Shown: piece after piece, positions 1-64,000 of the stretch
How positions within the stretch are numbered: the stretch's first letter is position 1
How the letters are laid out: each line of letters opens with the position of its first letter
Source of the DNA: Gammaproteobacteria bacterium
Lineage (GTDB): Bacteria > Pseudomonadota > Gammaproteobacteria > GCA-001735895
Assembly: GCA_018669845.1 (NCBI GenBank)
Contig: JABHSO010000189.1
Coordinates: 1-64,000, forward strand
Direction of reading: 5' to 3'
DNA: 64,000 bases
The notes under the pieces: model-generated
Database searches by the model: none
The model's input: the letters and a program-made list of their open reading frames with translations, nothing else
What the model was told of the DNA's origin: nothing
Made by a program: the position numbers and the translations under genes

Positions 1-15
1 GACCTGAGTTAGTTC

Positions 16-38
16 CCTGAAGAGATAGGCTCTTCAGG
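16..38 (-). terminator. Hairpin downstream of the sulfur-globule-like gene
   Basis: A 9-bp perfect inverted repeat (CCTGAAGAG / CTCTTCAGG, 5-nt loop) begins 16 bases beyond the stop codon of the 54-515 gene. It is not followed by a clear T-run on the minus strand, so it may be a weak terminator or an mRNA-stabilising stem. Confidence 0.4.
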
Positions 39-53
39 AAACCAGCAAGCTAA

Positions 54-515
54 TTACTTAGCTGCTTCAACCGCAGGAGCAGCTGCTACTGGAGCAACAG
101 GAACCTGTGGAGCGTAACCGTATTGTGGAGCATAACCGTAACCGTTGCTTCCACCAGAGTAGTTGCTGTAACCATTTCCGTAACCGTTACCGTTGTAGCT
201 TCCATTACCGTTTCCGTAGCTGCTACCACTCCAGTCAGAGTTAGCATCCATATCTGTATCCATATCGCCTTTAGCACGACCTTTGAAACTCATTGAGAAA
301 GAAGCTTCGCCTTCTCCGTTTCCACGACCTTTACCACGTCCAGCGCCTTGACCACGTCCTTCACCACGGTAATCGCCTTGAGCAGTTCCGTTTGAAGTAC
401 CGTTTCCGTAGTAGTTTCCGTAACCGTTTCCGTTACTGTTATTATCGCTACCCCAGAAAGCTTGAGCAGAAGTTGTAGCAAGTAAAATTGCAGCAGCAGT
501 GATGATTTTTTTCAT
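54..515 (-). CDS. Sulfur globule envelope-like protein
   Basis: A 153-residue exported low-complexity protein. A signal peptide (MKKIITAAAILLATTSAQA) is followed by Gly/Asn/Tyr-rich repeats of the type YGNGYGN, a GRGQGAGRGKGRGNGEG stretch, a Ser/Met-rich segment with alternating Asp (DMDTDMD), and a Tyr-Gly-Ala-Pro tail ending in Ala/Pro/Val. This composition and order resemble the Sgp/CV proteins that coat periplasmic sulfur globules in sulfur-oxidising Gammaproteobacteria. The ATG at 515 is preferred over an upstream TTG because GGAG lies 7-10 bases before it. aprBA 13 kb away supports a sulfur-oxidising host. Low complexity means the family call rests on composition; a generic Gly-rich cell-surface protein remains possible. 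Confidence 0.65.
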   Translation of the reverse strand: MKKIITAAAILLATTSAQAFWGSDNNSNGNGYGNYYGNGTSNGTAQGDYRGEGRGQGAGRGKGRGNGEGEASFSMSFKGRAKGDMDTDMDANSDWSGSSYGNGNGSYNGNGYGNGYSNYSGGSNGYGYAPQYGYAPQVPVAPVAAAPAVEAAK

Positions 516-568
516 GATGTAAATCTCCAAAAAGTTAAAAATTAAATAAGTTAAATTCGATGAAGTGA

Positions 569-597
569 ACTATATTAGTAAATACTTATATAGTCAA
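569..597 (-). promoter_or_regulatory. Sigma-70-type promoter with palindrome in the spacer
   Basis: On the minus strand a -35 TTGACT (592-597) and a -10 TATAGT (569-574) are separated by exactly 17 bp, about 55 bp upstream of the sulfur-globule-like gene. The spacer and its edges form a 22-bp near-palindrome (571-592; TATATTAGTA-AA-TACTTATATA, one mismatched pair), a likely operator position. Confidence 0.6.
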
Positions 598-690
598 GCT
601 TTATTTGCTTAATCAAATAAATTTATAAGCCTTCTTATTGTATGGTTAATTATTCAGTCCTGATCAACATCTATGCTTGCAGTTTTATTC

Positions 691-732
691 TTCTCGTTTT
701 ATTCTCTATGACCCATGAGAATAAAACGAGAA
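691..732 (+). promoter_or_regulatory. Perfect 16-bp inverted repeat at the lexA translation start
   Basis: TTCTCGTTTTATTCTC (691-706) is exactly complementary to GAGAATAAAACGAGAA (717-732), with a 10-nt loop. The right arm contains the only purine-rich Shine-Dalgarno-like stretch (ACGAGAA) before the ATG at 741, so in RNA the stem would hide the ribosome site; as DNA it could be an operator. It does not resemble the classical CTGT-N8-ACAG LexA box. Confidence 0.6.
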
Positions 733-740
733 TTATTAAA

Positions 741-1340
741 ATGTTAACCACTCAGGAACAAAACACCCTTCAGTTTATTCGTAACTATATAGCGCAGTTT
801 GGATATGCCCCTAAATTTAAGGAAATAGGTTCAGCTATCGGGGTTAACTCTCAGGGAACGATTCATCGATATGTTCAGTCACTGGAAGATAAGGGCTACA
901 TCAATAGAGCCAAAGGAAATTCAAGAGGCATGTCGCTGATTGATTTACCTTTGGTAAGTCCACCGGTCATACCTTTAGTGGGTAAAATTGCGGCAGGTTT
1001 ACCAATAGAAGCTATAGAAGATCAACAGGAACTGAATTTATCCGATATGTTTATGGGGCCAGACTTGTTTGCTTTGCGGGTTTCTGGTGACTCTATGGTG
1101 GATGCTGGAATCCTGGACAATGATTATGTCATTATTAAAAAGCAGCCAATTGCTCACGATGGAGATATTGTTGTGGCCATGATTGATAAAGTAGAGGCCA
1201 CTTTAAAACGTTTTAGACGTCGAAGTATTTCTGAAGTTGCTTTAATCCCGGAAAACTCTGAAATGGAAACCATGGTGTTTTCGGCAGACCGAGTTACCAT
1301 TCACGGGATTCTTGTTGGTCAGATGAGAAACTATCGTTAG
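741..1340 (+). CDS. lexA: LexA-type transcriptional repressor
   Basis: A 199-residue LexA-family repressor/autoprotease. Residues 1-65 form the winged-helix DNA-binding domain (FGYAPKFKEIGSAIGV, then GTIHRYVQSLEDKGYI). The cleavage site is Ala85-Gly86 (AAGLP), the catalytic serine is Ser118 in SGDSM and the general-base lysine is Lys156 in ATLKRF. Length matches the usual 200 residues. The frame is open upstream to 642, but those 33 residues lack LexA similarity and the ATG at 741 gives the canonical N-terminus (MLTTQEQNTLQFI). The gene is monocistronic and converges on the kinase at 1355-4399. Regulation probably involves the hairpin just upstream. The gene could be a LexA paralogue rather than the only SOS repressor. 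Confidence 0.88.
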   Translation: MLTTQEQNTLQFIRNYIAQFGYAPKFKEIGSAIGVNSQGTIHRYVQSLEDKGYINRAKGNSRGMSLIDLPLVSPPVIPLVGKIAAGLPIEAIEDQQELNLSDMFMGPDLFALRVSGDSMVDAGILDNDYVIIKKQPIAHDGDIVVAMIDKVEATLKRFRRRSISEVALIPENSEMETMVFSADRVTIHGILVGQMRNYR

Positions 1341-1354
1341 CCGGCTTAACAGGG

Positions 1355-4300
1355 TTAGGTTAAGTCCAGCAGCTCGGCAGTAAATTGAAGTAGCTTTTCT
1401 GTATCAACGGGTTTGCTCAGGATATGAGTTCCTGTTATGTGCTCGCTTTGCTGGCTTATGTTTTCACTGTAACCCGTACAGATAATCACCGGAATATCTG
1501 GTCGAATTTCTCTTATGCTTGTGATGAGTTCCAGTCCGGTAAGATCTGGCATGGTCTGATCGGTAATGAGTAATGAAAATTTTTCAGGCTTTTTTCTGAA
1601 AAGCATTAGAGCATCTTTACTACTTGTTTTAACACTTACAAGGTATCCGTGATGTTGAAGTTGATCTCCAATATAATTTGCCAGGTAGGGTTCGTCATCC
1701 ACAATTAATACTTTTTTCCCCTCTCCTTTAATTGTTTCTGCCTTTGGATCTGAGTCTACAGTTGGAGCAGGCGGTTGCATGACAGGAGGAAATAGTAAAT
1801 GTATTGCAGTGCCTTTACTCAGTTCGGTTTCTACCAGAATATGCCCGCCATGACTACTGACAATGCCGTGTAATACGGCCATTCCCATACCGGTTCCTTT
1901 ACCAACATCCTTAGTTGTATAAAAGGGTTCGAATAAACGTTGCTGAGTTTCAGTTGTCATGCCGCTGCCTGTATCAATAACTGATAATTGCAGCCAGTCA
2001 CCTGCCACCTGTTGATGGCAAGCTGAACACTCGGTATTTAGTTGTCGGTGCATACCCAGATTAATCATTAATGTACCACTACCATCCATGGCATCTTTTG
2101 CATTAATACATAAGTTCATTAAAAGCTGTTGTAGCTTGGTTGGGTCCATAATTATGTTGGGCAATGCCTCTTCATAATCAAATTTAACAGTGATGCTGCT
2201 GGGCAAAATGGAGTGCAACATTTTTACGTTTTCTTTTAGCAGTGGAACCACTTGTATGGGTAGGGCATCACCATTACTGCTTCGACTGAAACTCAGCATC
2301 TGTTTTATTAGATCTCTTGCTCTTTCTGAAGCTGTGGTCGATATATTTAGGTATTCAACGACTTTATCGGGTAACTCATTTTTATAACGTTCCAGGGTCA
2401 TGCTGGTGTAACCCATGATGATCCCCAGTATGTTATTGAAATCGTGGGCAATACCCCCTGTGAGTTGGCCTAGAGCTTCCATTTTATGTGCCTGTTGCAA
2501 TTCACGCTGTAGACGTTCCTTTTCTTTTTCAGCAAATTTTTTTTCAGTTATATCGTCGGTATGAACCATCACCAGGTTAGGAGGTACAAATGCATATTTG
2601 ACGGCAAAGTATTTTTCTTCACCTGTGGTGATTAATGTATAGGGCAGCTCTCTGCTTATAGTGGCCTTCTCTGATAAACAGTGCTTTAACTCCTGTTGAA
2701 TGTCAGGTGCATCTTTATACATTTCAGCTGCACTCTGACCCAATAAATTAACTATTTTTCCATGAGTTATTTTTTCGGCTGCATCGTTATAATTAACCAG
2801 AACCATATCCTTATCCTGTTTTTTCCAGATATAGGTAGGCATTGGGATTGCCTTGTATTGTGCTTTTAATGTTTTTTCACTTGAGCGTAATTTTTGTTCA
2901 CTTTTTCTTAAGGCTTTTTCTGCACGTTTTTGTTCGGTGATGTCATTGAATATTGCAACAATTTCTCCACCGGGTAGTTTGAATATGTAATTTTCTACCC
3001 ATAGGGTGATACGTTTATCCTCATATTTTTCTGTAGGAAAGTTTACGGGTTCTCCTGTTTTCCAGACTTGTTGAAAAATTTCCAGTAAACCCAGTTTTTT
3101 AATTCCTGGAAAAACTTCGGTAACGCGGTGTCCGATAACTTTGTCATAGGGGACTTCACCTATTTTCTGGCCGGCCCGATTGTATTCACGAAAAATGAAA
3201 TCCTGTCCATTGTCAACAGCTTCGTAAACTGCCACTCCATCACTCATGTTATGTACAAGCTGATGATAACGTTGTTCACTTTTTTTAATACGACCATTTA
3301 ACCGCCAAAATATTAAAGCTAATACCATAAAAAATGCAGCCAGAAGTATGGATGCAGTGATTACTTTATACAGGTATTCAAGATCCTGTTGTTTGGTATG
3401 CGGTGAGTAAAGAAAACCTTCAAGTTGATTATGGTTGGCAGTAGCCAGACCAAGGTCGCCAAAACGATCTGCAATAACATGCCACCGTCCGGGATTCATA
3501 TGACCCATTGTTATCAGATCTGGCATGATCAATTTACGCATTGCTTTGGCTTCAAATTGTAAATGGGAAAGTGACTTATTGGGGCTATAGGATTTAATAA
3601 TCAGGTTAATTATTTCTTCGGGGTTTTCCATGGCATAGATCCAGCCCTTTAAACTGGCCTTTCTAAATGCAGCCACACGATCTGGATGATTTTTTATTTC
3701 AGACTCTGATGTAAATAAAACATCGTCGTAGAAGTCGATACCATAATTACGTGGGAGGATTGAATGATAGGCAATACCATGATTTTGTAAGGTAAAGGGT
3801 TCATTGGTGGTGTATGCATTAAAAGCATCAGTATTTCCATCGATCAAATCCTGAATATCAAAGCTTGAGTGTAGCAATTGGATTTTGTCGGTAGGGATGC
3901 CTTCTACCTGCAGCATGGCCAGTAAATCAATGCTCTGAGTCCCTGGTAAATACATGGCTCTCTTACCAACCAGGTCATGCGGTGTTCGAATATTTGAATC
4001 TTCTCGGACTAACCATGTCAGTGGAGAGCGTTGGAATATTGCCGCTAGTGCAACAACAGGTTTACCATCAAGTCGATGTTTTACCAGGCTGGTATCGGTT
4101 ACTCCATATTCAACCAACCCGGTCAGGACTTTATTTATGGGAGATTCCTGGTTTGGACCGTGAGGTAGAATTTTTACATCCAGTCCAATTTCTTCATAAA
4201 AACCTTTTTCCAGAGCAGCGTAGTAACCTGCAAACTGAAATTGATGTTGCCACTTTAGTTGAAGGCTTATGGTTTCTATACGATCATCGGCTGTTGCGTT

Positions 4301-4399
4301 GAGGGATACCAGACAGACAATTAACAGCAAATGCCTGGTAATACGGGAAAGCATTAGATTCGGAATGTGGGCAAAAGGCAAAACATCATTAAATTTCAT
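1355..4399 (-). CDS. NMT1-type sensor hybrid histidine kinase
   Basis: A 1014-residue membrane sensor kinase. An N-terminal signal/membrane segment (residues about 20-37) precedes a periplasmic NMT1/THI5-like substrate-binding domain (about 43-270, with LKWQHQFQFAGYYAALEKGFY). A transmembrane helix follows at 346-367, then PAS domains at about 375-490 and 510-620. The HisKA domain has the phosphoacceptor His652 in GGIAHDFNNILG, followed by an HATPase domain (NAKDAMDG, DTGSGM, GKGTGMGMAVLHGIV) and a C-terminal receiver (KVLIVDDEPYLANYI, Asp in LLITDQTMPD). The HDFNN phosphobox is typical of the NtrB-like HPK4 group. The ligand is unknown; NMT1 domains usually bind small organic nitrogen or sulfur compounds. 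No partner regulator lies next to it, so the output may go through its own receiver. Confidence 0.88.
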   Translation of the reverse strand: MKFNDVLPFAHIPNLMLSRITRHLLLIVCLVSLNATADDRIETISLQLKWQHQFQFAGYYAALEKGFYEEIGLDVKILPHGPNQESPINKVLTGLVEYGVTDTSLVKHRLDGKPVVALAAIFQRSPLTWLVREDSNIRTPHDLVGKRAMYLPGTQSIDLLAMLQVEGIPTDKIQLLHSSFDIQDLIDGNTDAFNAYTTNEPFTLQNHGIAYHSILPRNYGIDFYDDVLFTSESEIKNHPDRVAAFRKASLKGWIYAMENPEEIINLIIKSYSPNKSLSHLQFEAKAMRKLIMPDLITMGHMNPGRWHVIADRFGDLGLATANHNQLEGFLYSPHTKQQDLEYLYKVITASILLAAFFMVLALIFWRLNGRIKKSEQRYHQLVHNMSDGVAVYEAVDNGQDFIFREYNRAGQKIGEVPYDKVIGHRVTEVFPGIKKLGLLEIFQQVWKTGEPVNFPTEKYEDKRITLWVENYIFKLPGGEIVAIFNDITEQKRAEKALRKSEQKLRSSEKTLKAQYKAIPMPTYIWKKQDKDMVLVNYNDAAEKITHGKIVNLLGQSAAEMYKDAPDIQQELKHCLSEKATISRELPYTLITTGEEKYFAVKYAFVPPNLVMVHTDDITEKKFAEKEKERLQRELQQAHKMEALGQLTGGIAHDFNNILGIIMGYTSMTLERYKNELPDKVVEYLNISTTASERARDLIKQMLSFSRSSNGDALPIQVVPLLKENVKMLHSILPSSITVKFDYEEALPNIIMDPTKLQQLLMNLCINAKDAMDGSGTLMINLGMHRQLNTECSACHQQVAGDWLQLSVIDTGSGMTTETQQRLFEPFYTTKDVGKGTGMGMAVLHGIVSSHGGHILVETELSKGTAIHLLFPPVMQPPAPTVDSDPKAETIKGEGKKVLIVDDEPYLANYIGDQLQHHGYLVSVKTSSKDALMLFRKKPEKFSLLITDQTMPDLTGLELITSIREIRPDIPVIICTGYSENISQQSEHITGTHILSKPVDTEKLLQFTAELLDLT

Positions 4400-4702
4400 G
4401 GAGAAAATCTCTAATATTATTAACTACCTGTTATTTTAATTTTACACTCAAAAATATTAAAATGTTTATAATTTTTTTCTAATGAAGACAGTGAACTCAA
4501 TGGTGGCGTGAGTACTTCAACAAGCAATGAAAAATATAATCAGGCTGTTAATTCAATTTTACTAATACCCAGTTTGAAATTTCCAGTTTTTATCAAATTT
4601 TAAGATTGTTGTGTATTTTTCTTAAAGTGAATTTATATTCGTTCTGATTTTTAAGCACATGGTAAACTTATAAAGTTTTCTAACGATTTTTCTAGTAGTT
4701 AA
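4400..4702. other. Divergent intergenic region
   Basis: An AT-rich 303-bp gap between two divergent genes. It must hold both promoters, but I found no convincing paired -35/-10 boxes, palindrome or conserved RNA element. Confidence 0.4.
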
Positions 4703-5968
4703 ATGAATCAACTCCTCTGCTCTATTTTATTATTTCTTTCAAGTACTGCCTGTTTAGCCTATGAAAGCCTGGAGATAGATCTGGACTCAGGCATAACCAT
4801 GAATGTAACCGAGTTTCAGGGGGAGGGTAAAACACTGCTGCTGTGGTTACCTTCTGAACGTGGTTTTGGCCAGGGTTATATATCAGTAGCGTTGAATTTA
4901 GCCGCACTGGATTATGATCTCTGGGCAGTTCAGTTGCATGATAGTTATGTCATACCCACCAGTCGAAATAGTTTGAATGAAGTAGAGTTGGAAGATCTGG
5001 TCGAGTTAATCGACAAGGCTAAACAGCAAGGATTCGAAGAAATATTTGTGATCAGTTCCAGTCGTGGCGTTTTACTCAGTTTAAAAACCACATACCTTTA
5101 TCAAAAGCTGAATAAAGAGTCCGATATTTTAAAGGGGTTGTTGATTTTTTCCCCCTACCTGATAAAAGGCAGAACCGAAATGGGGCAGGATGCAGAATAT
5201 GAGGAAATAGCATCATTTAGTAATTTACCTGTTTATATGTTGCAACCTCAATACGGTACTAAATTTGCTCGTAGTGTCGAAATCTCCAATCAGTTACAAA
5301 ATGGGGGTAGTCCTGTTTACATGCATGTTTTGCGAGAGACTCAGGCTGGTTTTTATATGCGTCCTGATGAAGATCTGACTGAACGGGATATTGCTAGCCG
5401 TGAACAATTGCCACAAATTCTTGATGAAGCTGTTAATTTATTAAGGTTTTCTGATGCTGCAAAATTAAATACTCACTTTGCAGCTGACGATGCAAATAGC
5501 GATGTTAAAAGCCGTTCTTCCAGAATGCCAAGGCTGCATCCCTTTAAAGGTGACAAAACTGCTCCCTCTCTTGCGTTAAACAATTTACAAAACCAGATGT
5601 CAACGTTAAAAGACTTAGAAGGAAGTGTGGTTTTGGTCAATTTCTGGGCGACCTGGTGTGGCCCATGTGTTGAAGAAATACCATCGTTATCTCGCCTGGT
5701 TGAACATATGGAAGGCAAGCCTTTCAAAGTGGTCGCTGTGAATATTGGAGAGTCAGCTGAAGACATCAGTGAATTTTTAAAATCCATACCTGTAAATTTT
5801 GATATTTACCTGGATTCTGATGGTGTCGCTGTACGTGACTGGAAGGTATATGCCTACCCCTCAAATTTTCTTCTGGATAAGAATGGCCAGATTCAATATG
5901 CCTACCGAGGTGCTCTAAAATGGGATGCGCCTTCAATCATTGACACAATCGATTCATTATTAGAATAA
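4703..5968 (+). CDS. Hydrolase-like domain fused to TlpA-type thioredoxin
   Basis: A 421-residue exported protein. The signal peptide (about 1-19, ending ACLA) is followed by a region (about 30-250) that reads like a degenerate alpha/beta-hydrolase: a strand-rich start (TLLLWLPSERGFGQGY) and an SSSRG in the place of the nucleophile elbow GxSxG. Residues 280-421 form a TlpA/ResA-like thioredoxin domain with WCGPC at 318-322 and a cis-proline context (YAYPSNFLL). TlpA-type domains usually reduce disulfides in the periplasm, for example in cytochrome c maturation. The fusion is unusual; the N-terminal half may be a substrate-recruiting rather than catalytic domain. The gene stands alone, with 155 bp to the next gene. 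Confidence 0.7.
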   Translation: MNQLLCSILLFLSSTACLAYESLEIDLDSGITMNVTEFQGEGKTLLLWLPSERGFGQGYISVALNLAALDYDLWAVQLHDSYVIPTSRNSLNEVELEDLVELIDKAKQQGFEEIFVISSSRGVLLSLKTTYLYQKLNKESDILKGLLIFSPYLIKGRTEMGQDAEYEEIASFSNLPVYMLQPQYGTKFARSVEISNQLQNGGSPVYMHVLRETQAGFYMRPDEDLTERDIASREQLPQILDEAVNLLRFSDAAKLNTHFAADDANSDVKSRSSRMPRLHPFKGDKTAPSLALNNLQNQMSTLKDLEGSVVLVNFWATWCGPCVEEIPSLSRLVEHMEGKPFKVVAVNIGESAEDISEFLKSIPVNFDIYLDSDGVAVRDWKVYAYPSNFLLDKNGQIQYAYRGALKWDAPSIIDTIDSLLE

Positions 5969-6123
5969 AGATAATTTAAGTTTATTCAGTAATGAACTAA
6001 AGACAATTCAGCTTGACAATGAATGCAAAGGGAATATATTCCCAAAAGTGTGAACTGTGTAAACATTTTCATTATTGAAATTGACTAAAATGAATTTATT
6101 TATGAGAACTTATCGGGTGCGGA

Positions 6124-6936
6124 ATGAGCTTAGTCTCTGAAGTTATACAAACAACTATAATTCGAATTTTAAAACCTTTAACCAAAGTTTTGCTGCGCAA
6201 TGGGATAGCCTACGCTCAGTTTGCTGATATTGCACGTAAAGTATATGTCGATACAGGCTTTGAAGAAGCACGACGCCAGGGGCAAAAGCAAACTGTCTCA
6301 AATGTATCTATTCTGACCGGTATTAACCGTAAGGAAGTTAAACGGCTGAAAGAATCGCTGTTAATTAATACCGATAACTCTTTACGAAAATTTAATCGAA
6401 TAGTTCGTGTTATTGCCGGCTGGCAGCATGATGAAGAGTTTCTGGATTCAGACCATGAACCTAGAGATTTGTTACTGGAAGGTAAAAAGGGTTCATTTGG
6501 AAGTCTGGTGAAACGTTACAGTGGCGATATGCCGGTTGTCGCCATGTTGAATGCACTTATCGACAGTGGAAATATTAAAGTGATTGATAATGGTAATATT
6601 CAGTTGATCAATTTGAATTATTTACCCACAAGTGACTCTGATAAAAAGTTGAATATACTTGGTATTGATACGGCTGAATTAATTCAAACTATTGACCACA
6701 ACATTAATGTTAAACAACCTGAAGATGCATGGTTTCAACGTAAAGCATCTAACACGCAGGTCAAAATTGATGCATTACCAAAGATTAAACAACGTATTAA
6801 TAAAAAGGCCCAGCAATTGCTGGAAGATATCGATGCAGCTTTTTCTGAAAATGAGTCTGATAATGAACATGATAGCTGTCCAGTGAGTATAGGAATCTAC
6901 TTTACTCAGAAAAAAGCAAACTCTGAAGAGGAGTAA
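6124..6936 (+). CDS. DUF6502-family protein
   Basis: A 270-residue cytoplasmic protein of unknown function. The N-terminus (ILKPLTKVLLRNGIAYAQFADIARKVYVD) and a helix-turn-helix-like stretch (TVSNVSILTGINRKEVKRL, about 56-74) match my recollection of the DUF6502 family, so DNA binding is plausible. The C-terminal part has a helical segment (KIKQRINKKAQQLLEDIDAAF). It is followed after 5 bp by a DUF5666-type lipoprotein, so the two are almost certainly cotranscribed. No function is assigned. Confidence 0.65.
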   Translation: MSLVSEVIQTTIIRILKPLTKVLLRNGIAYAQFADIARKVYVDTGFEEARRQGQKQTVSNVSILTGINRKEVKRLKESLLINTDNSLRKFNRIVRVIAGWQHDEEFLDSDHEPRDLLLEGKKGSFGSLVKRYSGDMPVVAMLNALIDSGNIKVIDNGNIQLINLNYLPTSDSDKKLNILGIDTAELIQTIDHNINVKQPEDAWFQRKASNTQVKIDALPKIKQRINKKAQQLLEDIDAAFSENESDNEHDSCPVSIGIYFTQKKANSEEE

Positions 6937-6941
6937 TCCTG

Positions 6942-7970
6942 ATGAATTTATTTTTAAGCAAGATCAGGCAAGTTTTATTAATTTCGGTTTTAAGTCTTTC
7001 AGTATTATCTTGTGGAGTTGAAAGTATTATTGCTGCGGGCATCAGTGGTACTGGCATAGTCGTGGGTGCAATTACCGGGTTTGGAAGCATCATAGTTAAT
7101 GGCGTTAAGTATGATATAGATGAGGCCAGTTTCGATGTGGATGGCACTTCATTTAACGGACAGGAAGGACAGAGTAACCTTGAGATAGGCATGGTGGTTC
7201 AGTTAAATGCTACCACATATGATGATGGCACGGGTGTGGCGACTTCAGTTGTTTATGATGATGCTGTTGAAGGTCCTATTACAGATATTCCAACATTATC
7301 AGACGATGATAATAATCTGAAAAATTTTAGTGTGCTTGGGCTGAACGTCACCATAAATGCTTTAACTACCCGCTTTAAAAATGAGGATAATACTGTCTTT
7401 GGTTTTGAAAATATTACACAGGGTGATGTGGTAGAAGTGAGCGGATATGTTGATCTTATTACTAGCAGTATCGTTGCCACCCATGTGGAAAAAAAGGGTA
7501 CGCTATCAGATGGTACTAATGAAGTTGAATTACATGGTGTGATTGAAGACCTGGAAGAAACTTTTTTCATCATGAATGGTTTTACTATTGATATCACTCA
7601 GATAGGGCCTAACGATCTGGAAGACATTGATGTTTTGATCGATGGCCTATTTGTAGAGGTTGAAGGTGAATATCAATCGGATGGAACTATTATCGCCACT
7701 GAGATTGAGGGTGAAGATGATGAGCGTGATGAGATTGAAAATTCAGATGGGCACTTGAGTCTGGAAGGGGTTATTACCTCATTTACCTCAACCACATATT
7801 TTTCTATCAATGGAATACCCGTTTTCCTTGATTCGGGTGTGGCTTCATCCGAAGTTCTGGAACAGCTTAAAGTAGGTGTTCAGGTTGAAGTAGAAGGCAT
7901 TATGGAAAACGGCGTTTTACAGGTCGATGAAATAGAACTGGAAGGTGAAGAAGAGCCAGATGATGATTAA
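6942..7970 (+). CDS. DUF5666-type repeat lipoprotein
   Basis: A 342-residue predicted lipoprotein. The signal sequence ends with a lipobox (VLSC, Cys24). The rest is built from repeated beta-rich modules of about 65-75 residues, recognisable as GxVVQLNATxYDDG, GDVVEVSGYVD, GLFVEVEGEYQSDG and GVQVEVEGIMENG, characteristic of DUF5666 (an OB-fold-like repeat). The C-terminus is strongly acidic (EGEEEPDDD). It forms an operon with the preceding DUF6502 gene. Probably located at the periplasmic side of a membrane; role unknown. Confidence 0.7.
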   Translation: MNLFLSKIRQVLLISVLSLSVLSCGVESIIAAGISGTGIVVGAITGFGSIIVNGVKYDIDEASFDVDGTSFNGQEGQSNLEIGMVVQLNATTYDDGTGVATSVVYDDAVEGPITDIPTLSDDDNNLKNFSVLGLNVTINALTTRFKNEDNTVFGFENITQGDVVEVSGYVDLITSSIVATHVEKKGTLSDGTNEVELHGVIEDLEETFFIMNGFTIDITQIGPNDLEDIDVLIDGLFVEVEGEYQSDGTIIATEIEGEDDERDEIENSDGHLSLEGVITSFTSTTYFSINGIPVFLDSGVASSEVLEQLKVGVQVEVEGIMENGVLQVDEIELEGEEEPDDD

Positions 7971-7973
7971 TAC

Positions 7974-8525
7974 TTAAGCTGCTGAAGCGGCCGTGAGTGT
8001 GACATTACTCTCTTCGAAGCGGTAACTGTCCAGTTTCCATAAAGCTTCACTAGCAGTGAGAACCAGACAGGAAGCACCGCCTCGAGTACGGGTTGCTCCG
8101 GCAGCACCTGGGTTAACCACCCAGGGTCTTCTGAAATCATCGATGACTTTGCGGTGAGTATGCCCATACACGACCAGTCGAGCTTCAGGATGAGCACTGC
8201 GTAAGTCTTCATGTTCCGGGCAATGCATATCATGCACATGCCCGTGTTCTATCTTTACCAGGCCGCCTGGTAGCTTCAAACTGGCTATGCGAGGAATATT
8301 GTTAACAATATTAGCCTGGTCTGCAGGCCAGCCGCGTTCATGATCATTGTTGCCTGTCACTGCCACAACCTGACCTGTTTTAGGTTTAAGGGCATTTAAA
8401 GTTTCTGCATTACAAATATCGCCGGCATGAATGGCGATATCGCATTGCTGAACCAACAGGTCTATTTCAGGATGCAAAAAAGCATGCGTATCTGAAATGA
8501 TGGCAACGGTAACTGCTTTGCTCAT
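7974..8525 (-). CDS. YfcE/MJ0936-type metallophosphoesterase
   Basis: A 183-residue calcineurin-like phosphoesterase of the compact YfcE/MJ0936 group. Metal-binding motifs are present in order: SDTHAF near residue 11, HAGDI, GNNDHE, HGHVH and GHTHRK, then VNPGAAGATRTRG. Family members hydrolyse phosphodiesters using two metal ions; the natural substrate is not predictable. It lies 8 bp downstream of the 8534-9460 gene, in the same direction, so the two are likely cotranscribed. It converges on the DUF5666 gene with 3 bp between stops. Confidence 0.85.
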   Translation of the reverse strand: MSKAVTVAIISDTHAFLHPEIDLLVQQCDIAIHAGDICNAETLNALKPKTGQVVAVTGNNDHERGWPADQANIVNNIPRIASLKLPGGLVKIEHGHVHDMHCPEHEDLRSAHPEARLVVYGHTHRKVIDDFRRPWVVNPGAAGATRTRGGASCLVLTASEALWKLDSYRFEESNVTLTAASAA

Positions 8526-8533
8526 ACTGATGT

Positions 8534-9460
8534 TTAGTTATCAGAACACTTATCAGCATCGCCCAATACTGCAGCAGCAAGTTCCTCTTCTTTCTGTTTA
8601 TCAAATTCCATGACTTCAATTTCTCTACGCATTTTAAGAATTTCATCACGCTCTTCCATGCGTTTTTCCCATGCGCCTTCAACTTCTGGAATGCTTAGCT
8701 CACCGTAGAGTACCTGGCGCATTAATTTAAAACCAAACTGCATGAGGGCAATGTCATCATTGCCTACCGCTTCATAGAAGGCTTCCCCAAGTTGATAGGT
8801 TTTACGGAAACTATCGCTGATGACAAAACGACGAAAACGATCCATATCGTAACTGGCCATAAAGAATAGTTGCAGGCTCATTTCTGAAGGTTTGCCAATA
8901 GCAGGACCGGTTGAACGTTTCTTTAGAACGATGACATACCATTCGCGGTTATAGTCGTCATATTCGATGACTCCCTGTTTTTCACGATACTCCTGTACGG
9001 TTTGAGTCTGGTCTTCGTCATGGCCTTTACAATGATCTTCTTTGATTAACAGGAAAGAACGCTCATCGACATTTTTATCAATAGCACGCATTGACATTAA
9101 ACCGGAAGGGTAATAACGACAGGCAGTGGGTCTATTTTCATAAACAGAACAGCCTTCATCGGTCATGAACAGACAGGCACCTGAATCTGTTGTGCGTAAC
9201 TTGATACCGGGCATACCACCCTGATCAAGTTCAAAAGGTACACTATGTTTTGCCAGTACATCTGTTGTGGTAGTGCCCAGATGTTGCTTTAGGCGAATAA
9301 TATCGTACGGTGTCAGTGTGACATTGGCCTGTGCGCAGCAGGCGTTCCAGCAAGAAACGCCTTTGTGACAACGAAATTTAAGCGTGTCATTAGCTTCAAG
9401 TCGAAGAGGTTCAACCGGGCTATCAAAGGGTAAATCAAACTTTTCTGTATCGTCGCTCAT
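8534..9460 (-). CDS. YkgJ-type cysteine-cluster protein
   Basis: A 308-residue protein with the CxxxxxCC cysteine-cluster domain. The N-terminal cluster (FRCHKGVSCWNACC) is followed by further cysteines in ACLFMTDEGCSVYENRPTACRYYPSG, the arrangement of the YkgJ/UPF0153 (zinc- or iron-chelating) family. The C-terminal region (about 180-308) is helical and charged, without a recognised domain. It is the first gene of a two-gene unit with the metallophosphoesterase. Function unknown; metal binding is a family inference. Confidence 0.8.
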   Translation of the reverse strand: MSDDTEKFDLPFDSPVEPLRLEANDTLKFRCHKGVSCWNACCAQANVTLTPYDIIRLKQHLGTTTTDVLAKHSVPFELDQGGMPGIKLRTTDSGACLFMTDEGCSVYENRPTACRYYPSGLMSMRAIDKNVDERSFLLIKEDHCKGHDEDQTQTVQEYREKQGVIEYDDYNREWYVIVLKKRSTGPAIGKPSEMSLQLFFMASYDMDRFRRFVISDSFRKTYQLGEAFYEAVGNDDIALMQFGFKLMRQVLYGELSIPEVEGAWEKRMEERDEILKMRREIEVMEFDKQKEEELAAAVLGDADKCSDN

Positions 9461-9670
9461 GCCGTGCTCATAAAATCAAAAATAAGCGAATAATTATATA
9501 CTAATTATTCTCATTCAGCTATTGAGTAAATTTCTAAAGCTATGTATTGATTTTATGGTTGATTTATAGCGTGAAAATATTTCAATTAATCTGAAATAAT
9601 CTGCTTTACCATTTGTTCTCCTGTATTTAAACTCTTAAAAATAGCAGGCTTAAATACACTGGGAATAATT

Positions 9671-10753
9671 GTGAGTATTACTGAAATTGAAATGTATTTA
9701 GATATTAAAAGTGCAAAAATTCTGGTTGTCGACGATGAATTACACAATTTAGCTTTAATTAATGAAACGCTAAGTCTCAATGGTTATAAACATGTGACTA
9801 CTACTCAGGAACCTGAAAAAGTGGTACAACTTTTTGAATCAGATAATTTTGATTTGATTGTTCTGGATATTAATATGCCGGCTCTGGATGGGTTCGCTGT
9901 GATGGAAAAACTTAAACAAAATGAAAATATAGAAATACCGCCCATTTTGATTTTAACGGCTCAACATATGCAGGATACCATGCTTAGAGCTCTGGAAAGT
10001 GGTGCACGTGATTATGTAACCAAACCGTTTAATGTGAATGAATTTCTGCTACGGGTTCAGAACTTGCTTGAAGTTCAAATGGCGCATAAATACATGCTAA
10101 ACCAGAATGAAATTCTGGAACAAAGGGTAAGAGAAAGGACGCAAGCAATTCATGATACCAGGTTGAAAGTTGTCCGACAGTTAGGCCGTGCTGCTGAATA
10201 TCGAGATAACGAAACGGGTTTACACATTGTCCGTATGAGTAAAATTGCAGTGCTTCTTGCTAAAGCAGTGGGTGTAGATGACTCTCAATGTGAACTAATG
10301 TTACATGCTGTACCCATGCATGATATTGGAAAAATAGGTATACCGGACCATATCTTGTTAAAACCGGGTAAACTTGATTTAGATGAATTTGAAATCATGA
10401 AAACACATGTTCAGATAGGGGCTGATATTCTGTCAGGTGATAGTTCTGATTTGATGATGATGGCGCATAAAATAGCTTTAACGCATCATGAAAAATGGAA
10501 TGGGCAAGGCTACCCAAATTCACTGAAAGGAGAGGAAATTCCCCTTATTGGACGCATAGCTGCATTGGCTGATGTTTTTGATGCACTAACTTCTGAGCGA
10601 GCCTATAAAAAAAGCTGGCCAATTGATGATGCTGTAACATATATAAAAGATCAACGTGGACTCAATTTTGATCCGGTTCTGGTTGATCTCTTTATTCAAA
10701 ATATAGAAGAAATCAAAAAAATTAAAAGAGAATTCGAAGAGCCTGTCATTTAA
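9671..10753 (+). CDS. Response regulator with HD-GYP c-di-GMP phosphodiesterase domain
   Basis: A 360-residue protein with an N-terminal receiver (ILVVDDELHNLALINE, phosphoacceptor Asp in LIVLDINMPALDG, Lys in YVTKPFN), a short coiled linker (NEILEQRVRERTQAIHD) and an HD-GYP domain. The latter keeps HDIGKIGIPDHIL, the HHEKWNGQGYP signature, and ALADVFDALTSERAYK. Such proteins degrade cyclic di-GMP on phosphorylation. The GTG at 9671 is the longest start; an ATG at 9692 would lose seven residues and is possible. It ends 4 bp inside the convergent TPR kinase gene, so antisense overlap is minimal. Confidence 0.88.
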   Translation: MSITEIEMYLDIKSAKILVVDDELHNLALINETLSLNGYKHVTTTQEPEKVVQLFESDNFDLIVLDINMPALDGFAVMEKLKQNENIEIPPILILTAQHMQDTMLRALESGARDYVTKPFNVNEFLLRVQNLLEVQMAHKYMLNQNEILEQRVRERTQAIHDTRLKVVRQLGRAAEYRDNETGLHIVRMSKIAVLLAKAVGVDDSQCELMLHAVPMHDIGKIGIPDHILLKPGKLDLDEFEIMKTHVQIGADILSGDSSDLMMMAHKIALTHHEKWNGQGYPNSLKGEEIPLIGRIAALADVFDALTSERAYKKSWPIDDAVTYIKDQRGLNFDPVLVDLFIQNIEEIKKIKREFEEPVI

Positions 10754-13032
10754 TGTAAAGCATAGCGGTATTTGATGCCCATATGTTTAGATATAATCGA
10801 TAGTAATTCATTATTGTTAATAGGTTTGGTCAGGAAATCATCAAAACCATCTTTTAAAGCATTCTGTTTTACTTCTTCGAATGCACTGGCAGTGAGCGCT
10901 ATTATGGGAATGTTACGACCTTGTTCATAAGTTCTTATAATTTTTAAAGCTTCATTTCCATCCATGGTTGGTAAATGAATATCCATTAAAATGCAGTCAG
11001 GTTTATATTTTTTGAATTGATAAACTGCATTTTGACCATCATCTGCAGATATAATTCTAAAACCAATTGGTTTCAATAATTCTTCCAGTAGTTTTCTGTT
11101 ATGCAGGCTATCATCAACTATTAAAATTGTTTTTGTATCTACTGTATCAAATAAACCTGTAATCGGAACTTTATGATTTCCAGATAAAATATTTTTTTCT
11201 GCAATAGCTCTGAAGGGCAATGTGAATCTGATAGTAGTTCCTTTATCAACAATACTGTTTACTGATATTTCACCCCCCATTATGTTGATAAATTTCTTAC
11301 TAATTGTTAAGCCTAACCCAGTGCCCTCCTGGATAAGTTTCCCGGAAGTGGTTTGGTTGAATGGGGTAAATAATTTGGGTAAGTCTTCTGCATTAATTCC
11401 AATGCCTGTATCACTTACTTCAAATTTTAAAGAACTTTTTGATAATTTAATTGACAGTGAAACAGTTCCTTTTACAGTGAATTTAATTGCATTACTGAGT
11501 AAATTTATCAATATTTGTTTTAACTTGATTTCATCAGCGTGAATGATTGCAGGTATGTCAGGGTCTATATTGATTATAAATTCAAGATCCTTAGATTGAG
11601 CTTTAGGGTGTAGCATTTCAACTAATGTTCTGAATAGATAGTTTATATCAAAATCTGATTCATTGAGAGAAACCCGGTCAGCTTCTATTTTTGACAGATC
11701 AAGAATATTATTAATTAAGACTAGTAAAAACTCACTGCTTTCCTGAATTATTCTGATGTATTCTTTTTGTTTTTCGGCAGGTAAACTGTACATGGTTAAG
11801 AGTTGTGTGAAACCTAGTATGGAGTTCATAGGAGTGCGTAACTCATGTGACATGTTGGCCAGGAAAACTGACTTGGCCTTGTTAGCTGTTTCGGCTGCTT
11901 CTTTAGCTTTTGCAAGCTCATTATTTTTTATACGTTGCAGTTCAGCTTCCTGTTTTAAAACTTCAGCTTCGTGAGTGACTTGCAATGTTTTAAGTCTTTC
12001 ATCAGCTTGCTCGCTATGAAAATCTTCTTTAATGCGTTGAAATAACTTGTAGTGTTTTAGCGCCTTTTTGTAATCACCTTTACTTTCATTGAGCTGTGCT
12101 AAACGTTCATGACATCTATGTTGGGCCTCATAATTATTAATTTCTTCTGCGATACTGATCGTTTTCTGAAGAGTCGCATATTCCTTTTTGCTATCACTTT
12201 GATACTGATACAAATAACTGAGTTGAATGAGAGACTGTACTTTATCGTATGTGAAGTTTAATTTGTCAGCTAGTTTAAATGCTTCACTAAAACATTCATG
12301 AGCTTGCTCATATTTGTGTGTATTAAGGTAGATTTTTCCTTTTACAATATATGAGAAAGCGCTGTATTCGCACTCATTATTCTCCTTAATAATGTCAAAG
12401 GCCTGATTTGATGACTCAGATGCTTTATTGTAATCATGTAGTTCAATATAAACATTTGCAATATTAAGGTGTGATGCGACGATACCTGGGTAGACATTTA
12501 GTTGTTTAAATAGATTTAGGCTTTTGTCATAGCAGGATTGTGCCTCTTTGTAGTTACCGCTTCGAAAGTACACAACTCCCATATTGATGTAAGCATTGGC
12601 TTCTGACTTTATATTATTTATAGGGTGAGCTACTTTGATAGCTTCCAGATAACAGTTCAAACATTCAGGCAGATTTCCCATGCGTGAATGATTGACACCC
12701 AAATGAATATATATATTGGATAGTTCATCCTGTAGGTGAAGTTTATTAAAAAGCACGGTGGATTCGTATAATAAAGAGCTGGTTTTAGCATATTCATTAT
12801 ATTTTTCGTAATAAAGAGCAAGCCCTTTTAGAGAAAAGGCTAAACCTTTGTCGTAATGATGTTTTTGATATTGGCTAGTAGTGGAGAGTTTTTTTGCAAG
12901 CTTGAAATATCGCCTGGCTTTTGCCTGATCCAGACTGATGATTTTGAAGGCTAAATCATTCAGAAGATCAATTTTTTGAGTACCACTTGAATTTTTAAGC
13001 TGCTTTTCAAGTTCTAAAATTTTACTATTCAC
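10750..13032 (-). CDS. TPR-containing hybrid histidine kinase
   Basis: A 760-residue soluble kinase. Residues about 20-335 are tetratricopeptide-like helical repeats (for example AYINMGVVYFRSGNYKEAQ and ASHLNIANVYIELHDYNKA). A coiled coil (340-385) leads to HisKA with His396 in MSHELRTPMNSILGF, then an HATPase domain (ILINLLSNAIKF, DTGIGI, GTGLGLTISKKFI) and a C-terminal receiver (ILIVDDSLHNRKLLEELL, Asp in CILMDIHLPTMDG). There is no transmembrane helix, so it senses an intracellular cue, probably through protein partners of the TPR array. It converges with the HD-GYP regulator, a plausible functional partner. Confidence 0.88.
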   Translation of the reverse strand: MNSKILELEKQLKNSSGTQKIDLLNDLAFKIISLDQAKARRYFKLAKKLSTTSQYQKHHYDKGLAFSLKGLALYYEKYNEYAKTSSLLYESTVLFNKLHLQDELSNIYIHLGVNHSRMGNLPECLNCYLEAIKVAHPINNIKSEANAYINMGVVYFRSGNYKEAQSCYDKSLNLFKQLNVYPGIVASHLNIANVYIELHDYNKASESSNQAFDIIKENNECEYSAFSYIVKGKIYLNTHKYEQAHECFSEAFKLADKLNFTYDKVQSLIQLSYLYQYQSDSKKEYATLQKTISIAEEINNYEAQHRCHERLAQLNESKGDYKKALKHYKLFQRIKEDFHSEQADERLKTLQVTHEAEVLKQEAELQRIKNNELAKAKEAAETANKAKSVFLANMSHELRTPMNSILGFTQLLTMYSLPAEKQKEYIRIIQESSEFLLVLINNILDLSKIEADRVSLNESDFDINYLFRTLVEMLHPKAQSKDLEFIINIDPDIPAIIHADEIKLKQILINLLSNAIKFTVKGTVSLSIKLSKSSLKFEVSDTGIGINAEDLPKLFTPFNQTTSGKLIQEGTGLGLTISKKFINIMGGEISVNSIVDKGTTIRFTLPFRAIAEKNILSGNHKVPITGLFDTVDTKTILIVDDSLHNRKLLEELLKPIGFRIISADDGQNAVYQFKKYKPDCILMDIHLPTMDGNEALKIIRTYEQGRNIPIIALTASAFEEVKQNALKDGFDDFLTKPINNNELLSIISKHMGIKYRYALH

Positions 13033-13113
13033 CGTCTCATACCGTGAGAATTTAATTAATAGTGACTTTAGAAGAATGTTTAGCTTCTGTAAATACTTAA
13101 TTTAATGATAAAG

Positions 13114-13145
13114 AAGCCAGCCATCACATAGTTAATGGCTGGCTT
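13114..13145 (-). terminator. Rho-independent terminator of the small exported peptide gene
   Basis: A perfect 11-bp stem (AAGCCAGCCAT / ATGGCTGGCTT, 10-nt loop) lies 62 bp beyond the stop of the 13208-13462 gene. On the minus strand it is followed by CTTTATCATT, moderately T-rich. Confidence 0.65.
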
Positions 13146-13207
13146 AAATTATGTGGGTTTAAAAGTTAATTTGATTTATACAGGGTAGGGCTTTCAAGAG
13201 TAGAAAG

Positions 13208-13462
13208 CTATGCATTACCAAATAACAGTCCCCACCAGCTGTCTAAACCAAAAACTCCGGAACCACTACCGTCCTGACCGTCACTTCCCCCTGCAACCAG
13301 TATAGCTTTTTCACCGGTATCTCTAAGATCTGTCAATATTAGGCTGTCACTAAAAGCTAAGTTCTTATCAAAACCTGTTTCAAGCTGAATCTGACTCGCA
13401 TTTAAGGTGGTTACTGAAAGAGTGGATAAAGAAAGTGCTAAAGCTAAAGTTGTAATTTTCAT
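13208..13462 (-). CDS. Small exported Gly/Ser-rich peptide, unknown function
   Basis: An 84-residue protein with a signal peptide (MKITTLALALSLSTLSVTTLNA). The mature part of about 60 residues has a glycine/serine/aspartate stretch (VAGGSDGQDGSGSGVFG) and ends in a hydrophobic LDSWWGLLFGNA. GGAG lies just upstream of the ATG. It has its own promoter and a strong terminator, so it is a real single-gene unit. I do not recognise the family. The double-glycine and hydrophobic tail invite comparison with secreted peptides or surface adhesins, but nothing confirms this. Confidence 0.6.
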   Translation of the reverse strand: MKITTLALALSLSTLSVTTLNASQIQLETGFDKNLAFSDSLILTDLRDTGEKAILVAGGSDGQDGSGSGVFGLDSWWGLLFGNA

Positions 13463-13543
13463 GAGATTATCTCCAATATATTTAATTTTAATTCAACCAG
13501 GTAAATCGGAAACCAATTAAGAACTACAACCAATTCGCTATTA

Positions 13544-13572
13544 AGAGTATTTAACTTAAAGTATTTTGTCAA
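13544..13572 (-). promoter_or_regulatory. Sigma-70-type promoter for the small exported peptide
   Basis: Minus-strand TTGACA (13567-13572) and TACTCT (13544-13549) separated by 17 bp, about 80 bp upstream of the start codon at 13462. The -35 is consensus, the -10 is weaker. Confidence 0.45.
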
Positions 13573-13658
13573 ATAAGCATCATAAGTAACTAATATATTG
13601 TAAGTTAATATTTATCAGTGAAACTTAAAAGGGGTCAATATTAAATTCTAAGACAAAA

Positions 13659-13692
13659 AAAAGCCCGAACATCTTTCGATGTCCGGGCTTTT
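13659..13692 (-). terminator. Strong terminator after aprA
   Basis: A stem of 15 bp with one mismatch (AAAAGCCCG..CATC / GATG..CGGGCTTTT), 4-nt loop TTTC. On the minus strand it ends in an eight-T run, placed 75 bp after the aprA stop. It also carries TTTT on the plus strand, so it may work in both directions. Confidence 0.85.
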
Positions 13693-13767
13693 GAACTCTA
13701 TAGCTCAACCTTCTCGGCCATCCATGGCCTTCAGGTCATAAGTACATCCTGTACAAAAAGTAATTGC

Positions 13768-15750
13768 TTACTTGAACAGCTTAGACTTGTCGACTAGATC
13801 AACGTGTGCACGCTTGAAGCATGTCCACTTACCAGTTTCTTTGTCATAAATAGAGTTAACGAAGCAATGCCAGTTTTCTTCGTCGACAAAGTTCTTGTCT
13901 GCACGATAGTAGAAACCAGGGTAACGAGATTCCTGACGGAATTCGATGTGCTTCATGTGAGCTTCAGCAGTTAAGATTCTGTGATAATTTTCCCATGCAC
14001 GAAGTAATTCGTGAAGGTCTTTAGCACGCATCTTCATAGCGTCTTCTTTCAGCATGTCCAGCTTCTCACCAGCAACTTTCAGCATTTCTGCGTTAGTTGT
14101 GTAGTAAGTTGCAACACCCGCTACATACTCGTCCATGATCTTCTGTAAACGGAACTGAAGCATCTTAGGAGTGATGTAGTTAGGATTAACGTCGATTGCA
14201 GTTGTGTAATCTTTGAACTCAAGGAAAGTTTTAACTGGCTGGTAGATAGCATCAACCAGTGTATCAACGTCTGTATCCAGTTCAGGAGTGAAATCAGCGT
14301 TATCCAGGCAGTACTTAACCATAGACTTAGCACACATACGTCCTTCAGCATGAGAACCTGAAGAGAATTTGTGTCCAGAAGCACCAACACCGTCACCAGC
14401 TGTGAACAGACCACTAACCGTAGTCATACCACGGTAGCCCCAGTTCCAACCAGAAGGAAGGTGAGAAGGTACGCCTTCTTCAGTTTCTGTAGTTGGCGCG
14501 CCAACATCAGTAGGACCTGAAGTCCAGATACCACAACAACCAGAGTGAGAACCTAACAGGTAAGGTTCAGTAGGCATCAATTCTGAGTTCTTCTTCTCAG
14601 GCTCGATGTTCTCACCAACCCATACGCCACATTGGCCAACACACATATCAAGGAAATCTTCCCATGCTTCAGCTTCAAGATGCTTTACTTCACGTGGAGA
14701 CAAAGTTTCGCGCAAATTGGCAAGAGCTGTAACAGTATCCATATAGATAGGACCGTTACCGTCTTTCATTTCTTTCAGCATTAAGTGGTTACGTAAGCAA
14801 GAAGCAGGAACAGCAGCCTGACCATAAGGAGGATAGTCATTCAGCATGTCTTTGTTCTTGTCCATGTAAACTTCGCCGAAAGCGTTAGTTGCTTTAGCTT
14901 TGAACAGTAAGAACCATGCGCCAACAGGACCGTAACCGTCTTTAAAACGAGTAGGTACGAAGCGATTTTCCATCAGTGTTAACTCAGCGCCTGCTTCAGC
15001 AGCCATTGAGTATGTAGAACCTGCGTTCCATACTGGATACCATGCACGACCTGTTCCCTCACCAACTGAACGAGGACGGAAGATGTTTACACAACCACCA
15101 GCCGCTAACAGAATAGCTTTAGCAGTGTATACAACGATTTTGTTTTCACGAGTTGAGAAACCTACCGCACCAGCGATACGTGAAGGATCGTTCTTGTCGT
15201 TAATCAGTTTAACGATGAAGATACGCTCTTCGATGTTCTCGATACCCAGTGATTTCTTTGCAGCTTCTGCAACGATCCACTTGTAAGACTCACCGTTGAT
15301 CATGATCTGCCATTTACCAGAACGTACAGGCTTTCCGCCGTCTGCTAATGGAGCCATACCTTTAGAACCGTCGAAACGCTCTCCGTTCTCGTCAGTTTTC
15401 CAAATAGGCAGTCCCCATTCTTCAAACAGATGCACAGATTCGTCAACATGACGACCTAAGTCGTATGCCAGATCGTCACGTGTAATACCCATAAGGTCGT
15501 TAGAAACCATACGTGCATAATCAGCTGGATCTTGCTCATCACCAATGTAAGTGTTGATTGCAGACAGACCCTGTGCAACAGCACCAGAACGATCCATAGC
15601 TGCTTTATCAACTAGTTTAATTTTAAGGTCGGTACCTTTTGCCCACTGCATAATTTCAAATGCAGCACCACAGTTGGCCATTCCGCCACCAATCATCAGA
15701 ATGTCGACTGTTTCTTCGACAACTACTGGATTTCCAAATTCACCTGCCAT
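13768..15750 (-). CDS. aprA: Adenylylsulfate (APS) reductase, alpha subunit
   Basis: A 660-residue FAD subunit of dissimilatory APS reductase, which interconverts APS and sulfite plus AMP in the cytoplasm. The N-terminal FAD-binding motif is VDILMIGGGMANCGAAFEI; later landmarks are KLVDKAAMDRSGAVAQGLSAINTYIG, a substrate-region LLAAGGCVNIFRPRSVGEGTGR and GLFTAGDGVGASGHKFSSGSHAEGR. Length matches the family. In sulfur oxidisers the enzyme runs towards APS formation, followed by Sat. It is second in an aprB-aprA operon (16 bp gap) and ends at a strong terminator; no sat, aprM, qmo or dsr gene is in the window. Confidence 0.97.
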   Translation of the reverse strand: MAGEFGNPVVVEETVDILMIGGGMANCGAAFEIMQWAKGTDLKIKLVDKAAMDRSGAVAQGLSAINTYIGDEQDPADYARMVSNDLMGITRDDLAYDLGRHVDESVHLFEEWGLPIWKTDENGERFDGSKGMAPLADGGKPVRSGKWQIMINGESYKWIVAEAAKKSLGIENIEERIFIVKLINDKNDPSRIAGAVGFSTRENKIVVYTAKAILLAAGGCVNIFRPRSVGEGTGRAWYPVWNAGSTYSMAAEAGAELTLMENRFVPTRFKDGYGPVGAWFLLFKAKATNAFGEVYMDKNKDMLNDYPPYGQAAVPASCLRNHLMLKEMKDGNGPIYMDTVTALANLRETLSPREVKHLEAEAWEDFLDMCVGQCGVWVGENIEPEKKNSELMPTEPYLLGSHSGCCGIWTSGPTDVGAPTTETEEGVPSHLPSGWNWGYRGMTTVSGLFTAGDGVGASGHKFSSGSHAEGRMCAKSMVKYCLDNADFTPELDTDVDTLVDAIYQPVKTFLEFKDYTTAIDVNPNYITPKMLQFRLQKIMDEYVAGVATYYTTNAEMLKVAGEKLDMLKEDAMKMRAKDLHELLRAWENYHRILTAEAHMKHIEFRQESRYPGFYYRADKNFVDEENWHCFVNSIYDKETGKWTCFKRAHVDLVDKSKLFK

Positions 15751-15766
15751 AATTATATTCCTCAGG

Positions 15767-16234
15767 TTATAGGTTAATTAATTCATCAGGATTACCTTCA
15801 CGGTAACCATTATGTGTGCAGAAGAAACGATTCTCTTCAATCTTCGACATATCTGCTTCTGGCTTGCCAGCATATGGTTCGATAGAACCTTCAGCAGTAG
15901 TACGGATTGGGAATTTGAAACGCTTCATAGTTCCGTTACGGAACTTGATAGTCCACATAATTGAATCGGTACCACGTAATGGCTGAACAGATCCGCCAAG
16001 AGGTACAACGTCAGCATAGTGACGACATTCGATAGCATTCTGAGGACAGATCTTAACGCAGGAATAACATTCCCAGCACTGCTCAGGCTCCTGGTTATAA
16101 GCTTTCATGGCATGACCGGTATCAGAACCGTCCATATCAAGCTTCATTAAATCGTGAGGGCAGATGTACATGCAAGCAGTCTTATCTTGACCCTTACAAC
16201 CATCGCACTTTTCGGTACGTACAAATGTAGGCAT
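15767..16234 (-). CDS. aprB: Adenylylsulfate (APS) reductase, beta subunit
   Basis: A 155-residue iron-sulfur subunit carrying two [4Fe-4S] clusters that pass electrons to or from AprA. The cysteine motifs are CDGCKGQDKTACMYICPHDL (residues 10-29) and CWECYSCVKICPQNAIECR (about 54-72). The C-terminal tail (about 90-155) is the extension that wraps around AprA in known structures. It is the first gene of aprBA, with AGGAG 7 bp before the ATG. The 350-bp region upstream has two related 20-bp palindromes and two FNR-like boxes, so expression is probably under dedicated control. Confidence 0.96.
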   Translation of the reverse strand: MPTFVRTEKCDGCKGQDKTACMYICPHDLMKLDMDGSDTGHAMKAYNQEPEQCWECYSCVKICPQNAIECRHYADVVPLGGSVQPLRGTDSIMWTIKFRNGTMKRFKFPIRTTAEGSIEPYAGKPEADMSKIEENRFFCTHNGYREGNPDELINL

Positions 16235-16253
16235 TAATTATCTCCTAATAGTT

Positions 16254-16273
16254 TTTATTACTGCAGTAATAAA
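16254..16273. promoter_or_regulatory. aprBA-proximal 20-bp perfect palindrome
   Basis: TTTATTACTGCAGTAATAAA is a perfect palindrome ending 20 bp upstream of the aprB start. Its core ATTACT-NN-AGTAAT (with NN = GC) recurs in the distal palindrome at 16437-16456, as expected of two sites for one dimeric regulator. Lying in the leader, it could also fold in RNA. Confidence 0.55.
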
Positions 16274-16436
16274 TATCGATACTTGAAACAGGATTATTTC
16301 AACTTTCAATAACTGTTGTGTAACGCTGAATTAAGCGTAAAACTCAGCTCTAGCATTACTAAACGCGAGGTAGAATATCCCTTTTAACGGAGAATTCAAC
16401 ACGTTTTATCTTGTGGCGTCATAAGTCAGATTTATT

Positions 16437-16456
16437 TATATTACTTAAGTAATATA
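16437..16456. promoter_or_regulatory. aprBA-distal 20-bp perfect palindrome
   Basis: TATATTACTTAAGTAATATA is a perfect palindrome about 200 bp upstream of aprB. It shares the hexamer half-site ATTACT/AGTAAT with the proximal palindrome at 16254-16273; the centres are 183 bp apart. A lone half-site ATTACT also occurs at 16355-16360 between them. Confidence 0.55.
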
Positions 16457-16524
16457 TGGATGCTGAAAGGTTTATACCACTTGAATAAGGAGGGGCTAAA
16501 TAGGGCTAGAAAAAGGGATTTTTT

Positions 16525-16538
16525 ATGATTTAAGTCAA
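16525..16538. promoter_or_regulatory. FNR/ANR-like half-conserved box
   Basis: ATGATTTAAGTCAA compared with the consensus TTGAT-N4-ATCAA has two mismatches. It lies between suhB and aprB, about 290 bp upstream of aprB. Confidence 0.3.
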
Positions 16539-16562
16539 GTTACCTATAAAATTTATTTGGGT

Positions 16563-16576
16563 TTGACTTAGATCAA
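16563..16576. promoter_or_regulatory. FNR/ANR-like box upstream of aprBA
   Basis: TTGACTTAGATCAA matches TTGAT-N4-ATCAA at nine of ten defined positions. It lies 13 bp past the suhB stop and about 330 bp upstream of aprB, which is far for direct control unless the apr promoter is distal. Confidence 0.4.
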
Positions 16577-16588
16577 TTAACCCTCAAA

Positions 16589-17386
16589 TCAGGCTTTAAT
16601 GGACTCTGTCAGGTGAGGTTGGAGTTTACGTGTTAGGTCGGCAAATATTTTTGGGTTGCCAGCAACAATATTACCCGTCTCTAGAAAATTTTCATTACCG
16701 CTAAAATCACCCACCAGACCTCCGGCTTCACGAATGATTAAAGAGCCTGCTGCCATATCCCAGGGTTGCAGGCCAATTTCCCAGAAAGCATCCAGGCGAC
16801 CTGCAGCCACGTAGGCCAGGTCAAGAGCAGCAGAGCCCGCACGTCTGATATCGCCAGCCTGACCAAAGAAGTCAGCAAACATCGATTGAAAAGCCGGTAA
16901 ATGCTGTTTTTGTTTAAAAGGAAAACCAGTACCTAGTAACGCGCCTTTTATGTTGACGGGTTTGGTGACTCGAATTCGTCGGTTATTCAATGTTGCACCA
17001 TCTCCTCGACTGGCGCTGAAGAGCTCCTGTTTCATCGGGTCGTAGATTACAGCCTGCTCTAGCCTTCCTTTATGAGCGAGGGCAATAGAAACTGCAAAGT
17101 GAGGGAATCCGTGTAAGAAATTTGTCGTGCCATCGAGTGGATCAATAATCCACTGGTATTCACTATCGCCCTGAGCTCCTGATTCTTCAGCCAGAATGCT
17201 GTGATCAGGATAAGCCTTCAACAATGTTTCGATGATTTTATGCTCGGCATTGCGATCAACCTGGGTGACAAAATCATTGGTATCTTTCGATTCTATCTCA
17301 AGATTAGGGATGTTGTTAACCTGACGCGAAATGTAATCACCCGCTGCATGGGCAGCACGAATTGCAATATTTAGCATGGGTTGCAT
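16589..17386 (-). CDS. suhB: Inositol-1-monophosphatase family protein SuhB
   Basis: A 265-residue Mg-dependent phosphatase of the SuhB type, which also acts in rRNA antitermination in enterics. Motifs: EESG (metal ligand Glu), WIIDPLDGTTNFLHGFPHFAVSIAL (DPLDGT metal/phosphate motif) and WDMAAGSLIIREAGGLVGDFSG. The N-terminus MQPMLNIAIRAAHAAGDYI matches SuhB closely, fixing the start at 17386. It is divergent from trmJ, as in many Gammaproteobacteria, which supports orthology. The intergenic region between the two contains a CACGAAG repeat element. Confidence 0.92.
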   Translation of the reverse strand: MQPMLNIAIRAAHAAGDYISRQVNNIPNLEIESKDTNDFVTQVDRNAEHKIIETLLKAYPDHSILAEESGAQGDSEYQWIIDPLDGTTNFLHGFPHFAVSIALAHKGRLEQAVIYDPMKQELFSASRGDGATLNNRRIRVTKPVNIKGALLGTGFPFKQKQHLPAFQSMFADFFGQAGDIRRAGSAALDLAYVAAGRLDAFWEIGLQPWDMAAGSLIIREAGGLVGDFSGNENFLETGNIVAGNPKIFADLTRKLQPHLTESIKA

Positions 17387-17490
17387 TAGAGTTAACCTGG
17401 CGGAGAGATGAAAGAGCCGCGCAGTCTATCAAAACTGGCATTTTAATAAAGAGAAAAGATGATAGCGGTAGGTTTAAAGAGGAAAAGATA

Positions 17491-17638
17491 TTCACCACGA
17501 AGAACACGAAGGGTACGAAGAGCTATTAAAGTTAATTACAATTAATATCAAATGGCTGGTGAGTTCTGAAACTTCATAATCGGCATAGATTATTTGTATA
17601 AATAAATTCTTCGTGTCCTTCGTGTCCTTCGTGGTAAA
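17491..17638. repeat. CACGAAG inverted-repeat element, copy 1
   Basis: A 30-bp left arm (CCACGAAGAACACGAAG... at 17491-17520) is nearly complementary to a right arm at 17609-17638 (...CTTCGTGTCCTTCGTGG), about 26 of 30 positions. Each arm is itself built of a repeated ACACGAAGG-like unit. The roughly 88-bp centre is AT-rich and unrelated. A second copy is at 46408-46550. There is no transposase, so it is a MITE-like or structural intergenic repeat. Confidence 0.75.
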
Positions 17639-17667
17639 TTTAAGTCCTAATTTAAGAGCAGGTTTGA

Positions 17668-18390
17668 ATGAAATTACACAATATAAAGATCGTCATGGTT
17701 GAAACCACACATCCTGGAAATATTGGTGCGGCGGCAAGGGCTTTGAAAAATATGGAACTCTCTCAATTGGTGTTGGTAAACCCAAAATGTCCAATTGGAG
17801 AAAGAGCTTACTCGCGTGGATCCGGTGCTAATAATATTCTGGATGAACGGGTGGTGGTTGATACCTTGCCTGAAGCTGTATCAGACTGTCAGTTAGTGGT
17901 GGGGACCAGTGCTCGTTTACGTTCTTTGGCCTGGCCTGAATTAACACCTGAATCTCTGGCTGTTAAAGTGGCTGGTTTACCTGATGATGAAAAAGTGGCC
18001 ATTGTATTTGGTCGTGAACATGCTGGTTTGACCAATGAAGAGCTTAAACATTGTAATTACACCGTTACTATTCCTACAAATCCGGATTTTAGCTCACTGA
18101 ATGTTGCGTCGGCTATTCAGGTGATTAGTTATGAAATCTATAAAAATATGCTTGAAGCGGGTGGTACCGAGTCTGTAAACATTGCTGAGCCTGTGGCTGA
18201 TAGTGCAGAGCTTGAAGGATATTTTTCACACCTTGAGCAGGTATTGATTAGTACCGAATTTTTAAATGAGGATAATCCCCGGCAAATGATGAAGCGATTA
18301 CGCCGACTTTATCAGCGTGCAGAACCCAGTAAAAATGAAGTTAATATTTTACGTGGCATTTTAAGTTCCGTAGAAAAATACAAGAAATAA
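17668..18390 (+). CDS. trmJ: tRNA (cytidine/uridine-32-2'-O)-methyltransferase TrmJ
   Basis: A 240-residue SPOUT-fold RNA methyltransferase that 2'-O-methylates position 32 of tRNAs using S-adenosylmethionine. The SpoU motifs are clear: IVMVETTHPGNIGAAARALKNM (motif 1), VAIVFGREHAGLTNEEL (motif 2) and IPTNPDFSSLNVASAIQVISYEIY (motif 3). The C-terminal about 80 residues are the helical TrmJ extension (EQVLISTEFLNEDNPRQMMKRLRRLYQRA). It is divergent from suhB and converges on a membrane protein gene with 12 bp between stops. Confidence 0.93.
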   Translation: MKLHNIKIVMVETTHPGNIGAAARALKNMELSQLVLVNPKCPIGERAYSRGSGANNILDERVVVDTLPEAVSDCQLVVGTSARLRSLAWPELTPESLAVKVAGLPDDEKVAIVFGREHAGLTNEELKHCNYTVTIPTNPDFSSLNVASAIQVISYEIYKNMLEAGGTESVNIAEPVADSAELEGYFSHLEQVLISTEFLNEDNPRQMMKRLRRLYQRAEPSKNEVNILRGILSSVEKYKK

Positions 18391-18402
18391 GGGGGTGCCA
18401 CA

Positions 18403-19065
18403 CTACATATTTTTCAGGTACCGGTGATCATCGAAAGTGGCTATCCACTCGGGTTTATAAATGACAAATACCGAAATGACGGCTCCTGTTATAAAGGCTT
18501 CTGGGTACATTATCGGAATAAATATCAGCAGGTATTGTTCTAATGTTTCTTCTATTAATAAATTGGGCAACAGACTCAGTAATCTATAAGAAATATAACC
18601 GGATGTTAGAATGGAAATTCCTGCGGCGAGAAATGCTGCGAAGAAAATGTATACAAAATAATTGGCCGGCAAAAAACGCTCGTTTATCCGCCAGACAATA
18701 TGACTAATACCAATAGGAATGATACCCATGAGTAAGCCATTCATAGCAAATGCCTGAAAATCTGCCATCGAAGTGAGGGTTATTCCAAGCACGATGATCG
18801 CGTTGGCTATAATGGCCACTTGCCAGCGAAACATTAATGTCAAAATAGTGGAACCGAGTAAATGAATGCTGAGGCCATCCTCAATATTTATTTTTAGATG
18901 CCAGAGTACAAATAAAACAGCGCAGCTTGCAAACAGGATGTTGCTGGAATCTTTCTGTAATAAAATTGACCAGGGTGCCCGGTAGATTGCCCATAATAGA
19001 ATAGGCCAGTAAAGCCAGTTTGCCCACAACCAGATATTGGCCAGATGTATTGAGTTGAGATCCAA
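18403..19065 (-). CDS. CbiM-like energy-coupling-factor permease, orphan
   Basis: A 220-residue polytopic membrane protein with about six hydrophobic segments. The central motif KINIEDGLSIHLLGSTILTLMFRWQVAIIANAIIVLG and the later NGLLMGIIPIGISHIVWRINERFLPANYFVYIF resemble the CbiM/NikM substrate-binding component of ECF-type cobalt/nickel transporters. The usual N-terminal metal-binding Met-His start (MHI) is not obvious, because the protein begins MDLNSIHLANIWLW. No CbiN, CbiQ or ATPase gene is nearby, so it may be an orphan or a diverged homologue with another role. Confidence 0.65.
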   Translation of the reverse strand: MDLNSIHLANIWLWANWLYWPILLWAIYRAPWSILLQKDSSNILFASCAVLFVLWHLKINIEDGLSIHLLGSTILTLMFRWQVAIIANAIIVLGITLTSMADFQAFAMNGLLMGIIPIGISHIVWRINERFLPANYFVYIFFAAFLAAGISILTSGYISYRLLSLLPNLLIEETLEQYLLIFIPIMYPEAFITGAVISVFVIYKPEWIATFDDHRYLKNM

Positions 19066-19280
19066 GGGGATAAACTATAGTGATTTAATGCTGCTGATTG
19101 TATCAGAACGCTGTTTTAAAACAGTTTAATATATATCATTCAAATTGGGAGTTTCCCTGCTTTTAAACGGAGATAATTCTGATCCTGAATATATAAAATT
19201 TTCACGTAACAATGGTTATTAAAATGAAATTGAAAGAAATGATCTATATAGATTTTAATACCGTTAGAAATTGAAAGGTT

Positions 19281-19297
19281 TATACACCTTGTGTATA
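19281..19297. promoter_or_regulatory. Palindrome upstream of the idr-like operon
   Basis: TATACAC-CTT-GTGTATA is a perfect 7-bp inverted repeat, 154 bp upstream of the first operon gene. It is operator-sized; no regulator gene is adjacent. Confidence 0.35.
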
Positions 19298-19365
19298 TAA
19301 ATAATATATCTAATAACTTCTTTAAGTGATTGATAAATAAGGAGTTGCAAGAGGTTTGTTAGTAT

Positions 19366-19380
19366 TGGCCTGAATAATGC
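19366..19380 (+). promoter_or_regulatory. Possible sigma-54-type promoter of the idr-like operon
   Basis: TTGGCCTGAATAATGC has GG and GC dinucleotides separated by 10 bp, as in -24/-12 promoters (TGGCAC-N5-TTGC), but the AC of TGGCAC and one T are not matched. Weak candidate. Confidence 0.25.
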
Positions 19381-19450
19381 ATTAGTACCGTTGCTTAAAA
19401 CTAACTCTCTGTGTTTTTGCAGAGTCTACTAATTAACGGAGGTAAGCATT

Positions 19451-20569
19451 ATGAGTCAAAAGCTCATCAAGCGTGGCCGATTGATGATGGCTGTAACCGG
19501 GCTGAGTCTTGCAATAGTTGCAACGACAGGTCTTGCTGCAGACACTGATATAGGACCACTTCCCAAGCTGAAAACAGATTTGCTGAAGGCAGAACTGGGT
19601 AAGCGTTTATTCTTTGACAAGCGGATTTCAGGTGATGCGGGCATATCCTGTTCTACCTGTCATGATCCGGAACATGGCTTTAGTCATCCTGATGCGTTAT
19701 CTCCCGGTTATCCCGGAAACAAGCATTTCAGGAATTCACCGTCATTAATCAATGTGTCTCATAAGAAAACATGGATGCATGATGGTCGTATCGGTACTAA
19801 TTTAAATGATGCTACTCGTGAGATGATCACAGAGGATTACACCATGAATATGGATATGCGCATCATGCAGGAACGTACCAAGCAGGATCCTGAGTATGTT
19901 CGTATGTTCAAGGAAGCGGGTTATGGTGAGCCTTCTAATGGAAGCATCCGTAAAGCAATTCCTGAATTTATGAAAACACTGACTTCACGTGGTGCACCTT
20001 TTGATACGGGTAAAATGTCTCGTTCAGCTAAACGTGGTCAAAAAGTATTTGAAGGAAAAGGTGGTTGTACTGCTTGTCATAATGGCGCCAACTTCAATGA
20101 TGACAAAGCCCATAACACGGGTGTTCCCGAAAACTTTGATGTGTTTCTTGACCCAATGCGTCATCAGGCATTTCTGGCCTGGGGCTTATTTCTGGGTATA
20201 GAAAACCTTTACGCTCAAAAGCGTGATCCTGGTGCTCATATTCAAACACATAAGGCTGATGGTTCAGACATGGGTAAATTCATGACACCTAGTTTACGTG
20301 AACTTAGCTACACTGCTCCTTACATGCATAATGGCATGATTAAGACTCTTGAAGATGTTGTTGACTTCTATAATGAAGGCGGCGGTCAGGATTCTCATAA
20401 AAGCGAGTTGATGAAGCCTCTCAATCTGAGCAGTAAAGAGCAGAAAGATCTGGTTTCATTCCTGAAAGCTTTGTCAGGTGACAGACTTGAAGGTCAAGAG
20501 TTCGTATGGGATCAGGCTTATCCAGCTGAATATGCGCCTATAGCCAACTGGCGTAAAGTTAGAAACTAA
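19451..20569 (+). CDS. Di-haem cytochrome c peroxidase family protein (IdrP-like)
   Basis: A 372-residue periplasmic di-haem protein of the CcpA/MauG family. A signal peptide (about 1-30, ending GLAA) is followed by haem-binding CSTCH at 67-71 and CTACH at 206-210. The segment FMTPSLRELSYTAPYMHNGMIKTLEDVVDFYNEGG is the conserved C-terminal haem region. The start follows an excellent Shine-Dalgarno (CGGAGGT). It is the first of four genes separated by at most 16 bp, ending with a Rieske protein and an AioA-like molybdoenzyme. In characterised iodate reducers two such peroxidases (IdrP1, IdrP2) are thought to remove hydrogen peroxide or act in electron relay. Assigning P1 versus P2 needs a tree. 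Confidence 0.85.
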   Translation: MSQKLIKRGRLMMAVTGLSLAIVATTGLAADTDIGPLPKLKTDLLKAELGKRLFFDKRISGDAGISCSTCHDPEHGFSHPDALSPGYPGNKHFRNSPSLINVSHKKTWMHDGRIGTNLNDATREMITEDYTMNMDMRIMQERTKQDPEYVRMFKEAGYGEPSNGSIRKAIPEFMKTLTSRGAPFDTGKMSRSAKRGQKVFEGKGGCTACHNGANFNDDKAHNTGVPENFDVFLDPMRHQAFLAWGLFLGIENLYAQKRDPGAHIQTHKADGSDMGKFMTPSLRELSYTAPYMHNGMIKTLEDVVDFYNEGGGQDSHKSELMKPLNLSSKEQKDLVSFLKALSGDRLEGQEFVWDQAYPAEYAPIANWRKVRN

Positions 20570-20585
20570 GTCGAGGAGATTTGAA

Positions 20586-21788
20586 ATGAAAAATTCATTA
20601 TTAAAAAAATCGGCATTAGCTTCTATTGCAATTGCCGTCACTTTAGTTTGTGGTTCTGCTGCAGCTGAAATGAAAATTGTGTCCAAGGGCATGGGTGGAG
20701 AAGTCAATCCTCCTCTAGCGCCTTTACCTCCTATTCCTGAGGTGATGGATAACAAAAATACCCCTGAGAAGATTGAGCTTGGAAAAATCCTGTTCTTCGA
20801 TCCTCGTATAGGTGGAGATGCTTCTGTTTCATGTGCGAGTTGTCATGATCCTGCACAGGGTTGGGCATGGGCTGAGGATTTCTCTCGTGGATATCCTGGT
20901 ACCGTTCACTGGCGTAACAGTCAGACCGTTGTTAACTCCCAGTACATGAAAAAGCAATTCTGGGCTGGTGGCGCTTCATCCGGTATGAACCAGGCTCGTT
21001 CTGCAGCCAAAGGTGGTGTTGCTGGTAACGGTGAAGACGATCTAATGGAAGTACGTTTAGCGTTGATTCCTGAATACAAAAAACGTTTTAAAGATGTATT
21101 CGGTGATGAATGGCCGCTAATTCGAAACGTTTGGCGTGCAATGGCTTCTTTTGAAACGACTCTGATTTCTGATAACACTCCTTTAGATGCTTATCTGAAA
21201 GGCGATAAGTCAGCACTAAGTGATCAGCAAAAGAAAGGCATGAAGTTATTCAACGGAAAAGCTAACTGTATCGAATGTCATAACGGACCTCTGGCAACAG
21301 ATGAACGTTATTATAACATTGGTGTTCCGACAGCAGGTCGTTGGGACGAAGATGGAATGGCACAGATTACTTTCCGCTTTGAGCAATATGCAAAAGGTGT
21401 GACTGAAGACATGTATCGTCATATTAAAGATGATGCCGGTTTCTACTATCGTAGTAAAAACAAGTGGGATAAGGGTAAATTTCGTACACCTAATTTAAGG
21501 TATACAGCTTATACCGCTCCTTATATGCATAACGGTGCTTTCTACACGATGGAAGAAGTGGTTGATTTCTACAATCGTGGCGGTGTTGATGAAGATGGTA
21601 ATACCACTTCATTCCCACAAAACAAGAGTAAGTTGATCAAACCTTTGGGATTGAGTGACGATGAGAAAGAAGATCTGTTGGCATTCCTGGAAGCTTTCTC
21701 AGGTGATGAGATTGAAATTGAAAAACCAGAGTTACCTGATTACGCACCACTATTCACAAAAGCTGAATTAATGGAGGCTAAAAAATGA
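20586..21788 (+). CDS. Second di-haem cytochrome c peroxidase family protein (IdrP-like)
   Basis: A 400-residue periplasmic di-haem peroxidase-family protein, a paralogue of the preceding gene. The signal peptide ends near residue 27 (SAAAE). Haem motifs are CASCH at 83-87 and CIECH at 228-232; the C-terminal block TPNLRYTAYTAPYMHNGAFYTMEEVVDFYNRGG matches its neighbour. It carries an insertion between the haems (WAGGASSGMNQARSAAKGGVAGNGEDD). GAGG lies just upstream, and the stop overlaps the start of the Rieske gene by 4 bp, indicating translational coupling. The tandem of two di-haem peroxidases beside an AioBA-like pair is the diagnostic context of iodate reductase. Confidence 0.85.
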   Translation: MKNSLLKKSALASIAIAVTLVCGSAAAEMKIVSKGMGGEVNPPLAPLPPIPEVMDNKNTPEKIELGKILFFDPRIGGDASVSCASCHDPAQGWAWAEDFSRGYPGTVHWRNSQTVVNSQYMKKQFWAGGASSGMNQARSAAKGGVAGNGEDDLMEVRLALIPEYKKRFKDVFGDEWPLIRNVWRAMASFETTLISDNTPLDAYLKGDKSALSDQQKKGMKLFNGKANCIECHNGPLATDERYYNIGVPTAGRWDEDGMAQITFRFEQYAKGVTEDMYRHIKDDAGFYYRSKNKWDKGKFRTPNLRYTAYTAPYMHNGAFYTMEEVVDFYNRGGVDEDGNTTSFPQNKSKLIKPLGLSDDEKEDLLAFLEAFSGDEIEIEKPELPDYAPLFTKAELMEAKK

Positions 21789-22357
21789 GCACTCAAGTAA
21801 AAGATAAAAAAGAGACGTCAGCTGCACACGGTAAGTGCATGATGACACGTCGCGGCTTCCTGATGAGCAGTGGAGCAGCAACAGCAGTAAGTACCGTTGG
21901 TGTATCTTTATTCCCAGGCGCGGCTGCTGCTTCTAAAGCAGAAGTTGTTGGTTATCCTCGCAAGAAGATCGCTAAACTGAGCCAGTTAAAAGATAACCAG
22001 CCAGTTGACTTCAGCTACCCTGAAGGTGTCAGAAATAATCAGTGTATGCTGGTAAAAGCTGGTGTTCAGGCTGGTGGTGGTGTAGGCAAGGCTAAAGATG
22101 TTGTTGCCTTCAGTTATCTCTGTACTCACCAGGGCGGTCCGATGCAGGGCAGCTACAAGGTAGTCGGTGATCAGCGTGTTCTGGGCCAGTGTCCATTCCA
22201 CCTGTCAACGTATGATGTACGTCGTCATGGCATTATCGTGTCTGGCCAGGCTTATGAAAGTCTGCCACAGGTGTTGCTTGAAGTAGATGGCGATGATGTC
22301 TACGCTGTTGGCATGTTGGGACTGGTTTTCGGTCGCACATCTAATTTTAAATCGTAG
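21785..22357 (+). CDS. idrB: Tat-exported Rieske [2Fe-2S] subunit (IdrB/AioB-like)
   Basis: A 190-residue Rieske protein. A twin-arginine signal (TRRGFLMSSGAATAV, Arg22-Arg23) precedes a mature domain with the two Rieske motifs C113-T-H115 (YLCTHQGGPMQG) and C136-P-F-H139 (GQCPFHLSTYD). It should pass electrons between periplasmic cytochromes and the molybdenum subunit. Because the large subunit has no signal of its own, the folded heterodimer is probably exported together through this Tat signal, as described for AioBA. Start overlaps the previous stop (ATGA), and the large subunit follows after 12 bp. AioB of arsenite oxidase is the main alternative; the operon partners favour IdrB. Confidence 0.8.
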   Translation: MSTQVKDKKETSAAHGKCMMTRRGFLMSSGAATAVSTVGVSLFPGAAAASKAEVVGYPRKKIAKLSQLKDNQPVDFSYPEGVRNNQCMLVKAGVQAGGGVGKAKDVVAFSYLCTHQGGPMQGSYKVVGDQRVLGQCPFHLSTYDVRRHGIIVSGQAYESLPQVLLEVDGDDVYAVGMLGLVFGRTSNFKS

Positions 22358-22369
22358 GAGGCAGAAGAC

Positions 22370-25066
22370 ATGTCTACAAAATATTATATTCCTGAAGATA
22401 ATGCGCCTTTGCCACCAAAGCATGCTGAAGTTTTAACAACAGCCTGTGATTACTGCATCGTGGCTTGTGGCTATAAAGTTTATCGCTGGCCTCTGGGCAG
22501 TGGTAACGGTGGTCAAAAAGCATCACAAAATGCATTCGGCATTGATTTTCCATCAGCTCCTTTACAGGACTGGGTGGCACCTGCACAGCATAACGTTATC
22601 ATGCATAATGGTATGCCACACAATGTTGTTATCACGCCTGATAAAGATACCACGGTAGTTAATACCAACGGTGACTCATCAATGCGTGGTGGTTTGATTG
22701 CGCAAAAATGTTACAACCCTAAAACACCAACAAGAGACCGCTTGCAATCTCCGTTGGTTAGAATCCACGGTACCTTACAACCTGTACCCTGGGATTTTGC
22801 ACTGGATATCGCTGCAGAAGTTGGACGCCATGTTATTAAAGATCACGGTGCCAATGCCTACTCGGTAAAAACTTACTCTTACCAGTATGTTGAAAATACC
22901 TATGCAATTTCCAAGTATGCACGTCGTCATATCAATACTGCTGCTTTTACATTCCACGATACACCTTCAGATGTAACATCTACTCCGGGTTTTCGTGATG
23001 CAGGTTTTGATAACTTCGGTCCGAGTTATGATGATTGGGCCTCAGCCGAAACATTGATGGTCTGTGGTACTGATCCATACGAAACAAAAACTATCCTGTT
23101 CACTCAGCATCTAATGCCAGCCATACAAGGTGGTCAGAAAGTAATTATGCTGAACCCTCGTGAAACTGCGGGTGTTGCGTATGTGAAGAAGATGGGTGGT
23201 TTGCACATTCAGTTGAATCCGGGTACTGATAACCTGGTTCTAGGTGCAATTGCTGCTGAAATTTTGAGAAATGGCTGGGAAGATTCAGACTGGATCAAAA
23301 AATGGGTTAACAATAAGTGGGAAACCAGTTCAGGTTTTGGACAGGGTACTCGTAATACTCCATGGCAATGGCGTACTACCTGGGGCAAGTTCCAGACTAA
23401 TGGTTTTGAAGGCTATAAGAAGTGGGTTCTGGGTCGTAAAGAGTATGATCTTGGATACGCTGCTGAAAAAGCTGGAATTCCAGTTTCTGACATGACTAAA
23501 GCTGCAGAGATGCTGGCTAAGCCTGTTAATGGCAGACGTCCTAAAACTTCAATCGGTATCGAGAAAGGTTTTTACTGGTCTAATAATACTGGTAATACTG
23601 AAGCAATCTCTTCACTGGCTACTATCTGTGGTGCAGGTGGTCGTCCGGGTCAAATGGTTGGTCGTTTTGGTGGTCACCAACGTGGTGGTACTGGCGGTGG
23701 TAAATACCCTCGTAACAAGTCACCTGAGAAAGTACCTGGTCGTCGTAAGCGCGCACTGGATACTGATCGTTGGTTAGTCAGTGGTCATACCCGTTTTGCA
23801 CACGTTATTGGTACTACCTGGATTCAATCCATGTGTGGTTCACAGGGTCTTGAAAAAGCTTTCCATGAGCAAGTTACTTCTAACCCGCATCAGGTACGTG
23901 ATTATGACAAGCAGGCTATTATCGATACGTTGAAAAAACGTGCTGATTCCGGCGGCATGGTTGTTATCAATCAGGATATCTACCTGCGTGATCCAATCGG
24001 TGCCAAGTTTGCTGATATCGTTTTCCCTGCTGCAACCTGGGGTGAGGAAGACTTTGTAAGAGCAAACGGTGAGCGTCGTATTCGTCTGTATCAGAAGTTC
24101 TACGATGCACCGGGTGATGCAAAGCCAGATTGGTGGATCATTGCACAACTTGCCAAACGTATGGGCTTTGACGGTTTCGACTGGAAAAACTCTAACGAAG
24201 TTTGTGAGGAGTCATCTCGCTTTAGTCGTGGAAACCGTAAGGCATACCACATGATTAAAGTTGCAGCTCATAAAGAAGGTAAAACTCTGCATGAAAAGCT
24301 AAGAGAGCTGGGTACTGATGGTATTCAGGGACCAACCTTCTATAACTATGAAACGGGTGAGTTAGGTGGAACCAAGCGTCTGCACGATACAACCATGACC
24401 GAGGCAGAGATTGCTCGCATGGGAGGTGGTGACGGTGCTCAGGCCGCAAACATGGTGAATAAGAAGATGACACACTTTAACAGTCAGACTGGTAAGGTGA
24501 ACATCAACAAACATCCATGGAGCCTGTTCTCTGACTTCTGGGAGTGGTTATCTCCTAAGGATGACGAGCTTTGGTATTCGACTGGCCGTATCAACGAAAT
24601 CTGGCAGTCAGGTTTTGACGATGTGGAAAGACGTCCTTATGTCACTCAGCGTTGGCCTGAAAACTGGGTGGAAATTCATCCAAATGATGCAGCCAAACGT
24701 GGTATTGAATCTGGTGATCAGGTCATGATGTACTCAAATCGAGTCGCTAGACATAAAAATACTATTCTGGGCGTTAAAGGTGATGACTTCCAATTCTCAA
24801 GTTTGATGAAAAATGGACATATCGAATTAACAAAAGCAGCTGTAACAGCCGTTGCGATTGTGACTCCAGTGGTCAAAGAAGGCATGTTATATGCCAACAT
24901 GATCGATATGAGCCAGCCTTCCAACTCATTACAGCCAGCGGTAGTTGACTGGATAAGTGGTAACTACAACTACAAGATGGGTGTAGGCAAAATCAAGAAG
25001 CTTGGTGAGTCTAAGTACAAGTCAGAGTTCCGTAGCATGTCATTTGCACCACGGAATATCACTTAG
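22370..25066 (+). CDS. idrA: AioA-like molybdopterin oxidoreductase, probable iodate reductase catalytic subunit
   Basis: An 898-residue member of the DMSO reductase superfamily, closest in layout to AioA/IdrA. The N-terminal cluster motif C26-x2-C29-x3-C33 (CDYCIVACGYKVYRWP) with a serine near 104 (GDSSMRGG) in place of a fourth cysteine suggests a [3Fe-4S] cluster as in AioA. Mo-cofactor regions include GTDPYETKTILF, LNPGTDNLVLGAIAAEI and the Arg432-xxx-His436 motif (GRFGGHQ). Where arsenite oxidase has His and Glu eight residues apart, this protein has His196 but Ser204. There is no signal peptide, consistent with Tat co-export on the Rieske subunit. It is about 70 residues longer than typical AioA. 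Iodate is the best-supported substrate by gene context, not by direct proof. Confidence 0.78.
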   Translation: MSTKYYIPEDNAPLPPKHAEVLTTACDYCIVACGYKVYRWPLGSGNGGQKASQNAFGIDFPSAPLQDWVAPAQHNVIMHNGMPHNVVITPDKDTTVVNTNGDSSMRGGLIAQKCYNPKTPTRDRLQSPLVRIHGTLQPVPWDFALDIAAEVGRHVIKDHGANAYSVKTYSYQYVENTYAISKYARRHINTAAFTFHDTPSDVTSTPGFRDAGFDNFGPSYDDWASAETLMVCGTDPYETKTILFTQHLMPAIQGGQKVIMLNPRETAGVAYVKKMGGLHIQLNPGTDNLVLGAIAAEILRNGWEDSDWIKKWVNNKWETSSGFGQGTRNTPWQWRTTWGKFQTNGFEGYKKWVLGRKEYDLGYAAEKAGIPVSDMTKAAEMLAKPVNGRRPKTSIGIEKGFYWSNNTGNTEAISSLATICGAGGRPGQMVGRFGGHQRGGTGGGKYPRNKSPEKVPGRRKRALDTDRWLVSGHTRFAHVIGTTWIQSMCGSQGLEKAFHEQVTSNPHQVRDYDKQAIIDTLKKRADSGGMVVINQDIYLRDPIGAKFADIVFPAATWGEEDFVRANGERRIRLYQKFYDAPGDAKPDWWIIAQLAKRMGFDGFDWKNSNEVCEESSRFSRGNRKAYHMIKVAAHKEGKTLHEKLRELGTDGIQGPTFYNYETGELGGTKRLHDTTMTEAEIARMGGGDGAQAANMVNKKMTHFNSQTGKVNINKHPWSLFSDFWEWLSPKDDELWYSTGRINEIWQSGFDDVERRPYVTQRWPENWVEIHPNDAAKRGIESGDQVMMYSNRVARHKNTILGVKGDDFQFSSLMKNGHIELTKAAVTAVAIVTPVVKEGMLYANMIDMSQPSNSLQPAVVDWISGNYNYKMGVGKIKKLGESKYKSEFRSMSFAPRNIT

Positions 25067-25097
25067 GAAGTTTTATGCTGTAATGGCATGATGTAAG

Positions 25098-25141
25098 AGT
25101 GTGGCGGGGCATCCCCCTGTTTCCGTCACACTCGTTTTTTT
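25098..25141 (+). terminator. Terminator of the idr-like operon
   Basis: A 10-bp stem with one G-T pair (AGTGTGGCGG / CCGTCACACT) followed by CG and a seven-T run, 32 bp after the stop of the molybdoenzyme gene. It marks the end of a four-gene transcription unit. Confidence 0.8.
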
Positions 25142-25216
25142 ATATTATTTTCAATTAATACTATTCTGTAATAAAAATTGTTTTTTTAACAGAATCAAGT
25201 CTGAAGTGGTAAGAAA

Positions 25217-26911
25217 TTATTTTTCTTGCTGAGTTAATAACTGTTTAAAATTATCACCATCAACGGGTTTACTAAACAGATAACCCTGGCAAATATCACA
25301 TTGCTTTTCCTTAAGAAATTGCAATTGAAATTCCGTTTCAACACCTTCTGCAATAACCTTCATATCTAACGCATGTGCCATGGCAATAGCCGCAGTGACT
25401 AAGACTTGGTCTTCAGGTTTATTTTGCAGGTCTGAAATAAAGGATCGATCAATTTTAATAATTGAAAATGGAAATTCACGTAGGTAACTCAGGGAAGAAT
25501 ATCCGGTTCCAAAATCATCCATTGAAAAATGTACCCCCAGTTGGCGTAATGCCAATAAGGCATCTTTGATATTACTTTGAGAACCTAGTAGTAAACCTTC
25601 AGTAACTTCCAGTTCGAGTTGTTCTGGTTCCAGACCGGTTTCTTTTAAAATATTATCCACTAAGTCAGGTAAATGATTTTGTCTGAATTGTTGTGGTGAA
25701 ACATTAACTGCAATAGTTAATGGCTGACCATCAGATCCGGTTAAGTCTTTAAAAAAATGACAGGCTTGTTGTAATACATAAACACCAAGCTGCTCGATGA
25801 TGCCAATTTGTTCAGCGATACCGATAAATTCATCGGGTGATACTCTGCCCAATTGAGGGTTATCCCAGCGTATTAGTGCTTCGGCACCTATTATATTTCG
25901 GGAGGTAGTTTCTATGAGTGGTTGGTAATAAACACAAAACTCATTTTTTTCAAGAGCATGATGTAAATGATTTTCCAGGGTCATGCGACGCATCACTGTC
26001 TGATTCATTTCACCATTAAATAAATGATAATTATTTCTTCCAGACTGTTTGGACTGATACATAGCGGTATCTGCATTAACCAGTAACTGTTTGTAATCTC
26101 TACTGTCATCGGGAGAAAATGAAATGCCAATACTAACGGTAATAAGCAACTCCATATGGGAAATCTTTACCGGTTTTGCAAACAGTCGCATGATATTATC
26201 AGCGACCAGTTTGGCATCAACCGTATGCTCCAGAGCCGACAAAATGATAATAAACTCATCGCCACCCAGTCGACCGACTGTGTCTCCTCTGCGTACACAT
26301 CGATTTAAACGTGCTGCGGTTTCTTTGAGTAGCTGATCGCCTGCATCATGCCCCAATGTATCATTTATTTTTTTAAAATTATCCAGATCAATGAATAACA
26401 ATGCTGTTTTCAGGAGATCCCGGCTGTCATTGGTTATTGCATAGCGTAATCTATCCATGCTTAAACTTCGGTTAGGCAAGTTTGTCAGGCTGTCATACAG
26501 TGCCTGATGTAAAATCAATTCTTCACTACGACGTAATTGTAACTGGTTTTTAACTCGAACTTTTACCGTTGAAGGTCTTACCGGTTTAGTCAGGTAATCA
26601 ACAGCACCCAGTCTAAAACCCATTTCATGATCATCATCCTGATCTCTTGCAGTGACAAATATGACAGGGATATCTCGGGTGTCAGGATTTGCCTTTAGCT
26701 CACGACATACCTGGTAACCATCCATTTCAGGCATGGATACATCCAGTAGAATTAGGTCTGGTTTTTGTTGTCGGGCAATGGATAAACCTTTTGAACCATT
26801 TAATGCAAAAAGAACACGATACTCCTGTTGCAGTATCTGATTGAGGATGGTGATACTGTCTGGTGTATCATCGATGATTAAAATACTTGGTTTTTCAAAA
26901 GGCTTTGACAT
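25217..26911 (-). CDS. Response regulator with GGDEF and EAL domains
   Basis: A 564-residue regulator of cyclic di-GMP. Order: receiver (ILIIDDTPDSITILNQIL, Asp in LILLDVSMPEMDG, Lys in YLTKPVRPS), GGDEF domain with an intact RLGGDEFIII, and EAL domain with AEALIRWDN, FSMDDFGTGYSSLSYL, IKIDRSFI and EGVET. Both catalytic signatures are kept, so synthesis and degradation are both possible. The ATG at 26911, four bases after the upstream kinase stop, is preferred to an overlapping start at 26953, because residue 15 of the longer frame begins the receiver. It is the last gene of the signalling operon and its probable output. Confidence 0.88.
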   Translation of the reverse strand: MSKPFEKPSILIIDDTPDSITILNQILQQEYRVLFALNGSKGLSIARQQKPDLILLDVSMPEMDGYQVCRELKANPDTRDIPVIFVTARDQDDDHEMGFRLGAVDYLTKPVRPSTVKVRVKNQLQLRRSEELILHQALYDSLTNLPNRSLSMDRLRYAITNDSRDLLKTALLFIDLDNFKKINDTLGHDAGDQLLKETAARLNRCVRRGDTVGRLGGDEFIIILSALEHTVDAKLVADNIMRLFAKPVKISHMELLITVSIGISFSPDDSRDYKQLLVNADTAMYQSKQSGRNNYHLFNGEMNQTVMRRMTLENHLHHALEKNEFCVYYQPLIETTSRNIIGAEALIRWDNPQLGRVSPDEFIGIAEQIGIIEQLGVYVLQQACHFFKDLTGSDGQPLTIAVNVSPQQFRQNHLPDLVDNILKETGLEPEQLELEVTEGLLLGSQSNIKDALLALRQLGVHFSMDDFGTGYSSLSYLREFPFSIIKIDRSFISDLQNKPEDQVLVTAAIAMAHALDMKVIAEGVETEFQLQFLKEKQCDICQGYLFSKPVDGDNFKQLLTQQEK

Positions 26912-26915
26912 GCTG

Positions 26916-29900
26916 TTATCCACTGGCCAGCGAGATATCTTTGCTTTGAGCAAATGCTTTAATTTTTTTCAGGGCTGATGAGAAATTAAGTTGTTCAATA
27001 TGGTTGTTTATGTCGGTTAATATCTTGGTATCTGCTTTATTGTTGATAACTTTAAGCAGACCATTTATTTTTTGACTGGCACGCATGTCATTAGTATCCA
27101 GCATAGTGGCCAGCTCGTTCAGTAATTTTGCAAGTGTGTCGTCACTAATGGTGACTTGTTGAAGCTGCACATTAGCTTTGCTTTTATCTTCTCCGTTAAT
27201 ACTGATGCTATTACGTTTTTTCAGAAACTCTGTTATTGAATTAATCACTAAAGAAAATTGCTGGTCAAGCTGTGCGAGAGCATCAGTATGATTTTGCCTG
27301 GAAATTAATGTATTTTGCAGATGTTTTGCTGCTGCATGAAGCGGGTTCATTGAAAGATTGGCTGCACTACCTGACAGCGTATGAGCGGCTTTTTCTGCTG
27401 TTTCAATATCATTTTTACTGATGGCATAGTGAATACTTTGGAGAATTTCATCATACTGCTCAGGAAATTTTTCAAGCAATTTAAAGTATAACTGCCTGTT
27501 TCCCATCACTCTCTGTAAACCATCATTAATATCAATGCCTCTGATTACTAATGGTATATTGGTTATATTATCTTCCTGTAATGGTTGCTGAGGTTTTATA
27601 TCTAACCATTGGGATAGTTCAGCTAATAAATGTCCAATATCAATCGGTTTAGAAATATGAGCATTCATACCTGCATCAAAACACTTTTGTTTCTCATCTT
27701 CAAATGCATGAGCCGTCATAGCGATGATTGGTAAATCTTCTTTAGAGACAAATTGACGAATTTTCAAAGTTGCGTCATAACCGTCCATTACGGGCATTTG
27801 TAAATCCATCAGAATACAATCAAAGACTGAAGGATCTTTTTTAATCAATTTTACTGCCAGTTCCCCGTTTTCCACCGATTCAACAGTAAAACCATTTCGA
27901 ACCAGTATTTCCACTGCAATTAATCGGTTTGTGGGCTGGTCTTCTACAATTAAAATTCTACGACCACCACCATCAATATGTGCTGATACTGTTTGATTTT
28001 TAAGTTGACCTCGCTGGTAAGCTTTGGGTAAGTTTTCACCTAAAGCCATCATCATGGCATCAAAAAGTACTGAAGCATTAACCGGCTTATGAATATAACC
28101 ATTTAAACCTGCTAAACTGGCCTGTGACATGACCTTTTCTCGATCATACCCACTCACCATAATTATCATAGGTGGTTTATCCAGCTTTAAATCGTGATTT
28201 ATTTTTATAGCGGTTTCAACACCATTCATGTCGGGCATCATCCAGTCCAGCAAGACCAGATCATAATTTTTGTACTGAGTAGATTGATTAGCCAGCAATA
28301 AGCTATCAATAGCCTCTTGTCCAGAATTGACGATTTCATATTCAAATGATAACGAGGAGAGTATTGAAGCCAGTATTTCACAAGAAGTACTATTGTCATC
28401 CACGATGAGTAATTTAAGATTTTTCAGGTGATCAGGTAAATGAAAAAGTTTGTTCTTTTGTTCAGATTGAAGTTTAAATATTGCATTGAAAGTAAAGATG
28501 GAGCCTTCATCCGGAGAACTTGTCACGTGGATGTCTCCGCCCATCGAATTAATAAGGTATTTAGAGATCGTGAGTCCCAGACCGGTACCTCCATAGCGTC
28601 TTGTAATGCTACTATCGGCCTGTTTAAATGCTTCAAACAAATGCGATATCTGTGTTTCAGTCATGCCTATGCCTGAGTCTCTGATTGAAAATATAAGTTC
28701 AACCGATGAGCGATGGGTCTGCTCAACAGAAATAGCAATAACGACTTCTCCTTTATCACAGAACTTAACCGCATTTCCAGTGAGATTAATGAGTATCTGT
28801 CCTAGCCGGGTGGGGTCGCCAATAAGATTTCGTGGAATATGTAATGGAATATCAAACAATAACTCAATATTTTTCACTTCAGCTTTTTGCAGAGTAATTT
28901 CAGTTAAATTATCCAGTACGTGGTCAAGATCAAATGCTATGGATTCCAGTTCAAGTTTTCCTGCTTCAGCTTTAGAGTAATCCAGCAAATCATCAATAAT
29001 ACCCGTTACATGAGTCATCGAATTGTGAATTGTATCGACATACTGATTTTGGTTATCCGTTAACTGAGTTTGCTTTAGTAAGTAACTCATGCCAGTTACT
29101 GCGTTTAACGGTGTTCGAATTTCATGACTCATGTTAGCCAGAAACTGTGATTTTGACTGGTTAGCCTGTTCTGCTTCCATGCGGGATGTATTCAGATCCT
29201 GCATCATATTCAATGAAGCTTTGCGAGCACCTGTTAATTCCTGAATACGTTGTTCTAATTGAAGCTCCGCATTTTTTCGACTGGTAATATCACGAATAAC
29301 TTCCATTTTGGATGTGCTTCCATCCAGATTTAAAATTGGCGTGGCAACTATTTCAAAAGTACGTCCATCATCGGTAGTAGGTACATAATGTGTGGTTATA
29401 CCATCTGAAATAATTTCATCCAGTTTGCAGTAGGGACATTTATTTTCCAGGCCAGCTACAGCCTGATAGCAAGTCTTGCCCGTCTGGTCTCCAAACCAGT
29501 CAATCATCACCTTGTTCATGTAACGTATCTGATAGTTTGAATCTACAATAAATAAACCTTCACCAATTTCAGCGATAGTATCTACGATGGTTCTGTAGCG
29601 TTGTTCGCTATCTTTAATTTCCTGTTCGGCCTTTTTTTTGTCGGTAATATCAAACGATACACCGGTTAATCGTACAGGTTCATTGTTATCGGAAATTAAA
29701 ACTGCTTTAGATCTAATATCACGGGTTAAACCCGATGGTAGAATAACCTGGTATTCAATTTCATTGAGTTCACCTTTAATGGCTAAAGATATTGCATTTT
29801 GCACATTATCTAAATCTTCAGGGTGTATACATTTTTTCCAGTTATCGGGGGTAAGCTGAAAATTTTGTTCATCAAGGCCTAGTAAATCAAAGCCTTTTTT

Positions 29901-30638
29901 ATCCCACATCAATTCATTGCTCACTAAGTTCCAGTCCCATACACTGAAATCGGCAGATTCGGCAGCCAGGGTTAAACGTTCATTGACTTCAGAGAGGCTT
30001 TTTTGCTGAGACTCCAGCTCAATATTAAGAATACGGGTTCTATTTCGGCTAATCCAGAGTAAAACCAGTAATAGCATCAGGATTGAACTACCTAAAGATA
30101 CAATGATTAGTTTCTTCTCATTTTGTAAATTAATTTTGTCTGTCTGCTGTTGGATGGTCTGTTCCAGTTGCTGCTGATTGTGCATCACTGCATCCTTAAG
30201 TTCTGTTTTTTCAGAGATATCAATAATGATAGAAAAAAGCAGTGTCTTGCCGTCAAAGTCAATCGGATAGGAGTGAACTTCGACCGAACGAGTACTGCCA
30301 TTTGCCAGACGATGTCGGAAGATAAAATAATTTCGTTGCTCGGTTTTAGCGCGGTTACGCTCATCTGCAACCTGTTCCCGGGTTAATGTGTTTATCTGCT
30401 GAATTGACATCTGTTCCAGCTGTTTTTGAGGGTAACCATAAAACTGACTAGCGGCAGGGTTTGCCCGGGTTATCTGTCCATTGCTGGGGTCAATCACCAG
30501 CATCACAACACCATGTTTATTGAATACTTCCTCAAATACATGTTCAGCTAAACTCTTTGTGGGAAAAAAAAGTCCCCCTAACAAAAATGTAATTAACAAG
30601 AAGTTGAATAAAAGTGACGTATTTTTTTTGCTCATCAT
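26916..30638 (-). CDS. Membrane hybrid histidine kinase: three PAS, HisKA, HATPase, two receivers, HPt
   Basis: A 1240-residue phosphorelay hub. N-terminal membrane segment (about 8-31), PAS (about 38-145), a second transmembrane helix (178-197), PAS domains at about 220-335 and 345-455, coiled coil, then HisKA with His505 (ANMSHEIRTPLNAVTG). The HATPase domain has GDPTRLGQILINLTGNAVKF, RDSGIGM and GTGLGLTISKYLI. Two receivers follow (LKLLIVDDNSTSCEIL with LVLLDWMMPDMNG; RILIVEDQPTNRLIA with CILMDLQMPVMDG) and a C-terminal HPt domain (AEKAAHTLSGSAANL). The third PAS has a Cys set (GKTCYQAVAGLENKCPYC) suggesting a redox or metal centre. It overlaps the upstream gene by 4 bp and probably feeds the downstream REC-GGDEF-EAL protein. 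Confidence 0.9.
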   Translation of the reverse strand: MMSKKNTSLLFNFLLITFLLGGLFFPTKSLAEHVFEEVFNKHGVVMLVIDPSNGQITRANPAASQFYGYPQKQLEQMSIQQINTLTREQVADERNRAKTEQRNYFIFRHRLANGSTRSVEVHSYPIDFDGKTLLFSIIIDISEKTELKDAVMHNQQQLEQTIQQQTDKINLQNEKKLIIVSLGSSILMLLLVLLWISRNRTRILNIELESQQKSLSEVNERLTLAAESADFSVWDWNLVSNELMWDKKGFDLLGLDEQNFQLTPDNWKKCIHPEDLDNVQNAISLAIKGELNEIEYQVILPSGLTRDIRSKAVLISDNNEPVRLTGVSFDITDKKKAEQEIKDSEQRYRTIVDTIAEIGEGLFIVDSNYQIRYMNKVMIDWFGDQTGKTCYQAVAGLENKCPYCKLDEIISDGITTHYVPTTDDGRTFEIVATPILNLDGSTSKMEVIRDITSRKNAELQLEQRIQELTGARKASLNMMQDLNTSRMEAEQANQSKSQFLANMSHEIRTPLNAVTGMSYLLKQTQLTDNQNQYVDTIHNSMTHVTGIIDDLLDYSKAEAGKLELESIAFDLDHVLDNLTEITLQKAEVKNIELLFDIPLHIPRNLIGDPTRLGQILINLTGNAVKFCDKGEVVIAISVEQTHRSSVELIFSIRDSGIGMTETQISHLFEAFKQADSSITRRYGGTGLGLTISKYLINSMGGDIHVTSSPDEGSIFTFNAIFKLQSEQKNKLFHLPDHLKNLKLLIVDDNSTSCEILASILSSLSFEYEIVNSGQEAIDSLLLANQSTQYKNYDLVLLDWMMPDMNGVETAIKINHDLKLDKPPMIIMVSGYDREKVMSQASLAGLNGYIHKPVNASVLFDAMMMALGENLPKAYQRGQLKNQTVSAHIDGGGRRILIVEDQPTNRLIAVEILVRNGFTVESVENGELAVKLIKKDPSVFDCILMDLQMPVMDGYDATLKIRQFVSKEDLPIIAMTAHAFEDEKQKCFDAGMNAHISKPIDIGHLLAELSQWLDIKPQQPLQEDNITNIPLVIRGIDINDGLQRVMGNRQLYFKLLEKFPEQYDEILQSIHYAISKNDIETAEKAAHTLSGSAANLSMNPLHAAAKHLQNTLISRQNHTDALAQLDQQFSLVINSITEFLKKRNSISINGEDKSKANVQLQQVTISDDTLAKLLNELATMLDTNDMRASQKINGLLKVINNKADTKILTDINNHIEQLNFSSALKKIKAFAQSKDISLASG

Positions 30639-31516
30639 AATAATTCGTCAAGGTTAAATTTATTATCTTTTCCTTGCTCTTTTAACAATCGGTTAATATC
30701 TTTTTTTAATTCAATCATCTTTATTTCACGCCCAATTGCTAATTTATTAAATTGTTCCAGCTCTTGAACTTTGTCCTGAACTTGTTGTCGAATTTTTAGC
30801 CTTTCTGAAATATCTTCAAAGGTAATGACTACTCCCGTTATACCGGTAGATTCATTAACTGGGGTCGCATGATAAGAGACAGGGATTGCCTGACCATCAG
30901 CGCGCCAGAAAATATCTTCGTCAATAAATATATCCTTCCCGGTTTTAAGCACATTTAAGATTTGACTGGACTGAACTGGATAAGGTTTCCCATTGGCATA
31001 TTTATGTTGAATTAAGGCATGAATACTCTTTCCTTTAAGTGCTGACTCTTTGGAATATCCCAATAAATTTAATGCGGTAGTATTGAAAAAAGTAGTGTTA
31101 CCTGATTGATCTATTTCAAATATTCCCTCATGAACAGAAGCCATTAGGCTGCTCCAGATAGCAGCCTGTGATATCAGTTCTTTTTCCTGCAATTTTCGCT
31201 GGGTAATGTCAGTAGCAATTTCCATTAGAACCAGGTGATTATCAAACCAGTAAATTGCCTGATCTCGACATTCATACCATTTATTATTGGAAGTATTTTG
31301 GTGCTCCCAGGTATAAATGCCTGTAGGTTTGCCTTTTGCAGAAACCAGAAATTTATTAGTACAAAACTCGCAAGGGCCCGTTTGATCATTTTGAAGTGTT
31401 TTCCAGCAAGTCTTTCCTTTAACATCTCCGAAAATATCTATTCCATATTTATTGATAAACAGTAATTCATAGGTTTCCATATCGGCTATGTAGACGATTG
31501 AATCCATACTGTTCAA
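30635..31516 (-). pseudogene. Downstream half of amber-split PhnD-PAS-PAS sensor
   Basis: An open stretch of 293 codons encoding two PAS domains. The first (MDSIVYIADMETYELLFINKYGIDIFG, with GKTCWKTLQNDQTGPCEFC) and second (ASVHEGIFEIDQSGNTTFFNTTALNLLGYS) end in a helix (GREIKMIELKKDINRLLKEQG) also found at the C-terminus of the 32638-34431 protein. It is in the same frame as the upstream 31553-32641 gene, separated only by TAG and 12 sense codons. The first possible starts (TTG 31516, ATG 31507) have no Shine-Dalgarno, so it is best read as the second half of one broken gene. Its stop overlaps the kinase start. Confidence 0.75.
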
Positions 31517-31552
31517 AATGGTGGTGAGCGTGTTATATGACTGCAGTTGACG

Positions 31553-31555
31553 CTA
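31553..31555 (-). other. In-frame amber codon splitting a sensor gene
   Basis: The minus strand reads GAA-TAG-CGT; reading through gives a continuous linker (KIAE-x-RQLQSYNTLTTILNSMD) joining the PhnD/transmembrane half to the PAS half. A single C-to-T change from CAG would create it. TAG ends other genes here (lexA, for example), so it is not reassigned genome-wide. Confidence 0.75.
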
Positions 31556-32641
31556 TTCGGCTATCTTTTGCTTCTTTATTTCCTGCTGTAGAAGGCTATT
31601 CATCTTGTTACTTTTTATAAAGCCAAAGAATAACAATATGAAAATAATCAATGATAGAAGAAATTGATACCGGTATGTATTGACCACTGAAAACAGGGTG
31701 ACTGGTTTTGGTTTATAGGGACCAAGACTGGCCTCCATAAATAGCTCTCTAACACGAGAATATTTTCCGGGTATACCCCATCCGTAAATACCGGCTGCCT
31801 TTGCTGCGGGGTCAGCATTATTTAGGTTCAGTAATACTTTTAATACCTTATGGGCTACATCAGGAGAAGTTCCGTTGACCATTGCAAAAGGCCACTCAGG
31901 ATATAGGCGGGTACTTAATAGATAGGGGTAATCACTCTCGTTAATTTGATTAATTATTTTTATCTGATTAAATTTTAATTCCCCCTGATTGGCTAATTCT
32001 TCTATAAGATCAGAACGAATAAACCCTACGTCAGCATTGCCCTTCAGAATCGACAAAATAACTTTTCTATGATTTTTTAATTCAATGATTTCTGCCTGAG
32101 TACGTAAATCAATTCCTTGAGATAAAGCTTCACGTAAATGAACTTGCCACCCACCCAGACTCGATTTAGAAGGTATAAGTATTTCTTTTCCACCAAGGTC
32201 AGAATAGCGATTAATATCTTTCCTTGATGAAAGGGCGATAGCCGTTCCACCAAAATTATCCAGTATTCCTGATGTACTGGATAAACGTCGCGTAGCCAGT
32301 AGAGAGACATATCCATTTAACTCCAGCTCTGTATAGTGACCAGGGTTTGTTATTACGAAATTGACCTCCTGATTTGCAACTGCTTGAGTTAATTCATTAT
32401 TTTTATAAGAGAGAGGAATGATTTTAAATTTTATAGGTGCTAATTTTTTATTAAGAAGTGTTTCATGGGCACTCCATTTATTTATAGCATCTAGTTTACC
32501 TTTATAGGCCAGCACTCCAATTTTAAATTCAACACTTGAAGAAGTGACCAAAATAGAAGGGTCAGAAGCATTTAAATTAACGGAGAAAGTGATTAGTACA
32601 ATAAAACCAAGAATCATACTGATATGAATTATGCGGCTCAT
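31553..32641 (-). CDS. PhnD-type periplasmic-binding sensor, truncated by amber codon
   Basis: A 362-residue product: signal/anchor (about 8-25), a PhnD/phosphonate-binding-like periplasmic domain (about 38-300; FKIGVLAYKGKLDAINKWSAHETLLNKKL, then NQEVNFVITNPGHYTELE and NADVGFIRSDLIEEL), a transmembrane helix (about 325-345) and a short coiled tail ending QQEIKKQKIAE at the TAG. Proteins like this (TtrS-type sensors) normally continue into PAS and kinase modules; here the continuation lies in frame after the stop. Its start overlaps the stop of the preceding gene by 4 bp. If no readthrough occurs, the truncated product would be a binding protein tethered to the membrane without signalling output. 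Confidence 0.75.
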   Translation of the reverse strand: MSRIIHISMILGFIVLITFSVNLNASDPSILVTSSSVEFKIGVLAYKGKLDAINKWSAHETLLNKKLAPIKFKIIPLSYKNNELTQAVANQEVNFVITNPGHYTELELNGYVSLLATRRLSSTSGILDNFGGTAIALSSRKDINRYSDLGGKEILIPSKSSLGGWQVHLREALSQGIDLRTQAEIIELKNHRKVILSILKGNADVGFIRSDLIEELANQGELKFNQIKIINQINESDYPYLLSTRLYPEWPFAMVNGTSPDVAHKVLKVLLNLNNADPAAKAAGIYGWGIPGKYSRVRELFMEASLGPYKPKPVTLFSVVNTYRYQFLLSLIIFILLFFGFIKSNKMNSLLQQEIKKQKIAE

Positions 32642-34431
32642 GAAGATTCATCCACTACATATTTTTCTACTAAACCCTGATCAACTAAAAGCTGATTGAT
32701 TTCTTTTTTCAATTCAATCATCTTTAACTCACGACCTACCGCCAGTGTATTAAAGACCTGTAACTCTTCATATTTTTCCTGCAACTGCCGCTGAATTTCA
32801 AGCCGTTCTGTTATCTCTTCAAAAGTAACCACAACACCGGTTATTTCTGATGAATGTAAAATAGGGTTGGCACGGTAAGTAACCTGAATACTCTGTCCAT
32901 CTGCTCGCCAGAATACTTCATTTTCAATCAATACTGCTTTACCAGTTTTAAACACATTGGACATGTGGCAGGATTCAAAAGGATAGGGTTTTCCATCAGC
33001 ATATTTATAATGAATTAATGAATGAAGATTCTTACCGGTAAGCTCTAATTCACTTTTATAACCCAGTAACTTGAGTGATGTGGCATTACAAAATATACAT
33101 TTACCCTGGTTATCCAGTCCAAATATTCCTTCGTTGACAGAAGCCATTAAACTGGCCCAGATTTCTGTCTGTTTTTGAAGGTTAATTTCGATAGCCTTAC
33201 GCTCAGTTATATCGGTTGAAATGCCACAAACCGCATATGTTTCTCCATTTCGTGATTGAAGAGGAAATTTAATGGAAATGTAAGTGTGACTGTTATCACC
33301 AACAGGTACTTCTTCTTCAAACTCAATGACACTGTTGGTTTCAATGACCTGGCGATCATTAGAGCTAAAGTTTTCGGTGTAGTGATCTGGAAAAAGATCC
33401 TTGTCAGTTTTTCCGATAATTTTATCTAAAGAAATATTAAACAGACTTTCATACATTTTATTTATAAAAAGGTACTTTCCTGATAAATCCTTAATATAGA
33501 TGACAGTAGAAGTATTATTAAAAAATGACTCCATTTGCTGCTGATAACGATGAGCATTTTCCAGTAACTGTTGTTGTTCCTTATCACGTTGTCGGATTCT
33601 ATCTAGCATCAAGTTAAAGGCCGTTGAAACCTCATCAAACTCTTGCTGACCTGTTAAGGGTAAACTAAAGTCATAATTGCCTTTAGAGATGTTTTTGCTT
33701 GCGTTTATTAAGTTTATTAAATTCCTTAAAAGTTTATTTCGTATAACAAAGTAAATAAATATCAGGCTTATAAATAACGTTACCAGAAAAGCTGTTCCAA
33801 CCATCATTGTATTTTTTAAGAATGCTCTTTTCATTGTTTCAGCAGGTAACTTGATACTCATTAACCCACGTAAATCACCAACCTGGTAATCATAACTCTC
33901 TGCGTAACGTGATCTGATTGTAGGATGAGCATTTTCCCTTTTTCCATGACATTTTAGGCAATATTCTTCAACATAAATGGGCATGCTGAAATGAAAAAAT
34001 GACTCACCCCTGTTATTTATAAAGGGTACAAAACGCTCTTTTTTGCCTGGGTTAGTACGGAAATATTGCATGGCAGCCAACTCAATATCATCAGCTGCAT
34101 TGTCGGGGTTACGAGGGTGATCTGAGACATTATTAAAACTCATACCAGATTCTGACCAGTTTGAGAAATCCTTTGAAATTTTTGCCAGTGCATGAGCAGG
34201 TAAAAACCCCAGTGTTTTACTGTTCAGAGGGATACCACTTTCGGTAAATTGATGATGATATACCCGTCGAGTAGACATCAGGATATTACGAATATTCCGA
34301 GCCTGGGTGACTCCATCATGAATGATGTGATTTTTCTGGTTTTGGTAGAGCAGAGAAATCAAAATGATTAGAGCGACTGTAAAAGTAATCGTCATAATCA
34401 GGATAACTTGAGATTTTAATGTGAACCTCAT
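32638..34431 (-). CDS. Membrane sensor with DUF3365 haem-type domain, HAMP and two PAS domains
   Basis: A 597-residue sensor, first gene of the signalling operon. A transmembrane helix (about 9-29) is followed by a periplasmic DUF3365/Tll0287-like domain carrying a c-type haem motif CLKCH (158-162), a second helix (about 209-230), HAMP (230-283), and PAS domains at about 300-415 and 425-540. It ends with a helical tail (GRELKMIELKKEINQLLVDQG) shared with the amber-split sensor. There is no kinase domain, so it likely signals through the kinase encoded two genes downstream. The c-type haem suggests sensing of a redox state, oxygen or NO; this is family-based inference. Confidence 0.85.
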   Translation of the reverse strand: MRFTLKSQVILIMTITFTVALIILISLLYQNQKNHIIHDGVTQARNIRNILMSTRRVYHHQFTESGIPLNSKTLGFLPAHALAKISKDFSNWSESGMSFNNVSDHPRNPDNAADDIELAAMQYFRTNPGKKERFVPFINNRGESFFHFSMPIYVEEYCLKCHGKRENAHPTIRSRYAESYDYQVGDLRGLMSIKLPAETMKRAFLKNTMMVGTAFLVTLFISLIFIYFVIRNKLLRNLINLINASKNISKGNYDFSLPLTGQQEFDEVSTAFNLMLDRIRQRDKEQQQLLENAHRYQQQMESFFNNTSTVIYIKDLSGKYLFINKMYESLFNISLDKIIGKTDKDLFPDHYTENFSSNDRQVIETNSVIEFEEEVPVGDNSHTYISIKFPLQSRNGETYAVCGISTDITERKAIEINLQKQTEIWASLMASVNEGIFGLDNQGKCIFCNATSLKLLGYKSELELTGKNLHSLIHYKYADGKPYPFESCHMSNVFKTGKAVLIENEVFWRADGQSIQVTYRANPILHSSEITGVVVTFEEITERLEIQRQLQEKYEELQVFNTLAVGRELKMIELKKEINQLLVDQGLVEKYVVDESS

Positions 34432-34560
34432 AAGGGCACATTTCTCTGAATTTGTTTAGACATTATATTGAGTTATTAAATGACCTGTAAATAAGCAAAA
34501 TAAAGCTGGCCTGGTTTCATCCATATCATTTGAAGTATAGGAGGGAAGTCGTTTGTTGTA

Positions 34561-34574
34561 TTGATATAGATCAA
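34561..34574. promoter_or_regulatory. Perfect FNR/ANR-type box upstream of ppdK and the sensor operon
   Basis: TTGATATAGATCAA matches TTGAT-N4-ATCAA at all ten defined positions, and the arms extend to 7 bp (TATTGAT/ATCAATA). It sits 130 bp from the start of the divergent sensor operon and 235 bp from ppdK. No other strong element was seen in this 377-bp gap. Confidence 0.6.
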
Positions 34575-34808
34575 TATTGAGAGTTAAATATTGAGTGTTT
34601 AGGATTAGTGAACTTTACCTGAAGTACTAAGTTTTTCAGTAACAGTAAAACTTGCTTTTGAAGCTATTATTGATTTGGCTCAACTTACAAAATAAATGCC
34701 TATGCCATACTCAAATGTATAAATCAGGTATGGCTTATTAGGGTTATTCAGCCATTTAATTAAGCATGCCTTTATCAACCGTGCAACCTCTAAAATAGAG
34801 TATTAATA

Positions 34809-37565
34809 ATGACCAGGAAAAACAAGAGTGTTTATACATTCGAAGAAGGTGATGGAAAGAACAAAATGTTACTGGGAGGCAAGGGCGCTAACCTTTGTGA
34901 AATGACCCAGATTGGCTTGAATGTTCCTCCAGGTTTTGTAATTACCACTGAAACTTGCCTGAAACACCTGGACGATAAAGAAAACCTTCCTGAAGGTGTT
35001 ATGGATGCAGTACGCAAAAATATGGTTGCGCTGGAAGAGAAAACCGGTAAGTCATTTGGTGGTAGTAAAAACCCCTTATTAGTGTCTGTTCGATCTGGTT
35101 CTGCCATGTCGATGCCAGGTATGATGGATACCGTGTTAAACCTTGGTTTAAACAGTGAGACCTTAAAAGGACTGATTAAACTGACTAAAAATGAACGTTT
35201 TGGTTATGACTCCTATCGCCGATTTATTCAACTATTCGGTAAAGTGGCCCTGGGAATTGCGGATGAAGAATTCGATGATGAGTTTGATCAGGTTAAGCAA
35301 TCACTCGGTGTAACAGAAGATCTTGCTCTGACTGCGTCCGATCTTAAACATATCTCTGAACGTTTTCTTGAAGTTGTCAAAAGGGTTACGGGTTTACCTT
35401 TCCCGGAAGACCCCTATGTGCAACTCGAAATAGCTATCAAGGCTGTTTTTAATTCCTGGGATGGTAAGCGAGCAGTGGATTATCGTCACGAATTTAATAT
35501 TACCCCAGAGATGGCAAATGGGACTGCCGTAAATATTTGCACCATGGTCTTTGGCAACCTGGGTAACGATTGTGCTACCGGTGTTGGGTTTACACGTTAC
35601 CCTGATACCGGAGCCAACGAGCTGTTTGGCGAATATCTGACCAATGCTCAGGGCGAAGACGTGGTGGCTGGAGTGCGTACTCCAAAACCTATTGATGCCA
35701 TGCTTGATGAAATGCCCAAACTGTATAAACAGCTAAAACAGTTACGCGATAAACTCGAAGCCCATTATCACGAAGTTCAGGACTTTGAATTTACCATCGA
35801 AAAAGGTGTGTTGTATTGCCTGCAAACACGTAATGGCAAGATGAATGCTGCAGCAATGGTACGCACTTCTGTGGATATGGTCAGAGAAGCGATGATCGAT
35901 AAAAATCAGGCTTTGTTACGCATTCAACCTGACTTACTAGAGCAGTTATTATTTCCCCGTCTTGACAGCCAGACAAAATCTATTCCGGTTGCTCGTGGTT
36001 TACCGGCTTCACCGGGTGCTGCTGTAGGTCATGCAGTTTTTGATGCAGATACTGCTGAAAAAAGAGGTCGTGCTGGTGAACGGGTTATTCTGTTACGTGA
36101 AGAGACAAAACCTGAAGATATCCATGGTTTTTTTGCTTCTCAGGGAATTTTAACAGCACGTGGCGGTAAAACCTCTCATGCTGCTGTTGTTGCCAGAGGC
36201 ATGGGTAAACCCTGTGTAGCGGGTGCAGAAGGTATTCATGTAGATGTCAGAGCACGTGCTGCTTCAGTCGGTAAAAATATAATTACGGAAGGTGATTTGA
36301 TCACTATAGATGGAACTACAGGGGATGTTTACCTGGGTGAAGTCGATATGATTGAAGCTGAATTTTCATCTGAACTTGATGTATTACTGGAATGGGCTGA
36401 TAAACGTGCAAGACTGGCTGTGATGGCAAATGCCGACTCACCGCAAGATGCAAAACAGGCATTGAAGTACGGCGCTATGGGCATAGGTCTGTGTCGAACA
36501 GAGCGCATGTTTAATGCAAAAGAAAGATTGCCTATCGTTATCGATATGATAATCGCTGATACAGCAGAAAAACGTCAGGAAGCCCTCGATAAACTGATGC
36601 CTATTCAGCGTGAAGACTTCAAAGGTATTCTGAAAGTGATGACTCCAAGACCGGTCACTATCCGTTTGCTGGATCCTCCGATCCATGAGTTTTTACCCTC
36701 TGAGCAACAATTAGTGGATGAGCTGGATCAACTTCATCAACTCAGAGATACCGTTCAGGGCATGAATGTATTAAGTGATGCAGTAGAGCAGATGTACAGT
36801 GAAACCGGTGAACAGAAACGTGTTCGTTACCTGGCGGATTCTCACCTGGTTGACGAAGTTATTCAGAAGAAAACACGTGTTTTGAAAATGGTTCGAAATT
36901 TGTTCGAAACCAATCCTATGTTGGGACATCGTGGTGTTCGTCTGGGCATTACTTTTCCTGAAATTTATTCGATGCAAATTCGAGCAGTGCTAGAAGCCGC
37001 CGCTGAATGTACTAAAGAAGGAGATGTGGTTTGTCCTGAAATTATGGTGCCGCAGGTTTGTACTTCTGAAGAGTTAATTCGAGTTAAATCTTACGTGACT
37101 GAAATTCACAAAGAAGTTGAAGAGCAGTATGGTGTCAAAGTCGATTTCAAGTTTGGGTCTATGATTGAAGTAGTACGCGCCTGTATGCGGGCTGATTGCC
37201 TGGCTGAAGAAGCTGAGTTCTTTTCTTTCGGAACCAATGATTTGTCTCAGGCTACATTCTCATTCTCACGTGAAGATGCTGAAAATAAATTTTTACCGAT
37301 GTATGCCGAAAAGAAAATTTTACAGGATAACCCTTTTGAAGTTGTCGATGAAAAAGGTGTTGGAAAATTAATGGAACTGGCTATTGAGTGGGGCCGTAAA
37401 ACACGTCCTGATATGCGCATGGGTGTTTGTGGTGAACATGGTGGGCATCCTCAATCGATTCATTTTTTCAATAAAATCGGGTTGACCTATGTTTCCTGTT
37501 CAGGACCACGCATACCTTCAGCGCGTCTGGCTGCAGCTCATGCGTCTATGCTGGAACAGAAGTGA
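34809..37565 (+). CDS. ppdK: Pyruvate, phosphate dikinase
   Basis: A 918-residue enzyme interconverting ATP, phosphate and pyruvate with AMP, pyrophosphate and phosphoenolpyruvate. Order: N-terminal ATP-grasp domain (GGKGANLCEMTQIGLNVPPGFVITTE; SVRSGSAMSMPGMMDTVLNLG), the swivelling phosphohistidine domain with catalytic His in GGKTSHAAVVARGMGKPCVAG, and the C-terminal PEP/pyruvate barrel (GIGLCRTERMF, FGTNDLSQATFSFSREDAE, MGVCGEHGGHPQSIHFF). Full length for the family. With the glycogen genes that follow it suggests gluconeogenic PEP formation or PPi-linked glycolysis. An FNR-like box lies upstream. Confidence 0.96.
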   Translation: MTRKNKSVYTFEEGDGKNKMLLGGKGANLCEMTQIGLNVPPGFVITTETCLKHLDDKENLPEGVMDAVRKNMVALEEKTGKSFGGSKNPLLVSVRSGSAMSMPGMMDTVLNLGLNSETLKGLIKLTKNERFGYDSYRRFIQLFGKVALGIADEEFDDEFDQVKQSLGVTEDLALTASDLKHISERFLEVVKRVTGLPFPEDPYVQLEIAIKAVFNSWDGKRAVDYRHEFNITPEMANGTAVNICTMVFGNLGNDCATGVGFTRYPDTGANELFGEYLTNAQGEDVVAGVRTPKPIDAMLDEMPKLYKQLKQLRDKLEAHYHEVQDFEFTIEKGVLYCLQTRNGKMNAAAMVRTSVDMVREAMIDKNQALLRIQPDLLEQLLFPRLDSQTKSIPVARGLPASPGAAVGHAVFDADTAEKRGRAGERVILLREETKPEDIHGFFASQGILTARGGKTSHAAVVARGMGKPCVAGAEGIHVDVRARAASVGKNIITEGDLITIDGTTGDVYLGEVDMIEAEFSSELDVLLEWADKRARLAVMANADSPQDAKQALKYGAMGIGLCRTERMFNAKERLPIVIDMIIADTAEKRQEALDKLMPIQREDFKGILKVMTPRPVTIRLLDPPIHEFLPSEQQLVDELDQLHQLRDTVQGMNVLSDAVEQMYSETGEQKRVRYLADSHLVDEVIQKKTRVLKMVRNLFETNPMLGHRGVRLGITFPEIYSMQIRAVLEAAAECTKEGDVVCPEIMVPQVCTSEELIRVKSYVTEIHKEVEEQYGVKVDFKFGSMIEVVRACMRADCLAEEAEFFSFGTNDLSQATFSFSREDAENKFLPMYAEKKILQDNPFEVVDEKGVGKLMELAIEWGRKTRPDMRMGVCGEHGGHPQSIHFFNKIGLTYVSCSGPRIPSARLAAAHASMLEQK

Positions 37566-37626
37566 TATCTTAGTGTCAAAAAGAATAGATAAAATTATTA
37601 TTTAAATACAGGTAGAGGAACAAAAT

Positions 37627-37833
37627 ATGAATATGCAGGAAATACGGGCTATAGCCAAAACGATGGATATTAAAACATCCAGAATGAGTAAGTTGAACCT
37701 GGTCAGGGAGATACAGACTGTTGAAGGGAATAATGCCTGCTTTGCCTCTCCTGGCGCGGCAGATTGTGATCAGAATGACTGTATCTGGCGTGAAGATTGC
37801 TTAGTGGCATCAAAAAAACTGGCTGCAGCTTAA
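37627..37833 (+). CDS. Small SAP-like domain protein
   Basis: A 68-residue protein. The N-terminal half (EIRAIAKTMDIKTSRMSKLNLVREIQTVEGN) matches the SAP/Rho-N-like helix-extended-helix nucleic-acid-binding motif. The C-terminal half has four cysteines (CFASPGAADCDQNDCIWREDC), possibly a metal site. It has a good Shine-Dalgarno (GAGGAA) and follows ppdK by 61 bp, perhaps cotranscribed. A similar small SAP-Cys protein family is widespread in Proteobacteria; its role is unknown. Confidence 0.7.
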   Translation: MNMQEIRAIAKTMDIKTSRMSKLNLVREIQTVEGNNACFASPGAADCDQNDCIWREDCLVASKKLAAA

Positions 37834-37905
37834 TCCTGTAAGAAGTCAGTTCAAAAAATGAATTTATTTCTTGTTCTGACCAATCTGAATACTGTGAAGT
37901 TACTA

Positions 37906-37972
37906 GTAGGGTGCGCCGTGCGTACCATTGAATTTCAGTAGTAACGACCAAGGTGCACACGGCACACCCTAC
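37906..37972. repeat. GTAGGGTG intergenic inverted repeat
   Basis: Left arm GTAGGGTGCGCCGTGCGTACC (21 bp, 37906-37926) is nearly complementary to the right arm at 37952-37972 (three mismatches), with a 25-bp centre. Similar GTAGGGTGCGCCGTGCGCACC palindromes are common intergenic repeats in proteobacterial genomes. It lies between the convergent SAP and glgA genes and may also terminate transcription. Confidence 0.65.
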
Positions 37973-37995
37973 AAATTGTTGAGTGAAACCTTTCT

Positions 37996-39459
37996 TTAAA
38001 AGCGATGGCTATTATCCTGTATGGCTTTTTCGTACAGATCAATATACTGCAGGGCACTGGATTGCCAGGATCGATCTGGAGACATTGCATTGTGTTGCAA
38101 CTGTTTCCACAGCTTTTGATTCTGATAAGTTTCAAGAGCCTGCTTTAACGTCGATAAAAGTGATTCAGCAGTATTCTGCGAAACTATAAAACCATTGGCG
38201 CTATTATCAGCTAGCGTTAAGTCGTTTGTATCAATAACGGTATCTGCAAGGCCTCCCACATTACGAGCCAGTGGTAAGGTGCCATAGCAAAGACTGTATA
38301 ACTGGTTCAGCCCACAGGGTTCAAAAGTTGAGGGCATTAAATACATGTCTGCTGCGGCTTCTATCTGGTGTGCCAGAACTTCGTTATATCCAATTGTTAG
38401 AGATAACTTATCCGGGAATTGATTAGCCCAGTCGAGCAATGCTTCTTCATAATGTTTTTCACCGCTACCAAGAATAACGATTTGCAATGGTAATTGCATC
38501 AATTCAGGCATGGCATCCAGAATGCTTTGCAGGCCTTTTTGTTCAACCAGTCGGCTGATCATAGCAATTATAGGTATACCTTTTTTTACCGGCAGGTTCA
38601 GTTGTTTTTGAAGGACTAATTTGTTTTCCAGTTTCCCCCTGAGAGAATCGCGGCTGTAATTTTGTACTAAAAGTTTATCCGTTTCAGGATTCCATACATC
38701 AGTATCTATTCCATTGATAATGCCTGATAACTGCTGACTTCGATGATTAAGTAATGGGTCAAGTCCATAACCGAATTCAGCCTGCTGGATCTCCTTTGCA
38801 TAAGTTGGACTGACCGTATTTATACGATCGGAATACACCAGGCCACCTTTAATAAATGAAAACTGGTCATGAAATTCAAGGCCATACATGCCCCACAATC
38901 CAGCGGGTAAACCCAGATCAAAAAAAGTCTGACTACTGAAGATTCCCTGGTAAGCCATATTATGAATGGTAAATACTGTGGCTGGACCTTTTGGAAAAGT
39001 TTTTAATAATGCCGGAACCAGAGCTGACTGCCAGTCGTTACAGTGAACAACATCCGGTTGCCAGGATAACCCACATCGATTCAGTGCAATATCAACGGCA
39101 GTTTGTGCAAAAAGAGCAAATCGTTCTGCATTATCTGGCCAGGAAATTCCATCGTCAGCAAGATAAGGATTTCCAGGGCGGTCAAACATTTGAGTGCAAT
39201 CGACTAACCAGGTTTTTATACTAGAGCCGGGCAGGGTGGTTTCCAGAATTCTGATTTCCTGGCCATAGTGACTGGTTTCAGCGACGACTTTTTTCTCGCT
39301 GAGTTTATCGAGTATCGTCTGATAAGCCGGTAATAACAGGCAAACATCCTGATCGTTATTATGTAAAGCAGTGGGCAGACTACCGGCCACATCAGCAAGT
39401 CCGCCTGTTTTAATCAGCGGGTATGCTTCACTGCTAATGTAGAGAATTTTGCGTTTCAT
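37996..39459 (-). CDS. glgA: Glycogen synthase (ADP-glucose dependent)
   Basis: A 487-residue GT5 glycosyltransferase that extends alpha-1,4-glucan using ADP-glucose. The N-terminal substrate loop [13 protein letters not shown] (about 17-29) is intact; other landmarks are [51 protein letters not shown] and the acceptor motif [33 protein letters not shown]. Its start overlaps the glgB stop by 4 bp, so it is coupled to glgB on the minus strand. Confidence 0.95.
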
Positions 39460-41645
39460 GATGTTTGCAATTTTAACACAATGCCTGCCAGCGGAGGCAG
39501 GGTCAGTGAAAGAGAAACAGGGCGGTTCATCCAGGCAATATTATCAGACTGAACGTGTACTCCATTACTGACATTGCTACCGGCATAATATTCCGAGTCA
39601 GAATTAAGGATTTCAGCATAAATACCTTCTTGTGGCACACCAATTCGATAGTTTTCTCTCGGAACGGGTGTAAAATTTAAAATGACAATCAGTGTTTCAT
39701 GTTCGCTGCTACGAACATATGACAATATTGACTGGTCAGTATCATTGCAATCTATCCATTCAAAACCTTTTGGTTCAAAATCATATTTATGCAAAGCTTG
39801 TTGATGTTTGTACAAATTATTTAAATCACCCACCAGAGTTTTTACCCCCTGATGTAAAGGGTATTCAAGCAAATGCCAATCCAGAGATTTATCATGGTTC
39901 CACTCCAGACTCTGTGCTATCTCACATCCCATGAATAAAAGTTTTTTACCGGGATAGGTAAACATATAAGTGTAGAGTAAACGTAAGGTTGCAAATTTCT
40001 GCCATTCATCACCGGGCATTTTATTTAACATGGAGGACTTCCCATGCACAACTTCATCATGAGAGAAAGGTAAAACGAAGTTCTCACTGAAAAGATAGAG
40101 CAAGCCAAAGGTCAGTTGGCTGTGATGGTAGTGCCGGTGAACAGGATCTTTGGATAGATAATTAAGCGTATCGTGCATCCATCCCATATTCCATTTCATA
40201 GAGAAGCCCAGACCCCCAATATCGGTAGGTCGAGTGACCTGTGGCCAGGAAGTAGACTCTTCGGCTATGACCATGGTGCCAGGATGTTCGGCATGGGTAA
40301 CGGTATTTAACTCTCGAAAAAATTCAATAGCTTCTATGTTTTCATTACCACCGTGAATATTTGGAACCCAGTCATCGGCTTCACGTGAGTAATCCAGATA
40401 TAACATCGATGCAACTGCATCGACTCGCAGGCCATCCAGGTGGAATTCTTCTAGCCAGAATAATGCACTGGATAACAGAAAGTTTTTTACTTCATTACGT
40501 CCGTAGTTATAAATTAAGGTGCCCCAGTCACGATGCTCTCCTTTTCGTGGATCTTCATGCTCGTAAAGTGAACTGCCATCAAACCTCGCAAGTCCATGTG
40601 AATCCTTAGGGAAATGCGCCGGAACCCAGTCAAGCAAAATGCCAATATCATGGTTATGTAAATAGTCGACGAAATAGTGGAAATCATCGACGTCACCGAA
40701 ACGACTGGTAGGTGCAAAATACCCGGTAGTTTGATAACCCCAGGATGCATCTAACGGATGTTCGGTTATAGGTAGTAACTCAATGTAATTGAATCCGGTT
40801 TCTTTAATGTATTCGACCAGTCTATGGGCAATGTCACGATAATTGAGAAAGTTGCCCTGATCGTCCCTTTGCCAGGAACCCAGATGAAGTTCATAAATAG
40901 ACATTGGTTGATGAAGCCAGTCATGTTGTAAACGTTGTGTCATCCAGCTTTCATCAGTCCAGTCATAAACATTTTCGTGAGTTACAACTGATGCCGTTTT
41001 TGGGCGGTTTTCAAATTGTCGGCCATAGGGGTCGGTTTTTTGTAGAATTTCACCGCTGTGGAGATTTCTGATTTCAAATTTATACAGGCAACCAATCTCT
41101 AACCCGGGAATGAACAGTTCCCATACCCCGGTGCTGCCACGATTTCGCATTTGATGGCGTCGTCCATCCCAGTCATTGAAGTCACCAATGATGCTGACTC
41201 TTTCTGCACTTGGAGCCCAGGTGGCAAAAAGTACACCTTCTACACCGTCTACTGAATGAAGGTGGGCACCTAAAATTCGATAAATATGCCAGTGTTTTCC
41301 TTCAGTAAACAAATGCAGATCATAATCAGAAAGTTGAGCAGGAAAACAGTAGGGATCGTAAAAAGTTGATTTGAAACCAGAACTTGAAAGTTGCTGTAAT
41401 TGATAGGGACTGGTGATTTCTGATGCGTTTCCTGTCCATTCAAAAAAATCGCTACCGGGTACACGGGTCAGTTCTAAATTCCCGGGCAGGATGGATAATT
41501 GCTGGGTGTTTGGAGCGAATATGCTAATACTGGCTTTTTTATTATTCTGATGTAAACCTAAAACTTCAAAAGGATCATAATGACGAGCGCTTAATATCTT
41601 TGCCTGTCCAGCGGATAAAGAGGGTTTGTTTTTTTTTCGGTTCAT
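39456..41645 (-). CDS. glgB: 1,4-alpha-glucan branching enzyme
   Basis: A 729-residue GH13 branching enzyme that adds alpha-1,6 branches to glycogen. N-terminal beta-sandwich domains ([36 protein letters not shown]) precede the catalytic barrel with [12 protein letters not shown], the nucleophile in [18 protein letters not shown], the acid in [12 protein letters not shown] and [16 protein letters not shown]. Long, four-domain bacterial type. It is first in glgB-glgA and divergent from glgC over a 291-bp region with an FNR-like box. Confidence 0.96.
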
Positions 41646-41721
41646 TACAGTATGTGGCCAAATTTTCTCACGGGATCAGGTCGTTATTTCTAACCAGATA
41701 TGTTTCAGCTTCGAGAGCTAA

Positions 41722-41735
41722 TTGATATAGCTCAA
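41722..41735. promoter_or_regulatory. FNR/ANR-like box between glgB and glgC
   Basis: TTGATATAGCTCAA matches TTGAT-N4-ATCAA at nine of ten defined positions, and its spacer ATAG is the same as in the ppdK-upstream box. It lies 77 bp from glgB and 200 bp from glgC. Confidence 0.45.
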
Positions 41736-41936
41736 TCATTACCTAAATGTATTCAAAGTCGATTTCAATATACAAGTTAGTTATATAAAATAAATGACAT
41801 AAATCTATCCAGTACGATTTAAGTTTAATTAATGCTGATTGATTTTATCAATAATCCTACAGGTTGATGCATAAATTTAATCTATTTGTTATATGAAAGT
41901 TGGTAAAATTTTTCATGCCTTTTAAAGGAAATAAAG

Positions 41937-43208
41937 ATGAAACCAGAAAATTCATTAAGGTTTGTAAGTCGACTGACTCGAGATACTATGGCTTTAATTA
42001 TGGCGGGTGGACGTGGCTCTCGTTTAAAGCAGCTTACCCAGTGGCGAGCAAAACCGGCAGTGCCTTTTGGGGGTAAATTCAGGATTATAGATTTTCCTCT
42101 TTCAAATTGTGTTAATTCAGGTATACGTCGAATTGGTGTAATTACACAATATAAAGCACACTCACTGATTACTCATACTCAAAAAGGCTGGAGTCACTTA
42201 AGAGGTGAGTTTGGTGAATTTGTAGAACTTTGGCCTGCACAGCAACGCATGGGTGATACATCCTGGTATGCGGGAACTGCTGACTCTATTTATCAGAACA
42301 TGGACCTTATCAGCATGCATAATCCTAAATATGTACTGATCCTGGCAGGTGACCATATCTACAAAATGGATTATGGAAACATGATCGCCGAACATGTTGA
42401 AAATCAGGCCGATATAACGGTGGGGTGCATACAGGTTCCAATCGCCGAAGCTAAAGAATTTGGGGTTATGGGGGCTGATGAAAATAATCGTATTAGTAGC
42501 TTTGCAGAGAAACCTGAAAACCCTGAGTTGATGCCGGGTAGTGATAGCGAAGCGTTGTGTTCTATGGGGATTTATATTTTCAATAAAGATTTTCTTTTCG
42601 AACAATTGGTTCGAGATCATGATACTCCCGGTTCATCACGTGATTTTGGTAAAGATATTATTCCTGCTGCCATCGAAAAATATCGTGTCTTCGCATTTCC
42701 ATTTCGTGATGTTCAAAGTGGTCAACAATCTTACTGGCGAGATGTGGGTACGGTTGATGCCTACTGGAAAGCAAACCTTGAATTAATTGGTATTACGCCC
42801 GATTTAAATTTATACGATGGCGACTGGCCTATCTGGACTTATCAGGAGCAATTACCGCCTGCAAAATTTATTTTTGATGAAGAAGATCGTCGTGGCATGG
42901 CAGTCGATTCGATGGTGTCCGGGGGCTGTATTATTTCCGGCTCCACGGTAAGACATTCATTATTATTTTCTGATGTGTGTATCGATGACTACACCACGAT
43001 TGAAGACACCGTGGTATTACCGGATGTTATTATTGGTAAACACTGTGAAATTAAAAATGCCATAATTGATAAAGGCTGCAGAATTCCAGAGGGGACAAAA
43101 ATAGGCGTGAGTACCGAAGATGATAAAAATAAATACCATGTATCACCCAAAGGTGTAGTACTTGTGACACCTGAAATGTTAGGACAGGAACTGCACCATG
43201 TCCGATGA
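41937..43208 (+). CDS. glgC: Glucose-1-phosphate adenylyltransferase
   Basis: A 423-residue ADP-glucose pyrophosphorylase, the committed step of glycogen synthesis. The nucleotidyltransferase domain opens with [45 protein letters not shown]; further landmarks are [34 protein letters not shown] and [12 protein letters not shown]. The C-terminal about 110 residues are the left-handed beta-helix ([33 protein letters not shown]) used in allosteric control. It is first in glgC-GH57-malQ, and its stop overlaps the next start. Confidence 0.96.
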
Positions 43209-44913
43209 CCCGGCTATGAGTAAAAAAGATAAAATTAACCTGGTACTTTACTGGCATATGCATCAACCGGAGTACCGGGATCTGCGTAATGGTGAATACT
43301 GTTTACCCTGGACATATCTTCATACCATTAAAGATTATGTCGATATGGCTGCACACCTTGAAGATGTGCCCGGTGCTCGAGCGGTGGTTAATTTCGCACC
43401 CGTTTTACTGGAACAGATAGAAGATTACAGTCGTCAGTTAAACGGTTATTTGTATCATGGGCGAGCTTTATCTGATCCTCTTTTAAGAGCTCTTGCTGAA
43501 CCTGTCATCAGTAAACAACCAGAAAAAAGACTTACTCTGATAAAAGATTGCCTGCGTGCCAATGAGCAGCGGTTAATAAATCGGTTTGATCATTTTAAGG
43601 TGCTGGCTGATATGGCAAAAGCCATACTTAAAACGCCAGAGATTATTCATTATTATGATGATCAATTTATAGCGGATTTACTGGTTTGGTATCACCTTTC
43701 CTGGATGGCAGAAACAGAACGCAGAAAAGATAAACGTATCAAAGCGTTAATGGATAAAGGCAGTCTATATTCTATTCATGATCGGCGTGTCATGATTGAA
43801 ATTATTCATGGCATGACTTCCACCGTTATTGATCGTTATAAAAAACTGGCTCTGGATAACCGTATTGAGTTATCTATGACCCCTTATGCTCATCCGATAG
43901 TTCCATTGCTACTGGATATGGAAAGTACCAGAGATGCAATGCCTGATGCTCCTCTGCCTGGCTTAACAAAATATCCTGGTGGTGAGCAACGTAGTGAATG
44001 GCATATGCAAAAAGGTCTGGAAACTTTTCAACGCATTTTTGGTTTTTCTCCACAGGGCTGCTGGCCTTCTGAGGGCAGTATCAGCGGAGAAACTGTAGAA
44101 TTAATTTCCAACAGCGATATTCGCTGGCTTGCCAGTGGTGAAACTGTTTTAAGAAATTCTCTGGCGGCTTCTAACCTGGGAACTGATAACTGCATTCACA
44201 CGGCTTATCAATATAAAGATAATAAATCAGTATGTTTCTTTCGTGATGATGGATTATCAGATTTAATCGGGTTTAAATATTCCGATTGGCATGCTGATGA
44301 TGCGGTCGGGAATCTGATTGTAAATATAAAAAATATTGCCAATGCCTGTAAAGGTGATCCAAAAGGTATCGTGTCTATCATTCTTGATGGTGAAAATGCC
44401 TGGGAATATTATCCGGAAAATGGCTATCACTTTTTATCGGCATTGTATAAACAGCTGGCAGAGCACGAAGAGATTAATTTAACCACCTACGGAGAATATC
44501 TGGATCAACAATCTGAAACTATCAGCTTATCTAACATTGTTGCAGGAAGCTGGGTTTACGGTAGTTTCTCAACCTGGATAGGTGAACAGGATAAAAATCG
44601 TGCCTGGGATATGCTGACCGATGCTAAACATGTTTATGACCAGGTGATGGCTACGGATAAACTCAATCAGGAAGACCGACAAAGAGCAGAGATGCAACTG
44701 GCGATTTGTGAAGGCTCTGACTGGTTCTGGTGGTTTGGCGATTATAATCCTTCAGACTCTGTAGAAGCCTTTGATGAACAGTATCGGATGCATCTGTGTA
44801 ATCTGTACAGTATTTTAGGCCGGGAAGCACCGGAATATCTATCTCATGCTTTTTCTCATGGTAGTGGAGCACCTGCGATGGGTGGTGTGATGTTACCGGG
44901 TAAGCAAAATTGA
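43198..44913 (+). CDS. Glycoside hydrolase family 57 protein
   Basis: A 571-residue GH57 enzyme. Characteristic regions are [14 protein letters not shown] (region 1), [13 protein letters not shown] (region 2), the likely nucleophile in [10 protein letters not shown] (region 3), [22 protein letters not shown] (region 4) and [18 protein letters not shown] (region 5). GH57 enzymes act on alpha-glucans as alpha-amylases, branching enzymes or 4-alpha-glucanotransferases. It sits between glgC and malQ with overlaps on both sides (11 and 4 bp), so a role in trimming or remodelling glycogen or maltodextrin is likely. Confidence 0.9.
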
Positions 44914-46391
44914 TAGAACCTACATTGCTGGAGCAGAGAAGGGCGGGATTACTACTGCACCCAACTTCATTACCGGGATCTTTTCTGGGTGGTGATATTG
45001 GTCCTGAAGCTTTTCGGTTTATAGATTTTCTGGCCGATAGTGGTTGCTCTGTCTGGCAAATGTTACCGCTAGGCCCCACTCATGAAGATGGCTCACCTTA
45101 TCAATGCCTTTCCGTTAATGCTGGAAACCCTTTATTAATCAGTCTGGACTGGCTGGTTGATCATGACTGGCTGGATTTGTCTCAGCTGGAAATACCTCGG
45201 GACAGTGCTGAATATCGGACACAATGTTTAAAACTTGCATTTCAAAAATTCTCTAATAAAAATGATAAAGCCTGGGCTAAAAATCTAAAGGTTTTTACTA
45301 AAAAGCAGGCAAACTGGTTAAATGACTTTACGCTTTTTATGGTACTCAAAGAGGTCTTTGATGATGTTTCATGGAATGAATGGCCTGTAGCTTTAACTCA
45401 TCGTACGAACAAAGCATTAAAAGAAGCTCGTATAAAATATGCAGAACAAATAGCTCAAATTGAATTTGAACAGTTTGTGTTTTTTACTCAATGGAGCGAG
45501 TTAAGAGCTTATGCGCATGAGAGAGCTGTAAAGCTGTTTGGTGATATGCCCATTTTTGTATCATTCGATAGTTCTGATGTATGGGCCTGCAGGGAAAATT
45601 TCCTGATGGATAAAGATGGGCAATGTGAATTTATTGCAGGAGTGCCACCCGATGCATTTTCTGATACCGGACAGCGTTGGGGTAATCCACTGTATGACTG
45701 GGATTATTTACAGTCGACTAAATTTGACTGGTGGGTTCAACGCTTTGCTACTCAACTGGAATTATTCGATATCATTCGAGTTGATCACTTTAGGGGATTT
45801 GAAGCCAGCTGGTTTATTCCTGCCGATGAAGAAACCGCTATTATTGGAGAATGGGTCAAAACGCCGGGTAAAGAATTACTTCAGGTTTTAAATGAAAATT
45901 TTAAATCGCTGCCTTTAGTCGCTGAAGATCTGGGAGTCATTACAGATGAAGTGGTTGAGTTAAGAAATCAGTTTTCATTGCCGGGCATGAAAATACTGCA
46001 ATTTGCATTTGATGGTGATAGTCGAAACCTGTATTTACCGCATCATCATGAAAAGCGTTGTGTGGTTTATACCGGGACGCATGATAATGACACGACGCTT
46101 GGCTGGTATCTTGCACTGGATGAAAACTCTAAACGCTTCCTGCATGATTATCTGGGAGTGGATGAGGAAGCTTATCTGGATATGCCCTGGGTATTGAATC
46201 GTATGGCACTGGCATCAGTTGCTAACCTGGCGATATTGCCCATGCAAGATATTCTGAGTCTCGATTCTTCACATCGCATGAATGAACCGAGCACGACCGA
46301 AGGTAACTGGTCATGGAGTTTCGAATGGGAGCAGCTCTGGCCCTCTTTATCAACTGACCTCAATAAACTTATTAAACTTTATAACCGGTGA
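44910..46391 (+). CDS. malQ: 4-alpha-glucanotransferase (amylomaltase)
   Basis: A 493-residue GH77 enzyme that transfers alpha-1,4-glucan segments between maltodextrins. Landmarks: RRAGLLLHPTSLPGSFLGGDIGPEAFRFIDFL at the N-terminus, VPPDAFSDTGQRWGNPLYDW, the nucleophile region IIRVDHFRGFEASWFIP, the acid/base in LVAEDLGVITDEV, and YTGTHDNDTTLGWY. The start is a TTG overlapping the GH57 stop; no other start precedes the conserved N-terminus, so translational coupling is likely. The operon ends here, before a CACGAAG repeat. Confidence 0.95.
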   Translation: MIEPTLLEQRRAGLLLHPTSLPGSFLGGDIGPEAFRFIDFLADSGCSVWQMLPLGPTHEDGSPYQCLSVNAGNPLLISLDWLVDHDWLDLSQLEIPRDSAEYRTQCLKLAFQKFSNKNDKAWAKNLKVFTKKQANWLNDFTLFMVLKEVFDDVSWNEWPVALTHRTNKALKEARIKYAEQIAQIEFEQFVFFTQWSELRAYAHERAVKLFGDMPIFVSFDSSDVWACRENFLMDKDGQCEFIAGVPPDAFSDTGQRWGNPLYDWDYLQSTKFDWWVQRFATQLELFDIIRVDHFRGFEASWFIPADEETAIIGEWVKTPGKELLQVLNENFKSLPLVAEDLGVITDEVVELRNQFSLPGMKILQFAFDGDSRNLYLPHHHEKRCVVYTGTHDNDTTLGWYLALDENSKRFLHDYLGVDEEAYLDMPWVLNRMALASVANLAILPMQDILSLDSSHRMNEPSTTEGNWSWSFEWEQLWPSLSTDLNKLIKLYNR

Positions 46392-46407
46392 ACTACAAAA
46401 GAGATTG

Positions 46408-46550
46408 TTCACCACGAAGAACACGAAGAGCACGAAGGTAAAAAATTGATAACAAATGGTTTCTAAATTAGCTTACTCTTATTCCATAAAACCTAATATC
46501 CAATCAACCAAAAACCTTAACTACAAACTTTCTTCGTGTCCTTCGTGGTG
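46408..46550. repeat. CACGAAG inverted-repeat element, copy 2
   Basis: Left arm TTCACCACGAAGAACACGAAG (continuing AGCACGAAGG) at 46408-46438 pairs with a right arm at 46532-46550 (CTTCGTGTCCTTCGTGGTG). The first 21 bases of the left arm equal those of copy 1 at 17491-17511. It fills the gap between convergent malQ and glgP. Confidence 0.75.
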
Positions 46551-46565
46551 CAATTTTTTAGTATA

Positions 46566-49121
46566 TTAAAGCCAAACCATAAAACCAGTTTCAAGCGGAT
46601 GAGCCAGTAGCTTGTGATGTGGGAATATACATATTCGGTAGTAATTTATTCCTGAATTAAGCTGTTGCAAGTCGAGGGAAAAAACATGCTTTCCATCTTC
46701 CATACCCTCATATTCAAAGCGGAAAAAATCAGGGTTCTCAAACATATTCTCATCGTCATGATGACTAACTACCAGGCATTCCACGGCAACATCATCAGGG
46801 GATAGACCATTTAATGATGCTTTAACTTTAACAGGAAGCGATTCCCCATCATTAATGGACCTGACTTCATCATCCATTCTTTCAATGCTGATATTATGCC
46901 ATTGCGATCTAATATGAGCTTTCCAGGAAGCCAGTAGTTTGGCCGGTGCAGAGTTGTCCTGCTTCAGTTTTTTATAATGAATAGTCGCTGGTGTATAAAG
47001 ATTTTTGACGTAGTCCATTACCATGCGTGAAGCGTTAAACTGTGGAATGCAGGATTTCATTGATTCCTTAGAAAGTCTTACCCATTTTTTGGAATAACCC
47101 TTTGTTCCCCGGTTATAAAATGTTGGAATAATTTCATGTTCGAGTATATCCAGTAAATCGCTGGCTTCTTCATGATCACGAACTTCAGGGCTGGTCTCGG
47201 GGCCATGGGGTGAAATACCCCAGCCATTTTTACCATTGAAACCTTCTCCCCACCAACCATCGAGTACGCTTAAATTTAATGCACCATTGATGGCAGCTTT
47301 TTGTCCTGATGTGCCACTGGCTTCCAGCGGGTATTCGGGCGTATTGACCCACACATCAACACCGGCCACCAGATTCCTGGCCATTGCCATGTTATAACCT
47401 TCAAGCAATATAATCTTTCCCAGAAATTCGGGACGGTTTGCAAATTCATGAATGGCTCGTATTAAGTCCTGACCGGGTTCGTCTTTAGGGTGAGCTTTGC
47501 CAGCAAAGATTAACATCACCGGGCGCTTTGGGTCGTTGAGTAAACGGGCAAGGCGTTCTGGATCTCTGAATAACAGAGTGGCTCTTTTATAGGTGGCAAA
47601 GCGACGGGCAAAGCCTAAAACCAGAATGTCTGTTTCCGCCTCGATCATATGTTTTGTAATACGCCGGGTCAGGGTTTCATTACTACTATTGCGTTTACAG
47701 CGTTGCAGAGTTCGTTTGCAGGTAGCACTTAACATCTGGCTTTTTAACTCCTGACGCAAACTCCAGAAGCGGTGATCAGGAATCTCATCGATACAGTTCC
47801 AGTAGTCATAATCTAATAATTTGTTGCGCCATTCACGAAAGCGCATGTCGAAAAGATTTAACCAGTCCCTGGCGAGAAAAGTAGGGGCATGCACACCATT
47901 GGTCACGTAGGTAATGGGATTTTCTTTGACCGGAATTTGCGGCCAGATGTAAGATTCCATTTCAGAAGCGACACTGCCATGAATTCGACTGACACCGTTA
48001 TGAAAACGAGATCCTCGAAGAGCAAAAGCAGTCATGTTAAAACTGTTATCGGCTATTGGTGATTGTCCATAGTTCATGAAGTCATCAAACTCAAGATTAA
48101 GTCGTTTGCAAAAGCTTGAAAAATACTCAACCATTAAATCTTCTGAAAAAATATCATGTCCGGCAGGTACAGGAGTATGAGTTGTATAAACAGTGCCAGC
48201 GGCAACCTGCTCAAGTGCTGCTGCAAAGTCCATATTTTCGTTGGTAATTTCACGGCATCTTTCGAGAATTTGAAAGGCAGCATGACCTTCATTAATATGC
48301 CAGGCAGTGGGTTGTAAACCAAGTTCCCGAATCAACTTCACACCACCTATGCCAAGTACTATTTCCTGTTTGATACGGGTTGTTTTGTCGCCGCCATACA
48401 AACGGAAAGTTATCTGACGATCTTCTTCACTATTCGTTTGAATATTACTATCCAGAAAATACATCGTGGTATGGCCTGCCTGTGCTGTCCATGCCTTTAA
48501 CTGAACCTCATGCCCGCCCATATCGACGCTGATGTTAAGTTTTTCACCTTTGTCATTTAGCACGCGTTTAATGGGAAGTTCGCTAAAGTGGGTTGTTTTG
48601 TAACTTGCGACCTGATTGCCGTACCCATCAATTTCCTGATTAAAATAGCCCTGTCGGTAGAGCAGGCCAATAGCAACGAAAGGTACGCCAAGATCACTGA
48701 TTGCTTTACAGTGATCGCCCGCCAGAATGCCTAATCCTCCAGAATAGATCGGAAAGCTTTCGTGTAAACCGAATTCTGCACAAAAGTAGGCTATAAGGTC
48801 ATTGTCAGCATCCAGGTAATCATCAATTTCATGATGAGTATTTTTAGCCAGGTAAGAATTGAAACTCGACATGACGCGTGAGTATTCTTCCATGAAGATA
48901 TTGTCATTAGTGGCATCATCAACAATTTGTTGTGAGACACGACGCAGAAACACCTTGGGGTTATGGTCGCATTGTTCCCATAATGTATGGTCTAGCCGAT
49001 AAAACAAACTTCGGGCATTCCTGTCCCAGCTGTACAACAGATTGTTTGATAGCTCTATTAACCCTGATAACGCTTTAGGAATCTGGGGACGAACTTCTAA
49101 TTGAAAGGTAGTTGCTGTCAT
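46566..49121 (-). CDS. glgP: Alpha-glucan phosphorylase
   Basis: An 851-residue glycogen/maltodextrin phosphorylase of the short-N-terminus (Thermus/Thermotoga-like) type; releases glucose-1-phosphate with a PLP cofactor. An N-terminal DUF3417-like region (LSNNLLYSWDRNARSLFYRLDHTLWEQ) is followed by IYSGGLGILAGDHCKAISDLG, WHINEGHAAFQILERCR, YVTNGVHAPTFLARDWLNLF, FAGKAHPKDEPGQDLIR and the PLP-site block EASGTSGQKAAINGALNLSVLDGWWGEG. The C-terminal 120 residues form an extra beta-rich domain (VKVKASLNGLSPDDVAVECLV). It lies 40 bp downstream of pgm in the same direction, giving a breakdown operon. Confidence 0.94.
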   Translation of the reverse strand: MTATTFQLEVRPQIPKALSGLIELSNNLLYSWDRNARSLFYRLDHTLWEQCDHNPKVFLRRVSQQIVDDATNDNIFMEEYSRVMSSFNSYLAKNTHHEIDDYLDADNDLIAYFCAEFGLHESFPIYSGGLGILAGDHCKAISDLGVPFVAIGLLYRQGYFNQEIDGYGNQVASYKTTHFSELPIKRVLNDKGEKLNISVDMGGHEVQLKAWTAQAGHTTMYFLDSNIQTNSEEDRQITFRLYGGDKTTRIKQEIVLGIGGVKLIRELGLQPTAWHINEGHAAFQILERCREITNENMDFAAALEQVAAGTVYTTHTPVPAGHDIFSEDLMVEYFSSFCKRLNLEFDDFMNYGQSPIADNSFNMTAFALRGSRFHNGVSRIHGSVASEMESYIWPQIPVKENPITYVTNGVHAPTFLARDWLNLFDMRFREWRNKLLDYDYWNCIDEIPDHRFWSLRQELKSQMLSATCKRTLQRCKRNSSNETLTRRITKHMIEAETDILVLGFARRFATYKRATLLFRDPERLARLLNDPKRPVMLIFAGKAHPKDEPGQDLIRAIHEFANRPEFLGKIILLEGYNMAMARNLVAGVDVWVNTPEYPLEASGTSGQKAAINGALNLSVLDGWWGEGFNGKNGWGISPHGPETSPEVRDHEEASDLLDILEHEIIPTFYNRGTKGYSKKWVRLSKESMKSCIPQFNASRMVMDYVKNLYTPATIHYKKLKQDNSAPAKLLASWKAHIRSQWHNISIERMDDEVRSINDGESLPVKVKASLNGLSPDDVAVECLVVSHHDDENMFENPDFFRFEYEGMEDGKHVFSLDLQQLNSGINYYRICIFPHHKLLAHPLETGFMVWL

Positions 49122-49161
49122 GAGTTTATTACCAGTTTTTATTTTTTTTAATTTTTCATTA

Positions 49162-51534
<2,373 letters not shown>

Positions 51535-52965
51535 GTGAATATTTTTAAATTTTTAATACTAGCTCTTCTGCCTTTAGCCCTGTTTGAAGTTGCTCAGGCG
51601 GAACAGCTTGTTGATGCTGCTGATGAACTTGTAGTCGTCATTCCAGACGACTATCCACCTTACTATATTCTAAATGAAAATGACCAACCTGATGGTTTCG
51701 CGATTAGAGTTTTTGAAGCAGTTGCTTTAAGGGCCGGCCTTCGATATCGCTATGAAATAAAACAAAACTGGACGGATGTTTGTACTGCTTTAAAAGATGG
51801 ATCTGCAGATATTATTCCGATCTTAGGTCAAACATCAAAACGTCAGGAATATGCCCTTTTTACGTCGGCAGTTGAAACATTTCCAGTATCAATGTTTGTT
51901 CGAGATAGTAATGTTGATATTCATAAACTGGGTGATCTGAACAACCATAAAGTTGCTGTTGTGCAAGATGAATGTGGTCATCAATTATTGACAGACAGGA
52001 AAAAAATATCGTTATCGGTTTTCAGCAGTTTTCAAATTGCATTTCATTCTTTGATTAGTGGACAGGTGGATGCGATGGTCTACCCTCAAACGGTGATGCT
52101 TAATATTGTTAACGAATATGGACTAAACGATAAAATTCGTGTCATCAAACCTCCGCTTGCTGAGATTAAACGCGGTATTGCTGTTCACAAATCTGCACCA
52201 CAGTTAAGGAAAAAACTCGAATTATCTCTACAGGCCTTCATTACCTCGGAACAGTATAAGCAGTTTTACCGGGAATGGTTTGTACACGAAAAACCCTTCT
52301 GGGATGTAGAAAAAGTATTCTGGTCAATGGCTGTGTTGATGGCCTTTTTAATCGCTATTTTTCTGATTTTTAGACAGCGTGAACTGATGTCATTGAATGC
52401 TTCATTACAACAGCAGATAGATGATGCAACAAATCAACTGAGTAGAAGTAATGACTACCTGAGAGATTTGACCGTAACGGATACTTTAACCGGCATCAGC
52501 AACCGGAGGGCCTTTGAGAATAGTTTGCAAGAATTAATGAGCCAGGCTCAGCGTTACCAGAGCAATTTTTCGATGTTGATATTTGATATTGATAATTTCA
52601 AGAGATTGAATGACGAGTATGGCCATGATATGGGTGACAGAGTTTTGAAAGAACTGGTTGATCGTATCAATGAAATTGTTCGAGATGTTGATGTGTTAAG
52701 TCGATGGGGGGGCGAGGAATTTACCATTCTCATGTTACAAACAGATCAAGTGGGTGCATTAAGAATGGCTGAAAGATGTCGCCATATTGTGGCAGATACG
52801 CTATTCGATGAAGTGGGGCCTGTGACTATCAGTTTAGGTGTAACAGGATATTTACCTGATGATAATGAGCGAAAATTTTTCAAACGTGCTGATGATGCGC
52901 TGTATCAGGCGAAAGCCGAGGGTAAAAACCGCGTAGTGTGGATTGGAAATCAAAAATTAAAATAA
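51535..52965 (+). CDS. Diguanylate cyclase with periplasmic SBP_bac_3 sensor
   Basis: A 476-residue membrane protein. Signal peptide (about 1-22, ending AQA), a periplasmic amino-acid-binding-like domain (about 30-255; VVVIPDDYPPYYILNENDQPDGFAIRVFEAVALRAG), a transmembrane helix (about 262-280), a coiled coil and a GGDEF domain (TDTLTGISNRRAFENSL, LIFDIDNFKRLNDEYGHDMGD, RWGGEEFTILML). The GGEEF signature is active-type, so it should make cyclic di-GMP in response to a small ligand. The start is GTG at 51535; AAGGGA is 14 bp upstream, rather far. It is a single gene. Confidence 0.88.
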   Translation: MNIFKFLILALLPLALFEVAQAEQLVDAADELVVVIPDDYPPYYILNENDQPDGFAIRVFEAVALRAGLRYRYEIKQNWTDVCTALKDGSADIIPILGQTSKRQEYALFTSAVETFPVSMFVRDSNVDIHKLGDLNNHKVAVVQDECGHQLLTDRKKISLSVFSSFQIAFHSLISGQVDAMVYPQTVMLNIVNEYGLNDKIRVIKPPLAEIKRGIAVHKSAPQLRKKLELSLQAFITSEQYKQFYREWFVHEKPFWDVEKVFWSMAVLMAFLIAIFLIFRQRELMSLNASLQQQIDDATNQLSRSNDYLRDLTVTDTLTGISNRRAFENSLQELMSQAQRYQSNFSMLIFDIDNFKRLNDEYGHDMGDRVLKELVDRINEIVRDVDVLSRWGGEEFTILMLQTDQVGALRMAERCRHIVADTLFDEVGPVTISLGVTGYLPDDNERKFFKRADDALYQAKAEGKNRVVWIGNQKLK

Positions 52966-53025
52966 TTTAACCCCTTTTAGTTTCCCCATTCGTTTCCTGA
53001 ATACATTAACCCTTTGGAGACGAAT

Positions 53026-54756
53026 ATGTACTATCCCAACACCAAGAAAAAATTAGCATTAGCAGGGCTATTGATAAGCTTGTTAATCTCTTCCTGTGCT
53101 CAGGATCAAAAACAAATTGAGCAGTCAGAGTCGGTTTCATCTTCTGAAGCATTAACATCCCATGTTCTTTCCCGTCATCAACTGCGGCAATATCACGAAC
53201 AGGAAGTGAAAGCTAAAATGCTTAAGGCTGAATCTATCGGGAGTTCAAAACGAGTAGAAAATATTAAAAGAAGCCGGGTTATGTCAATGGCCCCAATGGG
53301 TGACTTTGTATCACAGGGTAGCTTTAATAAGCTTAACCGGGATGAATACGGGAAAATTAATCAAAATAGTGTGAAACTGGTTACTGAAGACCCTGTGTCT
53401 ACATTCAGTATTGATGTTGATACAGGTGCCTATGCTGTAGTCAGACGTCACTTAAATCAGGGTTTGTTACCGCCTAAAAATGCAGTACGGATCGAAGAGC
53501 TGATCAATTATTTTGATTATCAATATCCAAAACCTCGTGATTCTGAGGCACCTTTTTCCGTATCAACTGAACTGGCTCCCACTCCCTGGAACAAAAATAC
53601 TCATCTGTTACAGGTTGGTTTACAGGGTTATCTACCAGTAAATGAAACACGATCAGCAGCTAACCTGGTATTTTTGTTAGATGTATCGGGTTCTATGAAT
53701 GCTACCGATAAGCTGCCGTTATTAAAAAATGCATTTCGTTTACTGGTTAACCAGCTCAGTGAACAGGATAGCGTCTCAATCGTTGTGTATGCAGGTTCAT
53801 CTGGCGTAGTACTGGAACCTACAAAGGGAAACTTGAAGGGTAATATTTTAGCTGCACTAGACAAACTCTCAGCAGGCGGTTCAACTCATGGTTCTGCTGG
53901 TATCCAGCTGGCTTACAGCATGGCTGAACAATCATTCATCAAGGGTGGTATCAACCGGGTTATTCTGGCCACTGATGGTGATTTTAATGTTGGCACCGTA
54001 AATCATGAGTCTTTGCTGGATTTAATTGAAAGTAAAAAAGCGAAGGGAATTTCGTTGACCACCCTGGGTTTTGGGCAAGGAAATTATAATGATCACCTGA
54101 TGGAGCAGCTAGCTGATCATGGTGATGGTAATTATGCATATATCGATAACTTGAATGAAGCCAGAAAAACCTTGGTAGAACAGATTTCTGCAACACTTGA
54201 AACCATAGCAAAAGATGTGAAAATTCAGCTTGAATGGAATCCATCGATAATTTCTGAATATCGGCTGATTGGTTATGAGAATCGACTGTTAAACCGGGAG
54301 GATTTCAATAATGATAAGGTTGATGCCGGAGAGATTGGAGCTGGGCACACAGTGACTGCATTGTATGAAATAACATTTGCAGGTGCAGTACAAACACGTA
54401 TAGAAGCTCTACGTTATCAATCGGGTAATGAATTTACCCGGTCAGCTTCCAATGAAATTGCATACCTTAAACTGCGCTATAAAAAACCCGGTGAAACTAA
54501 CTCACGTCTTATTCAACATGCTCTTGGCAATAAAGATATAACTACAGAAATTGATAAGGCTTCTGATAGCCTGCGCTTTGCGGCTTCAGTTGCTGCTTTT
54601 GGTGAGCTATTACGAGGTGGTAATAACCTGCAACAGTTTGGTTATCAGGATGTACTCAATCTTGCCCGATCTGCACGTGGTTTTGATAAACACGGTTATC
54701 GTGGAGAGTATGTCAGGCTGGTTGAACTTGCTGAAGCACTGGACACTAGCAGCTAA
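53026..54756 (+). CDS. YfbK-like von Willebrand factor A lipoprotein
   Basis: A 576-residue surface lipoprotein. The lipobox is LISSC (Cys24). A von Willebrand N-terminal domain (DPVSTFSIDVDTGAYAVVRRHL) leads to a vWA domain with an intact MIDAS motif (FLLDVSGSMNATDKLPL, ATDGDFNVG) and a C-terminal DUF3520 region (LKLRYKKPGETNSRL ... RGFDKHGYRGEYVRLVELAEAL). The ATG at 53026 follows GGAG by 6 bp and is preferred to a TTG at 53014. Downstream are an ECF sigma factor (18 bp) and a membrane partner, a recurrent grouping. Substrate or partner unknown. Confidence 0.88.
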   Translation: MYYPNTKKKLALAGLLISLLISSCAQDQKQIEQSESVSSSEALTSHVLSRHQLRQYHEQEVKAKMLKAESIGSSKRVENIKRSRVMSMAPMGDFVSQGSFNKLNRDEYGKINQNSVKLVTEDPVSTFSIDVDTGAYAVVRRHLNQGLLPPKNAVRIEELINYFDYQYPKPRDSEAPFSVSTELAPTPWNKNTHLLQVGLQGYLPVNETRSAANLVFLLDVSGSMNATDKLPLLKNAFRLLVNQLSEQDSVSIVVYAGSSGVVLEPTKGNLKGNILAALDKLSAGGSTHGSAGIQLAYSMAEQSFIKGGINRVILATDGDFNVGTVNHESLLDLIESKKAKGISLTTLGFGQGNYNDHLMEQLADHGDGNYAYIDNLNEARKTLVEQISATLETIAKDVKIQLEWNPSIISEYRLIGYENRLLNREDFNNDKVDAGEIGAGHTVTALYEITFAGAVQTRIEALRYQSGNEFTRSASNEIAYLKLRYKKPGETNSRLIQHALGNKDITTEIDKASDSLRFAASVAAFGELLRGGNNLQQFGYQDVLNLARSARGFDKHGYRGEYVRLVELAEALDTSS

Positions 54757-54774
54757 AGCCCCGACACTAGTTGT

Positions 54775-55320
54775 ATGACGCAATCAACGCTAACAGATGA
54801 AGATTTATATGCAGCCTATCGTGGTGGTGATATGGCTGCATTTGATCAATTGTATTCGCGTTATCGGCAACCACTTTACCTGTTTTTGCTGCGTCGAGGT
54901 CACACAGAAACAGTCGCTGAAGATGTTTTCCATGATTGCTGGATAAGGGTGATTGATCATGCTAAAAGTTTTGAGGCTGACAACTTCCGAGCCTGGGTGT
55001 ATGCCATAACCCGTAATTTGAGCACGGATAGTTTTCGTAAAGCTAATATTCGACTCAATGAAGAATATGATGAAGAGTCAGGTGTGAATTGTCATTTTTC
55101 CACTGAAAAAATACAGCAGGATGTTGATTGTATAGAACTGATTAAGTCAAGTGTATCCACCTTACCGGTTGAGCAAAGAGATGTGTTTTTGCTCAAGGAA
55201 GAAGCTGGTTTAAGCTTGCAGCAAATTGCCGATGTAATGGCTGTAGGCCGTGAAACAATAAAAAGTCGTATTCGATATGCGATGAGCCAACTCAAGAAGC
55301 TGATGGCGGAGTGTCTATGA
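54775..55320 (+). CDS. ECF-type RNA polymerase sigma factor
   Basis: A 181-residue sigma-70 family ECF factor. Region 2 is clear (DMAAFDQLYSRYRQPLYLFLLRRGHTETVAEDVFHDCWIRV, then FRAWVYAITRNLSTDSFRK), and region 4 has the helix-turn-helix (LPVEQRDVFLLKEEAGLSLQQIADVMAVGRETIKSRIRYAMSQLKKLM). It overlaps the next gene by 4 bp (ATGA), the standard sigma/anti-sigma arrangement. Its targets may include the upstream vWA gene; no promoter motif was deduced. Confidence 0.9.
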   Translation: MTQSTLTDEDLYAAYRGGDMAAFDQLYSRYRQPLYLFLLRRGHTETVAEDVFHDCWIRVIDHAKSFEADNFRAWVYAITRNLSTDSFRKANIRLNEEYDEESGVNCHFSTEKIQQDVDCIELIKSSVSTLPVEQRDVFLLKEEAGLSLQQIADVMAVGRETIKSRIRYAMSQLKKLMAECL

Positions 55321-56153
55321 ACGATAAACACGAAAAAGCTATTGTGGATTTATATCGTCAGTCCAGGACTGAGCAACCTTCTGAATTTATGGATAAACGC
55401 ATACGCCGGGCTGCCAAACGAAAACTGTATAAAAGTAGAAAACAATGGGTCTGGTCATTGTCCACGGCTGCAGTTCTGGTACTGAGTTTTACGGTTGTGC
55501 TAAACCTGCTTGATGTCGAGTCAGAAATTTCGCAAATAGTAGAGCAGGAAGAATTAAAGCGGCAAGTTATAAAAAAGAACAGGGTAGAATCACAGCAGAG
55601 AGTGGTTCCAAAATTTGCACCAATATTGGAAAGCCAACCATTGATACTTGAAGAACAACATTCAATGCAGGACTTTGCTTCAGAACGTACGCAGAATTTA
55701 CAACAACGAAAACGAAAGTTACTCTCTAGACCCCGACACCAAAAAGAGAAAGCAGAAAGTTTATCGTTTGATGCTGTTGTAAGCTCGGGTGCAGGTTTAA
55801 GTGATAGTGAGAATGTGAAAATACACATTCCACAACTTCCGCTAACACTCGGCGGTTTACTCGACCTGGATAACTCACTTCAAGGAGAAAAATTGAAGAG
55901 TGGCCTGATTAAGTTATATTTGAAGAATCTATTAATATTAACGCTATTGCCTGGTGAGTCTGAATTTACATTTAAAGCCTGGCCGGGTTCAGAAATTTTG
56001 GGTGTAGAAGTTGACTGGAGTGTAACGGAGCAAAACCTGGATAACTGCAACGAATTAACAGGGCAAACTGTATGTTCACTCAGTGATCAGGTTAAAGCGG
56101 TATATATCTTTAACCAGCTCGATCATATTCTCTGGTCAGTCAATCGTGAGTAA
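55317..56153 (+). CDS. Predicted membrane-anchored anti-sigma partner
   Basis: A 278-residue protein. A cytoplasmic charged N-terminus (EFMDKRIRRAAKRKLYKSRK) precedes a single transmembrane helix (WVWSLSTAAVLVLSFTVVLNLL, about 42-63), a Gln/Arg-rich coiled region and a periplasmic C-terminal domain with two cysteines near its end (DNCNELTGQTVC). Coupling to the ECF sigma gene by ATGA overlap supports an anti-sigma role. I do not see a clear zinc-binding HxxxCxxC motif, so it would be a non-ZAS type or a functionally different partner. Confidence 0.6.
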   Translation: MNDKHEKAIVDLYRQSRTEQPSEFMDKRIRRAAKRKLYKSRKQWVWSLSTAAVLVLSFTVVLNLLDVESEISQIVEQEELKRQVIKKNRVESQQRVVPKFAPILESQPLILEEQHSMQDFASERTQNLQQRKRKLLSRPRHQKEKAESLSFDAVVSSGAGLSDSENVKIHIPQLPLTLGGLLDLDNSLQGEKLKSGLIKLYLKNLLILTLLPGESEFTFKAWPGSEILGVEVDWSVTEQNLDNCNELTGQTVCSLSDQVKAVYIFNQLDHILWSVNRE

Positions 56154-56676
56154 AAAGTTTGAACGACTATTTTTTGCATTATGGCCTGATCAGTTAGTCC
56201 GGGATCAGCTCTCGGAAGTATTTAAAGGTGTTCCTGAACTAGCCGGGCAGGGAAGGCAGATGGTTTCATCGAATCTACATATTACATTGCACTTTCTGGG
56301 TAATATTCCATTATCAAAGGTGGGCTGTTTTATTGAACAGGCCAATAAAATCCAATGTTCTTCCTTTGAATTAAAAATAGATCGTCTGGGTTATTTTAAA
56401 AAGCCAAAAATTAGCTGGTTAGGGCCGGTTAAGATTCCGCCTGCATTACTAAAATTACAGTTTACTCTGGGTGAGAATATTAATCTTTGTGGCTTTCAAC
56501 CGGAATCAAGACGCTTCCAGCCGCACGTGAGTATGGCACGGAAAATTAATCAGGCAGTGATAACCGATCAGATAATGCCTGTTCACTGGAAGGTTGAACG
56601 TTTTGCTCTGGTGAAATCCATTTCACTGGAAACTTCAGTGAAATATGAGCCTAAGATGTTTTTCCCACTGAGATAA
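56146..56676 (+). CDS. thpR: RNA 2',3'-cyclic phosphodiesterase ThpR
   Basis: A 176-residue 2H-phosphoesterase. The two catalytic motifs are HITLHFLG and HVSMAR, with the family N-terminus RLFFALWPDQLVRDQL. It hydrolyses 2',3'-cyclic phosphates on RNA in vitro. The GTG at 56146 puts the start just before the conserved N-terminus and overlaps the previous stop by 8 bp; an ATG at 56083 would add 21 unrelated residues over the upstream gene. The link to the sigma/anti-sigma pair is probably only positional. Confidence 0.87.
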   Translation: MSKKFERLFFALWPDQLVRDQLSEVFKGVPELAGQGRQMVSSNLHITLHFLGNIPLSKVGCFIEQANKIQCSSFELKIDRLGYFKKPKISWLGPVKIPPALLKLQFTLGENINLCGFQPESRRFQPHVSMARKINQAVITDQIMPVHWKVERFALVKSISLETSVKYEPKMFFPLR

Positions 56677-56814
56677 AAGTCGCTGAGTCGTTAAGGCATT
56701 AATTTTGTGATACAGATTTTTGTATATCAATGAAGTTAAGCAAGGTAAATTACTGTAATACTGAATTTACTTTAAAACAGACGGTCAATAACTATAAATA
56801 ATGAGAGCCTGGTA

Positions 56815-57867
56815 ATGAAAAATTTATTGATGATTTCACTATGTTTAATGTTGAGTCAGGTTTCAGCAGAGACTCCAAAACCTGGTGAATACCTGGGCGC
56901 TCAAACATCTGAAACACCACACTGGTTTAAAGATAGCTTTCTTGAGTTTGAAGAAGATGTGGCTGAAGCTGCTGATGAAAATAAACGTGTGATGATTTAT
57001 TTTCATCAGGAAGGCTGCCCATATTGTGCAAAACTGGTGGATGAAAACTTTTCAAAACCAGAAATTGTGAGTTTTGTACTTAAGAATTTTGATGGAATAA
57101 CTATTAATATGTGGGGTGACCGTGAAATAGTCTCTGTAGGAGGAAAAACGTTTACTGAGAAAACTTTTGCTGAAGCCCTTAAAGTTCAATATACCCCGAC
57201 CTTATTATTTCTGAATGAACAGGGGCGGACGATATTACGTTTGAATGGTTATTACCCACCGACTAAATTTCGTCAGGCTTTACAGTATGTTGCTCAAAAA
57301 CAGGAAACTAAACAGAGTTTTAATGAATTTATGTTAGCTCTGCAACCCTCAAAATCCGGTTCGTTAATATCTGAAGATTTTTTTAGTCAAAATACAGATT
57401 TGGCTGCCTTTTTGATTCAGGCTGAGAAACCTTTAGCTGTCTATTTTGAATCAGCAGATTGTGCAGAATGTGCCATTCTTCACTCGCGTGTCTTATCGGA
57501 TTTGCCAACCCGTCAATTAGTCAATGAAATGAATAATGTACAACTGGATATTTACTCTGACGCTATGTTAACAACCATTGAAGGTGAGCGAATTTCTCAC
57601 AGAGATTATGCAAAAAAGCTGAATATCGGGTACACCCCTTCGGTAGTTTTATTCGATAAAAAGGGTAAGGAGGTGCATAGAGTAGAAGGCTTTTTGAAAA
57701 CTTTCCATTTCCAGTCATCACTGGCTTATGTGCTGGAAAAGGCTTACCTGAGCCAGCCAAACTTTCAGCGATATATTAGCACCCGCGGTGAAGAGTTAAG
57801 GGCGTTAGGTTTTGATACCGATATCTGGGGTTATGAATCTGCTTATCCGGCTGATTTATCGAAATAA
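56815..57867 (+). CDS. Exported protein with two thioredoxin-like domains
   Basis: A 350-residue periplasmic protein. A signal peptide (about 1-18, VSAE) is followed by a first thioredoxin-like domain with CPYC at 68-71 (IYFHQEGCPYCAKLVDENF; cis-Pro in YTPTLLFL) and a second with CAEC at 216-219 (YFESADCAECAILHSRVL; cis-Pro in YTPSVVLF). The first domain resembles SoxW/DsbD-gamma-like thioredoxins found in sulfur oxidisers. The duplication with different active-site dipeptides suggests two redox potentials in one chain. It is a single gene; the substrate is unknown, with cytochrome or Sox-type thiols as candidates. Confidence 0.75.
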   Translation: MKNLLMISLCLMLSQVSAETPKPGEYLGAQTSETPHWFKDSFLEFEEDVAEAADENKRVMIYFHQEGCPYCAKLVDENFSKPEIVSFVLKNFDGITINMWGDREIVSVGGKTFTEKTFAEALKVQYTPTLLFLNEQGRTILRLNGYYPPTKFRQALQYVAQKQETKQSFNEFMLALQPSKSGSLISEDFFSQNTDLAAFLIQAEKPLAVYFESADCAECAILHSRVLSDLPTRQLVNEMNNVQLDIYSDAMLTTIEGERISHRDYAKKLNIGYTPSVVLFDKKGKEVHRVEGFLKTFHFQSSLAYVLEKAYLSQPNFQRYISTRGEELRALGFDTDIWGYESAYPADLSK

Positions 57868-57912
57868 GAGACGGGTTTTAGCTCTCTCAAGTAAATATAG
57901 AAAGTAGACCAG

Positions 57913-57939
57913 CCCGCCTGGTATATCTATGCGGGTTTT
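57913..57939 (+). terminator. Possible terminator
   Basis: CCCGC / GCGGG stem with a 13-nt loop followed by TTTT, 46 bp after the double-thioredoxin gene. Short stem, so modest confidence. Confidence 0.4.
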
Positions 57940-58139
57940 GAGGTTTAATTGCAGTAAATTTCCCAGAAAAAATTTAATTACGTCCTATAATTTCATTAAC
58001 CATAGAAACTAAATTGGCCATTCATTCACTGTGTGTGAATTAAATGGAAAGTTAACAGTTGTTAGCGGGTCAATTTCTATAACAATAAAGGTTATGTACC
58101 TTGAACTATTTTATTCTTATTTCATTCTCTTAAAATTAT

Positions 58140-58769
58140 ATGAGTCGACATTTGCAGGCTAATATCAGTGATGAACAGAAAAATGAAATTCTGTATCAAA
58201 TGGCTGAGTTAGCGTTATCAGAGTCAGCTAGCCTGATTTCTTCACAGGGGCATAGTAAAGTTAAATTTACTGTTGATTCAATAGGGTTGAAATCTAAACA
58301 GGGTCTGGATAGTCTTTTTAACCCCCAGAAACCTGATATGTTAGCGGTATGTCACCGTGTTGACGGAGTATGCTCTGGTCATATCGTATTTTTGCTTGAG
58401 GAACAATCTGCTCTGGTATTTACAAAAGAAGTTTTAAACGAAGGTGATCAGATGCAGGAAATGTCTGAAATGGAAGAAGAAGCATTGACTGAAATTGGGA
58501 ATATTATCATTAATAATTTTCTGGGTAATTATGCACAGATTTTAGATGAGTCAGTGAGTACGGTCATTCCAACTCTAAAACGTAGACATTATATTCAGTT
58601 GGTCGATGAGTTAAGTAATGAACCTGATGATAAAGAGTTCTACATTGTGAAATTTTCACTCGAAATTGCGACCCATAGTTTCTGTGCTTTTATTCTGTGG
58701 TTTGATCATTTTTGTCAGTTAGGTAGTAGCGAGACTGAACAGCAGAAAATGACTACTTTAAAAGACTGA
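58140..58769 (+). CDS. CheC-like chemotaxis phosphatase
   Basis: A 209-residue protein of the CheC/CheX type. The second half holds the signature EMSEMEEEALTEIGNIIINNFLGNYAQIL, in which the Glu and Asn of ExxN are the catalytic pair for dephosphorylating CheY-P. A matching first-half ExxN copy (DEQKNEILYQMAELALSESASLI) is weaker, so one active site may be kept. It lies 9 bp before a PAS-GGDEF-EAL gene, suggesting that its client may be a receiver feeding c-di-GMP signalling rather than only the flagellar motor. Confidence 0.78.
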   Translation: MSRHLQANISDEQKNEILYQMAELALSESASLISSQGHSKVKFTVDSIGLKSKQGLDSLFNPQKPDMLAVCHRVDGVCSGHIVFLLEEQSALVFTKEVLNEGDQMQEMSEMEEEALTEIGNIIINNFLGNYAQILDESVSTVIPTLKRRHYIQLVDELSNEPDDKEFYIVKFSLEIATHSFCAFILWFDHFCQLGSSETEQQKMTTLKD

Positions 58770-58778
58770 TCTCGGCTG

Positions 58779-61295
58779 ATGCAAAACATGTTACAACAAT
58801 TTGATAGTTTGACTAGAGATGCAATGCTCTTTGATGCTATTGATTCAGGTTTAATTGTATTGAACCAGAAAGGAGAAGTGGTTGTCTGGAATAAATGGAT
58901 GATACAGCACAGTTTTATCGATTCTGAAAAAGCTCTCAAACAAACTTTTTTAATGTTGTTTCCTGATATGAGTAAACGACTGCAAATGGCTGTGAGTGAT
59001 GCTCTTTCTCAGCACTTAAGTTCGATTATCTCTGCCAGGTTAGAGCTATCAGTTTTACCACTGTATCAGAATGAAGAAAGTTTCCAGCTAGATAAAAGGA
59101 TTCCTCATTCGCTGACAGTAACTCCAGTACAAATGCAACAACAGCATTGGTGCCTGATACAGGTTAAAGATGCTACCCGGCGAGAAAACATGGAGATTGC
59201 ATTGAAAAGGACAGTACTTGAAATTGATACCATGGTTTCAAAATCAAAAGAGCAGGAATTTCAATTACAAACAATTCTGAACAATACCTTAGATTCGATT
59301 GTTATCCTGAATCGACTGGGCAGAATCAGCGGTTTCTATAGTTCAGCCCAGAAAATGTTTGGTTACAGCGAATATGAATTACTTGGCAAACCACTTTCTG
59401 TACTTTTTCCATCACCTTTTAATCGAAGTTTTGAAATGCTCATCAATGAAGCAAAAGATGATGAACCATTTAGCGTGTTTGAACAGGCTAAATCATTGAA
59501 ATCAAATGGTGAAATTTTTCATTCAGATATTGCTATTAACTCAATATTTGAAGGTGAGGATATGCAGTTCATCATTACCATTAAAGATATTACTGAGCGT
59601 CAAATAGCACAGGATGCCCTATACCGGGAAAAAGAGCAGGCGCAAGTTACGTTAAGCAGTATTGCTGATGGAGTGATCACCACTGACATTATCGGGCAGA
59701 TTAATTTTATAAATCCAGCGGCACTTAAACTGACCGGGTATAAACATGAAGAGCTGATAAATAAAAGGATTGACCGGGTAATTACCATACAGTCAGATAA
59801 TAATTTGTTTCCTGTTTTTCAGTGTATCGAAAGTGGGCAACAGGTCGATTCTATTTCGGGTGATGTGCTAATTTCTAAAAGTGGTAGCCAGTTGGTCATT
59901 CATCAGGTTGCTTCCCCTATACATAATCAGCTTGGTGATATAATTGGCGCGGTCATGATTTTCCGTGATGTGAGTAAGTCTCACCGCCTGGCTAGCCGGT
60001 TATCATGGCAGGCGAGTCATGATGAATTAACCCAGCTATTTAATCGTCGTGAGTTTGAAAATCAGCTTGAAAGATTTATTGACTCTGCCCGCAATGAATC
60101 TTCACAGCATTGTCTGTGTTACATGGACCTGGATAAGTTTAAGGTAGTGAATGATACCTGTGGACACGCAGCGGGTGATGAACTGTTACGCCAGTTAGCA
60201 GATATTTTCCGTACCAAAATTCGAGGTGCTGATACCTTGTCTCGTTTGGGCGGAGATGAATTTGCAATTATTTTAAATAAATGCGGACTGGGCCCTGCGG
60301 TAAATATAGCTGAAGAGATTCGAGCGACAATTGAAGATTTTAGATTTGGCTGGGATGACCAGTCATTTCAGGTTGGTATTAGTATCGGCCTGGTACTGAT
60401 AGATATAGATAGCCCAGATCAGGAAGAAGTGTTTAAAGCTGCCGATTCAGCCTGTTATGCGGCTAAAGAAGCAGGAAGAAACCGCGTCCATATCTATAGC
60501 CCAGATGATACCGAAATATCACAACGCCGTGGTGAATCACGCTGGATGGTGCGGATTCAAAATGCACTGGATCAGGATCGATTTCAACTTAATTACCAAC
60601 CTATTATTGGAATTTCAGAAGGTTCTGCTGATAGTATTCACTATGAAATACTGCTGCGTATGCTGAGTGAGGATGGAGAACTAATTCCGCCCGGTGCTTT
60701 TATGTCGTCAGCAGAGCGTTATTTGTTAATGCCCAAGATTGATATCTGGGTTATAGAAAATTTATTTTGCTGGTTAAGTCAACACGGTGATTATAATTCA
60801 TCAGATATTTTTGCTATTAACCTGTCAGGGCAGTCGCTGGCTGATGAGTCATTGTTATATAGAATTAAACAACTTTTTAATGAATATTCGATACCGGCTA
60901 AACGAATCAGTTTTGAAATTACAGAAACAGCTGCCATTAGTAATTTATCACAGGCTCAAGTTTTTATAGCGGAGTTGAAACAGCTCGGTTGCAAGTTTGC
61001 ATTAGATGATTTTGGTAGTGGTTTAAGTTCATTTGCCTATTTAAAATCACTGCCTGTGGACTATCTGAAAATTGATGGGGCTTTTGTGAAAGATATGGTG
61101 GACGACCCAATCGACAGGGCCATGGTTGAATCTATTCATAATATTGGCAGTGTGCTCAAGCTTAAGACTATCGCTGAGTTTGTTGAAAATGCAGAGATTT
61201 TAAGTGCATTGAAAGAGGTTGGGGTAGATTTTGCACAAGGGTATGGAATTGCTCGACCTAAACCTTTGCCTACCGATGGTTCTAAGCTGTTTTAA
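58779..61295 (+). CDS. PAS-containing GGDEF-EAL protein
   Basis: An 838-residue cytoplasmic c-di-GMP protein. Three PAS-like modules (about 15-130, 165-275 and 285-400; the second with NTLDSIVILNRLGRISGFYSSAQKMFGYS) precede GGDEF (HDELTQLFNRREFENQL, CYMDLDKFKVVNDTCGHAAGDE, RLGGDEFAIIL) and EAL. The EAL domain begins with YEILLRM rather than EAL, and keeps INLSGQSL, FEITETAAI, FALDDFGSGLSSFAYL and LKIDGAFV. GGDEF looks active; EIL variants may or may not hydrolyse c-di-GMP. It is coupled to the CheC-like gene and converges on flgN. Confidence 0.88.
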   Translation: MQNMLQQFDSLTRDAMLFDAIDSGLIVLNQKGEVVVWNKWMIQHSFIDSEKALKQTFLMLFPDMSKRLQMAVSDALSQHLSSIISARLELSVLPLYQNEESFQLDKRIPHSLTVTPVQMQQQHWCLIQVKDATRRENMEIALKRTVLEIDTMVSKSKEQEFQLQTILNNTLDSIVILNRLGRISGFYSSAQKMFGYSEYELLGKPLSVLFPSPFNRSFEMLINEAKDDEPFSVFEQAKSLKSNGEIFHSDIAINSIFEGEDMQFIITIKDITERQIAQDALYREKEQAQVTLSSIADGVITTDIIGQINFINPAALKLTGYKHEELINKRIDRVITIQSDNNLFPVFQCIESGQQVDSISGDVLISKSGSQLVIHQVASPIHNQLGDIIGAVMIFRDVSKSHRLASRLSWQASHDELTQLFNRREFENQLERFIDSARNESSQHCLCYMDLDKFKVVNDTCGHAAGDELLRQLADIFRTKIRGADTLSRLGGDEFAIILNKCGLGPAVNIAEEIRATIEDFRFGWDDQSFQVGISIGLVLIDIDSPDQEEVFKAADSACYAAKEAGRNRVHIYSPDDTEISQRRGESRWMVRIQNALDQDRFQLNYQPIIGISEGSADSIHYEILLRMLSEDGELIPPGAFMSSAERYLLMPKIDIWVIENLFCWLSQHGDYNSSDIFAINLSGQSLADESLLYRIKQLFNEYSIPAKRISFEITETAAISNLSQAQVFIAELKQLGCKFALDDFGSGLSSFAYLKSLPVDYLKIDGAFVKDMVDDPIDRAMVESIHNIGSVLKLKTIAEFVENAEILSALKEVGVDFAQGYGIARPKPLPTDGSKLF

Positions 61296-61319
61296 TATCC
61301 TGAAATAAGTTCTACAAAT

Positions 61320-61820
61320 TCAGGCTTGAGCCAGGGAACGTTTAGTATCCTCGTTACTTTCAATATTGCCTTGTCGAGAATAACTGGATGCGTTATTTGC
61401 CAGATCGTGTCCCGATAATAGCCGGATAGACTGTTTAACTCTGTGCTGATTTTTTTCTACGATCAGTGCATTAATCAGTAGAGATTTTTCAAGCTCTTTT
61501 AGTTTTTCAGTTAAGATTTTTTTTTGATTCTTGAGGTGTGAAGCATCGTTACATGCCTTAATGCAATTATTTAAACCTTCATCACTGAGTTCGTAACCAT
61601 ATTCTGTAAGGGTATCAATCTGAAGTTGTTGGGTTTTCTCAATAAGTTCTGGATTTAACTGTTGCTTTTCAAGCAATTCATTTAATTGCTGTGTACTGTT
61701 ATTTGAAATAGCTGTTTTTATATCAGATAGATACTGGATGTAACTGGAAACCTGATGGATTTGCTGGGTTAAAATATGATCGATTTTTTTACCACACTGG
61801 GTAGCTTGACTCGTGTTCAT
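61320..61820 (-). CDS. flgN: Flagellar export chaperone FlgN
   Basis: A 166-residue helical protein. FlgN-family chaperones keep the hook-filament junction proteins FlgK and FlgL soluble before export. The sequence is Gln/Leu-rich with long helices (IKTAISNNSTQQLNELLEKQ; LKNQKKILTEKLKELEKSLLINALIVEKN) and has the C-terminal QSIRLLSG motif. Weak sequence conservation is normal for FlgN. Its position after flgM and flgA supports the call. Confidence 0.8.
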   Translation of the reverse strand: MNTSQATQCGKKIDHILTQQIHQVSSYIQYLSDIKTAISNNSTQQLNELLEKQQLNPELIEKTQQLQIDTLTEYGYELSDEGLNNCIKACNDASHLKNQKKILTEKLKELEKSLLINALIVEKNQHRVKQSIRLLSGHDLANNASSYSRQGNIESNEDTKRSLAQA

Positions 61821-61877
61821 ACTAGTACCATTGAAAAGATTGACTGAAAAAAATTATCATTTCCTTAACTTCAACTA

Positions 61878-62168
61878 TCAGGATAAAAGACTTTCGATTT
61901 CTGCAAATTTTTGTGCGATCACTTCCGGGTTAGGTTGGTACTCACCATTTGCCAGAGCTGTTTTAATGCTTTCGATTCGACTGCTATCAACTTCTGGTAA
62001 TTTCTCCATCTGTTCAAGCATTTTACTTGAAGAAAGATCCACTACAGCTGAAGCTGGGCTGGCTGTGGCGTTACCTGAAGAGGCATTAGCAGAGTTTTTA
62101 GCACGTTGCTCAAGTGGCTGATTGGGTGCTTTTATTCGGTTGTTAGTGTTAATTGCGTCGGTCATCAT
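61878..62168 (-). CDS. flgM: Anti-sigma-28 factor FlgM
   Basis: A 96-residue protein that holds sigma-28 (FliA) until the hook is finished and FlgM is exported. The disordered N-terminus (INTNNRIKAPNQPLEQRAKNS) and the C-terminal sigma-binding helices (DLSSSKMLEQMEKLPEVDSSRIESIKTALANGEYQPNPEVIAQKFAEIE) are typical. Tandem ATGs at 62168 and 62165; GGAG upstream allows either. It has its own near-perfect sigma-28 promoter. Confidence 0.92.
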   Translation of the reverse strand: MMTDAINTNNRIKAPNQPLEQRAKNSANASSGNATASPASAVVDLSSSKMLEQMEKLPEVDSSRIESIKTALANGEYQPNPEVIAQKFAEIESLLS

Positions 62169-62196
62169 ATTCTCCAGAGTATTCTACCCAATCTTG

Positions 62197-62223
62197 TTAT
62201 CGGCCGATTATGGATAAAGTTTA
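62197..62223 (-). promoter_or_regulatory. Sigma-28 promoter of flgM
   Basis: On the minus strand TAAACTTT (62216-62223), an 11-bp spacer and GCCGATAA (62197-62204) match the FliA consensus TAAAGTTT-N11-GCCGATAA at all but one base. It lies 29 bp upstream of flgM. Confidence 0.9.
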
Positions 62224-62244
62224 GTGTTTTTAACAGTTTTATCA

Positions 62245-62952
62245 TTAAAGATTTACACTCACCTGGCCTTCTGATGAGACGGTGCCTTCTATTATCTTGT
62301 TTGACTGCTTGTTTCTAACCTTTACTAATTGTCCCAGGCTGGCAGATTGTAATGCCAGACCTGTTGATTTTATCTGTAACCCATTGATTTTCAATAAAAT
62401 TGTTACTGTTTGCCCCGATGTCACTAAATGTTTAGCGGCGACATTGGCAGAATTTAAAATGCTATTTGATGATAGATTACGTTTAGCCTGTAATCTGTCT
62501 AGTGAATCAATCTTTCTAAAATATCCCTGATGTAAGTCCGTAATTTTCTTTTTACGGAAATGAATACTTTTAGCGTCAATAGATTGACCTTTTATCAAGG
62601 GCGTTTTAGTCACCGCAATGTCATCATAGATATCAATTCGAACAGGAAGGTGTATTTGCCAGTTTACTGGAGCTTTGCAGCGAATAGTTAATGAAGTATT
62701 CCCCATCACTTTTTGGCTACGGGTAAACTTAATATCAAGAGATTGAGCACAGGGTTTCAAGTTAAGACGCTTATCCAGCAGTGACAGCACAAATCTGGCT
62801 TCATAAGGTGATTCATAGGTATAATCTGCAAGAAAATATTCTGCCTGAATACTAATAGATGTCAGGCTTTGACGCTCGGCTTTTGCCAGGTTGTTAAAAG
62901 CTGATGAAAACAAAATGATAATCAGCAAGATGTTGGCTTGTTTTTTATTCAT
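62245..62952 (-). CDS. flgA: Flagellar P-ring assembly protein FlgA
   Basis: A 235-residue periplasmic chaperone needed to build the P ring. Signal peptide (about 1-25, ending NLAKAE), an N-terminal region with a Cys pair (LKPCAQSLDIKFTRSQK; LTIRCKAPVNWQIHLPVRI) and a C-terminal SAF/ChapFlgA domain (AVTKTPLIKGQSIDAKSIHFRKKKI; VTSGQTVTILLKINGLQIKSTGLALQSASLGQLVKVRNKQSNKIIEGTV). The ATG at 62952 is preferred to a TTG at 62967. A sigma-54 promoter lies upstream, as expected for an early flagellar gene. Confidence 0.92.
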   Translation of the reverse strand: MNKKQANILLIIILFSSAFNNLAKAERQSLTSISIQAEYFLADYTYESPYEARFVLSLLDKRLNLKPCAQSLDIKFTRSQKVMGNTSLTIRCKAPVNWQIHLPVRIDIYDDIAVTKTPLIKGQSIDAKSIHFRKKKITDLHQGYFRKIDSLDRLQAKRNLSSNSILNSANVAAKHLVTSGQTVTILLKINGLQIKSTGLALQSASLGQLVKVRNKQSNKIIEGTVSSEGQVSVNL

Positions 62953-63084
62953 TTCAACTATACTCAATATTGTTAATTAGTAATGTCTATTAGTAAGGGG
63001 CTTGAGATGGTTTGCAGTGAGAAGCACATTAGCACTGTCAATTTTTTACCCAATCTAGTCTTAATATTCATTACAAAAGATAAA

Positions 63085-63101
63085 AGCAATATTAGTGCCA
63101 A
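63085..63101 (-). promoter_or_regulatory. Sigma-54 promoter of flgA
   Basis: On the minus strand TTGGCACTAATATTGCT matches TGGCAC-N5-TTGC with GG and GC exactly 10 bp apart. It would start transcription about 120 bp upstream of flgA. Confidence 0.85.
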
Positions 63102-63120
63102 ATAATAGTAGGTGCAGTCC

Positions 63121-63147
63121 TAAAGAAATTTAGCAAGCTGTCGACAA
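63121..63147 (+). promoter_or_regulatory. Possible sigma-28 promoter of cheV
   Basis: TAAAGAAA (63121-63128), an 11-bp spacer and GTCGACAA (63140-63147) partly match TAAAGTTT-N11-GCCGATAA (about 11 of 16 positions), with correct spacing, 31 bp upstream of cheV. Confidence 0.45.
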
Positions 63148-63177
63148 CGTATACATATATATTTAGAGGATTATTTC

Positions 63178-64000
63178 ATGTCAGGTGTAATGGCGAGTGT
63201 TGATCAACGCACACAATTAGCAGGACGAAACCGTCTGGAATTATTGATGTTCAGGTTATCTGGTTCTCAGCTGTATGGTATTAATGTTTTTAAAGTAAAG
63301 GAAGTTCTACAGTGTCCTCCACTGTCAACTGTGCCTCAGTCTCACCCGGTTGTTCGTGGAATATCTAATATTCGAGGCCATACCATCAGTATCATGGACT
63401 TGAGCATGGCCATTGGAGGCAGTCCTGTAACTGATATTGAAAATGCATTTGTTATTATCTCGGAATATAACCGCAGTATTCAGGGATTTCTGGTTAAAGA
63501 AGTAGAGAGAATTGTAAATTTAAACTGGAAAGATATGTTACCCCCTCCCGCGGGCGCTGCAGGAGCCAGTTATTTAACAGCAGTGACTTACGTCAATGAA
63601 AAAATGGTTGAAATTATTGATGTAGAAAGGGTTTTGGCCGAGGTTATGGGAGCTAAAGAAAATGTATCTCAGGATATTCTGGATAGTGCTGAACTCGATC
63701 CAGAAATTGAAAAGAACCTTATACTGGTGTCAGATGACTCTCTGGTAGCTCGAAAGCAGGTTTGCAGAACCATTGAAAATGAACTGCATCTGGAAACTGT
63801 AACGACTAAAGATGGCAAGGAAGCAATCGATTTATTGAAATCATGGGCAGATAATAATGACCCACAGTTACACAGACTGGCTATGATAATTTCAGATATT
63901 GAAATGCCAGAAATGGATGGTTATACATTTACCACTGAAGTTAGAGCGGATGAAAGGTTGAAGCATCTTTTTATCATATTGCATACATCAATGAGTGGTG
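63178..64000 (+). CDS. cheV: Chemotaxis coupling protein CheV (incomplete, runs off the window)
   Basis: At least 274 codons, open to the window end. The N-terminal CheW-like domain (LELLMFRLSGSQLYGINVFKVKEVLQ; VVRGISNIRGHTISIMDLSMAIGG) is followed by a receiver (LILVSDDSLVARKQVCRTIENEL, Asp in MIISDIEMPEMDGYTF). CheV couples receptors to CheA and adapts through receiver phosphorylation. A GAGGA Shine-Dalgarno precedes the ATG at 63178. It is divergent from flgA, the usual arrangement in Vibrio, Pseudomonas and relatives. Confidence 0.94.
   Translation, partial: MSGVMASVDQRTQLAGRNRLELLMFRLSGSQLYGINVFKVKEVLQCPPLSTVPQSHPVVRGISNIRGHTISIMDLSMAIGGSPVTDIENAFVIISEYNRSIQGFLVKEVERIVNLNWKDMLPPPAGAAGASYLTAVTYVNEKMVEIIDVERVLAEVMGAKENVSQDILDSAELDPEIEKNLILVSDDSLVARKQVCRTIENELHLETVTTKDGKEAIDLLKSWADNNDPQLHRLAMIISDIEMPEMDGYTFTTEVRADERLKHLFIILHTSMSG

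Follow-up and report, generated by a model that had tools for sequence, protein, structure and literature searches.

Iodate reductases of the IdrABP1P2 type, encoded by the same four genes in each case, have been described in Pseudomonas sp. SCT, Denitromonas sp. IR-12, Aromatoleum TC-10 and Azoarcus DN11 (PMC8692401, PMC8801600, PMC10149662). In the published model electrons pass from quinol through cytochrome c to IdrAB, IO3- is reduced to HIO, which undergoes chemical disproportionation, and the peroxidases act on H2O2 (PMC8692401). The same study reported that IdrB carries a Tat signal, IdrA has no signal and the peroxidases follow the Sec pathway, and it treated Endozoicomonas sp. OPT23, Sedimenticola thiotaurini, Vibrio and Moritella, all idr carriers, as iodate reducers by genotype (PMC8692401). 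Here we describe a cassette of this kind in a window of 64,000 nucleotides (the whole stretch of DNA that was analysed) from the genome of an uncultured marine gammaproteobacterium that resembles sulfur oxidisers.

Organization of the cassette

The four genes are closely spaced on the + strand between positions 19451 and 25066, in the order peroxidase–peroxidase–Rieske–molybdoenzyme (Table 1). According to the ORF calling, genes 2 and 3 overlap by 4 bases and the other two gaps measure 16 and 12 bases. Both peroxidase-like proteins matched CCP_MauG in profile searches (E 7e-37 and 2e-40), and a motif scan found CX2CH twice in each. IdrB matched Rieske and TIGR02694 (116 bits, cut-off 95.65) and includes CXH-X20-CX2H downstream of the Tat motif TRRGFLM. 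IdrA, in which the motif scan located the [3Fe-4S] motif, matched TIGR02693 (388 bits, cut-off 359), and its best PDB matches are solved AioA structures. Both TIGR models represent arsenite oxidase subunits in NCBIfam, and no Idr model was among the NCBIfam hits. Signal peptides were judged by eye from the sequence. The initial annotation, which described two di-haem peroxidases, a Tat-exported Rieske protein, an AioA-like enzyme and a terminator, was correct throughout.

Table 1. Features of the cassette and of the DNA on either side
Feature	Position	Strand	Description
aprBA	13768..16234	-	TIGR02061/TIGR02060 above cut-off; adjacency kept in one sister species (G369)
IdrP2 by position	19451..20569	+	372 aa, di-haem peroxidase-like, Sec-type N-terminus
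IdrP1 by position	20586..21788	+	400 aa, di-haem peroxidase-like, Sec-type N-terminus
idrB	21785..22357	+	190 aa, Tat-exported Rieske [2Fe-2S] small subunit
idrA	22370..25066	+	898 aa molybdopterin large subunit without signal peptide; CX2CX3CX70S; loop HDTPSDVTS
Intrinsic terminator	25097..25141	+	GC-rich hairpin and T7
PhnD-type binding protein/PAS/hybrid kinase/GGDEF-EAL cluster	25217..34431	-	Absent at the corresponding place in G369

A hairpin at 25097-25133, followed by T7, stands at the 3' end of the idr unit. Its RNA fold has an energy of -21.9 kcal/mol (z -4.3), and none of 200 shuffles was equally stable. The output of a consensus terminator scan did not include this terminator. A search for structured RNA in the window found none, and a search upstream of the cassette for a sigma-54 promoter, as the AtoC of DN11 would need, gave no matches above chance.

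The two peroxidases were named from published gene orders. The DN11 accessions run A (44092), B (44093), P1 (44094) and P2 (44095) (PMC10149662), and the peroxidases always precede idrAB (PMC8801600); gene 1 is therefore probably IdrP2 and gene 2 IdrP1. The window cassette resembles the known IdrABP1P2 systems in the position of the peroxidases before idrAB, the Fe-S motifs, the Tat-exported Rieske protein, the Sec-exported di-haem proteins and the signal-less IdrA. The motifs agree with those of DN11 except for the Rieske spacing, which is X20 in the window and X18 in DN11 (PMC10149662). Unlike these systems, the cassette has no adjoining atoSC, c551 or moaA, its IdrA is only about 48-51% identical to the DIRM-type clade (see below) as identified by neighbourhood, and two pocket positions differ.

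The peroxidase–peroxidase–IdrB–IdrA order was present in 90 of the 91 Idr loci with enough upstream sequence, 88 of them detected automatically and two by inspection. The latter two (L156 and L167) had been missed because the idrA frame was taken too long; idrB is present in both. The single true exception (L157, from G346) consists of idrB-idrA without peroxidases. Since this composition is conserved in about 90 other loci, the adjacency of the four genes is not due to chance.

Placement of the four proteins in the Idr family

A maximum-likelihood tree of 71 sequences separated Idr, including the IdrA of the window, from AioA with an SH-aLRT of 100, each group forming one branch. The tree was obtained by a quick search with SH-aLRT as its sole support and a long outgroup, and the Idr/AioA split is independent of the outgroup. 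Identities to the window IdrA, compiled from one plasmid tblastn and surveys of about 1,300 genomes, fell into bands of 62-98% (marine Idr), 56-58% (an intermediate branch), 48-51% (DIRM-type) and about 28-30% (AioA). The three Idr bands lie together on one side of the tree and AioA on the other. DIRM-type is the label given here to the 48-51% group, which was recognised by its neighbourhood and not by a named verified sequence. Relatives in the plasmid tblastn were found only in Azonexus, Thiothrix and Vibrio. The large subunit thus groups outside the arsenite oxidases, as the initial annotation had anticipated when it assigned the cassette to Idr and proposed a tree with AioA and verified IdrA sequences; in the tree presented here the DIRM-type reference rows were chosen by neighbourhood.

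The trees of the accessory proteins agree with this placement. IdrP1 and IdrP2 each form one clade with support of 99, the internal order of which mirrors the IdrA tree, and both window peroxidases branch apart from the other CCP/MauG proteins of the same genome. They were thus placed, as had also been proposed, in Idr-specific clades and not with ordinary CCP/MauG. They share the CCP_MauG domain and two CX2CH haem sites with the bacterial cytochrome c peroxidase, MauG and MbnH proteins, and differ from them in belonging to two Idr-only clades and in their scores, which reach at most 193 of the 444 bits required by the MauG equivalog model and 216 of the 363 required by that for MbnH. Identity between IdrP1 and IdrP2 is 35-39% (criterion, about 37%). 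The peroxidase pair was found in none of nine AioA loci. Since both peroxidase trees mirror the IdrA tree, the four genes travel together, and their joint inheritance predates the split between marine and DIRM types.

The AioAB enzymes of Rhizobium NT-26 and Alcaligenes faecalis are similar to the window proteins in that homology extends over most of IdrA, [3Fe-4S] and Rieske centres are present and four pocket residues are common. They differ in the low identity of about 28-30%, in four changed pocket residues and in aio loci that lack peroxidases. Taken together, the tree, the distribution of the peroxidase pair, the mirrored peroxidase trees and the replacement of four of the eight AioA pocket residues make membership of the window cassette in the IdrABP1P2 family firm. 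It belongs to the marine Idr subclade of this family and quite probably acts in iodate reduction.

Substrate pocket and the marine subclade

Eight second-sphere residues have been described in the AioA of NT-26 (PMC10448176). The window IdrA keeps H196, K399, R432 and H436 of this set and has S170, T198, S204 and R438 in place of Asp169, Arg201, Glu207 and Glu453 (NT-26 numbering). The original set was kept in 15 of 15 distinct AioA sequences, while in all or almost all Idr sequences other residues stand in place of D169, R201, E207 and E453, and for this reason arsenite oxidation by the window enzyme is unlikely. The DHGGxGGG loop of AioA is also missing from the window IdrA. Ser200 was considered as a Mo ligand and rejected; this position varies among Ser, Ala, Gln, Met and Thr across Idr, so no fixed ligand is claimed.

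The pocket also distinguishes the two Idr types. Among 98 distinct marine sequences T198 and R438 are present in all and S204 in 97, whereas the DIRM-type sequences (n=7) have Lys at the T198 position and Asp at the S204 position (7/7), with Arg in 6/7. R438, S170, H196, K399, R432 and H436 are common to the window IdrA and the DIRM type. The pocket loop is HDTP, near-invariant in the marine subclade, as opposed to HDK in the DIRM type, and the marine subclade has no basic residue at the second position beyond the catalytic His. The position of the acidic residue is occupied by Glu in Aio, Asp in DIRM-type Idr and Ser in the marine subclade. The Mo site is therefore not the same in the marine and DIRM types.

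The proven iodate respirers, judged by neighbourhood, appear to sit in the DIRM-type subclade. An Azonexus plasmid of this type, with an IdrA 48% identical to that of the window, carries in a row a sensor kinase, a sigma-54 regulator, the two peroxidases, idrB, idrA, a cytochrome c and moaA, a layout (atoS/atoC-P-P-B-A-cyt c-moaA) that matches the arrangement or accessory genes of proven respirers (PMC10149662, PMC8801600). The mass of IdrA from Roseovarius azorensis, a marine strain, is 99.4 kDa (PMC11445184). Three DIRM-type alphaproteobacterial proteins have masses of 99.2-99.4 kDa and all 30 marine-type proteins examined have masses of 99.6-100.6 kDa, a weak hint that R. azorensis, though marine, carries a DIRM-type IdrA and so may not verify the marine subclade. 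An IdrA of 99.4 kDa together with an IF-2 of 89.1 kDa occurred in no genome where both were readable.

Members of the marine subclade, found in Endozoicomonas, Vibrio, Moritella, Sedimenticola, Thiomargarita, Thioploca, Thiodiazotropha and Ruegeria, have the same gene order and pocket loop as the window (identity of 71-98% in the best 80 named loci and 62-98% overall). Their genomic neighbours vary, and many of them have nearby a cytochrome c/EB_dh protein of about 800 aa that is lacking in the window. Loci of that Endozoicomonas strain (OPT23) or of the other taxa treated as iodate reducers by genotype, Sedimenticola thiotaurini, Vibrio and Moritella (PMC8692401), fall inside this subclade. 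Iodate respiration or detoxification, as initially suggested, is a fair deduction from the family, but the window pocket differs from the DIRM-type one. We infer iodate as the best candidate substrate of the window enzyme.

Of the other readings, the one that survives best is that marine-subclade enzymes of the Idr fold have another main substrate, such as bromate, chlorate, selenite or a non-iodate iodine species, or serve general removal of periplasmic oxidants. The near-invariant loop of the subclade (HDTP; S204 in 97/98) compared with that of the DIRM type (HDK; Asp in 7/7) points in this direction, as does the number of carriers that are sulfur oxidisers or symbionts, for which no iodate tests were found in the literature consulted. 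We nevertheless consider it unlikely, given that the four-gene cassette, the Fe-S motifs and the remaining pocket residues are common to both subclades, that carriers of the same genera are treated as iodate reducers, and that most named taxa of the subclade are marine, an environment whose principal oxidised form of iodine is iodate (PMC11445184). The marine subclade extends through giant sulfur bacteria, animal symbionts and free-living marine bacteria. That its enzyme, having lost the acidic and the basic pocket residue, is distinct in function and prefers a substrate of its own seems at least as doubtful; if true, counts of marine iodate reducers based on genotype may be partly wrong.

Genomic neighbourhood, proposed mechanism and significance

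The proximity of aprBA to the cassette, reported initially as 3 kb, is real. The distance to the first idr gene is 3.2 kb, aprBA is on the opposite strand, and suhB-, trmJ- and CbiM-like genes lie between. The apr-suhB-trmJ-cbiM-idr order is retained in the sister species, and aprA was found in none of the DNA fetched around idr of other relatives; for these reasons the linkage looks like a place of insertion rather than a functional unit. IdrA has a patchy distribution, being present in five of the 41 genomes of the small order. In a member of another genus of the same family (G1204), with an IdrA 89% identical, moeA, nnrS and a modABC-like transporter lie on either side of the cassette, and the presence of moeA and modABC-type molybdate genes supports a molybdenum enzyme. 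The signalling cluster downstream of the window cassette was rejected as part of the idr system because the sister species has none of it between idrA and the following gene. Its PhnD-like protein (31553-32641) was compared with the AioX of NT-26 as a candidate AioX-type sensor and did not match (best 15.8 bits).

Sulfur oxidation by the host organism is plausible and in part evidenced by its gene content. The genome (97% complete, 5.3% contamination) includes aprBA and soxB, the latter as fragments on contig ends, and dsrA above cut-off was not found in it. Idr is also frequent in sulfur oxidisers, the best 80 named loci including Thiomargarita, Thioploca, Halobeggiatoa, Thiodiazotropha, Sedimenticola and tubeworm symbionts. 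Already in 2021 idr had been noted in a sulfur oxidiser, Sedimenticola (PMC8692401), and no paper joining iodate with Thiodiazotropha was found in the literature searched. A cassette specific to lithotrophic sulfur oxidation, coupled through aprBA to iodate, would agree with the nearby aprBA, the soxB pieces and the recurrence of the cassette in many sulfur-oxidising lineages. It is improbable, since among the fetched loci aprA is near idr only in the sister species, the cassette of the other family member is beside Mo genes, and the Vibrio, Ruegeria and Moritella carriers suggest independence from sulfur oxidation. The coupling that had been suggested from the proximity of aprBA gains no support from it: apart from this genome, the two are neighbours in a single sister species, and the cassette is located elsewhere in other relatives.

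An arsenite oxidase aioBA in an unusual neighbourhood, which the TIGR02693 and TIGR02694 scores, the top PDB matches and a relative in the clade published as arsenite oxidoreductase (PMC4853749) might suggest, is very improbable in view of the separate clade with about 28-30% identity to AioA, the replaced residues and missing loop, the absence of the peroxidase pair from AioA loci and the lack of arsenic resistance genes among the neighbours in Pfam scans.

The preferred reading, an iodate-reducing Idr enzyme, is compatible with the following mechanism. The motifs of IdrAB indicate a [3Fe-4S]/Mo-bisMGD enzyme that includes a Rieske subunit; it would act in the periplasm, the Tat signal of IdrB probably exporting both subunits. 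Electrons would flow from the quinol pool to bc1 or a c-type cytochrome, then onward through the Rieske and 3Fe-4S centres to Mo, where IO3- would be reduced to HIO, with I- formed from it chemically. The two di-haem peroxidases may remove H2O2 or another oxidant that arises en route. The cassette could thus provide an accessory acceptor or a route of oxidant removal under low oxygen, and no sulfur-specific component would be needed.

The published relative mentioned above is Ca. Thiomargarita nelsonii, in which arsenite oxidoreductase genes were described, one set behind two mauG-like peroxidases (mauG-mauG-aioBA), with a potential for arsenite lithotrophy (PMC4853749). The protein of a Hydrate Ridge record (L027) clusters close to the window IdrA and has the Idr pocket loop, and the mauG-mauG-aioBA set is better read as a member of the Idr clade.

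The window cassette is a member of an already known family, and its interest lies in the marine subclade, not in a sulfur coupling based on proximity. It raises the questions of whether marine-clade Idr is truly active on iodate and whether the arsenite lithotrophy of Ca. Thiomargarita nelsonii is to be reread as Idr. Marine iodide production feeds into ozone chemistry, and idr genes serve as its genetic marker; with a firmly assigned Idr cassette in this lineage, and with Idr frequent in sulfur bacteria and symbionts, the list of candidate iodate reducers grows longer.

Idr and arsenite oxidase labels

The signature of marine Idr is present in the protein of Ca. Thiomargarita nelsonii from Hydrate Ridge (L027) that was published as an arsenite oxidase (PMC4853749). 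One genome, G228, includes both an Idr cassette (57% large-subunit identity to the IdrA of the window) and a separate AioA-type, i.e., arsenite oxidase, gene (30%) (L154, L169). Another locus, L157 (G346:C78), codes for a 973-amino acid IdrA homologue (51% identity) that takes a basal position within the Idr clade of the tree; idrB is present at this locus and the peroxidase genes are absent.

Other gene clusters in the window

The gene cluster that follows idrA in the window is flanked on its other side by the PEP synthase gene, and it is missing at the corresponding place in the sister species (G369). A long glycogen metabolism cluster was also found.

Features and their coordinates
Feature	Location	Content
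9-kb cluster	window 25217-34431	PhnD-type binding protein, PAS, hybrid kinase, GGDEF-EAL genes
Glycogen cluster	window 37996-50793	glycogen synthase, branching enzyme, glgC-like, GH57, GH77, phosphorylase, phosphoglucomutase
CydA-like protein loci	L233:12974-19000, L154, L155, L052, L081	PF01654
~800-aa cytochrome	L232:1424-3835	two CBB3-type c domains, one EB_dh haem domain

Cytochromes and other neighbors of idr genes

A CydA-like protein is encoded downstream of idrA in loci of the 57% branch, SAR324, and Hyphomicrobiales. It is found together with a c-type cytochrome in L233 and alongside a HEAT-repeat protein in the 57% branch. In L232 and about 25 further marine-clade loci the idr genes neighbor that of an ~800-amino acid cytochrome, which in some marine-clade loci adjoins a smaller c-type cytochrome. 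The large cytochrome, accompanied in some loci by the smaller one, is a candidate for a module that donates electrons to Idr.
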